From an uncultured Opitutaceae bacterium (GTDB lineage Bacteria; Verrucomicrobiota; Verrucomicrobiia; Opitutales; Opitutaceae): 64,000 bases of DNA. This document shows positions 1-64,000 of the stretch, one piece after another (position 1 is the stretch's first letter; each line of letters starts with the position of its first letter). Below the pieces are notes generated by a model that did not search any database, was not told where the DNA came from, and worked only from the letters and a program-made list of their open reading frames with translations. Both the position numbers and the translations under genes were made by a program. The stretch lies in NCBI GenBank assembly GCA_951813085.1, contig OX638348.1, positions 2,551,627-2,615,626 on the forward strand, in the 5' to 3' direction.

Positions 1-726
1 TCCACGGGTGGCCATAGATCCGAAGGTATTGGGTACATCGTATAGCGTGTCTGGCTCAGGGATAGTCACGTCCGCAAGGTAGGACTGATAGCGCGGGGCG
101 TTCTCGAAATAATCGTGTGGCGCCTTGTATTGATGGCAAACGAAGAACGGCTTGTCGGGATCGCGCTCATTCTTGAACCATTCAAGCGTGGAATCCGTGA
201 TTGCGTCAGACGAGTGCTCACCCTCATGCGTCACCACATTTTGGGGCCAATCATTTTCGCCCTGGACGCGAAACTCTGTATTGAAATACAAACCCTGCCC
301 GGGAAGCACTTTGTAGTAGTCGAAATTTGGCTCCTGCTTCAAGTGCCACTTGCCAATAACCGCAGTCTGGTAGCCGACATCCCGCATCAGAATCGGAAGC
401 GCTTGCTTTTCGGGTACGATATTTCCGCCTAAATCGAAGACGCCGTTGTTGTGATTGTAAAGTCCCGTAATGATCGCTGCGCGGGAGGGCGTGCAAATCG
501 AATTCGTACAAAACGCATTTTCGAAAACAATTCCCTCTTCCGCTAGCTTATCGAGCGTCGGCGTCATATCCAAGTCCTTCAGGAGCGTCGCATAGGCGCC
601 CACTGCCTGCGCAGTATGGTCATCCGACATAATGAAAAGTATATTGGGGCGTTCGGCGGATTGAGCGAACGTAAGCGACGCTGCTAAGGCAGCGACCATT
701 CCAATATATTTGAGTGGTTGCATCAT
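1..726 (-). CDS. Sulfatase, N-terminal part (runs off left edge)
   Basis: The first 242 residues of a formylglycine-dependent sulfatase are present. The protein starts at ATG 726 (a second ATG lies at 723), has a signal peptide of about 23 residues (hydrophobic core followed by AQSA), then the metal-binding SDD near residues 34-36. The CTPSR signature is at residues 78-82, where the Cys would be converted to formylglycine, and a GKWHL motif follows with the active-site Lys and His. The context around CTPSR resembles N-acetylglucosamine-6-sulfatase/choline-sulfatase-like members, but the substrate cannot be read from sequence. It is the last gene of a minus-strand sulfatase locus, 37 bp downstream of the giant ThuA/cytochrome gene. 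Probable location is periplasm or outer surface. Confidence 0.93.
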   Translation of the reverse strand, partial: MMQPLKYIGMVAALAASLTFAQSAERPNILFIMSDDHTAQAVGAYATLLKDLDMTPTLDKLAEEGIVFENAFCTNSICTPSRAAIITGLYNHNNGVFDLGGNIVPEKQALPILMRDVGYQTAVIGKWHLKQEPNFDYYKVLPGQGLYFNTEFRVQGENDWPQNVVTHEGEHSSDAITDSTLEWFKNERDPDKPFFVCHQYKAPHDYFENAPRYQSYLADVTIPEPDTLYDVPNTFGSMATRG

Positions 727-763
727 ATTGACTAAGGTGTAGTTAATTAATTAATACTGAATT

Positions 764-3700
764 CTACAAATCGAAGTCACTCACACTCAAACCTAGGCCT
801 TCCCAGTAACCTTCCTCGCGGTGAAATCCGAACATGCTGGGCTTGTACTCGCCGACAGTATCGACATTGGTTCCTTCCTCAGGCACGGTCATCCCCAGCG
901 TCCAGTAGACACCGTTAACCACCATTCGGCGTGTTCCTTCAACAGCGAAATCGTTGGACGACCCCATCGTCGTAGTGAAAACCTTGCCCTTTTCCCCACC
1001 TGTGACTTGATATGTTTTCGTCCAAGCAACCGGCATCATGGGATCGTTTTTGTGGAAGCCTGGCTCTTTTCCGTAGCCGGGAACGCGATCATAGGGACCG
1101 GGACCAATCTCCGGATGCTTCATGCCCATTCCCGCAACGACTTGCCCTAGGACAATGGGTTCGCTATCGCCGGGCAATGGGAGCACGACCCCATAAACAT
1201 CGGAAGGACCCCAGATATCGCCGTCTTCGATTCCGTTTTGGATCTCATGCTGTCCCGTCAAAATCCCGCGCGTACTCTCGTACTTGTGCCAACCATGGTG
1301 GCTTACCCAAGTCGTACCAAGCACGAGTTCCCCGAACCCTTTGGTCCAAATTTTCTTGCTCCCTTTGTAGTCAAAGCTCCAGTGCGACCACTTCGAGTCT
1401 TCATCCTTGATGTTAAATGCGTGCGTAGCGGTTCGGAGGCCGATTACCGGCAGGCCCGATTTCAGGTAATTGTCGAACTCCTGCATTTGCTCGTCGGGTA
1501 AATCTCTAAATCGGGTCGCGATAATCATCAAGTCCGCATCCCGCAGCGCGTCCAACCCCGGTATGTTTCCCTGATAATTCGGATTAATCAATCCGGGCAT
1601 GTCCGGATCCTGCGAATACAGCACTACGCATTCAAATCCATGCCGTTGCGAAAGTATCTTGCCCAGCTGCGAGAGTCCTTCTTCCGAACGGTACTCTTCA
1701 TCGCCGCTTACGAGAACGATCTTCTTTCCTTTACCAGGTCCTTCCTTACCCGGGTAATTCTGCCATTGCTTGGGAGCGCTGGCGGTCGGCTTCGCGCTCT
1801 CTGGAAAAGGATGCTCTTTGAGCAGCTCGTCGACCATGTAGAAGTTCTGGCGATCCTTCGTTTCCTCTCGAATCCGAGCAACTGTTGAAGGCTTGATTGG
1901 CTTCGAGAGCGCCTTCTTATCGCCAAAGTTGATCCGTACATAGGTTATCACCGCTGCGATTTCCTCATCGTTGAGCATGCCGCCAAACCCGGTCATAGGC
2001 GGTACGCCAGTCGACGGGTCATACTTCTTGCCTGCTACTTCAATCGGCCCCCACAACCCCTTGAGCACCATCTTGATGAAACGCTCTTCGTCGCCCATCA
2101 CCCACTCGTTGTTGCTCAGTGGCGGATAGATATTGGCGATAGCGCCTTGGCCATTCTCTCCATGGCAAGTAACGCAATGAGCATCACGATTATAGACCTC
2201 TTCGCCGAGCTTGAATAGAGCAAGGTCTGCTTTGGAGAGATTCGTTTGAGCGGGTTGAACCGGCTTTACTTTCTTGTCGTACAACTCCAGAGAACCCTCC
2301 AAATAGGAATTCGCTGCAGGATTGCTGCTCAATGCAATATTGCCCGCATCGTTGAGCGCTCGAATGTCATCATCTAGAGTAACAAGAATACTTTCGTAAG
2401 CGTGACCCATCCATTTAGTGATCGGGCTCTTCAATCCCTCGAGCGCAATCTCCGCTCCTTTGCTATCATCCTGCCAGGACGCAGCGACCACCGACTCCAA
2501 GCGTACCCGAGGGTGCTCATCGCGGGCTGCCTCGAGGAACAGCTCATGCGAATTGGGAATCTGGTCGTAGGCGTATCGAAGGACGCGAACTGCGCCTGCG
2601 CGAACCGCAGGCTCATCAGACTTCAGGCAAAGCTCCAGTAAATCCGAAGCTACCTTGTTCAGTCCCCAAGTTACCCAGAGGCCTTCCAAAATATGTCGCC
2701 CATACTTGGGATCTTCCTTGTCCAATCCGCGTACCCATCTCTTCACTGCAGGAATCACTCTGTTAGCGGGATGGCTACGCAACTCCCGACGCGTGCGGTA
2801 TCGCGTGCGATACTCGTGCGCCTCCAAATTGCTTAAGAGCTGCCTGATTGAAGCGCCCGCAATCTTAGCCGGTTCAACCAAGTCGCGCGATGGGTAGGTG
2901 ACTCGATAAATACGTCCGTGGTCGTTATCGCGATTCGGGTCGCGGGCGCTGTGCTGCATGTGCCCGATAAGCGGGTTGTGCCAGTCGATAATATAGAGCG
3001 AACCATCCGGCGCGAATTCCATCTCAACCGGACGAAAATTGGAGTCCGTAGAATAAAGCAAGTCCTGCTTGAGCTCGCCCGTGAAGCCAGCGCCATCTTC
3101 AACGATCGAGTGATGCTTGGTTCCCAGAAAGCCGATCGTGTTATTAATAATGAAGTCACCCTGCGCATCATCTGGAAAGTGACGGGAAGAAATAAATTCA
3201 GTTCCTGAAGTCGGACGAACCCGATGCGTCGTGAATTGCTCTAGCTTGCTGATTTCCATTCCGTGCGGAATCTTTGCGGAAAGCGGCAAGGACCACCAAT
3301 TCGCTCCGCCGGAGGCATCCGAAAGGAACGTCTGACCATACTCATCGAAAGCGATTGCCCAAGGATTGGATACATCGGTCTGCATGAAACGCTCCAGTTT
3401 CCAATTTTTCGGATCGAAACGCCAGACGCCTCCATCGGTGCACCGCTCGGGCCCGTAAGGAGTCTCCACTTGCGAATGAAGAAAACGACCTTCGTTCATG
3501 TAGATGGCTCCCGAGGCATCCGCCGTAAATGCGGAGATTGAATGGTGGGTATCGTGCGGGTCGAATCCGTGCAAGAGAAGTTCCTGCCGATCCGCGCGAT
3601 CGTCCCCGTCATCATCAACCAATAGCACCAGATTGGGCTGCTGGGCGAGGTAGACGCCTTCAGGCGCGAGTTCGAATCCGATTGGCATGTGCAAGCCGTC

Positions 3701-5020
3701 CGCGAAGACCATTTGCTTGTCCGCTCTTCCATCGTTGTCGGTGTCCTCAAAGATGAGTAACTTGTCGTTCGGGCGTTCATCCCCTGGCTTGTAGTGCGGA
3801 TAGGACGGGATCACAGCGACCCAGAGACGACCTTGGTTGTCGAATGACGCTTGAACCGGGTTCCGCAAATCAGGAAACTCTGACTCAGAAGCGAATAGGT
3901 CGATTTGATAGCCTTCCGCCATGACGAATTCATCCAAGGCCTTGTCGACCTCTAGAAACTCGATTGGACGCGTGTAATTCGTCTCGATCTCAGTGAGTGA
4001 GCGAGTCGACGCGTCGTTCACTTCTGACTCCGGAGATCCTCCTTGAGCAACGTCGTGAATCTTGCCATCGCGCAATTCCGTCATTTGGCGAATCTTCTCA
4101 ATTTCCTCTGGGTAGTTGACATTTCCATACGGCTTCCAGCGTCGACCATACACATGGACGCCGTTGAGGATCCGATAGTCGTTCAGCCAAAACCAATTCT
4201 TATCTTCGACCACTCCGTAGAGCGCTTCACGCGAGACCATTTCTTGAGCCTTAACCTCACCATACAGGCCCTTAATCAGAATCTTGGATAGATTCTCATA
4301 CCCTTCGTCCGAGAGCGCGAATCCATTGATCGTTTGCGGATTCTTTTCCTTAGCATACAATTCCTTGGTAGGGGAAAACAGATCTACGAAACCCACTCCA
4401 CGCGCCGCAGCGACTCGACGAATTGCGTCAGAATAGACAGCTAGATTGCGATTCTCCTGCTCGCCGTTCGGCAAATCCATGGTGGCAGACAAGTCTTCGT
4501 AGGCAATGGGCGAAAAAAGGATCAGGTTCGGCGCCGACTCCCCATTGTATTCCTGACTGAGCGTGTGGACGACAAAGGCATCCAGCTCATTGTAGAAGTT
4601 CTCGACACCATCGAGTCCGAAAAATGACACATTGTATCCAAAAAACGCGAGTATCGTATCCGCCTTCAATTCAGTCAGCCACTCGTCGGGCGATGGGAAA
4701 TGACCGATTCCCAAATGAGTCTCGAAGCCAGGATGAAATTTCTCGGCCCCAGGAAAGGCCCATTGCGTTTCGCGTGAAGGATGAGGGCGAAACCCAGGCG
4801 TGTCCCCGGGTCGGCCGAGATTTCGAATGACTAGGTTCTTGTTGGGAAACTGGCGATGGAGATCAGTTTCGAAATGCGGGAAGTAAAGCATTCGCTCTCC
4901 TAGCCCGTTTCCAATAATGACGATTCGTTCGTCTTGTTCTGCGCTCAATGGCAGCGACGCCGCTGAAGCGCCCCAGAGAAGGCAGCTTGCAGCGACAGAC
5001 AATAGTATTCTAGGCAACAT
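764..5020 (-). CDS. Secreted SGNH / PVC-type heme-binding / ThuA multidomain protein
   Basis: This 1418-residue protein starts at ATG 5020; the open frame reaches 5104, but only the 5020 start places a signal peptide (Met-Leu-Pro-Arg then a hydrophobic run, cut near residue 22) at the N-terminus. Domains in order: an SGNH-hydrolase-like domain (about 30-255), a PVC-type 'membrane-bound dehydrogenase' beta-propeller (about 365-720), HEAT-like helical repeats (about 740-900), a cytochrome c domain with CVTCH at 949-953, and a C-terminal ThuA domain (about 1098-1380). Such fusions are known in Verrucomicrobiota and Planctomycetota and are usually linked to carbohydrate oxidation; the reaction is not proven. 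It sits between the AraC-type regulator and a sulfatase, which suggests a role in sulfated polysaccharide use. Confidence 0.9.
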   Translation of the reverse strand: MLPRILLSVAASCLLWGASAASLPLSAEQDERIVIIGNGLGERMLYFPHFETDLHRQFPNKNLVIRNLGRPGDTPGFRPHPSRETQWAFPGAEKFHPGFETHLGIGHFPSPDEWLTELKADTILAFFGYNVSFFGLDGVENFYNELDAFVVHTLSQEYNGESAPNLILFSPIAYEDLSATMDLPNGEQENRNLAVYSDAIRRVAAARGVGFVDLFSPTKELYAKEKNPQTINGFALSDEGYENLSKILIKGLYGEVKAQEMVSREALYGVVEDKNWFWLNDYRILNGVHVYGRRWKPYGNVNYPEEIEKIRQMTELRDGKIHDVAQGGSPESEVNDASTRSLTEIETNYTRPIEFLEVDKALDEFVMAEGYQIDLFASESEFPDLRNPVQASFDNQGRLWVAVIPSYPHYKPGDERPNDKLLIFEDTDNDGRADKQMVFADGLHMPIGFELAPEGVYLAQQPNLVLLVDDDGDDRADRQELLLHGFDPHDTHHSISAFTADASGAIYMNEGRFLHSQVETPYGPERCTDGGVWRFDPKNWKLERFMQTDVSNPWAIAFDEYGQTFLSDASGGANWWSLPLSAKIPHGMEISKLEQFTTHRVRPTSGTEFISSRHFPDDAQGDFIINNTIGFLGTKHHSIVEDGAGFTGELKQDLLYSTDSNFRPVEMEFAPDGSLYIIDWHNPLIGHMQHSARDPNRDNDHGRIYRVTYPSRDLVEPAKIAGASIRQLLSNLEAHEYRTRYRTRRELRSHPANRVIPAVKRWVRGLDKEDPKYGRHILEGLWVTWGLNKVASDLLELCLKSDEPAVRAGAVRVLRYAYDQIPNSHELFLEAARDEHPRVRLESVVAASWQDDSKGAEIALEGLKSPITKWMGHAYESILVTLDDDIRALNDAGNIALSSNPAANSYLEGSLELYDKKVKPVQPAQTNLSKADLALFKLGEEVYNRDAHCVTCHGENGQGAIANIYPPLSNNEWVMGDEERFIKMVLKGLWGPIEVAGKKYDPSTGVPPMTGFGGMLNDEEIAAVITYVRINFGDKKALSKPIKPSTVARIREETKDRQNFYMVDELLKEHPFPESAKPTASAPKQWQNYPGKEGPGKGKKIVLVSGDEEYRSEEGLSQLGKILSQRHGFECVVLYSQDPDMPGLINPNYQGNIPGLDALRDADLMIIATRFRDLPDEQMQEFDNYLKSGLPVIGLRTATHAFNIKDEDSKWSHWSFDYKGSKKIWTKGFGELVLGTTWVSHHGWHKYESTRGILTGQHEIQNGIEDGDIWGPSDVYGVVLPLPGDSEPIVLGQVVAGMGMKHPEIGPGPYDRVPGYGKEPGFHKNDPMMPVAWTKTYQVTGGEKGKVFTTTMGSSNDFAVEGTRRMVVNGVYWTLGMTVPEEGTNVDTVGEYKPSMFGFHREEGYWEGLGLSVSDFDL

Positions 5021-5220
5021 AGTTCGTTTGATGATTTTAAACGGTAAGCAACATTCCAAGTAACCGATTTGAGCCGATGCAGAGCTTTCAAGCCCTTTTG
5101 GCATGACGCACCAATTCGTGGATGTTTCTAGACGATAGATTATATTATTACAACTTTGGGCAATTGTGTTCCTCTGGTCGGTAGCAGATTGGATAGAAAT
5201 CTAGGAAATTTGATCGATCG

Positions 5221-5973
5221 CTAAGCGACATGCGTGTCCCGATAGACCTGGGGAGTGATTTGCATGAGCCGAGCGAACTCTTTGGTTAAGTAGCTTTGAT
5301 CGCAGAAACCGCACTCCTGCGCTATTTGCGCAATTGTATGATTGCTGTGTATAAGTTCACGGCAAGCAGCGTTGATGCGCACTTTCTTAAGGTAGGCGAT
5401 CGGGCTCAGATTGAAGCGGCGACTGAACTGACGCTCGAAAGTACGTACCGATAGGTTAGCGCGCTTCGCCATGTCAGCTACCGTGATTTTCTCTGCATAG
5501 CTCTCTTCGACGAAGTCTATCACCTTGAACAACTCCGGATACGGCCCCAATGCGCTGCTCGCGGCCTTGAACTCGCGTGTAACGCCTTCTAAGCCGATAA
5601 TCTCGCCACTATGTGAATAGATGGGCACCTTTGTGGTTGTATACCAGTAAACGGAAAGATTGTTATGCGTCACTAGCTCAACCTTGTTCACAACTTCTTT
5701 CCCGTAGAAGAGCACTTGTTGGTCGTCTTTAAAATAGGTATCCGCGAGATAACGAGGCACCAGCTCGAAATCGGTTTTTCCCAGAACATCGGTTTCGCGC
5801 GTATAGCCTAAGAGCAATACAAGAGCTTCATTGGCCATGACGAATCGCCCAGTCTGATCCTTCACGAAATAGCAGATATCCGAGAGATGCTGAAACAATC
5901 CAAGACCCCGCCTCGCTGGATCAACATTCTTGAGGAAGTCCTCGGACACGGGTTCGGGAGACGGTGATATCAT
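5221..5973 (-). CDS. PAS-domain AraC-family transcriptional regulator
   Basis: The 250-residue protein has an N-terminal PAS sensor domain (about 25-130, including the FVMANEA segment typical of PAS cores). An AraC-type double helix-turn-helix occupies about 145-250, with the second helix-turn-helix visible at IAQIAQECGF. There is no signal peptide, so it is cytoplasmic. PAS-AraC fusions are common near sulfatase and glycan-degradation loci in Verrucomicrobiota. Its position between the sulfatase cluster and the giant ThuA/cytochrome gene, on the same strand, makes it the likely local regulator; the ligand is unknown. Start is ATG 5973. Confidence 0.92.
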   Translation of the reverse strand: MISPSPEPVSEDFLKNVDPARRGLGLFQHLSDICYFVKDQTGRFVMANEALVLLLGYTRETDVLGKTDFELVPRYLADTYFKDDQQVLFYGKEVVNKVELVTHNNLSVYWYTTTKVPIYSHSGEIIGLEGVTREFKAASSALGPYPELFKVIDFVEESYAEKITVADMAKRANLSVRTFERQFSRRFNLSPIAYLKKVRINAACRELIHSNHTIAQIAQECGFCDQSYLTKEFARLMQITPQVYRDTHVA

Positions 5974-6196
5974 TTGGGAAGGGTTTTTATTTTAGGGTGA
6001 TGAAATTGGAAAGTTCGCGCCGAAACGCGTCCTAACAATATAGCTTACGCGCGAAACTGCAGGATAGGACGAATGGACAGAATCCATTGTATATTTACGA
6101 CAATGTCGCGATATTACAATCAAAAGCTACCCGCTTCGATCGCATATAGGCGCTGTTCCGTTCCTGGACGCAGCGAATTGCTGGTTGCCTTGCGAA

Positions 6197-7540
6197 CTAT
6201 TGCTTCACCGTCCCTATGACCCGGTCGTAATCGACAACCTCGCCTTTGGCAGGATAGGAATCCAGAATGGCTTGCAACGCCTTGCGGGCCCGCTTTGCCC
6301 CTGCGCTAGCGCGCTCCAAGTCAATCACCCGCTTTTCAAGTACATCAGCCTGGGTATCGTACAAGTCGCCCGTGCTATATAGCTTATAGCGCTTGTCGCG
6401 AGCATATCGCACCTCCCAATGGAAATACTTGTCATCAAACGTTTCGCTATAGGGGCGCGGGAAGTAGTATCCATAAATCCACTCGCGTGGATCTCCCACC
6501 TCGCCCCTGCATTGCGGCCAGAAACTAATTCCGTCTCCATCGGCGATTGGCCTGGGTGCGATTCCAGCGGCTTCGACAATTGTCGGGAAGAAGTCGGAAA
6601 ACGCGATCAGGTCGTCATTTACCTGATCCTCTGGTATGTGGCCTGGCCAGTTCATTATAAGCGGCACATGCGTCCCATAGTCGCGCGTATACCCTTTTCC
6701 TCCTCGCAAGGGTGCGCCCTTGTATTCGGAAGTAAGGTCCTCATTTGTTCCATTGTCGCCCGTAAAGATGACCAGCGTATTGTCGCGAACGCCATTGGCC
6801 TCGAGCGCATCTACCAGGCGCCCTACCAGAGCGTCCATGTAATTGACCATATCGATAAAGTTGAGCTTATCGTCATCCCGATTCCGATCAGCGGTATTGG
6901 GCGCAGGCGGAAAAGGATTGTGCACAAGGATCATTGGGTAGTAGACCACAAAAGGCTTATTCGCCTTCGCGCTCGATTCTATGAAATCGATTAGGAAATC
7001 GGTGCACACATCGGGGCCATAAGTCCCTTTGGGCAAATCGAGGATCTCGCCATTCTGCTCGAGCGAAGGATCCCAGTACCGTGCCCGCTCCGTTAGCGGC
7101 GTGTTCCAAAGGCAATAGGTATCGAATCCCGCCTCTTGCGGGGTCGTGCCTTCATTCTCTTTCAACAATTGCCACTTTCCAGCTACTGCGGTTGCGTAAC
7201 CCTGCTCCTTGAAATGATTGCCGAAGGTCGGCTCTCCCTTGGGATATACACCGAAATCAGTGTAGTTGAAAACATTGGACTTCCCAGAGAGCAAATTGAC
7301 GCGACTCGGCGTGCACAGCGGCGTGGAGTGGCAATTCTCGAAGCGAATCCCCGCCTCCGCAAGCGCGTCCAACCGCGGAGTCGAATACTCCTCGCTACCA
7401 TAGCTGCTAAAGCATTCGAAGCCAATATCGTCCGCCATGACCAGCAAGATATTGGGCGGTCGCTCTTCCTTCTGCGCCAAAGCAAGTCCAATCAAGGACG
7501 TCGATATAAAATACAGTACAGCGATTTTTGAGTAGTTCAT
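6197..7540 (-). CDS. Sulfatase with CTPSR and variant GKWQL motif
   Basis: The protein has 447 residues and a signal peptide of about 22 residues. Family features are MADD metal ligands at 35-38, CTPSR at 76-80 (formylglycine site), GKWQL at 121-125 and TGDNGTN further on. In most S1 sulfatases the third motif is GKWHL with an active-site His; here Gln replaces it, the same change as in the sulfatase encoded at 9033-10385. These two are close paralogues. The upstream sulfatase gene ends 16 bp before this start, so they are probably co-transcribed. Substrate unknown; likely periplasmic. Confidence 0.94.
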   Translation of the reverse strand: MNYSKIAVLYFISTSLIGLALAQKEERPPNILLVMADDIGFECFSSYGSEEYSTPRLDALAEAGIRFENCHSTPLCTPSRVNLLSGKSNVFNYTDFGVYPKGEPTFGNHFKEQGYATAVAGKWQLLKENEGTTPQEAGFDTYCLWNTPLTERARYWDPSLEQNGEILDLPKGTYGPDVCTDFLIDFIESSAKANKPFVVYYPMILVHNPFPPAPNTADRNRDDDKLNFIDMVNYMDALVGRLVDALEANGVRDNTLVIFTGDNGTNEDLTSEYKGAPLRGGKGYTRDYGTHVPLIMNWPGHIPEDQVNDDLIAFSDFFPTIVEAAGIAPRPIADGDGISFWPQCRGEVGDPREWIYGYYFPRPYSETFDDKYFHWEVRYARDKRYKLYSTGDLYDTQADVLEKRVIDLERASAGAKRARKALQAILDSYPAKGEVVDYDRVIGTVKQ

Positions 7541-7556
7541 CCGGGGTATCGGTAAG

Positions 7557-8990
7557 TTAGTTTCTTGAGACTTTTCGCTTCAAGCCAGCATCTGACAAGC
7601 GCGTATCCAGTTTCTTACGCCAATCAACCAATTGGCTCACGTGCTCTGGATTCACAGCGAGATTGGTGATTTGACCCGGATCGGCCACCATATCGTAAAG
7701 CTCTTCTTCATCATTGTTATAGCGAATATACGCCCAACGATTCGATCGCAGGGCATAGCCGCTGCCGTCAATGGTCAAAGCAGCTTCGCGAACGCTAGCG
7801 CTACGATCCTCAAGAACCGGCACTAAGCTCCTTCCTTGGACTGTTTCAGGAATATCGAGCCCAGCAAGCTCCGCAAGCGTGGGGTAAATATCCATTAGCT
7901 CTGCGATCGCGCTGGAACGCCCTGATTCAACGCCAGGAACGGATATGACAAGGGGTACGCGCAATGCCTCTTCATGCAGGTTGCTCTTTTGCCAGAAATG
8001 ATGCTCCCCGAGATGGTAGCCATGGTCGCTCGTGAACACGATTGCCGTCTTGTCACGCAGACCTTGTCGCTCCAGCTCCGCTATGATACGCCCCACCTGC
8101 TCGTCCATGTAAGTGACCGACGCGTAGTATCCCGCCCACATGCGCTTTATGTTTTCCGGGTACTTCCCAATGGGATCTTTGGTAGAGATCACCTTGGATT
8201 GGCCGATAAGCGGAATGTCGTCGAGGTCGCCTTCTGGCACGAATGGAACTTCAATGTCTTCAATTGGATACAGGTCGAAGTATTGCCTCGGCGCGACCAT
8301 TGGATAATGTGGACGTACAAATCCAGCTGCAATGTAGAAAGGTTCGTCCTTCCGTTCACGTATCAACTCCATTGTCTTGGTCGCTGTCTTGTAGTCAGGC
8401 TGATCTGAACCATCACCCTCGTAACTGACCGTCACGAACCACCGATGCGGCATCGCCGTCGAGTAGCGCCCACCCAAATCGGTGGTGAATATATTCAAAT
8501 TCAGGCAAGCGTAGTCGCCCGGCGTATGGGCCTCAAGCCCGGGCGAGTTGAAGCTTTCCGTCCAAGTCGACTTGATATCCAGGCCATCCGTGCCCGCGAT
8601 GATATCGCCCGGCACCTTCATGTGGTATATCTTGCCCACTCGCGCGCTGTAGAATCCGTTATCGATGAAGTGCTTGCCCATGTTCACTTTCGCCTCGCCT
8701 AGATAGCGGCTATGCATGAATGAGCGGCGCGATGGGCCACAGGACGTTCCTTGACAATACACGCGATCAAAGACGACCCCTTCATCCGCTAGTCGATCTA
8801 TGTTTGGCGTCTGGCAAATCTCATCTCCATAGCAACTAAGAACGCTCGCCTTCAGATCATCCGAAATCAAAAAAAGCACATTCTCAATCTTGCCCATTGC
8901 TGCGACCGACAGAATTGAATTCAATAAACCGATACAAATTATGGCGTAGACTCTTGAGCGCCGTCGCTGTTCTCCTAGAACGTATTTCAT
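7557..8990 (-). CDS. Iduronate-2-sulfatase-like sulfatase (CGPSR)
   Basis: The 477-residue sulfatase begins with a basic, then hydrophobic N-terminal signal peptide. It carries ISDD metal ligands (42-45) and CGPSR at 84-88. The GPS form of the signature and the flanking sequence are typical of iduronate-2-sulfatase-like family members. A later HVPLV-type segment appears here as LRVPLVISVPG. Spacing is 42 bp to the upstream sulfatase and 16 bp to the downstream one, consistent with an operon. The true substrate is likely a uronic or other acidic sulfated sugar, but this is inference. Confidence 0.93.
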   Translation of the reverse strand: MKYVLGEQRRRSRVYAIICIGLLNSILSVAAMGKIENVLFLISDDLKASVLSCYGDEICQTPNIDRLADEGVVFDRVYCQGTSCGPSRRSFMHSRYLGEAKVNMGKHFIDNGFYSARVGKIYHMKVPGDIIAGTDGLDIKSTWTESFNSPGLEAHTPGDYACLNLNIFTTDLGGRYSTAMPHRWFVTVSYEGDGSDQPDYKTATKTMELIRERKDEPFYIAAGFVRPHYPMVAPRQYFDLYPIEDIEVPFVPEGDLDDIPLIGQSKVISTKDPIGKYPENIKRMWAGYYASVTYMDEQVGRIIAELERQGLRDKTAIVFTSDHGYHLGEHHFWQKSNLHEEALRVPLVISVPGVESGRSSAIAELMDIYPTLAELAGLDIPETVQGRSLVPVLEDRSASVREAALTIDGSGYALRSNRWAYIRYNNDEEELYDMVADPGQITNLAVNPEHVSQLVDWRKKLDTRLSDAGLKRKVSRN

Positions 8991-9032
8991 ATAGATAGCT
9001 TCTTTTGAGTGAATGGAATCGATTCCGATCTT

Positions 9033-10385
9033 CTAAGGCCCTGCTTCTGGATCTAGCATTTCTCCCGTGCCTGGCATCGCGTCAATTGCGGATTGCAGCA
9101 TACCGCGCGTCTTTTCTGCAAATGGAGTCCCATCTCCAGGCTTGATCGGGTCCACCTCATAGCGATCCGAAACCGCGTACAGCGTACCATCTCGGTACAG
9201 CTTGAAATGCTGATTTTGAGCCCAAATCAACTCTCTCCCCCGTACGCCTTGACCGTGCTTTTCTGCAGCGGGTACAAATTTTGGATAGTAGTATTGCGTG
9301 ATCCATTGGCGCGGATTCCCTTCCTCGCCCTTGCATTGCGGCCAAAAGCTGCGTCCATCCAGAGGGACCGCGGGCAATGCGGCACCGGTCAATTCCGCTA
9401 GGGTCGGCAATACATCGGAAAAATCGACCATGTCATTGCAGACGATATTCTCGGGAATAACGCTTGGGCAATTCACGACGAGCGGTACGTGCGACCCCCC
9501 TTCGGTAGCATACGCCTTTTCACCCTTTCGATGTGCTCCATTAAATGGATACGTGAGACTGCGATTGGTTCCATTGTCGGCGGTATAGATTATCACCGTC
9601 TTTTCCCGAATTCCCAGTCGGTCTAACGTATCGACCAATTTTCCGACAAGCTTGTCGGCGTACAGTACCATGTCGCGATAATTCTTAAGGCCCTTCGGGT
9701 AGGACTCCGCCTCCTTCTTTGAGATTGGCTGGCTATCCGGAGTTTCCGGAAACGGGTTGTGAACCAGGATCATCGGGTAGTAGGCGAAGAAAGGTCGATC
9801 TTGGTTCTCCTCGATAAAATCGACCAGGAAGTCCGAAACGATGTCAGGGCCGTAGTCCTTTTCGGTCGCTTCAAGAATCTTGCCGTTTTGGTTCAAGCTA
9901 GGATTCCAATAGCGCTGGGATCCCGTCCCCGGATAGTTCCAAAGGCAAAAGGAATCGAAACCGCAGTCCTCGGGAAGCGAGCCATTGGGTTCCGCGTGCA
10001 GCTGCCACTTCCCCGCGACTGCAGTAGCATATCCGGCGTCTTTCAACATATTGCCAAAGGTGATTTCGCCTTTATAGAGGATACCGAAGTTGACGTAATT
10101 TCGAACCCCGTCCCGTCCTGTCATGATCTTCACGCGACTCGATGTGCAGACGGGTTCCGAATAGCAATAGTTGAATCGGGCGCCCGTCGCGGCAAGCGAG
10201 TCGATGCGTGGCGAGCTGAAGAAATCGCTCCCGTAGCAGCTGTAGTTGTCTACCGCGGAATCGTCCGCCATTATGAGAATGACATTCAGCTTCTCGGTCG
10301 CATATATTCCGCTCGTCGAAAATACAGCAGCGAGAGCGATCAGAATCCGACCAGCAACGTAGAACAAAGGCTTTGAGGCGAACAT
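9033..10385 (-). CDS. Sulfatase with unusual CTSSR active-site signature
   Basis: The 450-residue protein starts at ATG 10385; a longer frame begins at TTG 10415, but the ATG directly precedes a good signal peptide. It aligns along its length with the sulfatase at 6197-7540, sharing ADD metal ligands, GKWQL, a TADNGTN motif and ADGxSFWPQ-like C-terminal segments. The modification motif reads C-T-S-S-R (residues 80-84 from this start), so the usual Pro or Ala at the third position is Ser, from codon TCG instead of CCG. Whether formylglycine is still formed is uncertain. Part of the sulfatase operon. Confidence 0.92.
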   Translation of the reverse strand: MFASKPLFYVAGRILIALAAVFSTSGIYATEKLNVILIMADDSAVDNYSCYGSDFFSSPRIDSLAATGARFNYCYSEPVCTSSRVKIMTGRDGVRNYVNFGILYKGEITFGNMLKDAGYATAVAGKWQLHAEPNGSLPEDCGFDSFCLWNYPGTGSQRYWNPSLNQNGKILEATEKDYGPDIVSDFLVDFIEENQDRPFFAYYPMILVHNPFPETPDSQPISKKEAESYPKGLKNYRDMVLYADKLVGKLVDTLDRLGIREKTVIIYTADNGTNRSLTYPFNGAHRKGEKAYATEGGSHVPLVVNCPSVIPENIVCNDMVDFSDVLPTLAELTGAALPAVPLDGRSFWPQCKGEEGNPRQWITQYYYPKFVPAAEKHGQGVRGRELIWAQNQHFKLYRDGTLYAVSDRYEVDPIKPGDGTPFAEKTRGMLQSAIDAMPGTGEMLDPEAGP

Positions 10386-10483
10386 GAGCCCAGTCAGCGA
10401 ATTGTTTCCCTTCAAGGCAAGCCGTAACCCCTAAGGTTACAGAATCGGAACCGGATCTTGGCCGCTAAAATGGAAATAGCGTT

Positions 10484-12022
10484 CTAACGACTCCGGCCAG
10501 ATTCTATAATCGACTCAAGCTGCGCGGTCAGGCGCTGGGCCACTCTCTTATTCTTATTGTACAAGTCGTTTTTCTCTTCCGGGTCCTTGGAAAGATCAAA
10601 GAGACGATACTGAGCCACTTTCGTGTTTGCGAGCTTCGCCTCAACGAGCACATTGCGAGCGTTTTTAGAATCGTGGCGCTGAAGCTTCCAGCTCCCCACG
10701 CGCAATCCGTAGTTGTTTCCTCTACCGTTGTCTTGCTGAACGAGGTGGTCGCGCCCTTTCGCCCCTTTCTTGCCGAGCAAGGCATCCATCACATCGAAAC
10801 TGTCCAAGCATTGATCGTCAGGAATTTTCGCCCCGGTGAGGCCAGCTAGACTCGCTACCAGATCGATGGTGCATACCATTTCGTCTGAAACCCCAGGCTG
10901 GATCTTCCCCTTCCACCAAGTGATAAAGGGCGTGCGCGTGCCGCCCTCGTATATGCTATACTTGCCGCCCGTGTAGGGACCTGCAGCCCGATGGTTGCCC
11001 AAGTTTTCAAGCGCGAGGTCAACGTATCCATCATCCATGACAGGTCCATTGTCAGAACAGAATACGATCATGGTATTCTCCTCGAGATCGAGGCGCTTGA
11101 GCGTCTTCATCAGCTCGCCAACGCACCAGTCGAGCTGCACGATGACATCGCCGCGATACCCTAGGGAGGTAACGCCTTGAAAACGCTCATGCGGAATGCG
11201 AGGAACATGAAGGTCGTGCGAAGAGAAGAATAGAAAGAACGGATCGTCCTTGTTTTCCTCAATCCATATGCTCGACTGCTTCACCCACTCGTCAGCCAGG
11301 TCCTCGTCACGGAATCGCGCGGCGTGGGCTCCGGTGTAGAATCCGATACGGCTGATGCCGTTGTGAATCGTCGAATTGTGGCCATGCGACCAATCCATCT
11401 TTAGCGTGTCGCGATGCGTGATTCCGGTAGGATGATCATCGCTCGGCTTTTCGTTTCCTACCCATAGAGGATCCTTGGGGTCGAGATTGAGTACGCGGCT
11501 ATTCTCCACATATACCTGAGGAACGCGGTCATTCGTAGTCGGCAAGAGGAAGTTGTAGTCGAACCCGATCTCGCGTGGACCGGGCTTGAGCTCACCATTC
11601 CAATCAGGTCCCTCCGGACCGCCCAAGCCTAGATGCCATTTGCCAATCACCGCAGTCTTGTAGCCTACGCTGCCGAGGATGGAAGCGATCGTTTCAGTCC
11701 CTGGCTTGACCACGGCAGGACTATTCGGAGGGGCGATACCGGTGTTTGGACGGCGGAAGGCGTACGTTCCCGTGAGAAAGGAATACCGTGTCGGCGTGCA
11801 GGTCGAGGCGGAGCAGTAGCCACTCGTGAATCGCTGCCCTTCCCTCGCCAGCTGGTCGATGTGAGGCGTCCTCAGAGAGGTCGCTCCGTAAGCAGAGATA
11901 TCACCGTATCCCAAATCATCTGCCATGATGACGATGACATTCGGTTTCTCAGCGGATTGCAGATTGAGCGCGGTAGCGACAAGCGCGACAGCGCTAACGA
12001 TTAAGGCGGGGGGAATTCGCAT
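10484..12022 (-). CDS. Arylsulfatase A-like sulfatase (CTPTR)
   Basis: The 512-residue protein is best started at ATG 12022. The open frame continues to 12148, but residue 1 at 12022 gives a clean signal peptide ending at LQSA. Features are MADDLGYGD (metal ligands), CTPTR at 75-79 (formylglycine Cys with Thr in the fourth position, an accepted variant), a standard GKWHLG with active-site Lys and His, and SDNGP. It resembles arylsulfatase A-type members more than the other sulfatases here. As the first gene of the minus-strand cluster it probably carries the main promoter upstream of 12022. Confidence 0.94.
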   Translation of the reverse strand: MRIPPALIVSAVALVATALNLQSAEKPNVIVIMADDLGYGDISAYGATSLRTPHIDQLAREGQRFTSGYCSASTCTPTRYSFLTGTYAFRRPNTGIAPPNSPAVVKPGTETIASILGSVGYKTAVIGKWHLGLGGPEGPDWNGELKPGPREIGFDYNFLLPTTNDRVPQVYVENSRVLNLDPKDPLWVGNEKPSDDHPTGITHRDTLKMDWSHGHNSTIHNGISRIGFYTGAHAARFRDEDLADEWVKQSSIWIEENKDDPFFLFFSSHDLHVPRIPHERFQGVTSLGYRGDVIVQLDWCVGELMKTLKRLDLEENTMIVFCSDNGPVMDDGYVDLALENLGNHRAAGPYTGGKYSIYEGGTRTPFITWWKGKIQPGVSDEMVCTIDLVASLAGLTGAKIPDDQCLDSFDVMDALLGKKGAKGRDHLVQQDNGRGNNYGLRVGSWKLQRHDSKNARNVLVEAKLANTKVAQYRLFDLSKDPEEKNDLYNKNKRVAQRLTAQLESIIESGRSR

Positions 12023-12447
12023 GATCAATAAAGGTATTGCAGATTGAAAAAAGGTACGAATTCCAAAGACACCGAAACCGCTCGGCTGGTCCAGATTAAA
12101 ACGCGCTGGAACACGGATTTGAATGATCCTCGATATTGATCTTGCCAATTACCTTCCTTGAGCCTGCGCTACGCCCCCACCCGTCCATGAAGGCTCAGCG
12201 CAAAAACCTCTCAACGATTCAAGCGAGCGACAAACGCAATGCGTTTGCATGGCTAGCGTATGTGGGAATGCGTCACGAGAAGACGCCCCATGAGATCAAG
12301 AGCAGACCTGTCGGGATTTAAAGACCAAGAACGAATAACGACGAACTTTCCAAAACCTCTGCTGATCTCGAAACGGCAGGGGTTTTTTATTTTCCTAGAA
12401 AGCCTAGTCGTTTCCCGCTCAGCGCAAAAACGAACCAAACAATCGCG
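12023..12447. other. Intergenic region between divergent sulfatase operon and MFS pseudogene
   Basis: No convincing gene is seen. The stretch should contain the promoter of the sulfatase operon (reading left) and of the MFS gene (reading right). A 15-bp direct repeat occurs at 12193-12207 and 12417-12431 (GCTCAGCGCAAAAAC), and a terminator-like hairpin lies at 12352-12388. The hairpin is in plus-strand orientation with no gene before it, so a short plus-strand transcript ending there is possible but unproven. Confidence 0.5.
12352..12388 (+). terminator. Rho-independent terminator-like hairpin
   Basis: AAAACCTCTGC at 12352-12362 pairs with GCAGGGG plus a T6 run at 12376-12388, with a 13-nt loop. 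It has the stem-then-T-run form of an intrinsic terminator on the plus strand, yet no upstream plus-strand gene is visible. Confidence 0.55.
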
Positions 12448-13647
12448 ATGCGCTTCTTCTTCACCAACCTTATGGCCGACATCAAAGGCCTTCCAAGGCC
12501 CGTCTACATACTCGTCGTCGGCCAGTTCATGAATCGGTTTGGCGCTTTCGTATATCCGTTTCTAACGCTCTTCCTGGAGCAACGGGCCTATAGCATGGGG
12601 AAAATCGGCGGAGTGATCGCTGCGATCAGCTTCGGCAATTTCTTCGGCCCCATGGCTGGCGGCTATTTAGCGGACGCCGCAACACGATCGTCACCTCCTT
12701 GGTCGCATCCGCTATCAGCCTAATTGATCCTGTATTTCTGCGATCAATACGCTTTGCTCGTTGCAGTAGCGGCGATATACGGATTCTCGAATTTTCTATT
12801 TGGCCCGCCGGCGAACGCCCTCATCGCGGACTTGGTTCCGGAGGAAAAGCGCATCACCGCCTACGCAATGCTGCGACTCGCCATCAACGCTGGATTCGCT
12901 GCGGGACCCATGGTTGCCGGGTTGCTTTTCCTGTATTCGCCTTTGCTGATTTTCGCTGGGGACGCCGCGACGACCCTAGCCTTCGCTGTATTGGCTTTCT
13001 TTAGCCTACCTCATGGGTTGCGGACCATCAAAGGACGGGTGAGCTCGCCCAAGGTAATTCTGAAATCATGGACGGAAGCCTTAGTCGATGTTCTAGCCAA
13101 CAAGGCCTATGCGCAATTCTTGCTCGCTTGTCTTTTGATGGGAATCGCCTTCAGCCAAGTATTCAATCTCTTGGCGCTGACCACCAAAAATTTCGGGATA
13201 TCGCCGAGCATCTACGGTGTCATCATGGGTTTTAACGGCGCATTGATTATGTTGATCGAGGTGCCGATAACCCACTGGCTCAAGCGCTTCCCACCAGCCC
13301 GTGTTCTTTGTACCGGCTACGTGTTGATAGCGCTCGGATGCATCGCCTGCGGGATCGCAACGAACACCGTCTCGTTCTTCGTCGCCATGGGCGTATTCAC
13401 GCTGGGCGAAATCGTCGCTTTGCCGATTGGAATGGCCTATAGCAGCAATCTCGCTCCCGAGGCGCTGCGTGGACGCTACTTCGGATTTCGCGGAATGACC
13501 TGGGCGCTTTCAGGCCTCATCGGCAGCATCGGCCTATGGGGCTATGGCATCATGGGCGCCTACTGGTGACACCTCTCTGGCTTGATTGGACTATTGGGAG
13601 CGATCGCGGTGTCAGTAACGAATCACAAAGACTTGGGCACCAACTGA
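12448..13647 (+). pseudogene. MFS transporter, disrupted by two frameshifts and a nonsense codon
   Basis: The parts together encode a 12-helix major facilitator: an N-terminal segment (GQFMNRFGAFVYPF, GGYLAD) and a C-terminal part with many hydrophobic helices (AIYGFSNFLFGPPANALIADLVPEEKR is split here as evidence of the family loop). Between about 12675 and 12727 the coding sense moves to another frame (reading NTIVTSLVASAISLI) and then returns, so at least two indels are present; an in-frame TAA lies at 12721. Near the 3' end TGA at 13567-13569 replaces an expected Trp codon, after which the frame continues HLSGLIGLLGAIAV to TGA 13647. Three lesions argue for a true pseudogene. It lies just outside IS copy 1. 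Confidence 0.85.
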
Positions 13648-13766
13648 AGAACCGAGACCGCTTCCAACATATCAGTGTTTCCGCACTAGTATCATCACTT
13701 CTCAAAGTGTTAATTTATCCTCAGAATAATTACTTCAATGAAAGATAACTGGTTGGACCCCGCAGT

Positions 13767-14590
13767 TTAGCCCGGTTTGAATGAGAGATTCTCGACGGGT
13801 TTCTTGTTGTTGGGCTTGGGTTTAAGCTGCCTGGGGTGGAGATCGCCCGAAGGGCGGTCGGAGCCGCAGGCAGGCTGGATTTGCCTTGTGGCAAGCTCGC
13901 TGGGCGTTAGCGCGCCTGGCGATCCATGGGGCCTATGATTGCTGCAGCAGTCCTTCCAGTCCGCGAAGATCACGCGCGATTCGCTGAGCGCGCAGATCAT
14001 CTCGCGGTCGAGGCGTTCCTCGCGGAAGCGGCCGTTGAAGCTTTCGCGTATCCGTTCCGCCAGGGGTGGCCCGGATCGATGCATAGAGCCTCGATCCCGT
14101 TCTCGGCAAGCCAGCCCTGGATGGCCTTGGCGATGAGCTCGGGCCCGTTGCCCGAGCGGATGCATTCGGGAGCCCCATGCTCGCGGATCGCCTCCTGCAG
14201 CAGGGCCAGCGCGTCGGAGGCCTTGATCGCCCGGTCGGCATGGATGCAATGGCGCTGGCGAGCGCATTCGCCTATCAGGTCGAAGGCCCGCGCAGAGCCC
14301 CTGCCGCCGCCTGCGAGGGCGGCGAGGCGGCACCTGCAGCCCCTCCTCCCGGCGGACGCGCTGGACCAGCTTCTTGTTCGCGCGGTAGCCAAGCGTCGGA
14401 TGCTCCCCCGGAAGGCGGACGATCTCCGGCTCCAGCAAGCGCTTCCCCTCGGGCTTGGGCTTCGGGCGATAGCGGAGCGTCGAGCGGCTGATCCCCAGCC
14501 ACCGGCAAACGGCTCTCCCGGAACGCGACAGCGCGGACTGGACCTTCGCCGCAACCCCGCGCCGGCGCTCCGGGCTCAGAGGTTTTTCCC
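13767..14590 (-). pseudogene. IS3-family transposase OrfB, degenerate
   Basis: This is the rve/DDE integrase-type OrfB of IS copy 1. The N-terminal HTH_21-like part (ALSRSGRAVCRWLGISRSTL) is clear. An 87-bp deletion removes the region of the first catalytic residue, and a missing G near 14046 shifts the frame before the third catalytic residue. The second catalytic position reads IRSGNGPE, with Gly where Asp is expected, as in copy 2. It cannot encode a working transposase. Confidence 0.85.
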
Positions 14591-14842
14591 CAGCGCGATC
14601 TCCAGGGCCTTGGTCTTGAGCAGCTGGTCGGCAAGCAGCTTCTTGAGCTCGGTGTTCTCCTTCTCTAGGTCGCGGAGGCGCTGAGCCTCCTTTAGATCCA
14701 TGCCTCCGTACTTGCTCTTCCAGCGGTAGAAGCTCTGCGAGCTGATGCTGCGCCTGCGGCAGATCCCCTCGGTCCGAAGCCCCGTGTCGGCCTCCCTCAG
14801 TATGCGGATTATCTGCTCGGTCGCGCGTCTTGTCTCTTTCAT
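14576..14842 (-). CDS. IS3-family transposase OrfA
   Basis: The 88-residue protein has an N-terminal helix-turn-helix (TEQIIRILREADTGLRTEGI) that would bind the IS ends, followed by a leucine-zipper-like coiled coil (about 48-85). This is the standard IS3 OrfA layout, most like the IS407/IS51 groups. It ends at TGA just past GGGGAAAAAC; OrfB lies in the -1 frame, so a fusion would be made by -1 frameshifting. It differs from OrfA of copy 2 at only a few residues. Confidence 0.9.
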   Translation of the reverse strand: MKETRRATEQIIRILREADTGLRTEGICRRRSISSQSFYRWKSKYGGMDLKEAQRLRDLEKENTELKKLLADQLLKTKALEIALGKNL

Positions 14843-14913
14843 CGATGATGTCCTTTCGTTGATCGACGAAAATCACCTCATCAAAAGTGGGCTAGTTCCC
14901 GGGGTCCCAACCA

Positions 14914-15409
14914 GGTTCCTTGGGCCTTCTCTAGTGCCGACTATTACCCGTTCCTATGGTGGCGAGGGCGTAGACAACACCGGTAACAAGGTCCCGATAC
15001 CTCCCAATAGCTTCTTAGCGATGAAAGGGCCAATCATTGATGTCAGCATCATGATGGCCGACCAAGTTGCCATACATCTTCCTGAAAAGGAAAGGATGTC
15101 GATTTCAGGGCATGGGCTTATCGACACAGGTGCGACTTCAACTTGCATTGATGATGCGGTAGCACAAAAACTAGGATTGAAGCCGGTAGATGTCATCAGC
15201 ATTTCCACCCCATCGCACGCTTCTAGCAAGGCGAACGCCTATCCTGTTAAGGTTTTTGTGAATTCGCTCAATACCGGTATCGATGTTCCTAAGGCTATTG
15301 GAGCACAGCTTGGCAATCAGGGTATAATTGCACTTCTAGGGCGTAATTTTTGAGTTTTTGCACGCTCTTTTACAACGGGCGCACTGGACAGATAACTATG
15401 TCTATTTGA
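14914..15409 (+). pseudogene. Retropepsin-like aspartic protease, frameshifted
   Basis: The reading frame (open from the IS boundary; first ATG at 15021) encodes a bacterial retropepsin-like domain. It shows the catalytic DTGATS motif, the following LGLKPV strand, and the late ALLGRNF strand that matches the hydrophobic-hydrophobic-Gly motif. The frame then meets TGA at 15351. Adding one T to the T5 run at 15346-15350 restores LSFCTLFYNG and TGQITMSI to a stop at 15409, the usual C-terminus of this family. The N-terminus probably lies where the IS landed, so both ends are damaged. In a single-domain protein of this kind the protease acts as a homodimer; function in bacteria is poorly known. 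Confidence 0.75.
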
Positions 15410-15475
15410 GACGCGGTCAGCTTTTGACTCGGTCCTCCCAGTTCGATTTCATGTCGTAACAGGTACGAGAGCTTT

Positions 15476-15515
15476 TTTCCTTCCTTTTTCCCTAGAAAAT
15501 CAGGAAGGAAGGAAA
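15476..15515. repeat. Inverted repeat between convergent genes
   Basis: TTTCCTTCCT at 15476-15485 is perfectly complementary to AGGAAGGAAA at 15506-15515, with a 20-nt loop. It lies between the retropepsin-like gene (plus) and the ATPase remnant (minus). There is no T-run after the stem on either strand, so it is not a classical terminator, though it could end transcription or stabilise 3' ends. Confidence 0.6.
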
Positions 15516-15537
15516 CGTCTAAATGCTAGGAATTGCT

Positions 15538-16725
15538 CTAATAGATCCATTTAACGAAACCGCCATCAACCACCTTTAGGAATGGCTTTGCCTCATTGAT
15601 CGCGTTGTAGGCTGGGTTCTTGGAAACATTCTTAGCTTCCATGATCTTCTTTGCTAGATCGCTCTTCATGATCTTATCGTTTGCTTCTTGAATCACCTCT
15701 TTCACGTCTTCGATGGTGACTTTCCTGCGATGGGAGGAATTGCCAGCCTCGAACTGCTCGAAGTCAGGGCAAGGCGCAAATAGACCGTTACGCCGATGCC
15801 AAGCCGAATTCTTGTAAACGATTCGCGTCATTGCATTTACAGTTGGAGAAAACGATTCGGTCATCCTCCGGATCGCGCTTGCAGACACCATCACCCACAT
15901 GGTTCTAGCTCTCGCGCCCAGCAAGTGGCTTCCGGATAATTCGTGGATAGATCAGTCCCTCCTGCCCTAACAGCGTTGGCGAATTGAGGTTCCCTTAGGT
16001 GTGCCACAATCAGCAAGGCAGGTTGTTCCTCAGGCTTTTCGGGCATGATACTATCTAGGCCCTTGAGAGCTTGGCTGTAGTCTGCTTGCTTCGAGTCAGC
16101 CACTATGTGATTCCATGGATCGATCACAATCAAGCCGGGTTTGAATTCCTCTATCTTATCCCTCAATTCTTCAATGTGGGAAAGCGGGTCACGTTAAATC
16201 GAACCCATCCTTGGGAGGCGGCGTTATCCGCATCCATTCGTCAAGTTCGATGTCGATTAATCGGGTGATGTCATCGAGCTCCTGCTTTATGCGCCAGACC
16301 CCATTTTCCATCTGAATAATCAGTGTTTTGAAACAATGCCTGATCGGCATATCGAACCAAGATTTTCCCGTCGCGCCAGCGATGGCCAGTGCGACGCTAG
16401 CGCGACTTTTGCCAGTTCCAGGATGACCGGCTAGAACATGGAAACCGCCGCGGCGCACGTAGGCTTCACCGCAAAGGACGAAGTCCTCAGGCTCTTTCCA
16501 ATTCCGGAAATAGGATGGAGGCTTCATTTCCAGTTTTGGGCGATACGCTCCTTTCGTAACATGCTTGATCATCAACTCGAAGTCTTTGAGGCTTCGCATC
16601 AGATCACCGGCGTTCGACTGATTTCCTTTCGCAAGCTTGTGGAGGCACTTGTTCGCTTCCTTGATAAGCCTCTCGAGTTCCTCAGATAGAATGTGGCCAG
16701 GGAACTCTGAATTACTATTTTCCAT
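15538..16725 (-). pseudogene. RecA-like (AAA_25/RepA-type) ATPase, multiply frameshifted
   Basis: The fragments line up as one gene of about 395 codons. From ATG 16725 the first part has Walker A GHPGTGKS at residues 100-107. After a one-base shift near 16190 comes Walker B (LIVIDPW) and an IVAHLREP strand. Further shifts near 15900-15910, 15870 and 15820 move sense between frames (RDPEDDRIVFSNCKCND, then SAWHRRNGLFAPCPDFE). Intact relatives are mobile-element replicative-helicase-like ATPases often found with a tyrosine integrase and small HTH proteins in Verrucomicrobiota, as here. The start overlaps the preceding gene's stop. At least four indels make it non-functional. Confidence 0.82.
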
Positions 16726-17098
16726 GCCTAGCCCCCTCAAACGATAGTTCATAGGCCGATTTTTGGAGCTGCCGTCCATCGACGATTTCGATGCCTCCTC
16801 GAATGTGTCGAATACGGCAACCTCGTTTTCCAAGTCTGGATACAGCCGAGTGAACGGCGCCTGAATGAGATTTCCTCATTAGTTCGTTTAGAGGTACTGG
16901 GCTGCCGTAGTTCTCCGCTAGACAGAGCAAAACGTCGGCGATCTGAGTATTGGAATTCGGCCAAAGCTTCGATTCCTCGCTTGCCTGATTGCGGATGATT
17001 CGATTGGCTCTAAGTGAAAGATTTCGTGATACTCTTTCTTGAAAAATCGCCTGTTCTCCACGGACAGGCGTTTTCATTGTCTCCGTCATTCGCTTCAT
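16715..17098 (-). CDS. Small winged-helix-like protein of integrative element
   Basis: The 127-residue protein starts at ATG 17098 (another at 17089). The C-terminal half (about 52-110, from TQIADVLLCLAENYGSPVPL through SAVSRLGKRG) has the pattern of a winged helix: three helices then a basic wing. The same fold is common in small phage or element proteins in this phylum. Its start overlaps the stop of the upstream HTH gene in an ATGA-type junction and its end overlaps the ATPase start, so the three formed one operon. No lesion is seen in this member. Exact role unknown; DNA binding is likely. Confidence 0.6.
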   Translation of the reverse strand: MKRMTETMKTPVRGEQAIFQERVSRNLSLRANRIIRNQASEESKLWPNSNTQIADVLLCLAENYGSPVPLNELMRKSHSGAVHSAVSRLGKRGCRIRHIRGGIEIVDGRQLQKSAYELSFEGARHGK

Positions 17099-17347
17099 TT
17101 CGCACCTCCTTCCACGTGGCTTTCGATGAAGGCACGGAAGCGAGTCTATGCTGACTAGCCGCTTGCCCCTCACCTTATTCCGTTGTTTGATGGAGGCTGT
17201 CTTTATCGCACCTCCGTTTATATCGAAGTGCGAGTAGAGGCAGGTATTGCCTAATCCAGTGAAAGAGCGAGCCTGGTGGACGGGAATCCATTCACGGGCG
17301 ATTTCGCTGTTGTTTGTTTGTGGTTGTCGGTTGTCCTTAAAGGTCAT
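17095..17347 (-). pseudogene. Excisionase-like HTH protein with one-base insertion
   Basis: The frame from ATG 17347 encodes about 70 residues of an excisionase/MerR-like DNA-binding domain: WIPVHQARSFTGLG as the recognition region, then GAIKTASIKQRNKVRGKRL and VSIDSL. At CTTCCGTGCC (around 17135) one extra C shifts the frame. Removing it restores AFIESHVEGGAK and a TGA at 17095 that overlaps the next gene's ATG, the expected end for this family. Intact relatives usually sit next to a tyrosine integrase and may act as recombination directionality factors. Confidence 0.7.
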
Positions 17348-17410
17348 CCCAACCTTATATCCGTTCTAAAGTACGGTTTTTCCAATAACCCGTGCAAATC
17401 GTATGTTAAT

Positions 17411-17668
17411 TCATCTGGATTTATGTCTCTTTACCAGAGTGCCTCTTTTATCTGCGAATGTCTTGAATGGCAAATTCTCAATATCGCTTTCGACTATTTC
17501 TGATCCATCGTCATCGGTATATTTTAGCCAGCCAAGTCTCTTCAAAATTTCGGAGCAATTCGGATTTCTGTTAAGCTTCGATTTTAACTCTAAAAAGGCT
17601 TTTTCCATTGGTGGTATAGAGGAGCCTTGTTTTGCGTCTTTCGCGGTGGTCTTTGATCTGCCTGACAT
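17411..17668 (-). CDS. Hypothetical small protein
   Basis: The 85-residue charged protein (start ATG 17668) has no signal peptide or membrane segment and is not recognised. Its N-terminus is polar and basic (SGRSKTTAKDAK). The centre (KAFLELKSKLNRNPNCSEILKRLGWLKY) looks like two helices. It lies between the excisionase-like remnant and another unknown gene in the integrase-bearing segment, so it is probably a cargo or accessory gene of that element. Confidence 0.45.
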   Translation of the reverse strand: MSGRSKTTAKDAKQGSSIPPMEKAFLELKSKLNRNPNCSEILKRLGWLKYTDDDGSEIVESDIENLPFKTFADKRGTLVKRHKSR

Positions 17669-17704
17669 GCTTTCTCCTCGAAGCGTTCTTTTACGTAGAT
17701 CAAA

Positions 17705-18106
17705 TCATTCATACTGCTCAAAGGCTCTGCCCGCGTTGAAAATATGGAAGACCAGGTCTTTTAGGGTCGGACCTCCTCTCAATATCCATGATCGAACAAT
17801 GCGTCCATCGGTGAGTTCCAAAATCATTTGCTCAATTTCAGACAGTCCGCGATCGAGGTTTGCGAAGCTATCGTACGCGAGTCGATCCCTATGAGATCGC
17901 TTGTTTTTAGTTGGTGATTCTTCAACCACCGGCTTAAGTGAATCTATAATTTTATCGAGTTCCACTTCTCCTTCGCCCGGATTCGCGTTTTCAAAACGGG
18001 GTGGCGCAGTATAGGATCTCTTAGTGGGTATATGAAAACTCTCAGATTGCGACCAATCTTCGGAACCCATGTAGTCAGTCCAGTACCTGCCATTGAAGCT
18101 ATTCAC
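17705..18106 (-). CDS. Hypothetical protein of integrative element
   Basis: The 133-residue protein starts at GTG 18106, overlapping the upstream stop (GTGA), which suggests translational coupling. The N-terminal 50 residues are polar and likely disordered; the rest (LDKIIDSLKPVVEE, then ANLDRGLSEIEQMILELTDG) is probably helical. No family is recognised. It sits in the degraded integrative element upstream of the integrase remnant. Confidence 0.45.
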   Translation of the reverse strand: MNSFNGRYWTDYMGSEDWSQSESFHIPTKRSYTAPPRFENANPGEGEVELDKIIDSLKPVVEESPTKNKRSHRDRLAYDSFANLDRGLSEIEQMILELTDGRIVRSWILRGGPTLKDLVFHIFNAGRAFEQYE

Positions 18107-18282
18107 CCCCAGGATTGACCAATAGGCCGTTTCTCGAAGGTCGATTCGATGTATTTGTCATCGAACGTCCAATCTGGATCGAACGGGATCGTCCTGTCGT
18201 CGACCCGTTCGGCAATAGCCGATTTCTTGTTAAACACGAAACGAACGATTGAGGTTTTCGTATACCACCCTAATTGGCTCAT
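18103..18282 (-). CDS. Hypothetical small protein
   Basis: This is a 59-residue frame from ATG 18282, coupled to the next gene by a 4-bp overlap. A longer frame starts at TTG 18312 but lacks support. The sequence (MSQLGWYTKTSIVRFVFNKK, then DPDWTFDDKYIES) has no recognised domain. Coupling to a second unknown gene is the main reason to call it. Confidence 0.4.
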   Translation of the reverse strand: MSQLGWYTKTSIVRFVFNKKSAIAERVDDRTIPFDPDWTFDDKYIESTFEKRPIGQSWG

Positions 18283-18393
18283 GATGTAAGCGGATAAAAT
18301 CGCCGCGCCCAATCAATCGCGTCTGCTTTGCGATATTTCAATCGCACGATTCCTGACCTCGTCCTTTTCTGATGTTTCCAAAGTTGTCTGTTA

Positions 18394-19551
18394 CTATACG
18401 ACATTCGGCAGTTTGCTTGTCGCTTGTGCCAAAGCCTCCCGCCCGTGTTTGAGGTAGCGCCCATGGACCTCCTTCGAGTTATGGCCAACCCATTGCTCCA
18501 CCATCGATGCGGAAATCCCCGCTTCGTGTATGAGCGTAATCGCGGTTGCCCGAAGGCTGTGAAAACTAATTTGCGACGTCTCCCGTTTCCCCGCTCTACC
18601 TTCGGGTTTTTTCTTGTGGGATACTTTTTCGCGAAGGCCGATTTCAGCTAAGATGTCCGAGAATTGATTGCTGAGGCTTCCGGAACCATGTTCTTCGTAA
18701 CGAAGGGCGAGCTCTGGGTGGATGAATGCGCTGGGGTCGTCTGATGAACAAAGCTTCAAAATATGCTCCTTGAGAGGTTCGGCGATTGGCTGGAGGATCG
18801 GATGCTTCGTTTTTCGGGTAAGAAACCGGATCTCCATGCTTTCAAGATCGATGGCTGTCCACCTGAGCGTTGCGAGATCTCCAAGCCTTTGACCTGTGTA
18901 GAGTCCGAAAAGTATCATGCTGCGCCATTCGCCCGATGCGGTTTTTAGGAGCGAGCCCAATTCTTCGAGAGTGAAAGCTCTCCTTTCAATCGTGCTGCTC
19001 GTCTTCTTTGACAGCTTCACCGTTGCGGCTGGGTTCTCTGAGCACATGCTTTCCTCGTGGGCCATCCTGAACATGGCTTTAATCGCTTTGATGTTGTTTA
19101 CGACAGTCGAAGGGGGCGCGAGTCTTCAATAGCTCGTTTCTGTACCGCGTGATGTCGGCAGCGGTGAATCTTCCAATGTCGTGATGGGCTCGATCTCCCA
19201 GCCAATCAAGAAAGCGGGTAACGATTAGACGGTATTGCTGGAGCCCCTTCTCGCTAGTCTCGCCTTTCTTGAAATCGGAGAAGCGATTCGCGTATTCGGT
19301 AATGGTGGCGATTGGGAGATCGTCGCCCAGGATCTCTTTTGGAGGGCGGCAAGAGTCTGCCTTACCTGCTTTGCCGATCTCGCCTTGAGAGTAGCGCTTT
19401 CGTATTCGTCGGCGATGCGCGGCGCTTCCTTGCGGCTTTGCTTGGTTTCCTTGGCGATGATTCGGGTCGAGCGATTTATACGTTTGCCGTGCTCGTCCTT
19501 CCAGCCAGCTATCCAATAGCGCGATTTAGGGTGTTGAAAAAGGAAGGCCAT
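18394..19551 (-). pseudogene. Tyrosine recombinase (phage-type integrase), two frameshifts
   Basis: Three overlapping frames form one integrase of about 385 codons. The N-terminal part from ATG 19551 (FLFQHPKSRYWIAGWKDEHG) has the strand pattern of an arm-binding domain. The core-binding part lies in a second frame (ATITEYANRFSDFKKGETSE). The catalytic domain lies in a third, with Arg in TGQRLGDL, H-x-x-R in HSLRAT, the GH motif in WVGHNSKEV and the Tyr nucleophile in GRYLKHG. The shifts fall at CAAAAGAG (A4, near 19335) and GCCCCCTT (C5, near 19120), both homopolymers. It presumably drove integration at the tRNA fragment 110 bp away. Confidence 0.85.
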
Positions 19552-19659
19552 TGGTCGAGTAATACACTACGCCCACGTTCGTTCAAGTTCATTCTCGTTC
19601 AGTTATACTGAAAATCAATGATTTATGAATGTTAGTGACCTTCTATGAACTCAGCTTTT

Positions 19660-19690
19660 CGTACCGCGGGTTCGAATCCTGCTCTCTCCA
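19660..19690 (+). other. tRNA 3'-end fragment, probable att site
   Basis: GCGGG at 19666-19670, a 7-nt TTCGAAT loop and CCTGC at 19678-19682 form a canonical T-arm with one G-T pair. It is followed by TCTCTCC and A, the 3' acceptor strand and discriminator of a probable tRNA-Ser type gene. There is no D-arm, anticodon arm or 5' acceptor strand upstream, so this is a fragment. It lies 109 bp from the integrase start, as expected of an attachment site made by integration into a tRNA gene's 3' end. Confidence 0.7.
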
Positions 19691-19834
19691 GCGTTCGACA
19701 CTTCGTCGCAAGGTCAATCGCGAGGATCACGAAGAAGTGCCAGCCGAATTCATGCGCTGGGTCTGGGCCGGTGGCCGAAAGCTGCGAGGGTTGGTGCGGC
19801 GGAGGGAGGATGAGGCTGGTTTGTATAGCTATTC

Positions 19835-22768
19835 TTAAAATGCAATCTCTGCCAGTTTTGTTACCACTTCATAATCTACATCGATGGTTTCGAAGTGGCG
19901 TTTGCCGCAGAGAATTTTCTGATTCTCCTTCGTCCGGCGTTCCTGATTATCCAGCGTGCTTTTGGTTTCGCGTACAAAATAGAGCTTTTCATCGCGGTGG
20001 GTGATAAATGCCCAATCAGGGTTATATGGGCCGATGGGCGTATCGATCTTGAACCAGCTGGGGAGCTTGACAAACAGCCGCACGAATTCATTATTATCCA
20101 AGTCTTTAGCAAATTGTTTTTCCACCTCGGAATCATATTCTACCATATCAAACAGGCATTTTTCCTGATTCTGCACAGGGTAAAGATTGTTCATATAGCG
20201 AATGATCTCGCCTTCCGCTTCATCTTCAATCCGGCTCATTTCCCAATAATGGTTGGCAATCTTTTCGTATTGGATGCCCTCCAGCATCAAATCGTGCAAT
20301 GCCCTGGATATCTCCCGCGCTGTGAGTGCCATAAATTGCTGCGGATTAACCTGAAAATCAGCGAGTCGGCCAGATTGCTTCAATATGTTTACCAGCGTGT
20401 GGCGAGTAAGCTCAGATTCCTTCTGCAGATAGGCCAGCAGATCTGGCAGCACTCTAACGCCACCAGCCTCACGACTCTTTTCCTCCAGCTTCCGGTCGGT
20501 ACTCACGCCAGCATCGGAAATATCTACATCCACCCGTGTCATGGCGATGCGTACCGGTTTAATCTTTTCAAGCTCCTTGATGCGTTTTACTGCTCTTTCA
20601 ATCAGTTGATCCGTATCGAAGGTAACGCGGTAGCGCGTGCGATGCTTAATCTTATCCCATAGCGATTTGAAGTCCTCGCTTAGATGGACTTCTTTTTTGA
20701 ATTTCAGCGTATGCCTATCGCGTGCATTAACCACGCGGTTTTTAAAGACAAAGCGTTGCACCTCATCGATAATGTCGGCCTTGATATCGCTGTAACTTTC
20801 GTCAATCTTCAATTCAAACAGCGGGTTTTTAGGATCAAAAGCATCCAGGATTTCCCCTGTTTCATTGATATAGCCGGTGGCCTTCAGTTCCTCCCATATC
20901 TTGATAGATTCGTCCTGGCCGATGGCTGATTCCGTGCCATCATCCTTGGCGCGGGTGATCTTGGCAAAGGTGATCTTCTCAATGCGTCCAAATTTGATGC
21001 CAAAATCTTCCTCAAATTCATTCTGTAGTGATTTAGCAAAATCCTCATAAGACTCATTGGCGATGATGGTGAGGCGGTTGATATTCTCATCATGGACACG
21101 GTCGCCATGCTCATTGACCGGAAGACGCAGGCCACGACCAATTTCCTGCCGCTTCTTCTCCACCGATTGCGATTCGTTTAGGGTGCAAATCTGGAATACA
21201 TTCGGGTTATCCCAACCTTCGCGCAAGGCACTGTGGGAGAAAATAAAGCGCAGCGGCTCCTGTGGATCGAGGAGTTGCTCTTTATCCCGCATAATCAAGC
21301 TGTATGTGTCTTCATCATCGGCAGTTTTGCCGGTGGTGTCTTTGGCATGCCCACTCTTATCCTGCGAGAAGTATCCGTTGTGGATTTTGCTGATATCCTT
21401 GGCTGCAAACTCCTTGTAGATCGGTTTAGCAGAAAGCTCTTGATAGGCTTCCTCAAACCATTTGCCGATTTTGCCGAGGCTGGTAGTACCATCATCATTA
21501 TAAATTCGGTAATTGGCCACCTTGTCGATGAAAAACAATGAGAGCACCTTGATGCCTTTGCCTTTGATGGCTCGTTCTTTCTTTAAATGCTGCTCCACGG
21601 TTTCCTGCACCTGGGCTTTCATAATATCTTCCCCAAGGCCGCCCATCTCCAGATATTTGCCGCTGTTGAACTCGATATATTCAGCTCCTGGCGTGCAATC
21701 GATATTCTGCACGATATAGCCATCACGGTAGCTTTCTCGCTCTCCGGACTTCACATAGAGATCATCGCCCTGTTTTACCGTTACCTTGGCGGGTTTTACA
21801 TTACCGCCTTTCTCTCTGTGAATTTCCACCTGTGCTTTAATGCCATTCTTGTTGTCGCATTTGAACAGCTTCACATAAGCATCGTTGAAGCTGTCATCGG
21901 AGCGGATGGAAGCCACCTCGATGCGTTTTACCAACCGTAAATCATAGGCGCGTACCGGATCGAGTTTATAGAGCAAATTATATGGACTGCGATGGGTGGC
22001 GGAATAGCGCAACGTACTCACTGGATTCAAGTTGGCGATGGCACGCTTGGCCTTCGGAGTATTATCCACGCTTTGTGGCTCATCAATAATGACAATGGGG
22101 TTGGCGGCCTGGATAAATTCAATCGGTTTACGACCCGACATTTTGTCGTTCTCACGGTTAATGATGTTCAGCTTCTTCAGCTCATCATCTGTCATCTCAT
22201 TGATATCTTTGTCGGCCACATCCTTACTGAAGGATTGGATATTGATCACCATGATCTGAATCTGGTTGCTGGTGGCAAACTGGCGCACACGGCCTAGTTT
22301 TTTGGAATCATAAACAAAATAATCAAACGGCGCGTTATTATAGAGCGTGCGGAAATGCTCTTTCATAATCTCAATGCTTTTCAGCACACCTTCACGGATA
22401 GCGATACTCGGCACCACAATGATGAATTTCTTAAAGCCATAGTTTTTGGAAAGCTCGAAGATGGAGCGTAGGTAAACGTAGGTTTTACCGGTGCCGGTTT
22501 CCATTTCGATAGAGAATTCACGCCCCTGCAGCGCAGATATTTTCTCAATGTCGTTCGCCTCTTGCACCTTGTGGACATTGGCAAGCAACTGTTCATCATC
22601 CAGCGTAATGTTGTTACCAACCCCCAGATCAGACAGTTTCATAGCATCATTGGCGGTGGCACTAATCTCAAAATGGGATTGCACAATCGGCTGGCCTTCA
22701 AACGCACCGAGCGTGGCTCTGATAGCGTCCTGCTGATATTCTAATGTTGGATCAAATTTAAGTTTCAT
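19835..22768 (-). CDS. Type III restriction Res-like helicase-nuclease
   Basis: The 977-residue protein is an SF2 helicase of the type III Res class: TGTGKT (Walker A, 91-96), DEPQ (motif II, 229-232), a long helicase C-terminal region with EIGRGLRLP (motif VI), and a C-terminal PD-(D/E)xK nuclease with Asp918 and E934-T-K936. With a Mod partner such proteins translocate on DNA and cut when two complexes collide. It follows mod by 8 bp and ends the four-gene operon. The gene is intact and visibly less GC-rich than the core genes. The unusual feature is its linkage to an SNF2 helicase. Confidence 0.93.
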   Translation of the reverse strand: MKLKFDPTLEYQQDAIRATLGAFEGQPIVQSHFEISATANDAMKLSDLGVGNNITLDDEQLLANVHKVQEANDIEKISALQGREFSIEMETGTGKTYVYLRSIFELSKNYGFKKFIIVVPSIAIREGVLKSIEIMKEHFRTLYNNAPFDYFVYDSKKLGRVRQFATSNQIQIMVINIQSFSKDVADKDINEMTDDELKKLNIINRENDKMSGRKPIEFIQAANPIVIIDEPQSVDNTPKAKRAIANLNPVSTLRYSATHRSPYNLLYKLDPVRAYDLRLVKRIEVASIRSDDSFNDAYVKLFKCDNKNGIKAQVEIHREKGGNVKPAKVTVKQGDDLYVKSGERESYRDGYIVQNIDCTPGAEYIEFNSGKYLEMGGLGEDIMKAQVQETVEQHLKKERAIKGKGIKVLSLFFIDKVANYRIYNDDGTTSLGKIGKWFEEAYQELSAKPIYKEFAAKDISKIHNGYFSQDKSGHAKDTTGKTADDEDTYSLIMRDKEQLLDPQEPLRFIFSHSALREGWDNPNVFQICTLNESQSVEKKRQEIGRGLRLPVNEHGDRVHDENINRLTIIANESYEDFAKSLQNEFEEDFGIKFGRIEKITFAKITRAKDDGTESAIGQDESIKIWEELKATGYINETGEILDAFDPKNPLFELKIDESYSDIKADIIDEVQRFVFKNRVVNARDRHTLKFKKEVHLSEDFKSLWDKIKHRTRYRVTFDTDQLIERAVKRIKELEKIKPVRIAMTRVDVDISDAGVSTDRKLEEKSREAGGVRVLPDLLAYLQKESELTRHTLVNILKQSGRLADFQVNPQQFMALTAREISRALHDLMLEGIQYEKIANHYWEMSRIEDEAEGEIIRYMNNLYPVQNQEKCLFDMVEYDSEVEKQFAKDLDNNEFVRLFVKLPSWFKIDTPIGPYNPDWAFITHRDEKLYFVRETKSTLDNQERRTKENQKILCGKRHFETIDVDYEVVTKLAEIAF

Positions 22769-22776
22769 ATCGCCCT

Positions 22777-24669
22777 CTACACCGTTCTAAATACAATTTC
22801 GCTCTCTTCCTCTTGGGCGCGTGCCTTGAAGGTCTGGACAGCATTCGCTTTGAGCTGGTCATTGCCCTCAAACCCGTCATCAAGGCAAATTACCTGCAGC
22901 GGGTTGGCATCGGCAATGGCATCTATCACTTCCTGCGTGAGATTTTTATCCAAGCAGATCAGCAACGCACCTTCCTCAATGGAAAACACGTCCTTGCCAG
23001 CCAATGAGAGTTTTTCCACCTTGGTGGTGAGCGGGAAGCCGCTTTTCAGAAGCAATTCGTAAAGGATATCTTCCGGTGCGCTGGCGGCATTGATATGATC
23101 CACATGGTCAAATAGCTGTTGCTCAAGATTTTCAACCTTCTCAGCATCACCTTCCCAAACTTTGAAATTGGAGCGAGAGAGTTTGAATACTTTGAAACCG
23201 AGATCAGGCTTTTCACTACCATTGAAATCCAGCTGGCCGTTTTGTTCTTCTTCAATTTTCTTTCCTGCACGGCGTATTCTCTCTTTTGAGATATCAGCGA
23301 TAGTTTTATAGCCAGCATTGTAAGGGTTTGACTTTTCTTCTGTCCTCTCTGGCAACTGCACCATTACATATTTTATTTTCTTATTTTCCTCTTGATTTAG
23401 GCGCATAACCGCTTCTGCAGTTGTAGCCGAACCCGCAAAGAAGTCTAAAACAATGGCTTCATCTTCTTGTCCAGCTCCCTGAACTATAAGCTCTCTTAGC
23501 AGCGAGACTGGCTTCGGAAATGGAAATAAATTATCCTGAAATAATTCTCTTACTTCCCGCGTGCCGTTTAGAGTAAATCCAACATCAGTTGGCAGGATTG
23601 AAGAAAAACCAGTAAAATCTTTGCTTAATTCATTTAGAAACTTCTTTTCTCTAGGTCGCCCTTCTGGCTTTGATGGAAAAACGATACGTTTTTCTTTGAT
23701 TTTTTCAGCCATAGTTTCCCTTGAATAACGCCACCCTGAATCTGGAGAGCAAGGGTATGAAATGCCCGTTTCTGGATCGGTAACATCATAGTGAAGGTTG
23801 GGTCTTTGGCTTTTATTAGCCAATCCCAAAATACTGTTACTCATCCACGGGCCACGATCATCATTATCAGGATTTGAATACTTATTTTGATCTATTTCTT
23901 TCCCACGCACCTTGGCGTCAACAGTTTTGCCATAGATTATAATATACTCATGGTCATTAGATACGTTGTTTTGTGGTCGGCTATCAACGATTTGACGACT
24001 TTTCCATACTAACGATGCAACAAAGTTTTCTTCACCAAAAATTTCATCACATAGCTTACGAAGATTAGCTATTTCTCCTTCATTAATGCTGATAAAGAAA
24101 AGTCCATCTTCACGCATCAAGTTACGAGCGAGGTAAAGCCGTGGATACATCATATTCATCCAGTTAGAGTGGTAGCGGCCCACAGAGTCAGTATTGGTTG
24201 AAAATTTGCGTCCTTCTCCATCTTTCTGGCTGGTATATTCTAGATAAGTATCAAGCGTTTCTGCAAATTTATCAGGGTAGATGAATTCGTTACCTGTGTT
24301 ATACGGCGGATCGATGTAGATCATCTTCACCTTGCCGAAGTAGGATTTCTGGAGGAGCTTGAGCACTTCAAGATTATCGCCTTCGATAAACAGGTTATCG
24401 GTTTCGTCAAAATTCACCGACTCATCACGCGCAGGCTTTAAAGTGGCAACACTTGGCTGCTGGATGATTTTCATGCACTCAGCCTTACCCGGCCAGCTCA
24501 AGCCGAAGCGTTCTTTGCTCGGCTCTACCCATTCACCGAGCGCCCGTTTAAGCTGGTCAAAATCAATTTTTCCTTCGCTGAATGCTTCGGGGAAAAGCGC
24601 TTTCAGCTGCTCGTGCTTCTCCTGCGAAATATCCATTGATTCCAAACTTACTTTTTCTGCTTCTGCCAT
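22777..24669 (-). CDS. Type III Mod-like adenine-N6 DNA methyltransferase
   Basis: The 630-residue protein is a beta-class amino-methyltransferase: catalytic DPPY at 120-123 precedes the SAM-binding FAGSATT at 411-417, with the target-recognition region between them (about 200-380). This order and the length are typical of type III Mod subunits, which methylate one strand at N6-adenine and give the Res partner its sequence specificity. An N-terminal helical extension (1-75) is seen in many Mod proteins. It follows the SNF2 gene by 15 bp and precedes res by 8 bp. Recognition sequence cannot be inferred. Confidence 0.93.
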   Translation of the reverse strand: MAEAEKVSLESMDISQEKHEQLKALFPEAFSEGKIDFDQLKRALGEWVEPSKERFGLSWPGKAECMKIIQQPSVATLKPARDESVNFDETDNLFIEGDNLEVLKLLQKSYFGKVKMIYIDPPYNTGNEFIYPDKFAETLDTYLEYTSQKDGEGRKFSTNTDSVGRYHSNWMNMMYPRLYLARNLMREDGLFFISINEGEIANLRKLCDEIFGEENFVASLVWKSRQIVDSRPQNNVSNDHEYIIIYGKTVDAKVRGKEIDQNKYSNPDNDDRGPWMSNSILGLANKSQRPNLHYDVTDPETGISYPCSPDSGWRYSRETMAEKIKEKRIVFPSKPEGRPREKKFLNELSKDFTGFSSILPTDVGFTLNGTREVRELFQDNLFPFPKPVSLLRELIVQGAGQEDEAIVLDFFAGSATTAEAVMRLNQEENKKIKYVMVQLPERTEEKSNPYNAGYKTIADISKERIRRAGKKIEEEQNGQLDFNGSEKPDLGFKVFKLSRSNFKVWEGDAEKVENLEQQLFDHVDHINAASAPEDILYELLLKSGFPLTTKVEKLSLAGKDVFSIEEGALLICLDKNLTQEVIDAIADANPLQVICLDDGFEGNDQLKANAVQTFKARAQEEESEIVFRTV

Positions 24670-24684
24670 GCCGTGCTCCTTGGT

Positions 24685-27642
24685 TTATTGTATCTCAAAA
24701 CTAATGTTGAATAATTCATGGGTGGAGGTTTGCTGCTTGAGCCGTTTTTCCACCATGTCGATTAATTCGTCTTTTTTCTCCTCGATCATCTTTGCCGAGT
24801 CATCATATTCCCGCCACGCCTCATCACGCTTGCCTTCCAGTTTTCGCACCTTCTTCTGCAGTGCTAATCTGTCTGGCAAATTGCCGGTGTTACGGGTTTG
24901 TTTTTTCAATTCCTTGATCTGGTCATCCAGCTCCTTAAGGCTGGTTTTAAGACCGGTGCGCCGATCCTCCGCCCATTTATCCAACTTATCCATTTCTTCA
25001 CTGAAAAAATCGCTATTGTGCTTATCCATGCCCTGCAGGAATTCATGGAATGAATCCTCCACAATGCCACTGAGCAATGCTTCATCCGGTGGGGTGCGAT
25101 AGGCGCTTTCTTCCTTGGCCTGTAGCTTGAATAGTTTGCGTACCACCTCATCGGAGATTTGGTTATCATCCTCATCAGCTGCGGCCAGTATCAGATAGGT
25201 ATTTTCCTCAAAGCTCTTGGTGTGCAATTCTGCGGCACGCACCCATCCGGCTTTTCCGCGCAGATTCTCCAGCACGGTGATTTTATGTGGATAGCTGTCA
25301 TAATCAAAAACAATATGGGTGGCATCCGTCTCCAGTGACTTGGCAGCTTCCAATACCTTTTTACCAAGATCACTGGATGGTTTGTATATCTTGGGCTGCA
25401 ATTTAAGGCGTTTGCGTTCCTGCTTTGACATCATGCTCCAGCGGTCACGCTCATCACGGGTATCAAACCCCACTAACCGATAGGCAAAGGAGCAGTTTAC
25501 TTTCCGCTCATGCCAGTTTGCAGGCTTTTCTATTTCATCCTTTAATGTGCCGAACATCCGGCGTTGTTCATCAAAGTGATATTCACCAAGGAATTGATCT
25601 GAGAATTTTTCAATCAGCACATATTTGGTGAGCAGCCAGAAAATATCGAGCATTTCATCTTTGCGCTCTTCGGCTTGTTTTTTATGGAGCTTCAAACGTC
25701 CATGCACATCTTCATCAAAATTCTCAAACAGCATCTTGCGTGCCTGTGTGACGTGCTCGGTAATCGGTTCATCCAGCTCTTCACGCAGATTATTAAAAGC
25801 GGATTCAATTTCCTCCGGCGTGCGGCAGGTTTCAAAAATATCTGAGATGCGCTTTTCAAAATCAATCCCATCCTCAATGCGGCCCAACACTTCATCGGAT
25901 GCACCAAACACCCCATCGAACAATTGGAATTTATAGCGAAGCAGCTCATAGATGCACTGATCAGCCCAATTCTTCTCATTAAGAAAGTTAATCACCACCA
26001 CATCATGTTTCTGACCATAGCGGTGGCAACGCCCGATGCGCTGCTCTACGCGCTGGGGATTCCATGGCAGATCATAATTCACTAGCAGTGAGCAGAATTG
26101 CAGATTCATACCTTCTGCCGCCGCTTCGGTGGCAATCATCACCTTGGCGTGGTGGCGGAACTGATCTACCAGCGCTTGGCGCATATCAACATCCCGCGCA
26201 CCGGTGATGCGATCCGAGCCATCGTGCTCCTCTTTCCACCCATTATAAATGCTGCGTGCCAGATCATCATTATTCTGGCCGTTGAAGGTAACAATTTGGC
26301 CTTTATAGGCTGGTTGCTGTTCCAAATATTCCCGAAGGTAACGCTGGGTGCGGTTGGATTCGGTGAAGATGATCACCTTTTCCTGTGCGCCTAATTCCTG
26401 CATACGCTCAAAACCAACTTCCAGCGCGTGCAGTAGTTTTATGGCCTTGGTTTCCACGGTGATGGATCGTGCAATTTCAATATAGTGATCAATCTCGGCC
26501 AGCTCTGCTTTTAGCTTTTCTTGATTCACATCCTGATTAAGAATTTTCGGAGGCGTTGCTGATAGCGATTCACTTTCCTCATCATATTCAGAGCCAAGTT
26601 CATTATCGTGCGCGAGCTGGCCAGCGACATTTTCTTCCACTTCTTCACCCTTCTGCAGATCAAGCAGACGTTGGCGGATCGTTTTTAGCGTACCTATAAT
26701 GGCGTAAGTGGATGATGACAGGAGTTTGCGGATAACCAACACCACCAGTTTGCGCTGGGCGGTGGGGATGGAATAAGTGTCGCGCCGCAGGATAAAATCA
26801 GAAAGCAGATTATAGAGGTCTTGCTCTTCTTTGCTGGGCGTGAACGGGATGGTAATTGCTTCACGGTTGGTGTAGCGGATATATTCCAGTACATCACGGC
26901 GGAGTGTGCGATAAACGAACGGTTTCAATCGCTCCTGCAGTTCATGTAGATTCGGCTTTCCGTTGATATAATTATTTTTGAAAGCCTCTTCGCTGCCAAA
27001 GATACGATCATCAATCAGCATGCTGAGGCCGTATAGCTCCATTAAGGAGTTTTGCAGCGGAGTGGCGGTAAGCAGTGCTTTGCGTTTATCCTGCAGAGCC
27101 TCACAGATAGCCTTGCCCATCTTATTATCTTTTTTGTAGACGTTCCGGAGTTTGTGGGCTTCATCAATCACGCACAAATCCCAATCGATACGCTGCAACT
27201 CATCTTTCAATCTGGCCGCAAAATGGAAAGACATGATAATCGCGCCATCAAACATGAGCGGTGCCATCCCATCTTTTTCCATTTTTTGGTACGTTTTGCT
27301 CTCCAGAATCAGGCTGGGCATGCGGAATTTCTCTTCCAGCTCGATTGACCATTGGCAGCGAAGGGATGCAGGGCAGACAATTAGTAAACGGCGTTTATGC
27401 TCTGCCCAATACTGGCAAAGCAGCAATCCAGCTTCGATGGTTTTACCAAGCCCCACTTCATCGGCAAGGATCACGCCCTTGGAAAGTGGAGAGCGCAGCG
27501 CAAAGAGTGCCGCTTCAATCTGGTGAGGATTCAAATCAACGGAGGCTTCCACGAGGGAATATGTCAGACGATCAATCAGGTACGCCGGTTTCTTGGCGGT
27601 CAATTCATGAGCGTAATATTTTGCGTGGTACGGTGTAATCAT
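24685..27642 (-). CDS. SNF2-family DEAH helicase with coiled-coil tail
   Basis: The 985-residue protein has a full SNF2/RapA-type ATPase: DEVGLGKT (motif I, about residue 61-68), DEAH (motif II), LTATPLQNS (motif III) and, in the second RecA domain, EAAAEGMNLQ and the motif VI stretch QRIGRCHRYGQ. The C-terminal third carries a long predicted coiled coil (about 865-965). Such helicases resemble DrmD of class 1 DISARM and other defence-associated SNF2 proteins. Its start overlaps the HTH gene's stop by 4 bp and mod follows after 15 bp, so all four genes are likely one transcript. Role within the system is unknown: DNA translocation or remodelling is the best guess. Confidence 0.9.
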   Translation of the reverse strand: MITPYHAKYYAHELTAKKPAYLIDRLTYSLVEASVDLNPHQIEAALFALRSPLSKGVILADEVGLGKTIEAGLLLCQYWAEHKRRLLIVCPASLRCQWSIELEEKFRMPSLILESKTYQKMEKDGMAPLMFDGAIIMSFHFAARLKDELQRIDWDLCVIDEAHKLRNVYKKDNKMGKAICEALQDKRKALLTATPLQNSLMELYGLSMLIDDRIFGSEEAFKNNYINGKPNLHELQERLKPFVYRTLRRDVLEYIRYTNREAITIPFTPSKEEQDLYNLLSDFILRRDTYSIPTAQRKLVVLVIRKLLSSSTYAIIGTLKTIRQRLLDLQKGEEVEENVAGQLAHDNELGSEYDEESESLSATPPKILNQDVNQEKLKAELAEIDHYIEIARSITVETKAIKLLHALEVGFERMQELGAQEKVIIFTESNRTQRYLREYLEQQPAYKGQIVTFNGQNNDDLARSIYNGWKEEHDGSDRITGARDVDMRQALVDQFRHHAKVMIATEAAAEGMNLQFCSLLVNYDLPWNPQRVEQRIGRCHRYGQKHDVVVINFLNEKNWADQCIYELLRYKFQLFDGVFGASDEVLGRIEDGIDFEKRISDIFETCRTPEEIESAFNNLREELDEPITEHVTQARKMLFENFDEDVHGRLKLHKKQAEERKDEMLDIFWLLTKYVLIEKFSDQFLGEYHFDEQRRMFGTLKDEIEKPANWHERKVNCSFAYRLVGFDTRDERDRWSMMSKQERKRLKLQPKIYKPSSDLGKKVLEAAKSLETDATHIVFDYDSYPHKITVLENLRGKAGWVRAAELHTKSFEENTYLILAAADEDDNQISDEVVRKLFKLQAKEESAYRTPPDEALLSGIVEDSFHEFLQGMDKHNSDFFSEEMDKLDKWAEDRRTGLKTSLKELDDQIKELKKQTRNTGNLPDRLALQKKVRKLEGKRDEAWREYDDSAKMIEEKKDELIDMVEKRLKQQTSTHELFNISFEIQ

Positions 27643-27821
27643 TTGTTGCTTTTCTCTTGTTCGCTAATCCAGCGATCTATTTCACTCTTACGAAACCGCC
27701 ATGCGCTACCAACCTTAAATCCCGGAACCTTACCTTCAGACGCGAAACGATAGGCCGTCTTCTCCGCGATTTTGAGATAATCAGCCAATTCTCTAACCGT
27801 CATGATGTCATCATTGGGCAT
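27639..27821 (-). CDS. Excisionase-type helix-turn-helix protein, operon leader
   Basis: The 60-residue protein is an HTH_17/MerR-like DNA-binding domain (TVRELADYLKIAEKTAYRF, then wing KVGSAWRFRKSEID). The start at ATG 27821 is chosen because AAGGA lies 10 nt upstream; an ATG at 27848 gives a longer form with no such site. The last codons overlap the SNF2 start by 4 bp (ATGA). Being first in the operon and next to an inverted repeat that brackets the promoter, it is a good candidate autoregulator. Small HTH proteins of this class often control restriction or mobile genes. Confidence 0.8.
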   Translation of the reverse strand: MPNDDIMTVRELADYLKIAEKTAYRFASEGKVPGFKVGSAWRFRKSEIDRWISEQEKSNK

Positions 27822-27854
27822 GATCAAAATATCCTTGTGAGTACACAAAGGTTG

Positions 27855-27894
27855 AAAATAATAGTAAACAGATGAATTATCAACGACTATTATT
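27855..27894 (-). promoter_or_regulatory. Promoter with flanking inverted repeat, for HTH-SNF2-mod-res operon
   Basis: On the minus strand TTGATA (27883-27878) and TATTTT (27860-27855) are separated by 17 nt, a reasonable sigma-70 promoter. The expected start is near 27848, about 27 nt before ATG 27821. The 9-bp arms AATAATAGT (27857-27865) and ACTATTATT (27886-27894) form a perfect inverted repeat whose left arm overlaps the -10 and whose right arm abuts the -35, so bound dimers could block RNA polymerase. Confidence 0.5.
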
Positions 27895-28310
27895 CGTTAA
27901 GGAAGTGCACATCGCAATGCTCGCCATTCATCCAAAAACGAGCCTATCGCCCCCATAGGAAACGTGCGCTCCGATGGGCCAGATAATTTGCTCTAGTCAG
28001 GAAGGGGTTTAGCGCATATTTTAGTGCGAGGTGGTTCAGTTGTATTTGAGTCTATCCTCCGCCATTTTAAACTCCGAGACAATCGCCCTCAACGATTGAA
28101 TCATAAAGAGGATTGACGGAATGAGCTCGTAAAGCGGGCCGGCTGGAGAGGGGACACGCGAACGCGTGAAGACGCAGTCCTGAAGGACGTTTGACCACAA
28201 CGAGAGTCCACTAATCCGAGAGAACGCCCTATACTGCCATTGACAGGAGGCCCTTCGATTCTACGTTGATGCGTCGCTGCACAATGCAAGGGCTCATCGC
28301 TCCATAAAAA
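27895..28310. other. Intergenic region before aminotransferase gene
   Basis: No gene is supported. A weak sigma-70-like promoter on the plus strand is present at 28240-28267 (TTGACA, 16 nt, TACGTT), 44 bp before the aminotransferase ATG. The middle of the region (28130-28230) is GC-rich with a short self-complementary stretch (CACGCGAACGCGTG) but gives no recognisable RNA. The boundary between the restriction island and core DNA probably falls here. Confidence 0.4.
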
Positions 28311-29510
28311 ATGTCCCATTTCGATTCCGTAACACAGGCGCCTGCCGATCCTATTCTCAGTATAACTGAGGCATTCAAGGCCGATACCAATCCCGAGAAA
28401 ATCAATCTTAGCGTTGGCGTATTTGTGAACGATGCTGGGATCACTCCAATATTGGACACCGTCCGCGAGGCGGAAAAGCAACTTGCCGAAGCCAGCGTCA
28501 CTAAAAGCTACCTTCCCATGACAGGCAGCCCAAAATTTGCCGCGCTCACCCAGCGATTGTGCTTTGGTGACGCAATCGCCGACGCCTTCGAAGGTCGCAT
28601 CGTCAGCGCCCAGGTTCCTGGGGGAACGGGAGCTCTGCGCGTGGCAGCCGATTTTATCTCTGGAAATTTGGATACGGGTCGCGCATGGCTGAGCAATCCA
28701 ACCTGGGCTAATCACAAGGGCATATTTTCGGCAGCTGGACTCGAGCTTGAAACCTACCAGTACTTCGACGCCTCTACGCTCGGTCTAGACTACACGGCAT
28801 TCATCGAATCGATCAAATCGATCCCCGCCGGGGACGTCGTGGTTTTGCATGCCTGCTGCCACAATCCTACAGGAGCCGACCTTTCGCCTTCCCAGTGGGA
28901 CGAAGTAGCGTCCATCGCCAAGGAGGTCGGTTGGATACCCTTGCTAGATTTCGCCTACCAGGGCTTTAGTGCAGGTATCGACGATGATGCCCATGGGCCG
29001 CGCGCCTTTGCGAAAGAAGGGACACCCGTATTCGTCTGCCAATCGTTTTCCAAGAATATCGGCCTCTACCAAGAACGCGTAGGCGCCCTGCATATCATCG
29101 TGGACTCGGAAGACGCAGCCCGGCGCGTTACCAGCCAAGTCAAAATCGCCATTCGCACCAACTACTCGAATCCTCCCGCGCACGGCGGCTCCATCGTTGA
29201 AACAATTCTCGAAGACCCATCGCTTCGGGAACGATGGGTAGAAGAAGTCGCGTCGATGCGTTCACGGATTGCGACCTTGCGAAAGCAGTTTGTCGAGGCG
29301 CTCGCGGACGCTGGCGTCGAAAGAGACTTCAGCTTCCTAAAAGAGCAGAAAGGCATGTTCTCATTTATCGGCCTAACGAGAGACCAGGCTGTCGAACTAC
29401 GCGAGAAGCACAGCATCTATATCGTCGACAGCGGACGGATAAACGTCGCCGGAATTACGAGCTCCAATCTTCCACGTCTCGTTCGCGTCCTCAAGGAAAC
29501 CCTCAGCTAG
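28311..29510 (+). CDS. Aromatic/aspartate aminotransferase, class I
   Basis: The 399-residue PLP enzyme is of the AspC/TyrB type, transferring amino groups between aspartate or aromatic amino acids and 2-oxoglutarate. Evidence: near-standard length (about 396), N-terminal DPILSITEAFKAD, ACCHNPTGADLS, DFAYQGF and the PLP-lysine segment SFSKNIGLYQERVG, where Lys forms the Schiff base, followed by the substrate Arg region near the C-terminus. It is cytoplasmic. Together with dcd it forms a short core segment between the two accessory blocks, 18 bp upstream of dcd. Confidence 0.93.
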   Translation: MSHFDSVTQAPADPILSITEAFKADTNPEKINLSVGVFVNDAGITPILDTVREAEKQLAEASVTKSYLPMTGSPKFAALTQRLCFGDAIADAFEGRIVSAQVPGGTGALRVAADFISGNLDTGRAWLSNPTWANHKGIFSAAGLELETYQYFDASTLGLDYTAFIESIKSIPAGDVVVLHACCHNPTGADLSPSQWDEVASIAKEVGWIPLLDFAYQGFSAGIDDDAHGPRAFAKEGTPVFVCQSFSKNIGLYQERVGALHIIVDSEDAARRVTSQVKIAIRTNYSNPPAHGGSIVETILEDPSLRERWVEEVASMRSRIATLRKQFVEALADAGVERDFSFLKEQKGMFSFIGLTRDQAVELREKHSIYIVDSGRINVAGITSSNLPRLVRVLKETLS

Positions 29511-29528
29511 TCTGGAAGATCCGCAGCC

Positions 29529-30065
29529 ATGATTCTATCCGACAAAGCCATTCTAGAATCGATCGATAGCGGCGACATCGTTATCGAGCCCTTTTCCCGC
29601 GAAGCGCTCGGGACGAACAGCTACGATGTGCGCTTGAGCAAGCACCTCGCAACCTACGTTTCCGAGATCCTCGACGCGAAAGCGCACAACAAGGTTGAGC
29701 ACTTCGAGATAAAGGACGAGGGATTCGTGTTGCGACCCGGCACAACCTACCTGGGGTCCACTCTCGAGTATACCGAATCGCACAAGCACGTTCCTTTCTT
29801 AGAAGGGAAATCCAGCGTGGGCCGCCTCGGTATCGACATTCACGCTACAGCCGGAAAAGGCGACGTCGGCTTCTGCAACCACTGGACTCTCGAAATTTCC
29901 GTCTCACAGCCCGTCCGCGTCTACGCCGGCATGCCCATCGGGCAGCTCATCTATTTCGATGTACAAGGCAACGTGGAAACACTCTATAATAAGAAGGGCT
30001 CCGCTAAATACAACACGCGCTCCACGCTCCCTCTCGAATCGATGATGTGGAAGAACCAGTTTTAA
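29529..30065 (+). CDS. dcd: dCTP deaminase
   Basis: The 178-residue protein converts dCTP to dUTP, or to dUMP in bifunctional members. Features: ILSDKAI N-terminus, conserved LGTNSYDVRL, and the active-site stretch EGKSSVGRLGIDIHATAG with the nucleotide-binding Ser-Ser-Val-Gly-Arg. The HATAGKGDVGF form, instead of the enteric HVTAHRIDPGW, is nearer to bifunctional Dcd-Dut-like sequences, but this needs experiment. The start is ATG 29529. The next block's integrase gene begins directly downstream, so the 3' end of dcd marks an accessory boundary. Confidence 0.93.
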   Translation: MILSDKAILESIDSGDIVIEPFSREALGTNSYDVRLSKHLATYVSEILDAKAHNKVEHFEIKDEGFVLRPGTTYLGSTLEYTESHKHVPFLEGKSSVGRLGIDIHATAGKGDVGFCNHWTLEISVSQPVRVYAGMPIGQLIYFDVQGNVETLYNKKGSAKYNTRSTLPLESMMWKNQF

Positions 30066-30303
30066 GTCCTTTTAATTTTTTCTGTTGTTCTACAGTAACT
30101 TACGAATTTTCGTTGATTTTCGTGTATAAGGTCATGTATAACATGCGGTATGCCGAAAAAAAAGGGAGCCCCCCTCTCCTCTTTCAACCGATAGGAAACT
30201 TAGTTTTAAGATTTCCGAGCGTAAGAATCCTTCAGGATCTATCTCGTATCGCATCCACGTTGGAGATTACAAATTCCGGCAGTTCCGATATCGCAAAGAC
30301 GCG

Positions 30304-31434
30304 GTGCAATTTGTCGAGGAACTGAAGGACGCTCAGTCCTACGATGATCGCGAGGAGATACGTTCCTTGGGTCGTTTGCTCAAATCGAAATTCGCGCTAA
30401 TCGAATGCCAGGAGAAATTGGATACTTGGGGTATCGGTTGGAAGGATGTCTTCGATTTTTACGAGGAGCATGGAGCGTCAAATCGCGACATCAACATCAC
30501 TATCAAACAGGGCGTTGATATATTCTGCGACCACAAGAGACGGGATCGATTTGTTTCAAAACAGTACCTGCGTCATCTTCAGGTTTTTTCATTTCGTCAT
30601 TTAAAAGAACATTTTTGGGAGGAAACTCTTTTGAAGACAATCTCTCGTCAGAAATTCGAAAGTTATCTTCGAAGTCTCAAGGTCGGAGTGGTTAGCAAAA
30701 ATCATATTATCACAACCACCAAGACTCTCTTCAATGTCCTCGTCGAACAAGGACACTTGGGGATTAATCCGATCGAGAAAATCAAACACATTCCGCTCCC
30801 GCGAAAACTGAACCATTATCAAATCTTAAAGATTTCTGAGGTTCGTTCTATTCTGAATCAAGCAGTGAAGGATCAGGAGTTTGAAATCCTAACCGTTGTG
30901 ATTTTAGTACTGTTCTGCGGAGTTCGCATCGGTGAGGCGATGAAGATGAAATGGGAGGATATCCGATACTATGACAAGTCGGTGGATGTAACAGAGGGAG
31001 TTTCAAAAAAGACAGGTCATCTGCGTCCTAGGAATCCACCAATACCAGACAATGCGATGTGTTGGTTGAGGTTCAATACCTTCACGCGAAAAAAACGTTT
31101 TCGGATCAATACAAAGTCTGCCTCTTTTTTCCAGACACGACTTCGAAGGACTATCAAACGATCAGGCGTCGCGAAGATCGAGAAGAACGTCCTACGTCAC
31201 ACGTTTGCATCCTATTCAGTAAATTTCCATGGACTGACTGAAACGGCAGAGCGCATGGGGCACTATCGCTCCACGCAAGTCCTGAAAGACTACGACGCAT
31301 CTCGAACAACAAGGATCGAGGCAAAGAGATACTTTGATTTGTATCCAAAGGTCTCAGATATTCCTGATCACCTATCGGAGAAATTCAGACCGTTGGTTCT
31401 TCAGGATTTAGCGAAGAGAAAAACTGAGACCTAA
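30304..31434 (+). CDS. Tyrosine recombinase (integrase), N-terminus possibly frameshifted
   Basis: The GTG-started frame gives 376 residues with a SAM-like core-binding domain (about 60-170) and a catalytic domain: Arg in GVRIGEAMKM, H-x-x-R-like LRHTFAS, then MGHYRSTQV and Tyr nucleophile in LKDYDAS. Sense in the same frame continues upstream without a start (KISERKNPSGSISYRIHVGD). ATG 30150 plus an A8 run (30156-30163) would join it if one base were dropped, giving MPKK then EPPSPL. So the true protein is probably about 50 residues longer and depends on the A8 length or on slippage. Probably the integrase that brought in the type I R-M block. Confidence 0.8.
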   Translation: MQFVEELKDAQSYDDREEIRSLGRLLKSKFALIECQEKLDTWGIGWKDVFDFYEEHGASNRDINITIKQGVDIFCDHKRRDRFVSKQYLRHLQVFSFRHLKEHFWEETLLKTISRQKFESYLRSLKVGVVSKNHIITTTKTLFNVLVEQGHLGINPIEKIKHIPLPRKLNHYQILKISEVRSILNQAVKDQEFEILTVVILVLFCGVRIGEAMKMKWEDIRYYDKSVDVTEGVSKKTGHLRPRNPPIPDNAMCWLRFNTFTRKKRFRINTKSASFFQTRLRRTIKRSGVAKIEKNVLRHTFASYSVNFHGLTETAERMGHYRSTQVLKDYDASRTTRIEAKRYFDLYPKVSDIPDHLSEKFRPLVLQDLAKRKTET

Positions 31435-31503
31435 TTTAGGGGTGGATCTCAGACCTCAAAACTGCTCTCCTTTCACTCAGTACCATCCGAATCCGAAACC
31501 CTT

Positions 31504-33051
31504 ATGAGCGCAGACTTTAAACAAACCCTCTGGAAGACAGCGGACAAACTCAGAGCGCAGATGGATGCTGCTGAGTACAAACACATCGTCCTTGGTCTGA
31601 TCTTCCTCAAGTACATCTCAGACACCTTCGTCAAACAGCAAGAAAAGGTGAAGAGCATGGTCTCTGATCCCTCCTCGGAATACTTCATCAGTGAAGATCC
31701 TGCAGAGTACGAAGAAGAGTTGGAGGAACGGGACTACTACACTCAGGACAACGTGCTCTGGGTTCCGCAAAAGGCGCGCTGGGAAACACTCAGGTCGCAG
31801 GCGAAACAACCGGACATTGGCGCATTGATTGATGGCGCAATGACCGCTATCGAAAACGAGAACGCCACACTGCGAGGGAAGTTAGACAAACGATTTGGTC
31901 GGGCGCAGTTGGGTCAGGGTATTCTGGGTGAGTTGATCGATTTGATCTCCACTATCGGATTTGCGGACAAGTACGATTCATCAGACCTTCTTGGTGAAGT
32001 GTATGAATACTTCCTAGGTCAGTTCGCATCTGCGGAGGGAAAGAAGGGAGGGCAATTCTATACTCCATCTCATGTGGTTAAGACTCTTGTTGCGGTGCTG
32101 GCGCCACACGAAGGTCGTGTCTATGATCCTTGTTGCGGTTCTGGTGGAATGTTTGTTCAGAGCGAAGAGTTCGTGAAGGCGCACGGTGGTCGCGTTGATG
32201 ACATCTCTATCTACGGACAAGAGAGCAATCCCACCACTTGGCGACTTGCGGCAATGAACCTTGCGATTCGGGGTTTCGCTGCAGACTTGGGTAAAGAACC
32301 TGGCGACACCTTTGCTCGCGATCAATTTCCAGACCTGAAGTTCGACTACATCATGGCGAATCCGCCCTTCAACATCTCTGATTGGGGTGGAGAGAAGTAC
32401 GAGGGAGATACTCGTTGGCAGTTTGGAAGACCACCCGTTGGAAATGCGAACTACGCATGGTTGCAGCACATGTTGTGGAAGTTGCGACCGGGCGGTCAGG
32501 CAGGGGTTGTTCTTGCTAACGGTTCGATGAGTTCCAACACGGGTGGTGAGGGTCAGATACGTGAGGCGATGGTGAGAGGCGACGTGGTTGAGGTCATGAT
32601 CGCGCTGCCAGGTCAGTTGTTTCTCAATACGCAGATTCCCGTTTGCCTTTGGTTTCTTACTAACGACAAGACGGCGAATGGGCGAGACCGTAGAGGCGAG
32701 ACTCTGTTCATTGATGCTCGTCAATTAGGGACGATGGAAACTCGTGTTCTTAAGGTCTTCAAGGATGAGGATATCGCCGGAATCGCAGATACAGTTCAGT
32801 CATGGAAGACGGGTGACGGATACGAGGACGTTGCGGGATTCTGCAAGTCAGCGTCACTGGAAGAGATCGAAAAGAACGGGTTTGTTCTGACTCCGGGCAG
32901 GTATGTTGGCGCCGCAGAGTCAGAACGGGACGGAGAAGATTTCAATGAAGCACTCTTTCGACTGCTATCTCGTTACACAGAAATTCGAGAAAGAAGTGTG
33001 TCTCTTGATCAAAAAATAACGTCGTCGCTAACGTCACTTGCCAATGACTGA
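31504..33051 (+). CDS. hsdM: Type I R-M methyltransferase subunit HsdM
   Basis: The 515-residue HsdM has the N-terminal helical domain (FKQTLWKTADKLRAQM), SAM-binding DPCCGSGG at 208-215 and the N6-adenine catalytic NPPF at 286-289. It methylates adenine in a bipartite site set by HsdS, working as an M2S complex, and joins HsdR to form the R2M2S nuclease. The downstream hsdS ATG overlaps the stop by 8 bp (ATGACTGA). The gene is intact. Confidence 0.96.
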   Translation: MSADFKQTLWKTADKLRAQMDAAEYKHIVLGLIFLKYISDTFVKQQEKVKSMVSDPSSEYFISEDPAEYEEELEERDYYTQDNVLWVPQKARWETLRSQAKQPDIGALIDGAMTAIENENATLRGKLDKRFGRAQLGQGILGELIDLISTIGFADKYDSSDLLGEVYEYFLGQFASAEGKKGGQFYTPSHVVKTLVAVLAPHEGRVYDPCCGSGGMFVQSEEFVKAHGGRVDDISIYGQESNPTTWRLAAMNLAIRGFAADLGKEPGDTFARDQFPDLKFDYIMANPPFNISDWGGEKYEGDTRWQFGRPPVGNANYAWLQHMLWKLRPGGQAGVVLANGSMSSNTGGEGQIREAMVRGDVVEVMIALPGQLFLNTQIPVCLWFLTNDKTANGRDRRGETLFIDARQLGTMETRVLKVFKDEDIAGIADTVQSWKTGDGYEDVAGFCKSASLEEIEKNGFVLTPGRYVGAAESERDGEDFNEALFRLLSRYTEIRERSVSLDQKITSSLTSLAND

Positions 33052-34291
33052 TCGCGCAACGGTCCCTTTGTCTGAGGTTGCAGATGTAACTGGAGGATAT
33101 GCATTCAAGAGCAAAGAATATGTACCAAGTGGTCACTTCATCCTACGAACGCTGAATATTTCCGACCAAGGCAGGATAGATAAATCTAGTGCGGTGTTCC
33201 TCTCACAGGAAGATGTCAATAAATACTCTAAATTCTCTCTCTCAGCGTTCGACACGGTCTTCGTTAGGGTCGGATCGCCTGGCAAGACAGGGATAGTAAC
33301 GACTTCAGACTTACCTGCATTGCTCAACGACAATATGTGGAGAATTCGAGCAAAAAAAGGAAAGTGTGATCCACGTTTCTTGCATTACTGCGTTTTGACC
33401 AACAAGCGAAAAATCGAGGTTTTTGCCTCTGGCAGCGCTCAAAGTTTCCTGAGGCTCGATGATTGTCGAGCTATGTTGGTCGAAGTTCCACCCCTGGCAG
33501 ACCAAAAAGCAATCGCCCACATCCTTGGCGCCCTAGACGACAAGATCGAACTCAACCAGAAGATGAACCAGACTCTTGAGGAGGTCGCCAAGGCAATCTT
33601 CAAGTCATGGTTTGTGGACTTCGATCCTGTGCGAGCAAAGGCAGAGGGTCGCCCCACAGGTCTTCCGCCCGAAATCAGCGATCTGTTTCCGAATGAGTTG
33701 GTGGATTCGGAGATTGGAGAGATTCCGAAGGGGTGGTCAGTCTTTACTCTGGGCGATCTAGTCACCCCAAAAAAGGGGAAGTCGATAACGAAGAAAAAAG
33801 TAATTGAAGGCAGTGTGCCAGTGGTCGCAGGAGGGTTGTCTCCCGCCTATTACCACAATACAAGCAACGTAAAAGCGCCAGCAGTAACTGTAAGTGCATC
33901 GGGTGCGAATGCTGGGTTTGCGAGACTCTATAACAAAGATATTTGGGCGTCTGATTGCTCCTTCATCAGCGAGGAACAGACCCCTTTCGTCTTCCTCTGG
34001 TATGTCTTCCTAAAGATTCATCAAGAAAAAATTTATCACATGCAGCAAGGGGCGGCACAACCGCATATTTATCCTTCTGATCTTATGCGTCTTCAATTAG
34101 CGTATCCAGAATCTGATGAATTATGGTGTCGAGCGTTGGATTTGATTGCACCAATGTTTCTTCGGATAGGTAACGCTGAGAAGGAGAGCGAGACGTTATC
34201 CGAACTCAGAGACACACTTCTTCCAAGACTCATCTCTGGCGACCTCCGAATTCCTGACGCTGAGACGTTCCTTGAGGAGGCGGGCATCTGA
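33044..34291 (+). CDS. hsdS: Type I R-M specificity subunit HsdS
   Basis: The 415-residue specificity subunit has two target-recognition domains: TRD1 about 1-150 and TRD2 about 235-370. They are joined by conserved helical spacers (DKIELNQKMNQTLEEVAKAIF and the C-terminal SETLSELRDTLLPRLISGDL). ATG 33044 is chosen over an upstream TTG at 33038 because it overlaps the hsdM stop. It sets the DNA sequence recognised by both methylation and cleavage complexes. hsdR starts within its stop codon (TGATG). Confidence 0.95.
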   Translation: MTDRATVPLSEVADVTGGYAFKSKEYVPSGHFILRTLNISDQGRIDKSSAVFLSQEDVNKYSKFSLSAFDTVFVRVGSPGKTGIVTTSDLPALLNDNMWRIRAKKGKCDPRFLHYCVLTNKRKIEVFASGSAQSFLRLDDCRAMLVEVPPLADQKAIAHILGALDDKIELNQKMNQTLEEVAKAIFKSWFVDFDPVRAKAEGRPTGLPPEISDLFPNELVDSEIGEIPKGWSVFTLGDLVTPKKGKSITKKKVIEGSVPVVAGGLSPAYYHNTSNVKAPAVTVSASGANAGFARLYNKDIWASDCSFISEEQTPFVFLWYVFLKIHQEKIYHMQQGAAQPHIYPSDLMRLQLAYPESDELWCRALDLIAPMFLRIGNAEKESETLSELRDTLLPRLISGDLRIPDAETFLEEAGI

Positions 34292-37200
34292 TGGCGGTGG
34301 TAACCGAGGATCAGGTTGAACTGCAGAGTATCGACTGGTTCAAGGATCTTGGTTACCAGTATCAGTGCGGGTATGACATCGCGTACGATGGCGCGACACC
34401 CGAGCGGTCTGACTATCGCTCTGTCATTCTCAAAGATCGTCTTCTTTCTGCGCTAACACGCATCAATCCACAGATTCCTCGTTCAGCGGTAGATACTGCA
34501 CTGTCGCAACTGATGAATCCTAACATTCCCGCGCTGATGTCCTGCAATCGTCAGGTGCATTCATGGTTAACCAAGGGAGTGAAAGTAACCTATCGCGAAG
34601 GTAACCAAGAGGTCGGCAAACAACTCAAGGTCATCGATTTTGAGAATCCGGAGAACAATGATTGGTTGGTGGTGAATCAGTTCACCATTCATGGGCAGAA
34701 CCATAATCGCAGACCGGATGTTCTAGTCTTCCTTAATGGTCTTCCTCTCGCGGTTATCGAACTCAAGAACGCAGCAGATGAGAACGCAGATATCTGGGCA
34801 GCGTATAACCAATTACAGACCTACAAGAACGACATTCCCGATCTCTTTAACTACAATACGTGTCTCGTCATCTCAGATGGCATCTTCGCGCGTCTGGGTT
34901 CGCTGTCCGCAAAGGAGGAACGTTTCAATCGTTGGAGAACCATTGATGGCGTCGAAGTAGACCCGCTCGGTCAGCACCGCGAATTGGAGACTCTTATCAA
35001 GGGTCTTTTCAATAAGGAGATCTTTCTCAGCTACCTGCGATACTTCTGCATTTTCGAGGAAGACAAGACGGTCATCAAAAAGATCGCAGGCTACCATCAG
35101 TTCCATGCGGTTCAGGCGGCAGTGGAAAGTGTTGTGAGCGCATCAGGCGTCTCTGGCACGAAGAAAGGTGGAGTGGTATGGCACACGCAAGGTGCGGGCA
35201 AAAGCATCGAAATGGCGTGTCTAGCAGGTCGTCTGATTGCTGAACCTCGTCTTGGGAACCCGACTCTTGTAATGGTGACGGACAGACAAGACCTAGATGG
35301 TCAGTTGTTCGGAGTCTTTGCGAATGCGGGCGACCTTCTGGGCGAGACACCAAAACAGGCGAACTCTCGGGTGGAACTCAGAGAGCACCTGATGAATCGT
35401 CCATCGGGAGGAATCATCTTCACCACCATTCAGAAATTCGGTTTAGACGCAGACGAAGACAAGTTTCCCGTTCTGACTGACCGTCACAATATCGTGGTCA
35501 TTGCGGACGAGGCGCATCGAACTCAGTACGGTTTCAAGGCGAGGATCGACAGCGAAAGTGGAACGATCAAGTACGGTCTCGCGAAGTCACTCAGAGACGG
35601 TTTGCCCAATGCGACCTTTCTTGCGTTCACCGGAACGCCCATTTCTCAGGATGGCAGAGATACTCAGGCAGTCTTTGGTAGCTACGTTTCTGTGTATGAC
35701 ATAAAGCAGGCGGTAGAGGACGGCGCAACGGTTCCAATCTACTACGAGTCTCGACTGGCGAAGATAGATCTCAATCAGTCCGCACTCCCGACCATTGATG
35801 AAGAGGTAGAGGACATACTTGATAGCGAAACCGCAGACGAACGCGTAAAAGAGAAGGCGAAGAGTCAGTGGTCTGCACTAGAGGCGATCGTTGGCACGGA
35901 TGCGCGTCTTCAAGAAGTTGCGGAAGACCTGATCAATCATTACGAGACTCGCGGTCAGACTCAACCGGGCAAGGCAATGATCGTCGCAATGTCACGAGAC
36001 ATCTGCGTTCGTCTCTACGACAAGATCATTGAATTTCGACCTGATTGGCGCTCAGACGACCATACGCAGGGCGCAATCAAAGTCGTGATGACCGCATCTG
36101 CATCTGATAAGGCGCATCTACAACCTCATCACACCAGCAAGTCGCAAAAGAAAGACTTGGAGAAACGATTCAAAGATCCAGAAGATCCGCTGAAGATCGT
36201 GATCGTTCGCGACATGTGGTTGACCGGATTCGATGCGCCGTGTCTCGCGACCATGTACGTAGACAAACCGATGCAGGGCGCGAACCTTGCACAGGCGATT
36301 GCTCGCGTGAATCGTGTTTTCAAAGACAAACCAGGCGGTCTGGTAGTGGACTACATCGGTATCGCCCCTCAACTCAAGGAGGCGTTAGCAACCTACAGCG
36401 CCGCGAAAGGAAAAGGCAGACCGACAATCGATTCCAGCGAGGCGTTGAGGATCCTCAAGGAGAAGATACAGGTCGCAAGAGACCTACTGCATCCTGTCGA
36501 TTGGAAGGAGTTCAAGGCCAAGGCGCTGTTACTCATTCCTGAGTGCCTTGATCATATTCTTGATCAAGAAGACGGAAAACGCAGATACGCGGACACCGTA
36601 CTTCAGATGACCAAGGCATTCGCGCTTTGCGGGACTCTGGACGAGGCGCTGGAACTATCACCCGAGGTCGCGTTCCATCAGGCAGTTCGCGCACCCTTGA
36701 TCAAGGGAGATAATCCTGACGGCAAGAAGACTGACGTGAACTACGAACTGCAGCAGTTGGTTTCGCAGGCAGTCGTGGGCGATGGAGTGGCAGACGTTTT
36801 CAAATTAGCGGGTTTAGATACACCCGACATTTCAATTCTATCCGAAGACTTTTTGGCAGAGGTCTTGAAGATGCCACACAAGAACCTCGCGGTGGAACTT
36901 CTTCAGCGCCTGATCAAGGACGAGGTGAAGACCAAGTTCCGAACCAACGTAGTCAAGCAACGCAAGTTCAGCGATATGTTGGAGAAGTCTCTTGGCAAGT
37001 ACGCGAATCGAGCGATTGAGGCATCACAGGTGATTGAGGAACTCATCGCGATGGCGAAACAGCTTCAAGAAGACCTTGCACGAAGAGAAAGTCACAACCT
37101 GACCGACGAGGAAGAGGCGTTCTACGATGCGTTAGCGAAAAACGAGTCTGCGTCCGAGTTGATGAGCGAGGAAGTTCTCGTGGAGATGGCACGAGAAGTC

Positions 37201-37410
37201 GCAAAGAAACTGCGGGGAAATCTCACAGTGGATTGGGCAGTTCGAGACAGCGTTAGGGCAAAACTGAGAATCCTTATTCGGACTCTTTTGAGAAAGTACA
37301 AGTACCCTCCTGATCAGCAGAAAGACGCAGTTGAGATGGTGTTGAGGCAGGCAGAGGTTATCTCTGAGGACTCGACAAAAGAAGTGGTATCAAGACAGTA
37401 TAAAAGTTGA
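34291..37410 (+). CDS. hsdR: Type I restriction endonuclease subunit HsdR
   Basis: The 1039-residue motor-nuclease subunit has an N-terminal PD-(D/E)xK domain (Asp143 in RRPDVLV, E157-L-K159), SF2 helicase motif I TQGAGKS (299-305), DEAH (406-409), TGTPI (motif III) and ARVNRVF (motif VI). A helical C-terminal region (about 850-1039) binds HsdM. It translocates unmethylated DNA and cuts at a distance. The gene is intact and starts in the hsdS stop codon. A DUF4011 helicase remnant follows after 38 bp. Confidence 0.96.
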   Translation: MAVVTEDQVELQSIDWFKDLGYQYQCGYDIAYDGATPERSDYRSVILKDRLLSALTRINPQIPRSAVDTALSQLMNPNIPALMSCNRQVHSWLTKGVKVTYREGNQEVGKQLKVIDFENPENNDWLVVNQFTIHGQNHNRRPDVLVFLNGLPLAVIELKNAADENADIWAAYNQLQTYKNDIPDLFNYNTCLVISDGIFARLGSLSAKEERFNRWRTIDGVEVDPLGQHRELETLIKGLFNKEIFLSYLRYFCIFEEDKTVIKKIAGYHQFHAVQAAVESVVSASGVSGTKKGGVVWHTQGAGKSIEMACLAGRLIAEPRLGNPTLVMVTDRQDLDGQLFGVFANAGDLLGETPKQANSRVELREHLMNRPSGGIIFTTIQKFGLDADEDKFPVLTDRHNIVVIADEAHRTQYGFKARIDSESGTIKYGLAKSLRDGLPNATFLAFTGTPISQDGRDTQAVFGSYVSVYDIKQAVEDGATVPIYYESRLAKIDLNQSALPTIDEEVEDILDSETADERVKEKAKSQWSALEAIVGTDARLQEVAEDLINHYETRGQTQPGKAMIVAMSRDICVRLYDKIIEFRPDWRSDDHTQGAIKVVMTASASDKAHLQPHHTSKSQKKDLEKRFKDPEDPLKIVIVRDMWLTGFDAPCLATMYVDKPMQGANLAQAIARVNRVFKDKPGGLVVDYIGIAPQLKEALATYSAAKGKGRPTIDSSEALRILKEKIQVARDLLHPVDWKEFKAKALLLIPECLDHILDQEDGKRRYADTVLQMTKAFALCGTLDEALELSPEVAFHQAVRAPLIKGDNPDGKKTDVNYELQQLVSQAVVGDGVADVFKLAGLDTPDISILSEDFLAEVLKMPHKNLAVELLQRLIKDEVKTKFRTNVVKQRKFSDMLEKSLGKYANRAIEASQVIEELIAMAKQLQEDLARRESHNLTDEEEAFYDALAKNESASELMSEEVLVEMAREVAKKLRGNLTVDWAVRDSVRAKLRILIRTLLRKYKYPPDQQKDAVEMVLRQAEVISEDSTKEVVSRQYKS

Positions 37411-37448
37411 AGGTAAGATCAAAAATATTCTAATTAATAAGGCGTAGT

Positions 37449-38040
37449 ATGGCGAGCATAGCATCATTACTCGAAGACGCAAGAAGGCGACTAGTTGAAA
37501 CAGGGACGAGGAATAGACTTATCCACTTCAACAGAAAGACTTCGAGAGGGTACCTTCTTAATATTATTTAATGAACGAGCGGACGACATCTTTAACATTT
37601 TAAGGCGAAATGGTAAAAAGATGTCTTTTGTTGGAAGGGGTGAAGATGAGGGCGAAGAAAGTGATGATATTGTCTTTCATCAAATCGATGATGAAGAACG
37701 ATACACTGACTCAATGCTTGAGACTCCATTATCGACTGATGGACTCCAAAAGTGCCTCTTAAAGTTACACAGAAATGCAAGAATTGCCGAAGAAGAGCAG
37801 GGAATAAATATCCTCTTCCTCTCTGTGGGTTTCCTTCGATGGTACGAGGACGAAAAATCAGAATTCCTCAGAGAATCACCTCTCATTCTCTGTCCAGTAG
37901 AATTAGTCAGAAATAAGAAGTCTTCCACTTTCAACATAGTTTGCAGAGATGACGATATAGTAACCAATCTTTCCTTACAAGAGAGATTGAAAAACGATTT
38001 CGGAATATCCCTGCCAGAGATTGATGACTCAGAGGATTGG
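37449..38040 (+). pseudogene. DUF4011-type superfamily I helicase, 5' fragment
   Basis: ATG 37449 opens a frame reading MASIASLLEDARRRL, then ETGTRNRLIHFNRK, the typical N-terminus of DUF4011 helicases. It stops at TAA 37569-37571. A one-base shift just there gives LNERADDIFNILRR and a further 150 residues of the family's N-terminal region up to the IS boundary at 38040. So the gene has one frameshift and lost everything after about codon 195; full-length relatives exceed 1000 residues and often accompany type I R-M operons. The helicase core is not found elsewhere in the window. Confidence 0.8.
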
Positions 38041-38057
38041 TGGTTGGACCCCGCAGT

Positions 38058-38969
38058 TTAGCCCGGTCTCAATGAGAGATTCCCGACGGGTTTCTTGTTG
38101 TTGGGCTTGGGCTTAAGCTGCCTGGGGTGGAGATCGCCCGAAGGGCGGTCGGAGCCGCAGGCAGGCTGGATTTGCCTTGTGGCAAACTCGCTGGGCGTTA
38201 GCGCGCCTGGCGATCCATGGGGCCTATGATTGCTGCAGCAGTCCTTCCAGTCCGCGAAGATCACGCGCGATTCGCTGAGCGTGCAGATCATCTCGCGGTC
38301 GAGGCGTTCCTCGCGAAAGCGGCTGCTGAAGCTTTCGGCGTATCCGTTCCGCCAAGGGCGGCCCGGATCGATGCATAGAGCCTCGATCCCGTTCTCGGCA
38401 AGCCAGCCCTGGATGGCCTTGGCGATGAGCTCGGGCCCGTTGCCCGAGCGGATGCATTCGGGAGCCCCATGCTCGCGGATGGCCTCCTGCAGCAGGGCCA
38501 GCGCGTCGGAGGCCTTGATCGCCCGGTCGGCATGGATGCAATGGCGCTGGCGAGCGCATTCGCCTATCAGGTCGAAGGCCCGCAGCCTGCCTCCCCGCTG
38601 GGCGTAGTCCGAGACGAGGCCCCAGGCCCGGACGCGGTTGCGGCGAAGCGCCTTCCGCGGAAGCCCCGCGCAGAGCCCCTGCCGCCGCCTGCGAGGGCGG
38701 CGAGGCGGAACCTGCAGCCCCTCCTCCCTGCGGACGCGCTGGACCAGCTTCTTGTTCGCGCGGTAGCCAAGCGTCGGATGCTCCCCCGGAAGGCGGACGA
38801 TCTCCGGCTCCAGCAAGCGCTTCCCCTCGGGCTTGGGCTTCGGAAGGTAGCGGAGCGTCGAGCGGCTGATCCCCAGCCATCGGCAAACGGCTCTCCCGGA
38901 ACGCGACAGCGCGGACTGGACCTTCGCCGCAATCCCGCGCTGGCGCTCCGGGCTCAGAGGTTTTTCCCC
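38058..38969 (-). CDS. IS3-family transposase OrfB (catalytic Asp residues substituted)
   Basis: OrfB, read in the -1 frame relative to OrfA, has an HTH_21-like N-terminus and an rve/DDE integrase core (KASDALALLQEAIREHG and NGPELIAKAIQGWLAENG as landmarks). Positions that are catalytic Asp in relatives are Gly here: WGLVSD instead of WDFVSD, and RSGNGPE instead of RSDNGPE. The third residue, Glu in NGYAESF, is kept. The frame is otherwise intact. The substitutions predict loss of transposition activity, yet two copies exist, so either movement preceded them or an active relative acted in trans. Confidence 0.88.
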   Translation of the reverse strand, partial: GEKPLSPERQRGIAAKVQSALSRSGRAVCRWLGISRSTLRYLPKPKPEGKRLLEPEIVRLPGEHPTLGYRANKKLVQRVRREEGLQVPPRRPRRRRQGLCAGLPRKALRRNRVRAWGLVSDYAQRGGRLRAFDLIGECARQRHCIHADRAIKASDALALLQEAIREHGAPECIRSGNGPELIAKAIQGWLAENGIEALCIDPGRPWRNGYAESFSSRFREERLDREMICTLSESRVIFADWKDCCSNHRPHGSPGALTPSEFATRQIQPACGSDRPSGDLHPRQLKPKPNNKKPVGNLSLRPG

Positions 38970-39220
38970 AGCGCGATCTCCAGGGCCTTGGTCTTGAGCA
39001 GCTGGTCGGCAAGCAGCTTCTTGAGCTCGGAGTTCTCCTTCTCCAGGTCGCGGAGGCGCTGAGCCTCCTTCAGATCCATGCCTCCGTACTTGCTCTTCCA
39101 GCGGTAGAAGCTCTGCGAGCTGATGCTGCGCCTGCGGCAGATCCCCTCGGTCCGAAGCCCCGTGTCGGCCTCCCTCAGTATGCGGATTATCTGCTCGGTC
39201 GCACGTCTTGTCTTTTTCAT
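38954..39220 (-). CDS. IS3-family transposase OrfA
   Basis: This 88-residue OrfA has a helix-turn-helix N-terminus and a C-terminal leucine-rich coiled coil. It ends just after GGGGAAAAAC, and OrfB lies in the -1 frame from that point, the standard IS3 arrangement for a frameshifted OrfAB fusion. It differs from the copy 1 OrfA at a few residues (K3 for E3, E for T in the coiled coil). Confidence 0.9.
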   Translation of the reverse strand: MKKTRRATEQIIRILREADTGLRTEGICRRRSISSQSFYRWKSKYGGMDLKEAQRLRDLEKENSELKKLLADQLLKTKALEIALGKNL

Positions 39221-39291
39221 CGATGATTTCCTTTCGTTGATCGACGAAAATCATCTCATCAAAAGTGGGCTAGTTCGCGGGGTCCCAACCA

Positions 39292-39749
39292 CATCCTTCG
39301 CGATCCTCTGAAGATTCGGCATTAAGGGCTCCCCTTGGTACTCCACCGAGAGGCAAAACCCTTCAACCAGATTCCATCTGCAACAAGACCACGTTTTTCG
39401 ACTGAAAGGAGTCTCTGCTAGGAGCTCCTCTTTCGATCTGTCGTTGATCCAGGAATTGAGAAAATGGGGTCAAGTCAACGCCCTCTATGGCCAACTTTTC
39501 AGAAAGAGACGACACTACGGTCCAGACGTCATATAGAACGTAACCGAAAATGCCCAGTTCACGAACAATCTGGCGATTCTCATTTCTATACTTGATCAGT
39601 CTCCAGTCGCGTCCTGCCAGCGCTATCGCTACAAATGCCGCAGCTACAAGCGCAATTCCAATCCAATGCCGCTTTGTAGTTGGCTTTCCTGTTTCCCGCA
39701 ATGTTTCCAAACTGTCGCAAACCCTCCTGGATAGCGGCCCCAGGGACAA
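39292..39749 (-). pseudogene. LTA synthase-like membrane sulfatase-fold protein, truncated at both ends
   Basis: From TTG 39749 the frame encodes one membrane helix (WIGIALVAAAFVAIAL), a linker and the start of the alkaline-phosphatase-superfamily domain (NVVLLQMES, the metal-site strand of LTA-synthase-type phosphoglycerol transferases). A frameshift follows at about 39370; in the shifted frame sense continues LVEGFCLSVEYQGEP, then MPNLQRIAKD right up to the IS end at 39291. The other expected transmembrane helices at the N-terminus are missing, since yidD's stop lies only 21 bp upstream. The catalytic domain beyond the IS is gone. Confidence 0.7.
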
Positions 39750-39770
39750 GTCCGTTTTTCGTGCCGTTGC

Positions 39771-40049
39771 CTAACTCAAGTCGGAGTCAGATGATCGTTT
39801 GCTAGGAACGGGATCATACCCGGATCCTCCCCAAGGATGGCAACTTAGCACGCGTCGAAATGAATAGTATAGAGCCTCTCTGAATCCGAGCTCCCGGAAG
39901 CACTGAATCGCATAGTGAGAGCATCTGGGTTGATAGCGGCAACCGGAATTTGGCCCAAAGATGGCATACTTTAGGGGCGACAAAAGTAGTTGATAGAGTC
40001 GAATGGCGCCAATGGCTAACCATGCGGCTCCTTTGCTGAGTTTTCTCAT
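39771..40049 (-). CDS. yidD: Membrane protein insertion efficiency factor YidD
   Basis: The 92-residue protein has the family signature LSPLKYAIFGPNSGCRYQP, CSHYAIQCF and CHPWGGSGYDPVP. YidD is a small inner-membrane-associated protein that helps YidC insertion. The start overlaps the stop of ribD by 4 bp (ATGA), an unusual pairing since yidD more often sits with rnpA and yidC. Confidence 0.95.
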   Translation of the reverse strand: MRKLSKGAAWLAIGAIRLYQLLLSPLKYAIFGPNSGCRYQPRCSHYAIQCFRELGFREALYYSFRRVLSCHPWGGSGYDPVPSKRSSDSDLS

Positions 40050-40519
40050 CCCGAGCGCTCCCCTTCAGGAGCCGTCTCCCTTCCCTCGTATTCCGGGTTT
40101 AGATCAATGCAGGCCTGTAGCAATACATTGGAGACCACATTCAATCCCGCATCCCGCAGAATTTTTAGCCCGTTCCCTGAGTGCGATCCAGTAGGGTCAA
40201 TGGCTCCGACTACCACATTCTTCAAGCCAGATTCAATGATCGCCTCGGTGCAGGCGCCTGTTCGGCCTTTGGTCGAGCACGGCTCTAGAGTGACGTACAA
40301 AGTCGCGCTCGATTTTGGTTTCCGACCCAGCGACTCCAGCGCGATTCGCTCTGCGTGGGGGCCCCCATCTCGCTCAAAGCATCCAACGGAAACGATTTCC
40401 CCTTCCTCTACGATTATCGACCCAACGCGTGGATTGGGACGGGTCAGCTTCGGATCCGCTAAATTCGCCTGAGCGATCGCGGCGCGCATAAAATGTTCGT
40501 GATGCGTTAAGTCGTTCAT
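40046..40519 (-). CDS. ribD: Riboflavin deaminase RibD, deaminase domain only
   Basis: The 157-residue protein matches the N-terminal deaminase of RibD: PNPRVGSIIV, zinc ligands in PHAER and LEPCSTKGRTGAC. It would deaminate 2,5-diamino-6-ribosylamino-pyrimidinone phosphate in riboflavin synthesis. The usual C-terminal reductase domain is absent; the protein ends after the deaminase fold and is followed at once by yidD, so the reductase must be a separate gene or a different function applies. The start at ATG 40519 is divergent from the nitroreductase gene. Confidence 0.88.
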   Translation of the reverse strand: MNDLTHHEHFMRAAIAQANLADPKLTRPNPRVGSIIVEEGEIVSVGCFERDGGPHAERIALESLGRKPKSSATLYVTLEPCSTKGRTGACTEAIIESGLKNVVVGAIDPTGSHSGNGLKILRDAGLNVVSNVLLQACIDLNPEYEGRETAPEGERSG

Positions 40520-40609
40520 CCGATTCCGGGCATCCTATTGAATGCCGCATTCACTGCAAGCCCGTGACCACGGAGCGACAAGCGAATTCGGGGCGGGATA
40601 GTTTGTTTT

Positions 40610-40638
40610 TTGTAGCCTTTGGCGATTCTCTATATACT
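40610..40638 (+). promoter_or_regulatory. Sigma-70-like promoter before nitroreductase gene
   Basis: TTGTAG (40610-40615), 17 nt, TATACT (40633-40638). The expected transcription start is only a few bases before ATG 40652, so the message may be nearly leaderless. Confidence 0.4.
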
Positions 40639-40651
40639 AGGCTATGCGCTT

Positions 40652-41215
40652 ATGAAGCGTAGCCCCGAAACGATAGATCTCCTTCTGCAACGTCGATCCC
40701 AGCTAGCGGGAAAGCTCGTTCCTCCCGGACCTACCGAAAAGGAACTCGAAACGATTCTGACCTGCGGTACGCGCGTCCCCGATCATAAGGGGATCTCGCC
40801 GTGGCGGATCCTGGTCGCTGATCGGTCAACCCAGGACATTCTGCATGCGAAGCTGCCAGAGCTGCACGAAGGCGCTCCCGCAAGCCTCGAAAAGACACTG
40901 AGCAAAGAAGCCAAAACCGCGCCCTTGCTATTGATCGTCTCATCCAGCACCACATCGGATCGGGCGCCGCGAAACGAGCAGTTGCTCTCAGGGGCAGCCG
41001 TTTGCCAGAATATCATTGTAGCTGCCGCGGCTCTCGGATACAGGAGCCAATGGCTCACCGAATGGTTCGCCTACAACAACAGCGTCAAAGCTCTATTGGG
41101 GATCCCCACAGGGGAGGAAATTATCGGGTTCTTGTACATCGGCAGCGAAGAATCGCCGCCCAAAGAGCGGCCAAGGCCCCCGCTCTCCTCCATCGTCTCA
41201 AAGCTAGAGCTCTAG
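40652..41215 (+). CDS. Nitroreductase family protein
   Basis: The 187-residue flavoprotein is of the nitroreductase fold, closest to the short YdjA-like group: LLLQRRSQLAGKLV N-terminus (FMN phosphate contact by Arg), GTRVPDHKGISPWRI and the QNIIVAAAALGYRSQWLTEW region. Likely FMN-dependent and NAD(P)H-using; physiological substrate unknown. ATG 40652 is chosen; the frame extends to TTG 40619, but this would lie upstream of the promoter's -10. Confidence 0.9.
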   Translation: MKRSPETIDLLLQRRSQLAGKLVPPGPTEKELETILTCGTRVPDHKGISPWRILVADRSTQDILHAKLPELHEGAPASLEKTLSKEAKTAPLLLIVSSSTTSDRAPRNEQLLSGAAVCQNIIVAAAALGYRSQWLTEWFAYNNSVKALLGIPTGEEIIGFLYIGSEESPPKERPRPPLSSIVSKLEL

Positions 41216-41232
41216 CTCGCCTTGGAATCGGA

Positions 41233-41652
41233 CTACCGATTAGAAAGGCAAAGCTCAGCGTAAGCCTTTATTCGCTTGCGCACATTGGTCAGGCCGTTTC
41301 GCCGATTAGGCGACAAGTGCTGCGTAATCCCAACTTCCGCTAGGAAATCCGGCTCCAGCCCGATCACGTCTTCCGGGGTTTCGTCGCTGTACAATTCGCA
41401 CAGCAAGGCTGCCGTTCCTTTGGTGATGGCCGCATCGGAATCCGTATGGAAGTAGCATTTCCCTTCCTTGAATTCCGGAAAGATCCAAAGCTGCGACAAG
41501 CACCCTTCGATCAGAAAGGTATCGACCTTGTACGCCTCGGATAAGGGCGGGTGCCCTTTCGCTCGATCGATAATGTAGGCAAAGCGCTCGAAATGATCCT
41601 CGAAAGGCATCAGCTCCTCCACTATTTGGTCCCTCTTTTCCTGAATGCTCAT
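41233..41652 (-). CDS. sufE: SufE-like Fe-S cluster assembly protein
   Basis: The 139-residue protein stimulates SufS cysteine desulfurase by accepting persulfide sulfur. The active-site Cys is in IEGCLSQLWIF (Cys51), and the family's FKEGKCYFHTDSDAAITKG follows. ATG 41652 is used; the frame continues far upstream (to 42177) but that part is antisense to the methyltransferase gene. No suf operon lies beside it. Confidence 0.93.
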   Translation of the reverse strand: MSIQEKRDQIVEELMPFEDHFERFAYIIDRAKGHPPLSEAYKVDTFLIEGCLSQLWIFPEFKEGKCYFHTDSDAAITKGTAALLCELYSDETPEDVIGLEPDFLAEVGITQHLSPNRRNGLTNVRKRIKAYAELCLSNR

Positions 41653-41757
41653 GGTAGATTCTCCCCACTCGAACAGCGCGGATCGGGGGAAGTCAATTCT
41701 GACCTGCCCTTTCAGATTTCTTGCCAATCTCCGTCGAGCCGTCCTTCGTTCCTGTCT

Positions 41758-43002
41758 ATGACCAATCAGGATACGAAGGATAAGCGCATTCCCAAAGGGT
41801 TTCGTCATAAGCCTTTCGCGTATCACGAAGAGATCGAAATCGAGATCGAGACGCTCACTAACATGGGCCAAGGACTCGGCCGCCACGAGGGGTGGGTTAT
41901 AATGACGCGCTTTGCTCTGCCTGGCGAACGAATCCGCGCTCGAATCTACCGGAACGACAAGAACTTCTCTGAAGCGGACCTGGTAGAAGTGCTCTCTCCC
42001 TCGCCCGACCGTATCTCGCCCTCCTGCCCCGTATTCACTCAATGCGGAGGATGTCAGTACCAGCATTTCGAATACGAATCTCAATTGAAATGGAAAACTC
42101 GCCAAGTCAAGGAACTGCTCAAGCACATGGCCCGTATCGATGCGGACGTCCTTCCAGCGATCCCTTCTCCCAAGCAATACGGCTACCGCTCAAAGCTTAC
42201 GCCACACTTCCCGAAACCAAGGAAGGATGGCCCTATACAAATTGGCTTCTTGCGCCAAGGCTCCCGTTCTCGTTACGTGGAGATCGATCGCTGCCCGCTC
42301 GTCTCCGACTCGATGAACGATCGCCTAGCTGCGCTGAAATCGGAGGTACAGCAAATTCACTCGAACAAGCCATACAAGAAAGGGGCGACGCTCCTCGTTC
42401 GCGAGCATATTGAAGGAGTAACCACTGACCCAAAAGCGATCATCAAGGAACAGGCCGGCGATATCGTCTTCTCGTTCCCGGCAGGAGAGTTCTTTCAGAA
42501 CAACCCCAGCATCTTGAAGCAGTTTACTGAATACGTGAGCCAATCGGCTCGCAAGGATGGTTCCCGATACCTAGTCGACGCGTATTGCGGGAGCGGGCTC
42601 TTTTGCCTCTCCTCGGCCTCCCTTTTTGATCAGGCAGTGGGGATCGAAGTATCCGAACGTTCGGTGCAGTACGCAGTTGCCAACGCCGATGCCAACGGAA
42701 TCCAGAATGCTCGATTCGTCCTAGGCGACGCCGCCTCCATATTTTCTCAAATCGAATTCCCTGGAAGCGAAACCGCTGTCATTATCGATCCCCCGAGAAA
42801 GGGATCCAGCGTCGATTTTCTTGATCAGTTAATCGCATTTGGTCCAGCGCGCATTGTCTACGTATCGTGCAATCCCGCCACCCAGATGCGGGACCTAGCG
42901 ATTCTCGAGAAAGGGCAATACGCCGTTGTCGAAGTCCAGCCCTTCGATTTGTTTCCTCAGACGAAGCACCTCGAATGCGTCGTTACGCTAAAGCGAGCGT
43001 AG
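41758..43002 (+). CDS. RNA m5U methyltransferase, TrmA/RlmD type
   Basis: The 414-residue SAM-dependent enzyme has a TRAM-like N-terminal domain (about 25-85), a [4Fe-4S] site with CPVFTQCGGCQYQH, SAM motif DAYCGSGLF, IIDPPRKG and the catalytic Cys in VSCNPATQMRDL. These are hallmarks of the 23S rRNA m5U methyltransferase family (RlmC/RlmD/TrmA). Exact target (U747, U1939 or tRNA U54) is not decidable. Start is ATG 41758; the longer frame from 41551 is antisense to sufE. Confidence 0.93.
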   Translation: MTNQDTKDKRIPKGFRHKPFAYHEEIEIEIETLTNMGQGLGRHEGWVIMTRFALPGERIRARIYRNDKNFSEADLVEVLSPSPDRISPSCPVFTQCGGCQYQHFEYESQLKWKTRQVKELLKHMARIDADVLPAIPSPKQYGYRSKLTPHFPKPRKDGPIQIGFLRQGSRSRYVEIDRCPLVSDSMNDRLAALKSEVQQIHSNKPYKKGATLLVREHIEGVTTDPKAIIKEQAGDIVFSFPAGEFFQNNPSILKQFTEYVSQSARKDGSRYLVDAYCGSGLFCLSSASLFDQAVGIEVSERSVQYAVANADANGIQNARFVLGDAASIFSQIEFPGSETAVIIDPPRKGSSVDFLDQLIAFGPARIVYVSCNPATQMRDLAILEKGQYAVVEVQPFDLFPQTKHLECVVTLKRA

Positions 43003-43023
43003 GAATAGACTAGATCCGGAGCT

Positions 43024-43572
43024 CTAAGAGGAAGAGGTTTCCGCCTCTTTATCCTCTTCGACCTCTGCCTTCTCTTCGCTGCCTTCACCTTCGGATTCCT
43101 CGCCTTCTGCGGTCTCCTCAGAGTCAATCGCTGCGTTCGCCTCCTCAGCTTGAACTTCAACCTGAACAGGATCCTCGACAACCGGAGGTCCTGCAATGCG
43201 TTCGACAACTTCTAGAAGCTTCTCTGGATTGAAGGGTTTCGCAAGAGCCGGATATTCCTGCCCTTCCACCTTCAAGCGCTTTTCAGAGCCATCATTGTCG
43301 CCCTTATCAAGCAAGGAAGTGAGGAACAACGTATTCAGCTCCGAGCCAAAGCTCGACGCGCTGAGCTGCTTTACGACCTCTGAACCGTTCATGTCCGGTA
43401 CCAGTACGTCTGAAATCAAAAGCGACGGTCGCTCCTTAATAACCAGCTCGATGGCATAACGACCTTCCTGAGTCTGAAACACCTGGTAGCCCGCTTTCTC
43501 AAGCGCGGACGAGATCAGAGCGCAGGATGTGCGGTCATCTTCAAGAACAACAATCTTACGTAAAGTAGGCAT
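43024..43572 (-). CDS. Single-domain response regulator with acidic tail
   Basis: The 182-residue protein has a CheY-like receiver (about 6-125): acidic pocket E11-D12-D13, phospho-acceptor Asp in LLISDVLVPDMNG, Thr/Ser in LFLTS and Lys in ALAKPF. The last 50 residues are almost all Glu, Ala and Ser (for example EETAEGEESEGEG) and probably disordered. No output domain is present. No kinase gene is nearby. The tail may be a binding or solubility region; its function is unknown. Confidence 0.9.
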   Translation of the reverse strand: MPTLRKIVVLEDDRTSCALISSALEKAGYQVFQTQEGRYAIELVIKERPSLLISDVLVPDMNGSEVVKQLSASSFGSELNTLFLTSLLDKGDNDGSEKRLKVEGQEYPALAKPFNPEKLLEVVERIAGPPVVEDPVQVEVQAEEANAAIDSEETAEGEESEGEGSEEKAEVEEDKEAETSSS

Positions 43573-43808
43573 AGCTAATAGGGCAATTGAACAGTTGATT
43601 ACTTACGAGTACTACATTAGTACTTTTCGAGTTTTCTTCAGTATTTTCACCTACATTTACACATGATTCATACGGGTGCCACACCACCGCTCCGCGTCTA
43701 CGATAGCTTCGATTCCAATTCCCAGATTCGATCCCGGAGTTGAGCGGCCTGCTCGTACTCCTCTCGCGCCACATGCTCCTGCAACGCTTTCTTCAAAGTC
43801 TTGATCTC

Positions 43809-44204
43809 TTAAGGGTCCACGGACGGCTCGAAGTTCGAAGGGATCTTCCCTTGATGGGACGTGCCTCGATGGGCCTTTCGAAGAATCGATTCAAGACCGT
43901 TAGCAAATACTTCGTAGCAGCTTGGGCAACCGAGCCGGCCGAACTCTTTGAAAGTCTCCTGATTGAATCCGCATTTGGGGCAAGAAAGACCTGAGCCCAG
44001 CGACTTGATCCCCGATCCGTCCAGCTTTAGCGCAGGCTTGGTATCGCACACGATGTTGACGGCTCCCACTCCATTAGCCTCTTGCGCAGCGGGACAGTTT
44101 TCACAGAGGTGCAGCTTCTTTACATCGCCACCAATGATCTGGGTAAGATGCACCGTTTTCGCATTCGCGCACTGGGCGCAGCCTTTGGGGAGCTTGTCTG
44201 ACAT
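43809..44204 (-). CDS. McsA-like zinc-binding protein, UVR motif cut off by in-frame TAA
   Basis: From ATG 44204 the 131-residue protein has paired CxxC motifs (CAQCANA, CENC, CPKCGF, CPSCYEVF), typical of McsA/YacH-type UvrB-UvrC-motif proteins. The stop is TAA at 43809-43811. In the same frame directly after it the sequence reads EIKTLKKALQEHVAREEYEQ and then AAQLRDRIWELES to TAG at 43698, which is the expected UVR motif. So a single nonsense codon, or a sequencing error, has separated the two domains. Relatives help control stress responses together with an arginine kinase, which is not seen here. Confidence 0.82.
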   Translation of the reverse strand: MSDKLPKGCAQCANAKTVHLTQIIGGDVKKLHLCENCPAAQEANGVGAVNIVCDTKPALKLDGSGIKSLGSGLSCPKCGFNQETFKEFGRLGCPSCYEVFANGLESILRKAHRGTSHQGKIPSNFEPSVDP

Positions 44205-44319
44205 TTTTGGAAGCCTCGAGCGTTCTCCCATATATTCGGCGCCACCAATGAAAATCGTAAGGAAATCCCCAAAAACCATTCCCTTGCCATGCATGACAGG
44301 ATTTCCACATTGTTGCCCA

Positions 44320-44769
44320 ATGTCTGAACACAAAGCCAATTTGAAGTGGTCCCGAGACGATATCGGCTTCGGGTACAAGAACTACTCGCGCAACCATACT
44401 TGGATCTTCGAAAACGGCGCGACGCTCGAAGCCTCCGCCGCTACTCAATACCTCGGAGATCCCTCGCGCGTGGATCCCGAACAAGCCTTTGTCGCAGCGC
44501 TGTCGAGCTGCCACTTGCTTACCTTCCTCGCGCTCGCGTCCTTCCAAAAGCTCACCGTAGAGCGGTATGAGGACAACGCCGTTGGCCATATGACAAAGAA
44601 CGAGGCGGGCAAGATGGTGATCAGTCGAATCGATCTCTATCCAGAAATCGTATTTTCAGAAGGCATCTCTCCTTCACGAGATCAATTGGAAACGCTGCGC
44701 CACAAGGCCCACGAGGAGTGCTTTCTCGCAAACTCAGTCAACTGCGAGATCGTCACCCATATTGATTAG
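44320..44769 (+). CDS. OsmC family protein
   Basis: The 149-residue protein is an OsmC/Ohr-fold peroxidase-like protein: first Cys in ALSSCHLLTFLALA, second in NSVNCEIVT, and an N-terminal strand pair (HTWIFENGATLEASAA). It probably reduces organic hydroperoxides using the two Cys residues. ATG 44320 is used; an upstream frame to 43963 is antisense to the McsA-like gene, with which this gene is divergent. It ends 4 bp before the convergent purB end. Confidence 0.9.
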   Translation: MSEHKANLKWSRDDIGFGYKNYSRNHTWIFENGATLEASAATQYLGDPSRVDPEQAFVAALSSCHLLTFLALASFQKLTVERYEDNAVGHMTKNEAGKMVISRIDLYPEIVFSEGISPSRDQLETLRHKAHEECFLANSVNCEIVTHID

Positions 44770-44773
44770 TAAG

Positions 44774-46210
44774 CTAGAGCATCTTGCCTGGCTTGATCTT
44801 AAGGGCCGTTGGAAAACGCTTTCCCCACTTGGCAGCCTCCCGCTTGAATTGATCCACCTGCTTCGGGGCAGCTCCTACGAAGCGGCTGGACTGAGACACA
44901 ATTCCCGCTAGCTGATCGAGCGAAAGCGGAATCCGACCATCCGCAGCAAGACGTTCAAGAAGCTTGGCCTCTCCAGGTCTTCCCTCCCGGATCTCTTTAC
45001 TGGCCGCGAGCGCGTTTTCCTTGATCGCAAGATGCGCTCCCTCTCTTCCAGCGCCTGCTTTCACCGCTTCCATTAGAATAGTCGTCGTCGCCAAGAACGG
45101 CAGCTGCACCGCATTCTCAGAGGCGATCGCCTTTTCAAAGACCTGCATCTGGCCCAGCACGGTCAGAAAGGCTTCCAGCAATCCATCGATAGCGAAAAAA
45201 GCGTCCGGAAGCATGACGCGACGCACAACCGAGCAGGATACATCACCTTCATTCCATTGGCCCCCTGTCAAGCCAGAGGCCATGGCGGCATATCCTTTTA
45301 GTATTGTGCCAAATCCATGGATACGTTCACTCGTTCTACAATTCACTTTGTGAGGCATGACCGAAGAGCCTACTTGCCCTTTCGCAAATCCTTCGCTCAT
45401 CAATCCTTGCCCCGCCATTAGCCGCACAGTCGTTGTCATGTTAACAGCCGACGAAGCCAACTGTTCAAGAGCTGTTACTGTATCTAAATCCACACTACGA
45501 GGATATACTTGCCCGACATTGCTAAGCACTTTTCTAAATCCCAAGTGCGATACGATCTTCTTCTCCAGCTCCGCGACCTTGCGGGCATCTCCGTCGAAGA
45601 GCGTTTGCTGGTCCAATTGCGTCCCCACGGCTCCCTTGAGTCCTCGCGCGGGATACCGGTCCGTAAGGTCGTTTAGCCGATCGATGCCAACCAAAAGCTC
45701 CTGCCCCGCCATAGCTAGGCGTTTTCCGAGCGTGCTCGCTTGAGCGGGAACATTGTGCGTACGCGCGGTGATCATTAGATCGCGGTATTCGACAGCCCGC
45801 TCTGCGAGTCGGTTCAGGCACGCGATCGCTTTCAATCGCGTCAACTCAAGTGACCGGATCACTTGAAGCTGCTCCACGTTCTCGGTAAGATCTCGGCTCG
45901 TCATTCCCAGGTGGGCAAACTCGTATCCCGCCAACGCAGAGAATTCCTCGATGCGCGCCTTTACGTCATGCAGCGACTTGCGCTCGCGGCGATCGATCGA
46001 AGCCAGGTTCACCTTGCCCTTGACCGACTCATACGCCTTGATCGCTTTCAAGGGAATCTTCAGCCCAAGCTCTCTCTGCGCCTTGAGCACTGCGATCCAA
46101 TAGTCGCGCTCGATCAATACGCGGCCTTCGGCAGACCAAATTTCCTTCATCGCGCTCGACGCATACCGATCGGCGAGAACATTTCTGATAACTGATTTCG
46201 TTCCTGGCAT
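44774..46210 (-). CDS. purB: Adenylosuccinate lyase
   Basis: The 478-residue fumarase/aspartase-superfamily enzyme cleaves adenylosuccinate and SAICAR in purine synthesis. Evidence: GMTSRDLTENVEQLQ, TARTHNVPAQAST with the catalytic His, and the signature GSSVMPHKVN with the mobile-loop catalytic Ser, all in order. Length fits PurB. It is a convergent neighbour of osmC and divergent from the sulfotransferase gene. Confidence 0.93.
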   Translation of the reverse strand: MPGTKSVIRNVLADRYASSAMKEIWSAEGRVLIERDYWIAVLKAQRELGLKIPLKAIKAYESVKGKVNLASIDRRERKSLHDVKARIEEFSALAGYEFAHLGMTSRDLTENVEQLQVIRSLELTRLKAIACLNRLAERAVEYRDLMITARTHNVPAQASTLGKRLAMAGQELLVGIDRLNDLTDRYPARGLKGAVGTQLDQQTLFDGDARKVAELEKKIVSHLGFRKVLSNVGQVYPRSVDLDTVTALEQLASSAVNMTTTVRLMAGQGLMSEGFAKGQVGSSVMPHKVNCRTSERIHGFGTILKGYAAMASGLTGGQWNEGDVSCSVVRRVMLPDAFFAIDGLLEAFLTVLGQMQVFEKAIASENAVQLPFLATTTILMEAVKAGAGREGAHLAIKENALAASKEIREGRPGEAKLLERLAADGRIPLSLDQLAGIVSQSSRFVGAAPKQVDQFKREAAKWGKRFPTALKIKPGKML

Positions 46211-46338
46211 CTGAAACCTTCACCCTGAATCCGGAAGAAAGAATTTAAAGCATTTTCGCTCGAAAGAACCGCTTGCGGCGATCGGACTCATTTTCTTGTT
46301 GTGGCCAACCTCCACGGAACCTTCCATGAGCCCTTGCA

Positions 46339-47055
46339 ATGACGTCTCAAACAAAAGAACCAACGGACAGAACGATCGCGCTAGAGCTCAGCGTCATGCG
46401 TTCGGGTTCGACTCTCCTGAAAGCCCTCATGTCCGCGGCGCCAGACATCTCAAGCCTACCCGAAACCAATTTCCAGAAATACCAGTCCCGGAATGCTCGA
46501 GCGGAAATATCGGAGCTTTGCGACGAACGGATCATCGTCCTCAAGCGCCCCGCGTGGTTCAACGAAACCAAGCGATATCCAATTCTGCCGAATGTCTCGA
46601 AGGCGAAACGGGTCATTTTAGCCCGGGACGTCCACACGACTACTGCTTCGCTCAGAAAAATGGCGTTTCGCAAGCTCGAACCCTGGATCCCTAAAGCGGC
46701 TGATCAGTGGCTCGCGAATCGCTATTGGGCTCAAGTATACCATACGCTCCACGATAGATTTCCAGACAACGGCACCACCAATTTTTGGATACGATACGAG
46801 GATCTCGCCGAAGAGCCGATCGAGTGGACCGAAAAGCTCTTTCGATTTCTTGGATCCAAACGAACGGAAGGCGTCGACTCCTACCCCCCTCCAGAAGGCT
46901 ACGATTGGAAATGGGGCAGCGACGATGGAGGCGACAAGATCAAGAGCCTAAGCGTACAAGCTCCTAAAATTCCGCAGTCATCTTGGGACATTCTTGAGCG
47001 GGTCAAGCACCTCGATCTCGTGGCTAAGGTTCGGACAAAGCTTGGCTACGCCTAG
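46339..47055 (+). CDS. Sulfotransferase family protein
   Basis: The 238-residue protein has the PAPS 5'-phosphosulfate loop SVMRSGSTLLKALM near residue 19 and a later ILARDVHTTTASLRKM resembling the 3'-phosphate loop. The C-terminal part IRYEDLAEEPIEWTEKLFRFLG is typical of sulfotransferases. It would transfer sulfate from PAPS to an unknown acceptor. Its 3' end overlaps the convergent glycosyltransferase by 4 bp. Interesting given the sulfatase cluster 35 kb away, but no functional link is shown. Confidence 0.88.
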   Translation: MTSQTKEPTDRTIALELSVMRSGSTLLKALMSAAPDISSLPETNFQKYQSRNARAEISELCDERIIVLKRPAWFNETKRYPILPNVSKAKRVILARDVHTTTASLRKMAFRKLEPWIPKAADQWLANRYWAQVYHTLHDRFPDNGTTNFWIRYEDLAEEPIEWTEKLFRFLGSKRTEGVDSYPPPEGYDWKWGSDDGGDKIKSLSVQAPKIPQSSWDILERVKHLDLVAKVRTKLGYA

Positions 47056-48230
47056 CCCACAGCGTCCTGATAGATTTTCTCTAGTCGATCACCGATCTTG
47101 TCTATGCGATGCTCATTGGCATTGCGAAGGGCCGCGGCGCTCATCTCGCGATGTAGCGTTTCGTCCTTCATCAACCGAATCATGGCGTTAGCCATTCCAA
47201 ACTCGTCGTCGGGCTCAAATATCAATCCATCGTTCCCATGCTGAACGAGCTCCGGGATTCCCCTCGCTCGAGGACCTATCATAGGCAAGCCAAACGCCAT
47301 TGCCTCCAGTAGGCTAACCGGCTGATTTTCCGTCTTGCTGGCCGTCACGAAGGCGTCTCCGAGCAATGGATAGTTCTCCTTCATGAGTATGTCCCGCTCG
47401 ATTCGCCCCGTCCGGATAACGTTATTGGAGATGCCAAATTCTTCCAGCTTTCGGTCTATGGACGGATCCGAAGGACCTGCTCCGACGATAACCAGCTTCG
47501 CCTTCGGATTGACCCGAACCACTTGATTGAAGGCGCCAAGCATTACCTCCAAGGATTTCTCAGGAGAAATGCGACCCACGTAGATGAACGCGAAATCATC
47601 GATGCCAAGCGAGCGACGAAATGCGGAAATTTCCTCCTTTGGCCGGAATTGGATACGCTCGATACCGTTTGACAAGAGTGTCGCTTGCGTTGAAAGCCCG
47701 CGCTGCACAAGATTGTCGCGCACCGATTTCGACGGGCTCACGATATGCGTGCAGCGATTGAAGAACGTGACCGAATACTTCCACATCGCCTTTCGCGTAA
47801 ATGAAAAGTTTGGGATGTGAAATTGCTTCAGGTACTCGGGCTCTGCAAAGAACGTATGGAAAGTGCCAATGACAGGCACTTTTTTCCAGCGACCTAGCAA
47901 CATCCCCTCGAGCCCGCAGCCGAACTCAGTGTGAACGTGTATCAAGTCGGGCGACTTCTTTTTGAGCCGCCTATAGGTGAACAGGAAGAGCGGCACCGAG
48001 AACCTCAGCTTTGGAATATTTGGCGTGGGCACCGATAGCGGGAGGCCAAAGCAGCTAATGCTCGGATCTAAACCAAGGATCGAATCTAGCTGATCCTGCC
48101 GTTTAGCGCGAGGATGGAAAATGCTGACGTCGTGCCCGCGGGACGCCATCTCATTCGCCTGATTAAAGACGGCCGAGCTGACTCCGGATATGTAGGGCAG
48201 GAAGCTATCTGTAAATAGGCAGATGCGCAT
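47052..48230 (-). CDS. Glycosyltransferase family 4 protein
   Basis: The 392-residue GT-B enzyme starts at ATG 48230 (frame open to 48272 but the Rossmann strand MRICLFTDSFLPYISG needs this start). Donor-domain motifs: YVGRISPEKSLEVML, GAGPSDPSIDRKLEE and a nucleotide-sugar site SLLEAMAFGLPMIGPRARGIPE. Probably transfers a hexose to a lipid or polysaccharide; the family includes glycolipid enzymes. Cytoplasmic side of the membrane. Confidence 0.9.
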   Translation of the reverse strand: MRICLFTDSFLPYISGVSSAVFNQANEMASRGHDVSIFHPRAKRQDQLDSILGLDPSISCFGLPLSVPTPNIPKLRFSVPLFLFTYRRLKKKSPDLIHVHTEFGCGLEGMLLGRWKKVPVIGTFHTFFAEPEYLKQFHIPNFSFTRKAMWKYSVTFFNRCTHIVSPSKSVRDNLVQRGLSTQATLLSNGIERIQFRPKEEISAFRRSLGIDDFAFIYVGRISPEKSLEVMLGAFNQVVRVNPKAKLVIVGAGPSDPSIDRKLEEFGISNNVIRTGRIERDILMKENYPLLGDAFVTASKTENQPVSLLEAMAFGLPMIGPRARGIPELVQHGNDGLIFEPDDEFGMANAMIRLMKDETLHREMSAAALRNANEHRIDKIGDRLEKIYQDAVG

Positions 48231-48326
48231 AAAAGATCGATCAGTCAAACGACGCTCGATGGCTCGGGGCAACCTAATTCAGCCCCGTTCACTGCTCGAC
48301 CTGTTGGCTCCTTTTAACGAGAACAG

Positions 48327-49433
48327 CTATGCAAGGCAGCGGATGGATAGATTGCGAAGGACCTCTTCTTGCTCATTAGGCCTTTCGACGATCTCCTCAA
48401 ACGCCCGGATGAACTCCGCTTGGTGATCGATCAATCGCTTCAATGTCGGCATCTTTCTCTCGCCTACCAATTTCCCCATGTACCAGAGGTTTTGAGTAAA
48501 GACATTGAAAGCGCTTTTGTCTGACAAGCCATCGAACCGATCGGAGTACTTTGCAGCAGCGCTTTCGAAGCTCGGCTTCGAGATTCCCCGTCCTCCTAAT
48601 TGAATGTCGCCCCCATCGGAAAGAGATTTCAACTGGATCAAGAGACGGTTCCGGTTCTGCAGGGATGCGATCACCGGTCGAGCATCGTGTCCCGCGAAAA
48701 AATGCCGTCTGAGCGCATCCAAGGTCCACTTGAGATTGCGCGAAAAAAACGCTTCGGTCGCCTCGAAAAAGTCGCCCTCGCCGAAATTGGACACTAGCTC
48801 CTCAATCAGCTTGGGCGTAATCTCGTCTCCCTCATTTCCGAGATAGGTCGCCATTTTCCGCGCTTCCTCCAACAAAAGCCGGGCGTTCGCATTCACTTTG
48901 CTAATGAGAATCTCTTGGGCCTGATTCCCAATCGTGACGCCAAGCGATTCGCACTCGTCTTCCAATAGGGCGACAAGCGATTCGACACCATTGCCCCGCG
49001 AATCCATTCCTCCCGAAAAGAGGTACTCGCCTTCCTTTTCCAGCCACTTCGAAAATCGTTTCCTCCTATCCACTGGCGAGGCAGATATGAGGACCCCCAC
49101 TTCATCCGGAGAAAGCCCTTCCAGTATTTCACGGAGATCTTCGCACGCGGTCTGCGTCCCCTCAGCTCTACCCGTCGGGTTGTCTGCGAGAAAGATGCAA
49201 CCCTTGAGCCACACGACGCGCTTTCCTCCGAACAAGCCTAAAGTCTGCGTCGCCTCGCGAAATAGATTCACGATCTGAACGACGTCTTCCACTTTTCCTG
49301 CATGGCCGCTGATCACTTCCTTGGAAAAGTCGTCATCTATTTCAGCGCACATTTCCTTCCAGGTCTTTGCGGCCAAGCGAAGAGCTAGGAAGTCGTCCGG
49401 ACCAGAAATGTAGGTGAAGCGGGCTGTCGACAT
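48327..49433 (-). CDS. holA: DNA polymerase III delta subunit
   Basis: The 368-residue protein has the AAA+-like N-terminal region FTYISGPDDFLALRLA (degenerate P-loop as in HolA), KRVVWLKGCIF and the conserved middle GDFFEATEAFFSRNLKWTLDAL, then a C-terminal bundle (MGKLVGERKMPTLKRL). Delta opens the beta sliding clamp as part of the clamp loader. Length fits HolA. Confidence 0.88.
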   Translation of the reverse strand: MSTARFTYISGPDDFLALRLAAKTWKEMCAEIDDDFSKEVISGHAGKVEDVVQIVNLFREATQTLGLFGGKRVVWLKGCIFLADNPTGRAEGTQTACEDLREILEGLSPDEVGVLISASPVDRRKRFSKWLEKEGEYLFSGGMDSRGNGVESLVALLEDECESLGVTIGNQAQEILISKVNANARLLLEEARKMATYLGNEGDEITPKLIEELVSNFGEGDFFEATEAFFSRNLKWTLDALRRHFFAGHDARPVIASLQNRNRLLIQLKSLSDGGDIQLGGRGISKPSFESAAAKYSDRFDGLSDKSAFNVFTQNLWYMGKLVGERKMPTLKRLIDHQAEFIRAFEEIVERPNEQEEVLRNLSIRCLA

Positions 49434-49515
49434 CGGGAAGAATCATGGCGGACTCTTTTCGAATGGAAAGGCTTTTTACAAGGCTGGGCAACCAAATCTT
49501 GCCTATCCTCAGATC

Positions 49516-50748
49516 ATGCTCAATCAAGGAATCGTGATATCCGTTCAAGAAGCCGAATCGATCATCGCAGAAAAAATCTGCCCGTTCTCTCCCGAATCAG
49601 TGCCTATTTCAAATGCATCGGGACGTGTATTGGTGGAATCCTTACAATCGGATCGGGATCTCCCTCCATTCAACCGCTCAACGTTCGACGGTATCGCGCT
49701 CTCGAGCAAAGCGCTCGAAAAAGGGCAACGCGAATTCCCGATCGCAGGAATCGGATACGCAGGGTCGCCGCAACTCGCATTGCCCGATATTGAATCTTGC
49801 ATTGAAATCATGACCGGCGCTCCATTGCCAGATACTGCAGATTGCGTCGCGAAAATCGAGGATATCCGCATTGAATCCGGCATAGCCTATCTACCGGATT
49901 CGCTTCATCTCAAAACCGGCTATGGGGTCCACCCGCAAGGATCCGACAGCGCAAAAGGCAGCACCGTCCTTCAAAAAGGCTGTCGTCTCACGGCAAAGGA
50001 GCTTTCAGTAGCCGCATCGATAGGCCAAGACAAATTAAGCGTTTCGACGCTTCCGCGTATTTCAATAGTCACTACAGGCGATGAACTTGTAGAAATATTC
50101 AAAGCGCCCCGTCCGCACCAGATTAGGCGATCGAACGATCTCGCTCTCGAAGTAGCCCTCAAAAGCGCGGGCTATTCTCAAATCGAACGCCGCCACGCCG
50201 CAGACGATCCCGAGAAGACGGAATCAGTCGTCAATTCCGTACTCGAGCAATCCGACGTCGTCATCCTAGCAGGGGGCGTTTCGAAGGGGAAAAGAGACTA
50301 CCTACCCGACGCACTGGAAAACGCCGGCTTCGCCAAGGCGTTTCAATGGGTGAGCCAACGCCCTGGAAAACCGCTATGGTTCGGGGACTCGACGTCAAGC
50401 GAGCGACCTATCTTCGTTTTTGCGCTGCCTGGGAACCCAGTCTCGTGCTTTACTTGCCTGCATCGCTACGTTTTGCCTGCTTTGAATAAAATGAGCGGAC
50501 AGCGCCCAACGCCGCCAAGATTCTCCGCCCTAGCTTCGGACTTCTCATTCAAGCCGCCGCTAACCCTATTCCTTCCAGTAACGTTGGAAAGCGACCCAAC
50601 CGGGTTGCAAGTCGCTCGTCCCCTCCCCTTCAACACGTCCGGCGACTATGTTTCGGTAGCCCGCACGGATGGTTTCCTCGAGCTACCGCGCGAAGATTCG
50701 GAATTCCCGAAGGGGGCCGCCTTTCGCTACTTCCCCTGGCAGACCTAG
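49516..50748 (+). CDS. moeA: Molybdopterin molybdenumtransferase MoeA
   Basis: The 410-residue protein inserts molybdate into MPT-AMP. Evidence: N-terminal SVQEAESIIAEKI, RDLPPFNRSTFDGIA (family signature), SIVTTGDELVE, and VILAGGVSKGKRDYL with GNPVSCFTC. ATG 49516 is used because upstream frame (to 49414) overlaps the divergent holA start. It is the first gene of moeA-moaC-moaD-moaE. Confidence 0.94.
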   Translation: MLNQGIVISVQEAESIIAEKICPFSPESVPISNASGRVLVESLQSDRDLPPFNRSTFDGIALSSKALEKGQREFPIAGIGYAGSPQLALPDIESCIEIMTGAPLPDTADCVAKIEDIRIESGIAYLPDSLHLKTGYGVHPQGSDSAKGSTVLQKGCRLTAKELSVAASIGQDKLSVSTLPRISIVTTGDELVEIFKAPRPHQIRRSNDLALEVALKSAGYSQIERRHAADDPEKTESVVNSVLEQSDVVILAGGVSKGKRDYLPDALENAGFAKAFQWVSQRPGKPLWFGDSTSSERPIFVFALPGNPVSCFTCLHRYVLPALNKMSGQRPTPPRFSALASDFSFKPPLTLFLPVTLESDPTGLQVARPLPFNTSGDYVSVARTDGFLELPREDSEFPKGAAFRYFPWQT

Positions 50749-50805
50749 AATGCCAAGCGGCTACTCGACAACTTGAATCAAGCCCCTATAAACCCATTTC
50801 GAAAC

Positions 50806-51282
50806 ATGACCGAATTCACTCACATCGACGAGAACCAGCAGCCCCAAATGGTAGACGTTGGAGGCAAGTCCACTACACGGCGAACGGCCCGCGCCGAAGC
50901 AATCGTCAATCTCACTGAAGACGTCGTTTCACGATTCGAGGATGGAGAAATCCAAAGCAAGAAAGGCCCCGTATTCCACACAGCGATCTTAGCAGGAATA
51001 CAGGCGGCAAAAAAGACGAGCGACCTGATACCGCTCTGCCATCCGCTACCCCTCACGAAATGCTCCGTCACCATAGAGAGAAGGGATGAATGCCGCGTCA
51101 TCGTACGGACCGAAGTAAGCACAGACGCCAAGACGGGCGTAGAAATGGAAGCCCTTTCCGCCGCCAGCGGAGCCGCGCTAACGCTCTACGACATGTGCAA
51201 GGCCGTCACCAAAGGAATCGTGATTGAATCCATACGGCTTATCGAAAAAACAGGAGGCAAAAGCGGCTTCAAAGCATCCTAG
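50806..51282 (+). CDS. moaC: Cyclic pyranopterin monophosphate synthase MoaC
   Basis: The 158-residue protein matches MoaC throughout: MVDVGGKSTTRRTARAEA, PVFHTAILAGIQAAKKT, LIPLCHPLPLTKC and VEMEALSAASGAALTLYDMCKAV. It makes cPMP from the MoaA product, acting as a hexamer. ATG 50806 is chosen over TTG 50773. No moaA is seen in the window. Confidence 0.96.
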   Translation: MTEFTHIDENQQPQMVDVGGKSTTRRTARAEAIVNLTEDVVSRFEDGEIQSKKGPVFHTAILAGIQAAKKTSDLIPLCHPLPLTKCSVTIERRDECRVIVRTEVSTDAKTGVEMEALSAASGAALTLYDMCKAVTKGIVIESIRLIEKTGGKSGFKAS

Positions 51283-51301
51283 AAATCGGAGAACGAATCC
51301 C

Positions 51302-51541
51302 ATGAAGATCCATGTCGAGTACTACGCGATCCTGAAAGAGCAACGTGGCTGTTCCCAGGAGAACTTGGATACGGATGCCGCGACGCCCCGCGCGCTCTAT
51401 GCATCGCTAAAGGGGGACCATGCGTTTACCCTTGAAGATTCCGATTTGAAAGTCGCTGTGAACGAAGATTTCGCCTCCTGGGATGACGCGCTCGAAGAGG
51501 GCGATACCGTTGTATTCATCCCTCCGGTCGCCGGGGGCTAA
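51302..51541 (+). CDS. moaD: Molybdopterin synthase small subunit MoaD
   Basis: The 79-residue ubiquitin-like protein ends in the VAGG tail that is thiocarboxylated to carry sulfur. N-terminal strand KIHVEYYAIL and the FIPPVAGG end are typical. It lies 19 bp after moaC and 16 bp before moaE. Confidence 0.93.
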   Translation: MKIHVEYYAILKEQRGCSQENLDTDAATPRALYASLKGDHAFTLEDSDLKVAVNEDFASWDDALEEGDTVVFIPPVAGG

Positions 51542-51557
51542 CGCCGATTCAATATTC

Positions 51558-52001
51558 ATGGAATCACCCTTTTGGATAACCGAATCCCCCATCGAACCCA
51601 CTGCGCTGAAGAAGACCTTGCAAGGCGCCGCCTCTGGCGCGTTCGCATCTTTCGAAGGCTGGGTACGGAATCACAATGAGGGCAAGCAGGTAAATGCCCT
51701 CGAATACAGCGCCTACAAGCCATTGGCTGAGAAAGAAGGGGCGCGAATCATTGAAGAAGCCAAAGAGAAATTCGCGGTTGAAGCGGCCACCTGCGTGCAT
51801 CGAGTTGGACCCTTGGAAATAGGCGATATCGCCATTTGGGTGGGCGTTTCGGCGCCGCATCGATCCGCCTCATTCGAAGCTTGCCGCTTCATAGTCGACG
51901 AGATCAAGGCCCGTGTACCCATCTGGAAACGAGAGGGCTATCAAGACGGTCTCACCGACTGGATAAACTGCCCTTCGCAAGAGCTCAGGAAACCCCTCTA
52001 G
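51558..52001 (+). CDS. moaE: Molybdopterin synthase catalytic subunit MoaE
   Basis: The 147-residue protein has the MoaE features GAFASFEGWVRNHNEG, LEYSAYKPLAE, HRVGPLEIGDIAIWVGV, SAPHR and VPIWKRE with the active-site Lys residues. It forms MPT synthase with MoaD. ATG 51558 is used. Confidence 0.95.
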   Translation: MESPFWITESPIEPTALKKTLQGAASGAFASFEGWVRNHNEGKQVNALEYSAYKPLAEKEGARIIEEAKEKFAVEAATCVHRVGPLEIGDIAIWVGVSAPHRSASFEACRFIVDEIKARVPIWKREGYQDGLTDWINCPSQELRKPL

Positions 52002-52106
52002 ACGGCGTTGTTCCAAAACCGAGGATTGCTCCGGGAATTACGCATTCGCGCCTTAAGTCAGGGGGACTCCAAGTCGTTAAGCCTTTCGGAGAATTATCGA
52101 AACAAG

Positions 52107-52370
52107 ATGCTCTACGTGGAACGGCTATTCGAATCATTACAACCTCTTTACAACCAATCATGGTTCCCCTACGCCCTAGGGATTGTGGGGATTATATTCG
52201 CGTACTCGGTTTTCAAGACTCTAAGTTCGCTCCCCAAGCTCGTCATGTACCCGATTATTGGAGCTACGTGCGTCATCATTTGCATCAACTGGGTTTACAA
52301 CCGAAACGAGCCCGAGATGCTGACGCCTATTGTGGACATGATCGCTCCGTGGTTGCCGAGCAAGGTCTAG
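52107..52370 (+). CDS. Small membrane protein, unknown
   Basis: An 87-residue protein from ATG 52107 has two predicted transmembrane helices (FPYALGIVGIIFAYSVF and LVMYPIIGATCVIICINWVY) and a short C-terminal tail. The frame also opens at TTG 52008, but that would overlap the moaE region with polar sequence, so the ATG is preferred. No family is recognised. It lies between moaE and gnd. Confidence 0.6.
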   Translation: MLYVERLFESLQPLYNQSWFPYALGIVGIIFAYSVFKTLSSLPKLVMYPIIGATCVIICINWVYNRNEPEMLTPIVDMIAPWLPSKV

Positions 52371-52384
52371 GATCTAAATCAACG

Positions 52385-52425
52385 TTATCCACAGTCCGCT
52401 CGGTTGCGATCACACACGTGTGTGA
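52385..52425. promoter_or_regulatory. DnaA box and 16-bp palindrome upstream of gnd
   Basis: TTATCCACA at 52385-52393 is a perfect consensus DnaA box. At 52410-52425 TCACACACGTGTGTGA is a perfect palindrome of 16 bp, a likely dimeric repressor or activator site. Both lie within 125 bp of the gnd start. Confidence 0.45.
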
Positions 52426-52507
52426 GTAATTAGCGCCAATCGTGGTTTCGTGCTTGCTGGCAAAAGAGCCCCGCCCTTATATGGCCGCTCTTTATCAGAA
52501 ACTATCG

Positions 52508-54010
52508 ATGTCAAATCCACAATCCGACATAGGACTCGTAGGACTCGCGGTCATGGGTCAAAATCTAGCCCTCAACATCGCCGATCACGGATTCCGTATT
52601 TCGGTCTACAACCGAACCACGTCCAAGACCGATGCGTTCGTGGATGCGAATCCCGACACGCCGGGCGGCCTATTCGGGGCGCCGTCGATTGAAGCGTTCG
52701 TCCAGTCGATCAAGCGACCGCGAAAGATCATAATTCTAGTGCAGGCGGGCCGCGCGAGCGATGCGGTTATCGATGGCCTGTTGCCGCTGCTCGATCCAGA
52801 CGATATTATTATCGATGGAGGAAACGCGCTTTGGACCGACACGATTAGACGCGAGAAGGACCTCAACGAGAAGGGATTCCGATTTATCGGATCTGGCGTC
52901 TCGGGAGGCGAGGAAGGCGCGCGTTTCGGGCCATCGCTGATGCCAGGAGGAAAAGAATCCGCTTGGGACGAGCTAAAGCCAATTTGGGAAGCAATCGCCG
53001 CAAAAGTCGATGCAGAGACAGGCAAGCCCATTGAAGGGGCCTCTCCGGGCAAGCCCGTTGAAGGCGGCGTCACATGTACGACTTATATCGGCGAAAATGG
53101 GGCGGGACACTATGTGAAGATGGTCCACAACGGCATCGAGTATGGCGACATGCAGATGATCTGCGAATCGTATGCCCTGATGTCCAAGCTCTTGGGAATG
53201 TCGCCTAGTGAAATGAGCGCTGTATTCGGAAAATGGAACGAAGGCTTGCTCGATTCGTTCCTGATTGAGATCACCACCGACATTCTTCAGCAAACCGATC
53301 CCGACACGGGCGCGCCATTCGTCGACGTCGTTTTAGACACAGCTGGCCAAAAAGGGACCGGCAAGTGGACGTCGGTAAACGCGCTCGACATGGGCATTGC
53401 CGCTCCATCCATCGCAGAAGCGGTTTTCGCTCGATGCTTGAGCGCCGTGAAAGAGGAACGCGTCGCGGCTTCGAAAATTATCAACCCCGTCTTTGACGCG
53501 TACGAGGGTGACAAAGACGATTTCATCCAAGCGATCCACGATGCGCTGTATTGCTCGAAAATCTGCTCGTACGCTCAAGGGTTCCAGCTTATGCGGGCCG
53601 CGCAGGAAGAATACGATTGGAAACTCGATTTTGGAGCGATCTCGATGATTTTCAGAGGAGGCTGCATCATCCGCGCCGCCTTCCTGCAAAAGATCTACGA
53701 AGCCTACCAACGCGATCCAAACTTGGCGAATCTGCTCCTTGATCCCTACTTCAAGGGAGAGATCGACCGCTGCCAGGGCAATTGGCGCAAAGTCGTTGCC
53801 GCTGCTGCAACCAGCGGAATTCCCATACCGACCTTCATGTCATCGCTCGCCTACTACGACAGCTACCGCAGCGATCGTCTACCTGCCAACTTGCTGCAAG
53901 CGCAACGTGACTACTTCGGAGCTCACACTTACGAGCGGACAGACCGAGATCGTGGGCAATTTTTTCACATCGATTGGCCCGATCCAGCTCGACCGCAAAT
54001 CGAGGCATAG
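52508..54010 (+). CDS. gnd: 6-phosphogluconate dehydrogenase, decarboxylating
   Basis: The 500-residue enzyme converts 6-phosphogluconate to ribulose 5-phosphate. Evidence: [15 protein letters not shown] with the NADP Rossmann fold, substrate sites [19 protein letters not shown] and [13 protein letters not shown], and [18 protein letters not shown] 52508 fits the family N-terminus, although ATG 52481 and TTG 52442 are in frame. There is a short insertion (about residues 165-182, [18 protein letters not shown]) before the catalytic Lys loop. A terminator follows at 54042. Confidence 0.94.
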
Positions 54011-54041
54011 GCCAGGCAGAAAGCGATTTTATCAATCTATT

Positions 54042-54073
54042 AAAAGCCAACTCCTTGCGAGTTGGCTTTTTTT
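54042..54073 (+). terminator. Intrinsic terminator of gnd
   Basis: AAAAGCCAACTC pairs with GAGTTGGCTTTT around a CTTGC loop and ends in T7, a classical rho-independent terminator 32 bp after the gnd stop. Confidence 0.85.
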
Positions 54074-54097
54074 GCGGTTTATATACGGTTGCAAGTC

Positions 54098-55102
54098 ATG
54101 ATCTCCCTTCCCAATTCAGCAAGTCGGCAGCCCAAATGGATTCACGCAGCCATAGCTGGATTGTCGCTTCTCATCGCGCATCAATCAGTCTGGGGAGCAT
54201 CGACGACCGCGCGAAAAGGCGAGGGAATTTATCAATTGCTCGAACGGAATGGATTGTCCCGCGATACCCACTTCGAGACATTCATCAAGCTGAACGAGTC
54301 AACGCTCGGTCCAGGGAACACTTTGTATCAAGGAAGAGAATACGCGCTTCCTAGCAAGGGTCATTCCATTTTTACGGAACCTCTTTTTGGACCGGAACAT
54401 CAGGATGTCAGGATAGTCGACCAAGCTCTATCTGGAGCTGTTTTTTACCTGGTAAGCGGGCATGGTGGACCCGATCCTGGAGCTGTCGGAAAAGTTTCAG
54501 GCAGAATCGTGACCGAAGATGAATACGCGTACGACGTTACCTTGCGACTAGGTCGTCGACTCATCAGCCATGGAGCCAAAGTGCATTTCATTATTCGCGA
54601 CCCCAGCGTAGGTATCCGCGCGGGCCGCTTTCTGAAGCACAACAAGACGGAAGTCTGCTACCCGAATCTCAAAATCCCAATCAATCAACGGGCGCGACTA
54701 AAGCAGCGGGCCGACGCCGTGAATGCCCTATATCGAAAGACGCCGCAAAACGCCTATGCTCGTTGCTTGGTCATTCATATCGATGGTCGCAGCAGAAATC
54801 AGGACATTGACGTATTTTTCTACCATCACAAATCTAGCGAAAACGGAAAACGACTCGCCAGTTCACTAAGGGACACGTTAAAGGCGAAGTACAAACAGGC
54901 GCAGCCCAATCGCGTTTATGAGGGAACTGTGTCGCATCGAAATCTCTACATGATCGACCATACAGTTCCACCAGTCGTATTCATGGAACTCGGCAATATC
55001 CATAACGAGCGCGACCAAAAGCGTATTTTGCAGGCAGGCAATCGCGAGGCCTTGGCGAATTGGCTCTGCCAAGGTGTCTTAGCGGACTACCGAAAAGGTT
55101 AG
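54098..55102 (+). CDS. N-acetylmuramoyl-L-alanine amidase, LysM-like N-terminus
   Basis: The 334-residue protein has a signal peptide (HAAIAGLSLLIAHQSVWGAS), then a LysM-like stretch (about 45-90, GIYQLLERNG with NTLYQGREYALP), then the Amidase_3 zinc enzyme: His in VSGHGGPDPGAVG, Glu in TEDEYAYDV, His in LVIHIDGR and catalytic Glu in VFMELGNIHNERD. It cleaves the muramoyl-L-alanine bond of peptidoglycan. Start ATG 54098 is used; the gnd terminator covers the earlier frame start. Confidence 0.88.
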   Translation: MISLPNSASRQPKWIHAAIAGLSLLIAHQSVWGASTTARKGEGIYQLLERNGLSRDTHFETFIKLNESTLGPGNTLYQGREYALPSKGHSIFTEPLFGPEHQDVRIVDQALSGAVFYLVSGHGGPDPGAVGKVSGRIVTEDEYAYDVTLRLGRRLISHGAKVHFIIRDPSVGIRAGRFLKHNKTEVCYPNLKIPINQRARLKQRADAVNALYRKTPQNAYARCLVIHIDGRSRNQDIDVFFYHHKSSENGKRLASSLRDTLKAKYKQAQPNRVYEGTVSHRNLYMIDHTVPPVVFMELGNIHNERDQKRILQAGNREALANWLCQGVLADYRKG

Positions 55103-55677
55103 TCGTCCAACGTATCCAGGTCGTTCACTACGCAACTATCTTCGACCTCGATAGCGAGCGTGTTTTCTTCGCTAAAAAATCGACGAGCGCCCTCGTCTCC
55201 AGTTAAGGACTCCAATTGCTTTCGAAATCGAGCCGGGAAAATGACAGGGTGTCCATATTGGGATTTATGCATGGGAAGCACGATTCGTTCCGCTCCATCC
55301 TCCACAAAGGCATGTACGACTTTGGCAACTATCTCCGGTCGCAGATAGGGCAAGTCTCCCAAGCACACGAGTATGCCTGATAGAGCGCTGCAATTCACGG
55401 AACGAGCTCCCGTTGATATAGAGCTACCCATTCCTTCAAAATGATTTGGATTGTGCACTATATTTACATCCAAATCTTCGATACATTTTTGCACTTTATC
55501 GCTTTCGAAACCCGTAACTACCGTCACGGAATCCAATCCTCCTTGGATTAGCGCTTTAACGACTCTCCTCACCATCGGAACGCCGTCAATCTCCCGCAGA
55601 AGCTTGTTGACAGATCCCATTCGAGAGGAGCGCCCCGCCGCCAACGCGAGCGCCGCGATTGGAATCTCCGCGCTCAT
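55099..55677 (-). CDS. mocA: Molybdenum cofactor cytidylyltransferase-like protein
   Basis: The 192-residue NTP-transferase has the signature ALALAAGRSSRMGSVNKLL, VTVVTGFE and LVCLGDLPYLRP. It most resembles MocA/MobA-like proteins that add CMP to molybdopterin for xanthine-dehydrogenase-type enzymes. It overlaps xdhC by 4 bp, which supports this job. Confidence 0.85.
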   Translation of the reverse strand: MSAEIPIAALALAAGRSSRMGSVNKLLREIDGVPMVRRVVKALIQGGLDSVTVVTGFESDKVQKCIEDLDVNIVHNPNHFEGMGSSISTGARSVNCSALSGILVCLGDLPYLRPEIVAKVVHAFVEDGAERIVLPMHKSQYGHPVIFPARFRKQLESLTGDEGARRFFSEENTLAIEVEDSCVVNDLDTLDD

Positions 55678-56702
55678 TTACGAGGCGAATTCTTACGCTT
55701 CACGACTTCAGCCATCACGCTCAAGGCGATCTCAGCAGGGGTTTCACTTCCAATATCCAAACCTATCGGAGCATGGATCCGTTCAAGCGATGCATCGTCG
55801 AATCCTGATTTTCGGAGCCGTTTCAACCGAGCATCGTGGCTCTTTCGACTGCCGAGCGCGCCTATGTAGCCTGCCTCGCTATTCAGAAACGAAGCAAGCG
55901 CTTGGTCGTCGATCTTGGGATCGTGAGTCATAGCAGCGACGCAGTCCTCGGCTCCCAGTTCAAAGCCTTCCAAAACAGCTTCAGGCCAATCGCAAATCAG
56001 CTCATCTGGAACGCTCGGGAATCGATCGGCTCGGGCATACGACTTGCGCGGGTCGATAACAATCGTCTCGAAGCCCAAGACCCGAGCAAAACCAACCAGG
56101 TGGATCGCAATATGGGCGGCGCCAATGACGAATAGCCGCTTGGGCGCGGCGAGAATACGGAAAAGAGCGGTGACGTCCTCCCACTCAACCTCCCTCGTTT
56201 CCTCGCCCATCTTCAGATGGTCCCGCGCACGCGCTAGAAGCCCCACCGGAATACTCGATTGATCGCCGCTTTCTTCTCCAGATGCATCAATGAGGCAATG
56301 CGCTTTCCCATAGCTCAAAAGAAGCCCCCGTTCCTTACCATCTAGATGTCTCGATAGACTGGATTTCAGGGCGTCGTTCTGACTGATTGCAAAACGTTCG
56401 ATACGCACCTTGATCCGGCCCCCGCAGGACAGAGCCACTTCCCACGGAAATCCGCTTTCCGGCCCAAAGGTGAGCCAACGGACCTCGCTATCTTGCATGC
56501 AGGCTTTCGCCGCTTCGATAACTTCCGTTTCCACGCAGCCAGCGCTCACCGACCCAATAAACGCTTCGCCATCTCCTCGAACCGCTAGGACAGAGCCGAT
56601 CCCTCGCGGCGATGGACGCGTCGCATCCACAACGGTCGCAATCGCGAAGGGGACATCACCTTCAACCCAATGCTTCAACTGCGGCCAGATCTCTTCCATC
56701 AA
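55674..56702 (-). CDS. XdhC family molybdenum hydroxylase maturation factor
   Basis: The 342-residue protein has the XdhC/CoxI N-terminal domain (PFAIATVVDATRPSPRG, SVSAGCVETEVIEAAK) and a C-terminal Rossmann domain (FVIGAAHIAIHLVGFARVLG, CVAAMTHDPKIDDQAL, YIGALGSRKSHDARL). Such proteins sulfurate and deliver Mo cofactor to xanthine-dehydrogenase-like enzymes; no such enzyme is encoded here. Start is ATG 56702. Confidence 0.9.
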   Translation of the reverse strand: MMEEIWPQLKHWVEGDVPFAIATVVDATRPSPRGIGSVLAVRGDGEAFIGSVSAGCVETEVIEAAKACMQDSEVRWLTFGPESGFPWEVALSCGGRIKVRIERFAISQNDALKSSLSRHLDGKERGLLLSYGKAHCLIDASGEESGDQSSIPVGLLARARDHLKMGEETREVEWEDVTALFRILAAPKRLFVIGAAHIAIHLVGFARVLGFETIVIDPRKSYARADRFPSVPDELICDWPEAVLEGFELGAEDCVAAMTHDPKIDDQALASFLNSEAGYIGALGSRKSHDARLKRLRKSGFDDASLERIHAPIGLDIGSETPAEIALSVMAEVVKRKNSPRK

Positions 56703-57204
56703 ACTTAGGGTAAAGGGATATCAACCTGGACCGTCGACACAAAATACATCCGAATCAAGGCCACACAAGCGTGTCGACGTCCAAACCTGTCCCTGACATC
56801 GGAATCGTCCATGCTTCGAAAGCCGCGAGCAGATCTGACACTAATGGGTTTCCCTATCCCAGACTGCGCAGCATTCGCCATCCAGTCCCAGATAACTACC
56901 TAGCCTGCAGAATATTGCATTTTCACCCAAAAGTCACTTCATAGGGCATCTCGTTGAATCTTTTTTTCCTAAAGCCGCGTACAAGTAACGCGGATCAATT
57001 TATCAATCCCCCTACCGATACTGAACAGAATTTAACGCTCTCATAGGAAGAGACACTCAAATTCGCTGATCAGGAACTTAACCCTGAACCGCTAAGTCTA
57101 CAATTTCGACCTATCCAGTCCTTGCCAAGGACCCAACGAAATCGCTTACACTTACCGTAACGTTGGCCGATAATACCAAAACCCGATTCTAAAACACATT
57201 CACC
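56703..57204. other. Intergenic region before DUF1800 operon
   Basis: No gene is supported. The likely promoter of the DUF1800 operon is in its right half. A short perfect inverted repeat, CCGCGT (56975-56980) and ACGCGG (56988-56993), lies after a T7 run; its form would fit a weak hairpin or a regulator site. The rest shows nothing recognisable. Confidence 0.4.
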
Positions 57205-58794
57205 ATGCTAGACCCCTTGCCTCAAGAATCCTGGTCCCGCGCCAACGCGAAACATCTCCTGCAACGCGCAGGTTTTGGCGGATCGCCTGAAGAACAAGAA
57301 GCGTTTTACCAACTAGGCGTCGATCAAAGCATAGAGGCCGCAGTCGACTCGCTGCTGGAAACCAACGAAGATTGGTCCAGCGTTCCGTGGCCGGAATGGA
57401 CTCAAAGCGAAGAAGATCCGAATGGCGAAACCTATGGCGGCCAGAATTTACGGAGACGCGACTTTAATCGCTGGTATTTCGAGAATCTAAACGAAGGACA
57501 ACCCCTCGCAGCGAAGCTGCTCAAATTCTTTGTAGATCACTTCGCGATCGATTCCGCGGCGATCGGTCAGTACTACCGCTACATCGGCCTCTTCCGCTAC
57601 ATGGATATGCTCCGAAAGCATGCCGCGGGCAACGTCGCAGGCGCAGATCACCCATTCGAAGGCGACGAACGCCTCGTCCCCGATGGACATTACGGAAACT
57701 TCAAGACGATGGTGAATCACGTTTCGTGGTCCATCGCCATGATCCGCACCCTGGACCTTTACGTCAGTATTCGCAATAGCATCAACGAAAACTTCGGACG
57801 CGAGCTTCTCGAGCTTTTCGCCATGGGAATCGGCGATATTTACACGGATGATGACGATGAGTACACCGAGGAAGATGTCCTAGCCGCAGCGGAAGCGTTC
57901 ACTGGAAGGAAGATTTACGGATACCGATACGAAGTGAACGACGCAGCGAGGAGACAGAATCCTCCTCTCCCTCCAGCGAGCATCTTCCAAAACAACAACC
58001 AGCAGGACAATTCCGCCAAGGAATTCTATGGGCAATCGTCCATGCCCGGAGGTGGCGATATCGTAGATGGCGACGATATCATAGACCTCACCTTCAATTC
58101 AATCCGCACGGCCAAGCACTTGAGCTGGAAGCTCTGGCGCTATTTCGCGTCTCCTGAGCCATCTAAGGATCTCATAACGGCGCTTGCATTGCGATTTCGC
58201 GATACGCACGACTATGAAATTCGGCCCTTCCTGAAAGATATTTTCATGAGCTCGGAATTCTACGACGCGTCTGTCATCAATGTACAAGTTAAGGACGCTG
58301 GCGACTTTATGACCTGTCTCACCAAGCAGCTTGGGGCTCCGCTTCCGTCGCGCGATGCGATGGAGGACATCATGCAGCAGCTCGGCTACGAGGTGCTCTT
58401 CCCCCCGAGCATTGCCGGCTGGCCCGAACCCGATGGAAGCGGCAATACCTGGCTCTCTACAGGAGCAATGGTTTTCCGAATGAACATGCCCAGCATTTGG
58501 AGCCACCACAACTACGCGATATTCACCACGGGGCGAACGCGAGGTAGCATGGAGGACTTTCCAGAACTCGACTGGGAGACGATCGCGCCATCCAATCTGC
58601 GGACAGTCGAGAATTTCCCATTGCTGCTAGATGCGCTTCTCGAAAGGCTGCTTCCCAATCGCAGCCTTCGCAAAAGCCAGATTCGAACGCTCCACGACCG
58701 CTACTCAACCGTCACTCAGCAGCTGGGTTCCTTAGAAGGAGTAAAGGAGCTGGTTCAGCTCATCCTCGCTTTGCCCGAGTATCAGACTCAATAA
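57205..58794 (+). CDS. DUF1800 family protein
   Basis: The 529-residue protein has the DUF1800 N-terminus (AKHLLQRAGFGGSPEEQEAF), central FFVDHFAI, ENFGRELLELFAMGIG and late PPSIAGWPEPDGSG. DUF1800 and DUF1501 genes are nearly always paired in Verrucomicrobiota and Planctomycetota; function is unknown, with a role in export or handling of secreted proteins proposed. No signal peptide is evident. The DUF1501 gene follows after 19 bp. A paralogue starts at 63623. Confidence 0.9.
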   Translation: MLDPLPQESWSRANAKHLLQRAGFGGSPEEQEAFYQLGVDQSIEAAVDSLLETNEDWSSVPWPEWTQSEEDPNGETYGGQNLRRRDFNRWYFENLNEGQPLAAKLLKFFVDHFAIDSAAIGQYYRYIGLFRYMDMLRKHAAGNVAGADHPFEGDERLVPDGHYGNFKTMVNHVSWSIAMIRTLDLYVSIRNSINENFGRELLELFAMGIGDIYTDDDDEYTEEDVLAAAEAFTGRKIYGYRYEVNDAARRQNPPLPPASIFQNNNQQDNSAKEFYGQSSMPGGGDIVDGDDIIDLTFNSIRTAKHLSWKLWRYFASPEPSKDLITALALRFRDTHDYEIRPFLKDIFMSSEFYDASVINVQVKDAGDFMTCLTKQLGAPLPSRDAMEDIMQQLGYEVLFPPSIAGWPEPDGSGNTWLSTGAMVFRMNMPSIWSHHNYAIFTTGRTRGSMEDFPELDWETIAPSNLRTVENFPLLLDALLERLLPNRSLRKSQIRTLHDRYSTVTQQLGSLEGVKELVQLILALPEYQTQ

Positions 58795-58813
58795 TACAGC
58801 GACGAAAACCAAA

Positions 58814-60187
58814 ATGAATATAAAACTAAATAGAAGAGATTTCGTTGCCAAGTCAGCCTGGGGAGCGACCGCCTCCCTCACATTGCCTGGCTTTCTTCAA
58901 CAGACGATTTTTAACCTGGATGCTCGAGCCCAGTCGCTCCCCTCTCCCGGCGGAGAAGGCCCCATCATCCTCCTCATGGAAATGGCCGGCGGTAATGACA
59001 CGCTCAATACGCTCATCCCCTACACCAATTCGACTTACAACGAAGCCAGACCAACGATTAGGCTCGGCGAGGAGCACAATATCCTAAAAATCACCGATAA
59101 GAATGGCCCTAGCGCAACTGGGAATGATGAAGCGCTCGCATTCCACCCGAACCTGACAGCGTTCAATCAACTTTGGCAAGAAGGCGATCTCGGAATCATC
59201 AACGGAGTCGGCTATCCCAATCCTAGCTTGTCGCACTTTACATCGTTCGACTACTGGCATTCTGCGGAGCCTAACGGATCCCCGAAAGATGGCTGGGTTG
59301 GTCGATACCTAGACAACCAATGCGATGGATGCGGCGCTACCACCGGCATATACATCAACCGCCGACCGACCTTAGCGTTCAGAAGCGGCCAGGGGATTGG
59401 TCCCACAGTTACATTCGCAAACTCGCAGTACTTCAATTGGAACGATCTAGCATCGACTGGGAAAGAAAAATCGCTCGAAGGGCTGTATCGGAACTTGATC
59501 GGTCTCGATCATGCCGTCGATCCAGGAATCAGCGAGGTAGACGATACGCTGGCCTATGTTCAGCGAGCGGCTCACAGCGCGATGATAAGCATCGCCAGCG
59601 TACAATCCGCTATCGAAAGTGGAGGCGATCTTCTCTATGATCAATGGCCCACCAATGGCCTAGCCAATAGCCTGCGGACGATCGCCCAACTGATAAAGGG
59701 GCAAAGCGAGACCTCGATCTACTACGCCCGCCAAGGGGGATACGATACGCACAATAATCAGATCTTCACGGGCGACCCGCTAACCGGCCGCCACTTTAAT
59801 CTCCTGCAAACCTTGAATGGCGCCTTGGACGCATTCATCCAGGAAATGAAAATGCAGGGGAATTGGGACCGCGTCGTCATTCTGACCTTCAGCGAATTTG
59901 GTCGCAAGGTCATACAAAACGGAAGTCTGGGAACCGACCACGGCGCCGCTGAGAGCCTTTTCGTAATGGGCGGACAGGTCAAAGGAAATGAATTCTATGG
60001 GCTCTATCCAGATATCGCTGAAGACGCTCGTATCAAGAACAACAGCATGGATTTCAATGTCGATTTCCGAACCGTGTATCGATCGGTCCTTGAAAAGTGG
60101 ATGGGAGTACCCGCTTCGGCGATGCCGAACATATTCCCATCGCAACCAGTCGAATTCGATCCACTCGACATTATTAAGCCGCTATGA
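58814..60187 (+). CDS. DUF1501 family protein with Tat-like signal
   Basis: The 457-residue protein has a twin-Arg N-terminus (NRRDFVAKSAWGATASLTLP) and a DUF1501 domain: LLMEMAGGNDTLNTLIPY, the sulfatase/alkaline-phosphatase-fold-like YYARQGGYDTHNNQ, and ILTFSEFGRKVIQNGSLGTDHG. It is likely exported folded by Tat. Function unknown. Its end overlaps the next start by 4 bp, so the three genes are coupled. Confidence 0.9.
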   Translation: MNIKLNRRDFVAKSAWGATASLTLPGFLQQTIFNLDARAQSLPSPGGEGPIILLMEMAGGNDTLNTLIPYTNSTYNEARPTIRLGEEHNILKITDKNGPSATGNDEALAFHPNLTAFNQLWQEGDLGIINGVGYPNPSLSHFTSFDYWHSAEPNGSPKDGWVGRYLDNQCDGCGATTGIYINRRPTLAFRSGQGIGPTVTFANSQYFNWNDLASTGKEKSLEGLYRNLIGLDHAVDPGISEVDDTLAYVQRAAHSAMISIASVQSAIESGGDLLYDQWPTNGLANSLRTIAQLIKGQSETSIYYARQGGYDTHNNQIFTGDPLTGRHFNLLQTLNGALDAFIQEMKMQGNWDRVVILTFSEFGRKVIQNGSLGTDHGAAESLFVMGGQVKGNEFYGLYPDIAEDARIKNNSMDFNVDFRTVYRSVLEKWMGVPASAMPNIFPSQPVEFDPLDIIKPL

Positions 60188-63100
60188 AGATAATTCCAAA
60201 CGCAATTATTGCATCGCTAGCAACGCTATCAATCGGTAGCGGCTATTCGAATACGTTCAATCTGGTCTCATTGTCTGGAGACGATGCAGGCACTGCAACG
60301 CCGCAAACCTACGAATCGTTCTCAATTCCAAGCATAAACGATTCTGGCCAAGTTGCATTTGGCGCTCGATTTGCAAATCCTGCCCTCGACGCCGCTTTCC
60401 TAGATGTAATCTCACCCACCTTTGAAGCTAGCTGCGTCCAATGCCACGGCGAAGGGGGCGATCGGCAAACCAATTTCGACTTGGAGCCTATCCAGTCAGC
60501 CCAAGACCTTCTCTCGAGGCCGGATCGCCTGCAAATCGTCCGGAATAGGATTTCGAACAATGCGATGCCCCCTCAAGGCGAGCCTCCTCTGGATCCCGAG
60601 GTAAAAACACAGGTGCTCGCCAGCCTGGACCTTCTCTTGGAAGTCGCGAATCGCAACGCCGCCCATTTGGACGCTGCCCTGCAGTACGACAACGGACAAG
60701 TCGCTACCCTCGCTGCGATAGGCGAAGCAACGACTATCGAAAATGAAGCGGGTAGCTTCGATTCCATCCGTTCTGTCTCAGCAACCGGAGGCGCGAGCGT
60801 CGCCTTTGTTGGAACGCTGGAAGACGGGCACAGCTTGGACTCCGATGAACTTATTCTATCGGCCGCTGCTCAGGAAGCGCTTCAGCTTCACCTGCATTCG
60901 TCAAGCCAGACCACTATAGACTACAGCGGAACGCTGGATGCCCAACATAGGCATGACCTGTTCGGTTCCACGCAGGGATCCCCTAGGAATGCCTTTTCCT
61001 TCTGGTCGCGTCTAGTAGACGGTCAGAACACTGACGAATCGGGATTCTGGTTGTTCAATCTCGACGACAGCTCTCCTCCCCTCTCAGGGCTTAGGTTGCT
61101 GGCCATAGGCGGAGTCCCTCTTAACGGAGATTCCATCACTATCGACAATACTCTCTCTCACTCGCTGAATGCATCCTTAGAAGGCGCCCTACTGGCGACG
61201 ATCGACGATGGCGACGCAAACGGCTACAACAATGAATTAGCTATCTGGAGCTTGGATACAGCTAGCAACGCCACGCTAATTGCAAAAACCGGAGATACTG
61301 CTCCAGGTTCCACAGATTCGTTTCTTTCCTTCGGCAAGCCTTCAATTAGCAATGATGGAACCATCGTATTCTGGGCGAGCCTATTGAACGAGAATGAAGA
61401 CGAAGGTCTGTATTCGCATTCTAATGGCGCGACCACTGCGCTCGCGATGAGCGCCTCGCCTATCGATGTGTTCGGCACGGATCATTCGTTTTCCAATTTT
61501 CTCGATCCCTATATCAATAGCTCTGGAGAACTCGCAGTCCTAGCGACTCAAAGCCCGGAAGATCTTCAGACGATATTGCATCGCTCTAGCGCTGGCGTTT
61601 GGTCGATCATCGCTCAGTCTGATATGCAAGCCCCCGGTGCAGCGCTCGGCATCGCGTTCGACAAGCTCAGCTCTCCACGCATCAACGACGCAGGTCAGAT
61701 AGCATTCCAAGCTACTCTCGCGGGTGAAGGAGACGGGATCAGCGATACCACAGATACAGGAACATGGGCAACGGACTCCAATGGAGCGCTCGCATTGATC
61801 GCTCGCGAAGGAGACACCATAGAGGTCAGGCCCGGTTTTCCTGCTACGATCGAGTCCATCACCATCGGAGGATTCAACGCATCGGGAGAAATGGCTCTCA
61901 ACTACGCTTTCACGAATGGAGCTAGCGCGATTGCAGTTGTCGAGGTCGAAGACGTGCCTCCTCCGTCCATCAGCGGACAACCCGCGAGCGAAACCTCATT
62001 CGATGGCGAGGTGGTTACTCTCTCCGTAGAAGCCGATGGTCAAGGCCCATTCACATACCAATGGTATAAGGATGGCGTGGCGATCAATGGCGCTACTGAA
62101 GCCACACTAATCATAGAAAATGCTTCCAACGCGGACAATGGCGATTACACGGTCACCGTTATTTCCGCTGTCGGATCCGTGAACAGCGAAGTCGCCAGCT
62201 TGTCCGTTCAAAGCCTACCAGCGATACCGGTCTTTGTGGAACAGCCTCTCGGTGACATTGCACTAAGAGGCTCCACCGCTTCGCTCGACGCTCGGGCGAT
62301 CTCAAGCACACCTGTCACTTACCAGTGGTTTTTCAATGACATTCCACTCGCAGGTGAAATCGCATCGACTCTGAATATCAACCCTGCGGATACAGACGAT
62401 GAGGGAACTTATCACGTGGTTGCGACCAGCGGTGGAGGCGCCACCGCGAGCGCCGATTCGGAGATACTTGTCACAGACAAACGACTTGTGAACATCGCTG
62501 CCCGATCACGCGTCGGTTCAGGGGCGAACGTGCTAATCGCTGGATTTGTCGTCATCGGCTCCGAGCCTAAGGACATCCTTATAAGAGGTATTGGGCCGAG
62601 CTTGGCAGACTTTAATGTAGCCGATCCATTGCAAGCCCCCCGCCTAGAGCTTTACGATAGCGAAGGTACTCTGATTACGTTCAACGAAGGGTGGCAGTCC
62701 AATCCGGATCCTGACGAAATCATCGCTGTTTCCAACGCAGTTGGCGCTGGCGGCACGCTACGCCCTAACGACACCGCTATGATTGCGACTCTTGAAGAAG
62801 GGCTGTATACAGCAATCATTCGTAGTCGCGACTCCTCTACAGGCGTGGCGCTCGTTGAAGCCTTCGAAGTCGATCCGACGCTCACTCGGGTGATTAATAT
62901 TTCCGCCAGAGCATTCGTTGGTACGGGTGCCGATGTCGTTATACCTGGATTCGTTGTACTAGGAGATATACCAAGTCGCGTCCTGATCCGAGCTGCAGGA
63001 CCTACGTTAAAAGATAGCGGAGTTTCTGGATTTCTCGCACATCCAATAATTAGGATCCATGACCAAGATGGCGTTGAAATCGCCTCTAACGATGGATGGC

Positions 63101-63285
63101 AAAATCTCTGGGATCCAAGTGAGATTACGGAAGCCAACAATCAAGTCGGGGCTTTTCATTTCAATCCGGGCAGCGATGACGCCGCCATCATTATGGACCT
63201 CGACCCGGGACTCTACACGGTCGTGACAACCGGAGAAAACCAGACGACGGGGGTTGCGCTCGTAGAAATCTACGCGATCCCTTAG
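60184..63285 (+). CDS. Large secreted protein: cytochrome c motif, propeller-like repeats, Ig and verrucomicrobial repeat domains
   Basis: The 1033-residue protein has a signal peptide (about 22 residues) and a single heme site CVQCH at 84-88. The heme segment (about 67-145) appears inserted in a chain of NxxG-type repeats (INDSGQVAFGA before it; further SISNDGTIVFWA, INDAGQIAFQA later, to about 590). Two Ig-like domains (QWYKDGVAINGATEATLI and QWFFNDIPLAGE mark each, about 595-765) follow, then two copies of a roughly 125-residue domain (NIAARSRVGSGANVLI and NISARAFVGTGADVVI). The heme and extracellular domains suggest a surface or periplasmic electron-transfer or binding protein. Coupled to the DUF1501 gene by ATGA. 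Confidence 0.85.
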   Translation: MKIIPNAIIASLATLSIGSGYSNTFNLVSLSGDDAGTATPQTYESFSIPSINDSGQVAFGARFANPALDAAFLDVISPTFEASCVQCHGEGGDRQTNFDLEPIQSAQDLLSRPDRLQIVRNRISNNAMPPQGEPPLDPEVKTQVLASLDLLLEVANRNAAHLDAALQYDNGQVATLAAIGEATTIENEAGSFDSIRSVSATGGASVAFVGTLEDGHSLDSDELILSAAAQEALQLHLHSSSQTTIDYSGTLDAQHRHDLFGSTQGSPRNAFSFWSRLVDGQNTDESGFWLFNLDDSSPPLSGLRLLAIGGVPLNGDSITIDNTLSHSLNASLEGALLATIDDGDANGYNNELAIWSLDTASNATLIAKTGDTAPGSTDSFLSFGKPSISNDGTIVFWASLLNENEDEGLYSHSNGATTALAMSASPIDVFGTDHSFSNFLDPYINSSGELAVLATQSPEDLQTILHRSSAGVWSIIAQSDMQAPGAALGIAFDKLSSPRINDAGQIAFQATLAGEGDGISDTTDTGTWATDSNGALALIAREGDTIEVRPGFPATIESITIGGFNASGEMALNYAFTNGASAIAVVEVEDVPPPSISGQPASETSFDGEVVTLSVEADGQGPFTYQWYKDGVAINGATEATLIIENASNADNGDYTVTVISAVGSVNSEVASLSVQSLPAIPVFVEQPLGDIALRGSTASLDARAISSTPVTYQWFFNDIPLAGEIASTLNINPADTDDEGTYHVVATSGGGATASADSEILVTDKRLVNIAARSRVGSGANVLIAGFVVIGSEPKDILIRGIGPSLADFNVADPLQAPRLELYDSEGTLITFNEGWQSNPDPDEIIAVSNAVGAGGTLRPNDTAMIATLEEGLYTAIIRSRDSSTGVALVEAFEVDPTLTRVINISARAFVGTGADVVIPGFVVLGDIPSRVLIRAAGPTLKDSGVSGFLAHPIIRIHDQDGVEIASNDGWQNLWDPSEITEANNQVGAFHFNPGSDDAAIIMDLDPGLYTVVTTGENQTTGVALVEIYAIP

Positions 63286-63313
63286 CCACCTGCTTGAAAA
63301 CTCTGAGTCTATA

Positions 63314-63360
63314 GAAAACCGACCTAACCGCTTTCTGGCGTGGCAGGTCGGTTTTCTTGT
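63314..63360 (+). terminator. Intrinsic terminator of DUF1800-DUF1501 operon
   Basis: GAAAACCGACCT (63314-63325) pairs perfectly with AGGTCGGTTTTC (63345-63356), a 12-bp stem with a 19-nt loop and T-rich end, 28 bp after the stop. Confidence 0.85.
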
Positions 63361-63622
63361 TTACGTGACGTTTTACACACTCGGGTAACCGAGCTCAGGG
63401 ACTGCTGTCCTCTATTGACCGATCCGAGACAGCGCCTATGCCGCCTAACACGGGCTCCCTAAGGCGACTGCTGAGCCGAGCGCCCTCCTTTTCAAGATTC
63501 TAGGGTTCATCTGCAAATTCACCCAGAACGCTCAAAGTAGGCTAACCTTTCTCCGTTAACCGAGTTCAGCTTCCTCAATGTCGTGAGGAAACATGTAACC
63601 CGAGAGAGAAAGTAGTAGCAAT
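63361..63622. other. Intergenic region before second DUF1800 gene
   Basis: No gene is seen. A 13-bp imperfect direct repeat, TAACCGAGCTCAG at 63386-63398 and TAACCGAGTTCAG at 63557-63569, may be a regulator site. A purine-rich ribosome site (GAGAGAGAAAG) lies about 11 nt before ATG 63623. Confidence 0.35.
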
Positions 63623-64000
63623 ATGTTGACGCCCTTAACTCAAGATAGGTGGTCCTGCCAATTAGCCGACCACTTGTATCACAGAGCAGGCTTCGGTGGA
63701 TCGCCTGCCGAACGCGAGTCCTTCTACCAGCTTGGGAAAAGCCAAGGCGTTCTGGCCGCAGTCGATTCGCTCGTCACCCCGAGCGAGACTTGGGAGAATC
63801 TGCCCAAGCCCTCATGGTCGACGGAAATCGATCCGAACGGCGACCTGTGGGAAGGCGAAAGCGAGCGTCGACGCTCATTCATTGAGTGGTATATGAAGAT
63901 GCTCCGCGAAGGAGAACCCCTCGCAGCGAAACTGTTGAAGTTCCTCCTGGACCATCTGCCTATCGATATGGGCACTTGCTCGCGCGAAACGCGATTCATG
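63623..64000 (+). CDS. DUF1800 family protein, N-terminal part (runs off right edge)
   Basis: From ATG 63623, 126 residues are present, with the same family features as the gene at 57205: LADHLYHRAGFGGSPAERESFYQLG, DPNGDLWEGE and AAKLLKFLLDH. It is a tandem paralogue and probably begins a second DUF1800-DUF1501 operon beyond the window. Confidence 0.85.
   Translation, partial: MLTPLTQDRWSCQLADHLYHRAGFGGSPAERESFYQLGKSQGVLAAVDSLVTPSETWENLPKPSWSTEIDPNGDLWEGESERRRSFIEWYMKMLREGEPLAAKLLKFLLDHLPIDMGTCSRETRFM

What the first reader, a model, noticed from the sequence alone, without database searches (positions are those of the whole stretch)
37449..39749. IS copy 2 sits between two truncated genes with no target-site duplication
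Left: DUF4011 helicase 5' fragment ends exactly at the IS. Right: LTA-synthase-like gene's readable sense ends at the other IS edge. A simple insertion would leave halves of one gene and a short duplication. Instead two unrelated genes are cut, indicating an IS-mediated deletion or recombination that removed the helicase core and the LTA-synthase catalytic domain.
Basis: partly seen in the sequence, partly recalled or inferred. Interest (0 to 1): 0.5.

Follow-up and report, generated by a model that had tools for sequence, protein, structure and literature searches.

The report
Mobile element marks a lost segment
A small jumping DNA element sits at the scar of one deletion that cut away the end of a phage-defence gene, a whole neighbouring gene and most of an enzyme gene; this is an ordinary, well-documented kind of genome damage.

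Summary
An IS3-type element (window 38041-39291, 1251 bp) abuts a DUF4011 helicase cut at about residue 200 of about 1540, and an LtaS-like gene cut just inside its catalytic domain. The flanks share 0 of 4 bases at the expected duplication.

Same-genus relatives settle what happened. Three of them carry yidD - LtaS-like gene - ~500-aa gene - dcd - aminotransferase. In the window dcd and the aminotransferase lie 9.2 kb away, beyond a lower-GC integrase/type I restriction island ending in the helicase. The missing pieces (helicase 3' end, ~500-aa gene, LtaS-like 3' end) are contiguous in the inferred ancestral order, and none was found elsewhere in the one-contig genome. So one contiguous deletion of at least about 6 kb, bounded by the IS, is the best reading; inversion or translocation is disfavoured.

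Adjacent deletion versus recombination between two IS copies cannot be decided here. Both genes also carry frameshifts. The event is of a known kind (IS150 adjacent deletions without duplications; PMC11708052, abstract and passages).

The parts
28311..29510 (+). aminotransferase class I/II gene, ancestral left neighbour
   Evidence: Pfam; 70-75% protein identity to G001, G004, G005 at the syntenic place
29529..30065 (+). dCTP-deaminase-like gene (dcd); DNA homology with relatives ends at its stop, 30064-30065
   Evidence: Pfam DCD; synteny
30304..31434 (+). tyrosine recombinase (integrase), left end of inserted island
   Evidence: Pfam Phage_integrase
31504..33051 (+). hsdM, type I methyltransferase
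   Evidence: Pfam N6_Mtase, HsdM_N
33038..34291 (+). hsdS, type I specificity subunit
   Evidence: Pfam Methylase_S, PADLOC Specificity_I
34291..37410 (+). hsdR, type I restriction subunit, open over 1039 aa
   Evidence: Pfam, PADLOC REase_I 1150 bits
37449..38040 (+). 5' fragment (about 200 of about 1540 codons) of a DUF4011 helicase, PADLOC PDC-S37 type, frameshifted near 37569
38041..39291 (-). IS copy 2, IS3-type, 1251 bp, TGGTTGG...CCAACCA ends; transposase reads on the minus strand
39292..39749 (-). 5' fragment of an LtaS-like (sulfatase superfamily) gene, frameshifted near 39370, cut just inside its catalytic domain
39771..40049 (-). yidD-like gene (name from recall of the family), ancestral right neighbour; coordinates read from the translation
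   Evidence: sequence; synteny
40046..40519 (-). deaminase gene, ancestral right neighbour
   Evidence: Pfam dCMP_cyt_deam_1; synteny

Best explanation
A foreign island (integrase, hsdM, hsdS, hsdR, DUF4011 helicase) entered between dcd and the ~500-aa gene. An IS3-type element came to lie in the helicase, and one contiguous deletion then removed everything from the IS edge to about codon 135 of the LtaS-like gene: about 4.0 kb of helicase, whatever ended the island, the whole ~500-aa gene and about 0.9 kb of the LtaS-like gene. Shown: the flanking synteny, the cuts at the IS edges, and that the missing pieces were not found in the genome. Inferred: the order of events, that it was one deletion, and that the IS drove it. 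Most likely mechanism: an IS adjacent deletion (about 50%), next recombination between two same-orientation IS copies, one in each gene (about 35%).
For: Three of three same-genus relatives whose contig spans the interval (G001, G004, G005) have yidD - LtaS-like - ~500-aa gene - dcd - aminotransferase. In G005 DNA homology to window 28236-30065 and 39285-41496 is separated by 2.4 kb, against 9.2 kb here. In the own genome (1 contig, 4.85 Mb, 97% complete) the LtaS-like C-terminal part gives only weak hits in other frames of the sulfatase superfamily, the ~500-aa gene gives none, and the helicase core gives only an intact 1965-aa paralogue at 40%. Sensitivity: the LtaS-like fragment itself was found at 38%, and the ~500-aa genes of relatives detect each other at 35-41% and more. 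A second IS copy shows the same: the esterase cut at copy 1989504 lacks its first ~316 residues, and these were not found in the genome.
Against: No genome with the island and the intact right side was found, so the pre-deletion state is inferred. The island could have arrived already truncated, or together with the IS. Genes could lie in the unassembled ~3%. No perfect duplication exists at any of 26 copies, so its absence here says little by itself. The transposase of this copy lacks two conserved acidic residues, so it would have needed help in trans, or else homologous recombination.
Confidence: 0.85

Rival explanations
1. Inversion or translocation by recombination between IS copies: the missing halves still exist elsewhere, joined to other IS copies.
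For: IS copies look heavily recombined: informative site pairs are four-gamete incompatible in 210 of 315 (under 100 bp apart) to 598 of 803 (400 bp or more apart). Copy 2 is a mosaic: its first 120 columns are closest to copy 2693098 (1 mismatch), columns 400-900 identical to copy 259520.
Against: Missing helicase, LtaS-like and ~500-aa sequence were not found in the genome. Both sides of the locus belong to one ancestral neighbourhood. Matches of 4 bases between left and right flanks of different copies are 8 of 1044 pairs, against about 4 expected at 1 in 256, and the best candidate swap was refuted by an orthologue.
Confidence: 0.05
2. Deletion by homologous recombination between two same-orientation IS copies, one in the helicase and one in the LtaS-like gene. 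This gives the same end product as the best explanation and is a mechanism within it, so the confidences are not additive.
For: High copy number, mosaic copies and four-gamete incompatibility, and a transposase that looks catalytically dead.
Against: Needs two independent insertions. Mosaicism is genome-wide, so it is not specific to copy 2; recurrent mutation can also give incompatible site pairs.
Confidence: 0.35
3. Assembly artefact: two unrelated stretches were joined through the repeated IS.
For: A repeat longer than 1.2 kb lies exactly at the junction; frameshifts nearby could be base-call errors.
Against: The sequence beyond the island and the sequence right of the IS are ancestral neighbours in three relatives, which a random chimeric join would not give.
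Confidence: 0.05

Closest known systems
IS150 (IS3 family) adjacent deletions in the Lenski long-term experiment, PMC11708052 (abstract and search passages read)
   Same: IS3-family element at the edge of a large deletion, no target duplication (14 of 14 IS150 deletions there)
   Different: There the insertion was seen before the deletion; here it is inferred. The element here lacks conserved catalytic residues and none of its 26 two-ended copies has a perfect duplication.
PADLOC PDC-S37 single-gene candidate defence helicase (DUF4011-AAA-MTES_1575-DUF3320), related to Hhe and NCBIfam ProA
   Same: The fragment matches model positions 41-199 of 1550 with 162 bits
   Different: Only about the first 13% remains, and it is frameshifted, so it is not expected to work
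LtaS / sulfatase superfamily
   Same: The fragment and its intact relative match the LtaS model; the relative matches Pfam Sulfatase
   Different: 147.6 bits for the intact relative against a cut-off of 970, so LTA synthase is a superfamily label, not a function

Membership tests
IS3 family insertion sequence | integrase-core (rve) transposase | tested here: met
   Pfam rve and rve_3
IS3 family insertion sequence | score over the NCBIfam IS3 transposase cut-off | tested here: not met
   NF033516 112.6 bits against a cut-off of 160; the copy is degenerate. It is therefore called IS3-type, not a member.
IS3 family insertion sequence | two overlapping frames orfA/orfB joined by a -1 frameshift | tested here: inconclusive
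   orfA in frame 2 and orfB in frame 1 overlap in copy 2; the G003 copy likewise has two frames; frameshifting itself not tested
IS3 family insertion sequence | intact DDE triad | tested here: not met
   25 of 26 copies read SGNGPE at the second Asp; 14 of 14 copies that keep the first-Asp region read WGLVSD; the G003 relative has WAWDFVSD and SDNGPE. DDE assignment of these motifs is from recall.
IS3 family insertion sequence | 3-5 bp target duplication (range from recall; 3 bp for IS150 in PMC11708052) | tested here: inconclusive
   0 of 26 exact duplications of 3 or more bases; one reconstructed insertion shows exactly 4 extra bases, GCGC/GCAC; weak genome-wide signal only in the 4-bp register, P about 0.013
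IS-adjacent deletion | sequence next to the IS missing relative to the ancestral order | tested here: met
IS-adjacent deletion | IS present at the same place before the deletion | not testable with these tools
   no same-species strain was found or held
PDC-S37 / DUF4011 defence helicase | DUF4011 followed by helicase core, nuclease and DUF3320 | tested here: not met
   DUF4011 present; the rest absent here but present in intact relative L102
Lipoteichoic acid synthase | score over the LtaS equivalog cut-off | tested here: not met
   intact relative 147.6 bits against 970

The most novel reading that the evidence does not exclude
A catalytically dead IS3-type element reached at least 26 copies by help in trans, and its copies now act mainly as breakpoints: none keeps a perfect duplication, at least two mark deletions of host genes, and several others lie beside cut genes, so the element erodes this genome long after it lost its own transposase.
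Probability: 0.2. Interest if true: 0.35.

Novelty: new member of a known kind. Interest (0 to 1): 0.2.

Why it matters
It explains two broken genes as one scar, adds a third lost gene, and shows how an inserted defence island can be trimmed together with host DNA. It is also a caution: a missing target duplication is not by itself evidence of a deletion when no copy in the genome has one.

Tried and rejected
Swapped flanks: the left flank of copy 2694348 and the right flank of copy 1989504 share GGAC and join in frame. I took this as a sign of IS-IS exchange (note), but the G007 orthologue reads a different sequence before the junction, so the match is chance. Flank matches of 4 bases among different copies are 8 of 1044 left-right pairs, against about 4 expected.

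That this IS never duplicates its target: rejected. At copy 4098911 the joined flanks of a secretin gene carry exactly 4 bases more at the junction than seven orthologues, read as GCGC/GCAC with one mismatch. In the 4-bp register the 26 copies show 39 matching bases against 28.8 in shuffled pairings, P about 0.013. Five register lengths (2-6) were tested, so this signal is weak.

That copy 3176717 interrupts a single Hpt gene: rejected, because the right side reads as part of another gene (family named from recall; no Pfam run on that side).

The fused 398-aa frame of copy 2 as an OrfA-OrfB fusion: rejected, because its N-terminal part is not in the orfA frame. A PDB sequence search with it gave nothing significant. 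No tRNA was found in the window as an island attachment site. A plasmid search with the island found 181 records at 60-90% identity, none covering 80% of the query.

Dropped rows: of 29 left and 36 right IS ends located, 3 left and 10 right ends were not paired into a two-ended copy and were left out of the 26-copy counts. Pfam was run on 20 flank open frames chosen from those listed.

Full report
What is there. The IS is 38041-39291. Its ends were fixed by comparing the copies in the own genome. The genome is one contig of 4.85 Mb, 97% complete, and gives 64 DNA matches to the IS. On the left, the last gene of a type I restriction operon (hsdM, hsdS, hsdR, then a DUF4011 helicase) is cut after about 200 of about 1540 codons, the length being taken from relative L102, a Flavobacteriaceae MAG contig at 61% identity. 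On the right, an LtaS-like gene is cut about 30 residues after its sulfatase-fold domain begins. Both fragments also carry a frameshift, so neither is expected to work even without the IS.

What was there before. Same-genus genomes G001, G004 and G005 carry a nitroreductase-like gene (name from recall), deaminase, yidD, LtaS-like gene, a ~500-aa gene (no Pfam family in the G005 copy), dcd and aminotransferase in one block. G002 shows the LtaS-like gene and the ~500-aa gene close to its contig start, so the rest cannot be seen. In the LtaS-like fragment search 6 of 38 genomes including the own one matched; G007 matched only at a contig start, and the other same-genus genomes (G003, G006, G008, G009, G010) gave no match and say nothing about the order. 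In the window the right part of this block (LtaS-like, yidD, deaminase) and the left part (dcd, aminotransferase) are both present, 9.2 kb apart instead of 2.4-3.2 kb. The extra DNA is an island of 48% GC between flanks of 54-55%, starting with a tyrosine recombinase.

What is missing. In window order, the missing parts are the helicase 3' end, the ~500-aa gene and the LtaS-like 3' end. They form one uninterrupted interval, so a single deletion explains all. Searches of the own genome found no second half: for the LtaS-like protein (best hit is the fragment itself; 36 other hits are weak matches in other frames, read as the sulfatase superfamily), for the ~500-aa protein (no hit), for the helicase core (only an intact paralogue at 3.04 Mb).

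The missing duplication. None of 26 two-ended copies has an exact duplication of three or more bases; shuffled pairings give 0.47 by chance. The G003 copy shows none either. The one site reconstructed from orthologues (copy 4098911, seven genomes) shows four extra bases, GCGC/GCAC, so the element probably duplicates 4 bp. Over all copies only the 4-bp register shows an excess of matches, P about 0.013, and five registers were tried. Copy 2 has 0 of 4 matches, in line with a lost flank, but two other copies also have 0 of 4.

Other copies. Copy 1989504 carries the last ~82 residues of an esterase-like protein (name from recall) whose first ~316 residues were not found in the genome. Genes cut at other copies include a BD-FAE esterase, an FGGY kinase and an Hpt protein, and an HDOD protein at a single-ended copy. 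In the 20 flank frames given to Pfam no complementary half was seen; frames broken by shifts could have been missed.

Mechanism. PMC11708052 (abstract and passages) reports that 14 of 14 IS150-associated deletions lacked a duplication and arose next to an IS already in place. That is the closest precedent. Against a purely transposase-driven event here, the transposase has Gly for the second Asp in 25 of 26 copies and WGLVSD in 14 of 14 copies that keep the first-Asp region, while the G003 copy keeps both (motif assignment from recall). A search of the own genome with the G003 transposase returned 72 matches, mostly at the places of this same family, and no separate intact relative was noticed; their catalytic residues were not all read. 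Recombination between copies is plausible: copies are mosaic and four-gamete incompatibility is common. I put adjacent deletion at about 50%, IS-IS recombination at about 35%.

Verdict. Real, explained, and of a known kind. Interest is low to modest.

Noticed in passing
window 13750-14913: IS copy 1, an internally deleted copy (86-bp gap shared by 11 of 26 copies), also without duplication; the MFS gene to its left seems broken by a frameshift.
   Followed up: partly
all 26 two-ended IS copies in G000: Second catalytic Asp of the transposase is Gly in 25 of 26 copies, as if a dead master copy had been amplified in trans.
   Followed up: partly
L053 (G000:C1:3851000-3854000), also L051, L055, L057, L064, L065: Eight IS right ends are followed by nearly the same 30-base sequence, which reads as the 3' end of a related IS3 orfB; in L053 three such units stand in tandem.
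   Followed up: partly
L050 (G000:C1:3038000-3050000): An intact 1965-aa DUF4011 helicase frame lies between two IS copies of this family in opposite orientation.
   Followed up: no
window 19835-27642: A second restriction/defence cluster: DrmD-like SNF2 helicase, N6_N4 methyltransferase and ResIII/RE_endonuc protein.
   Followed up: no
L049 (G001), about 13000-13280: A relic of the same IS family lies next to the aminotransferase in relative G001, close to the same locus.
   Followed up: no
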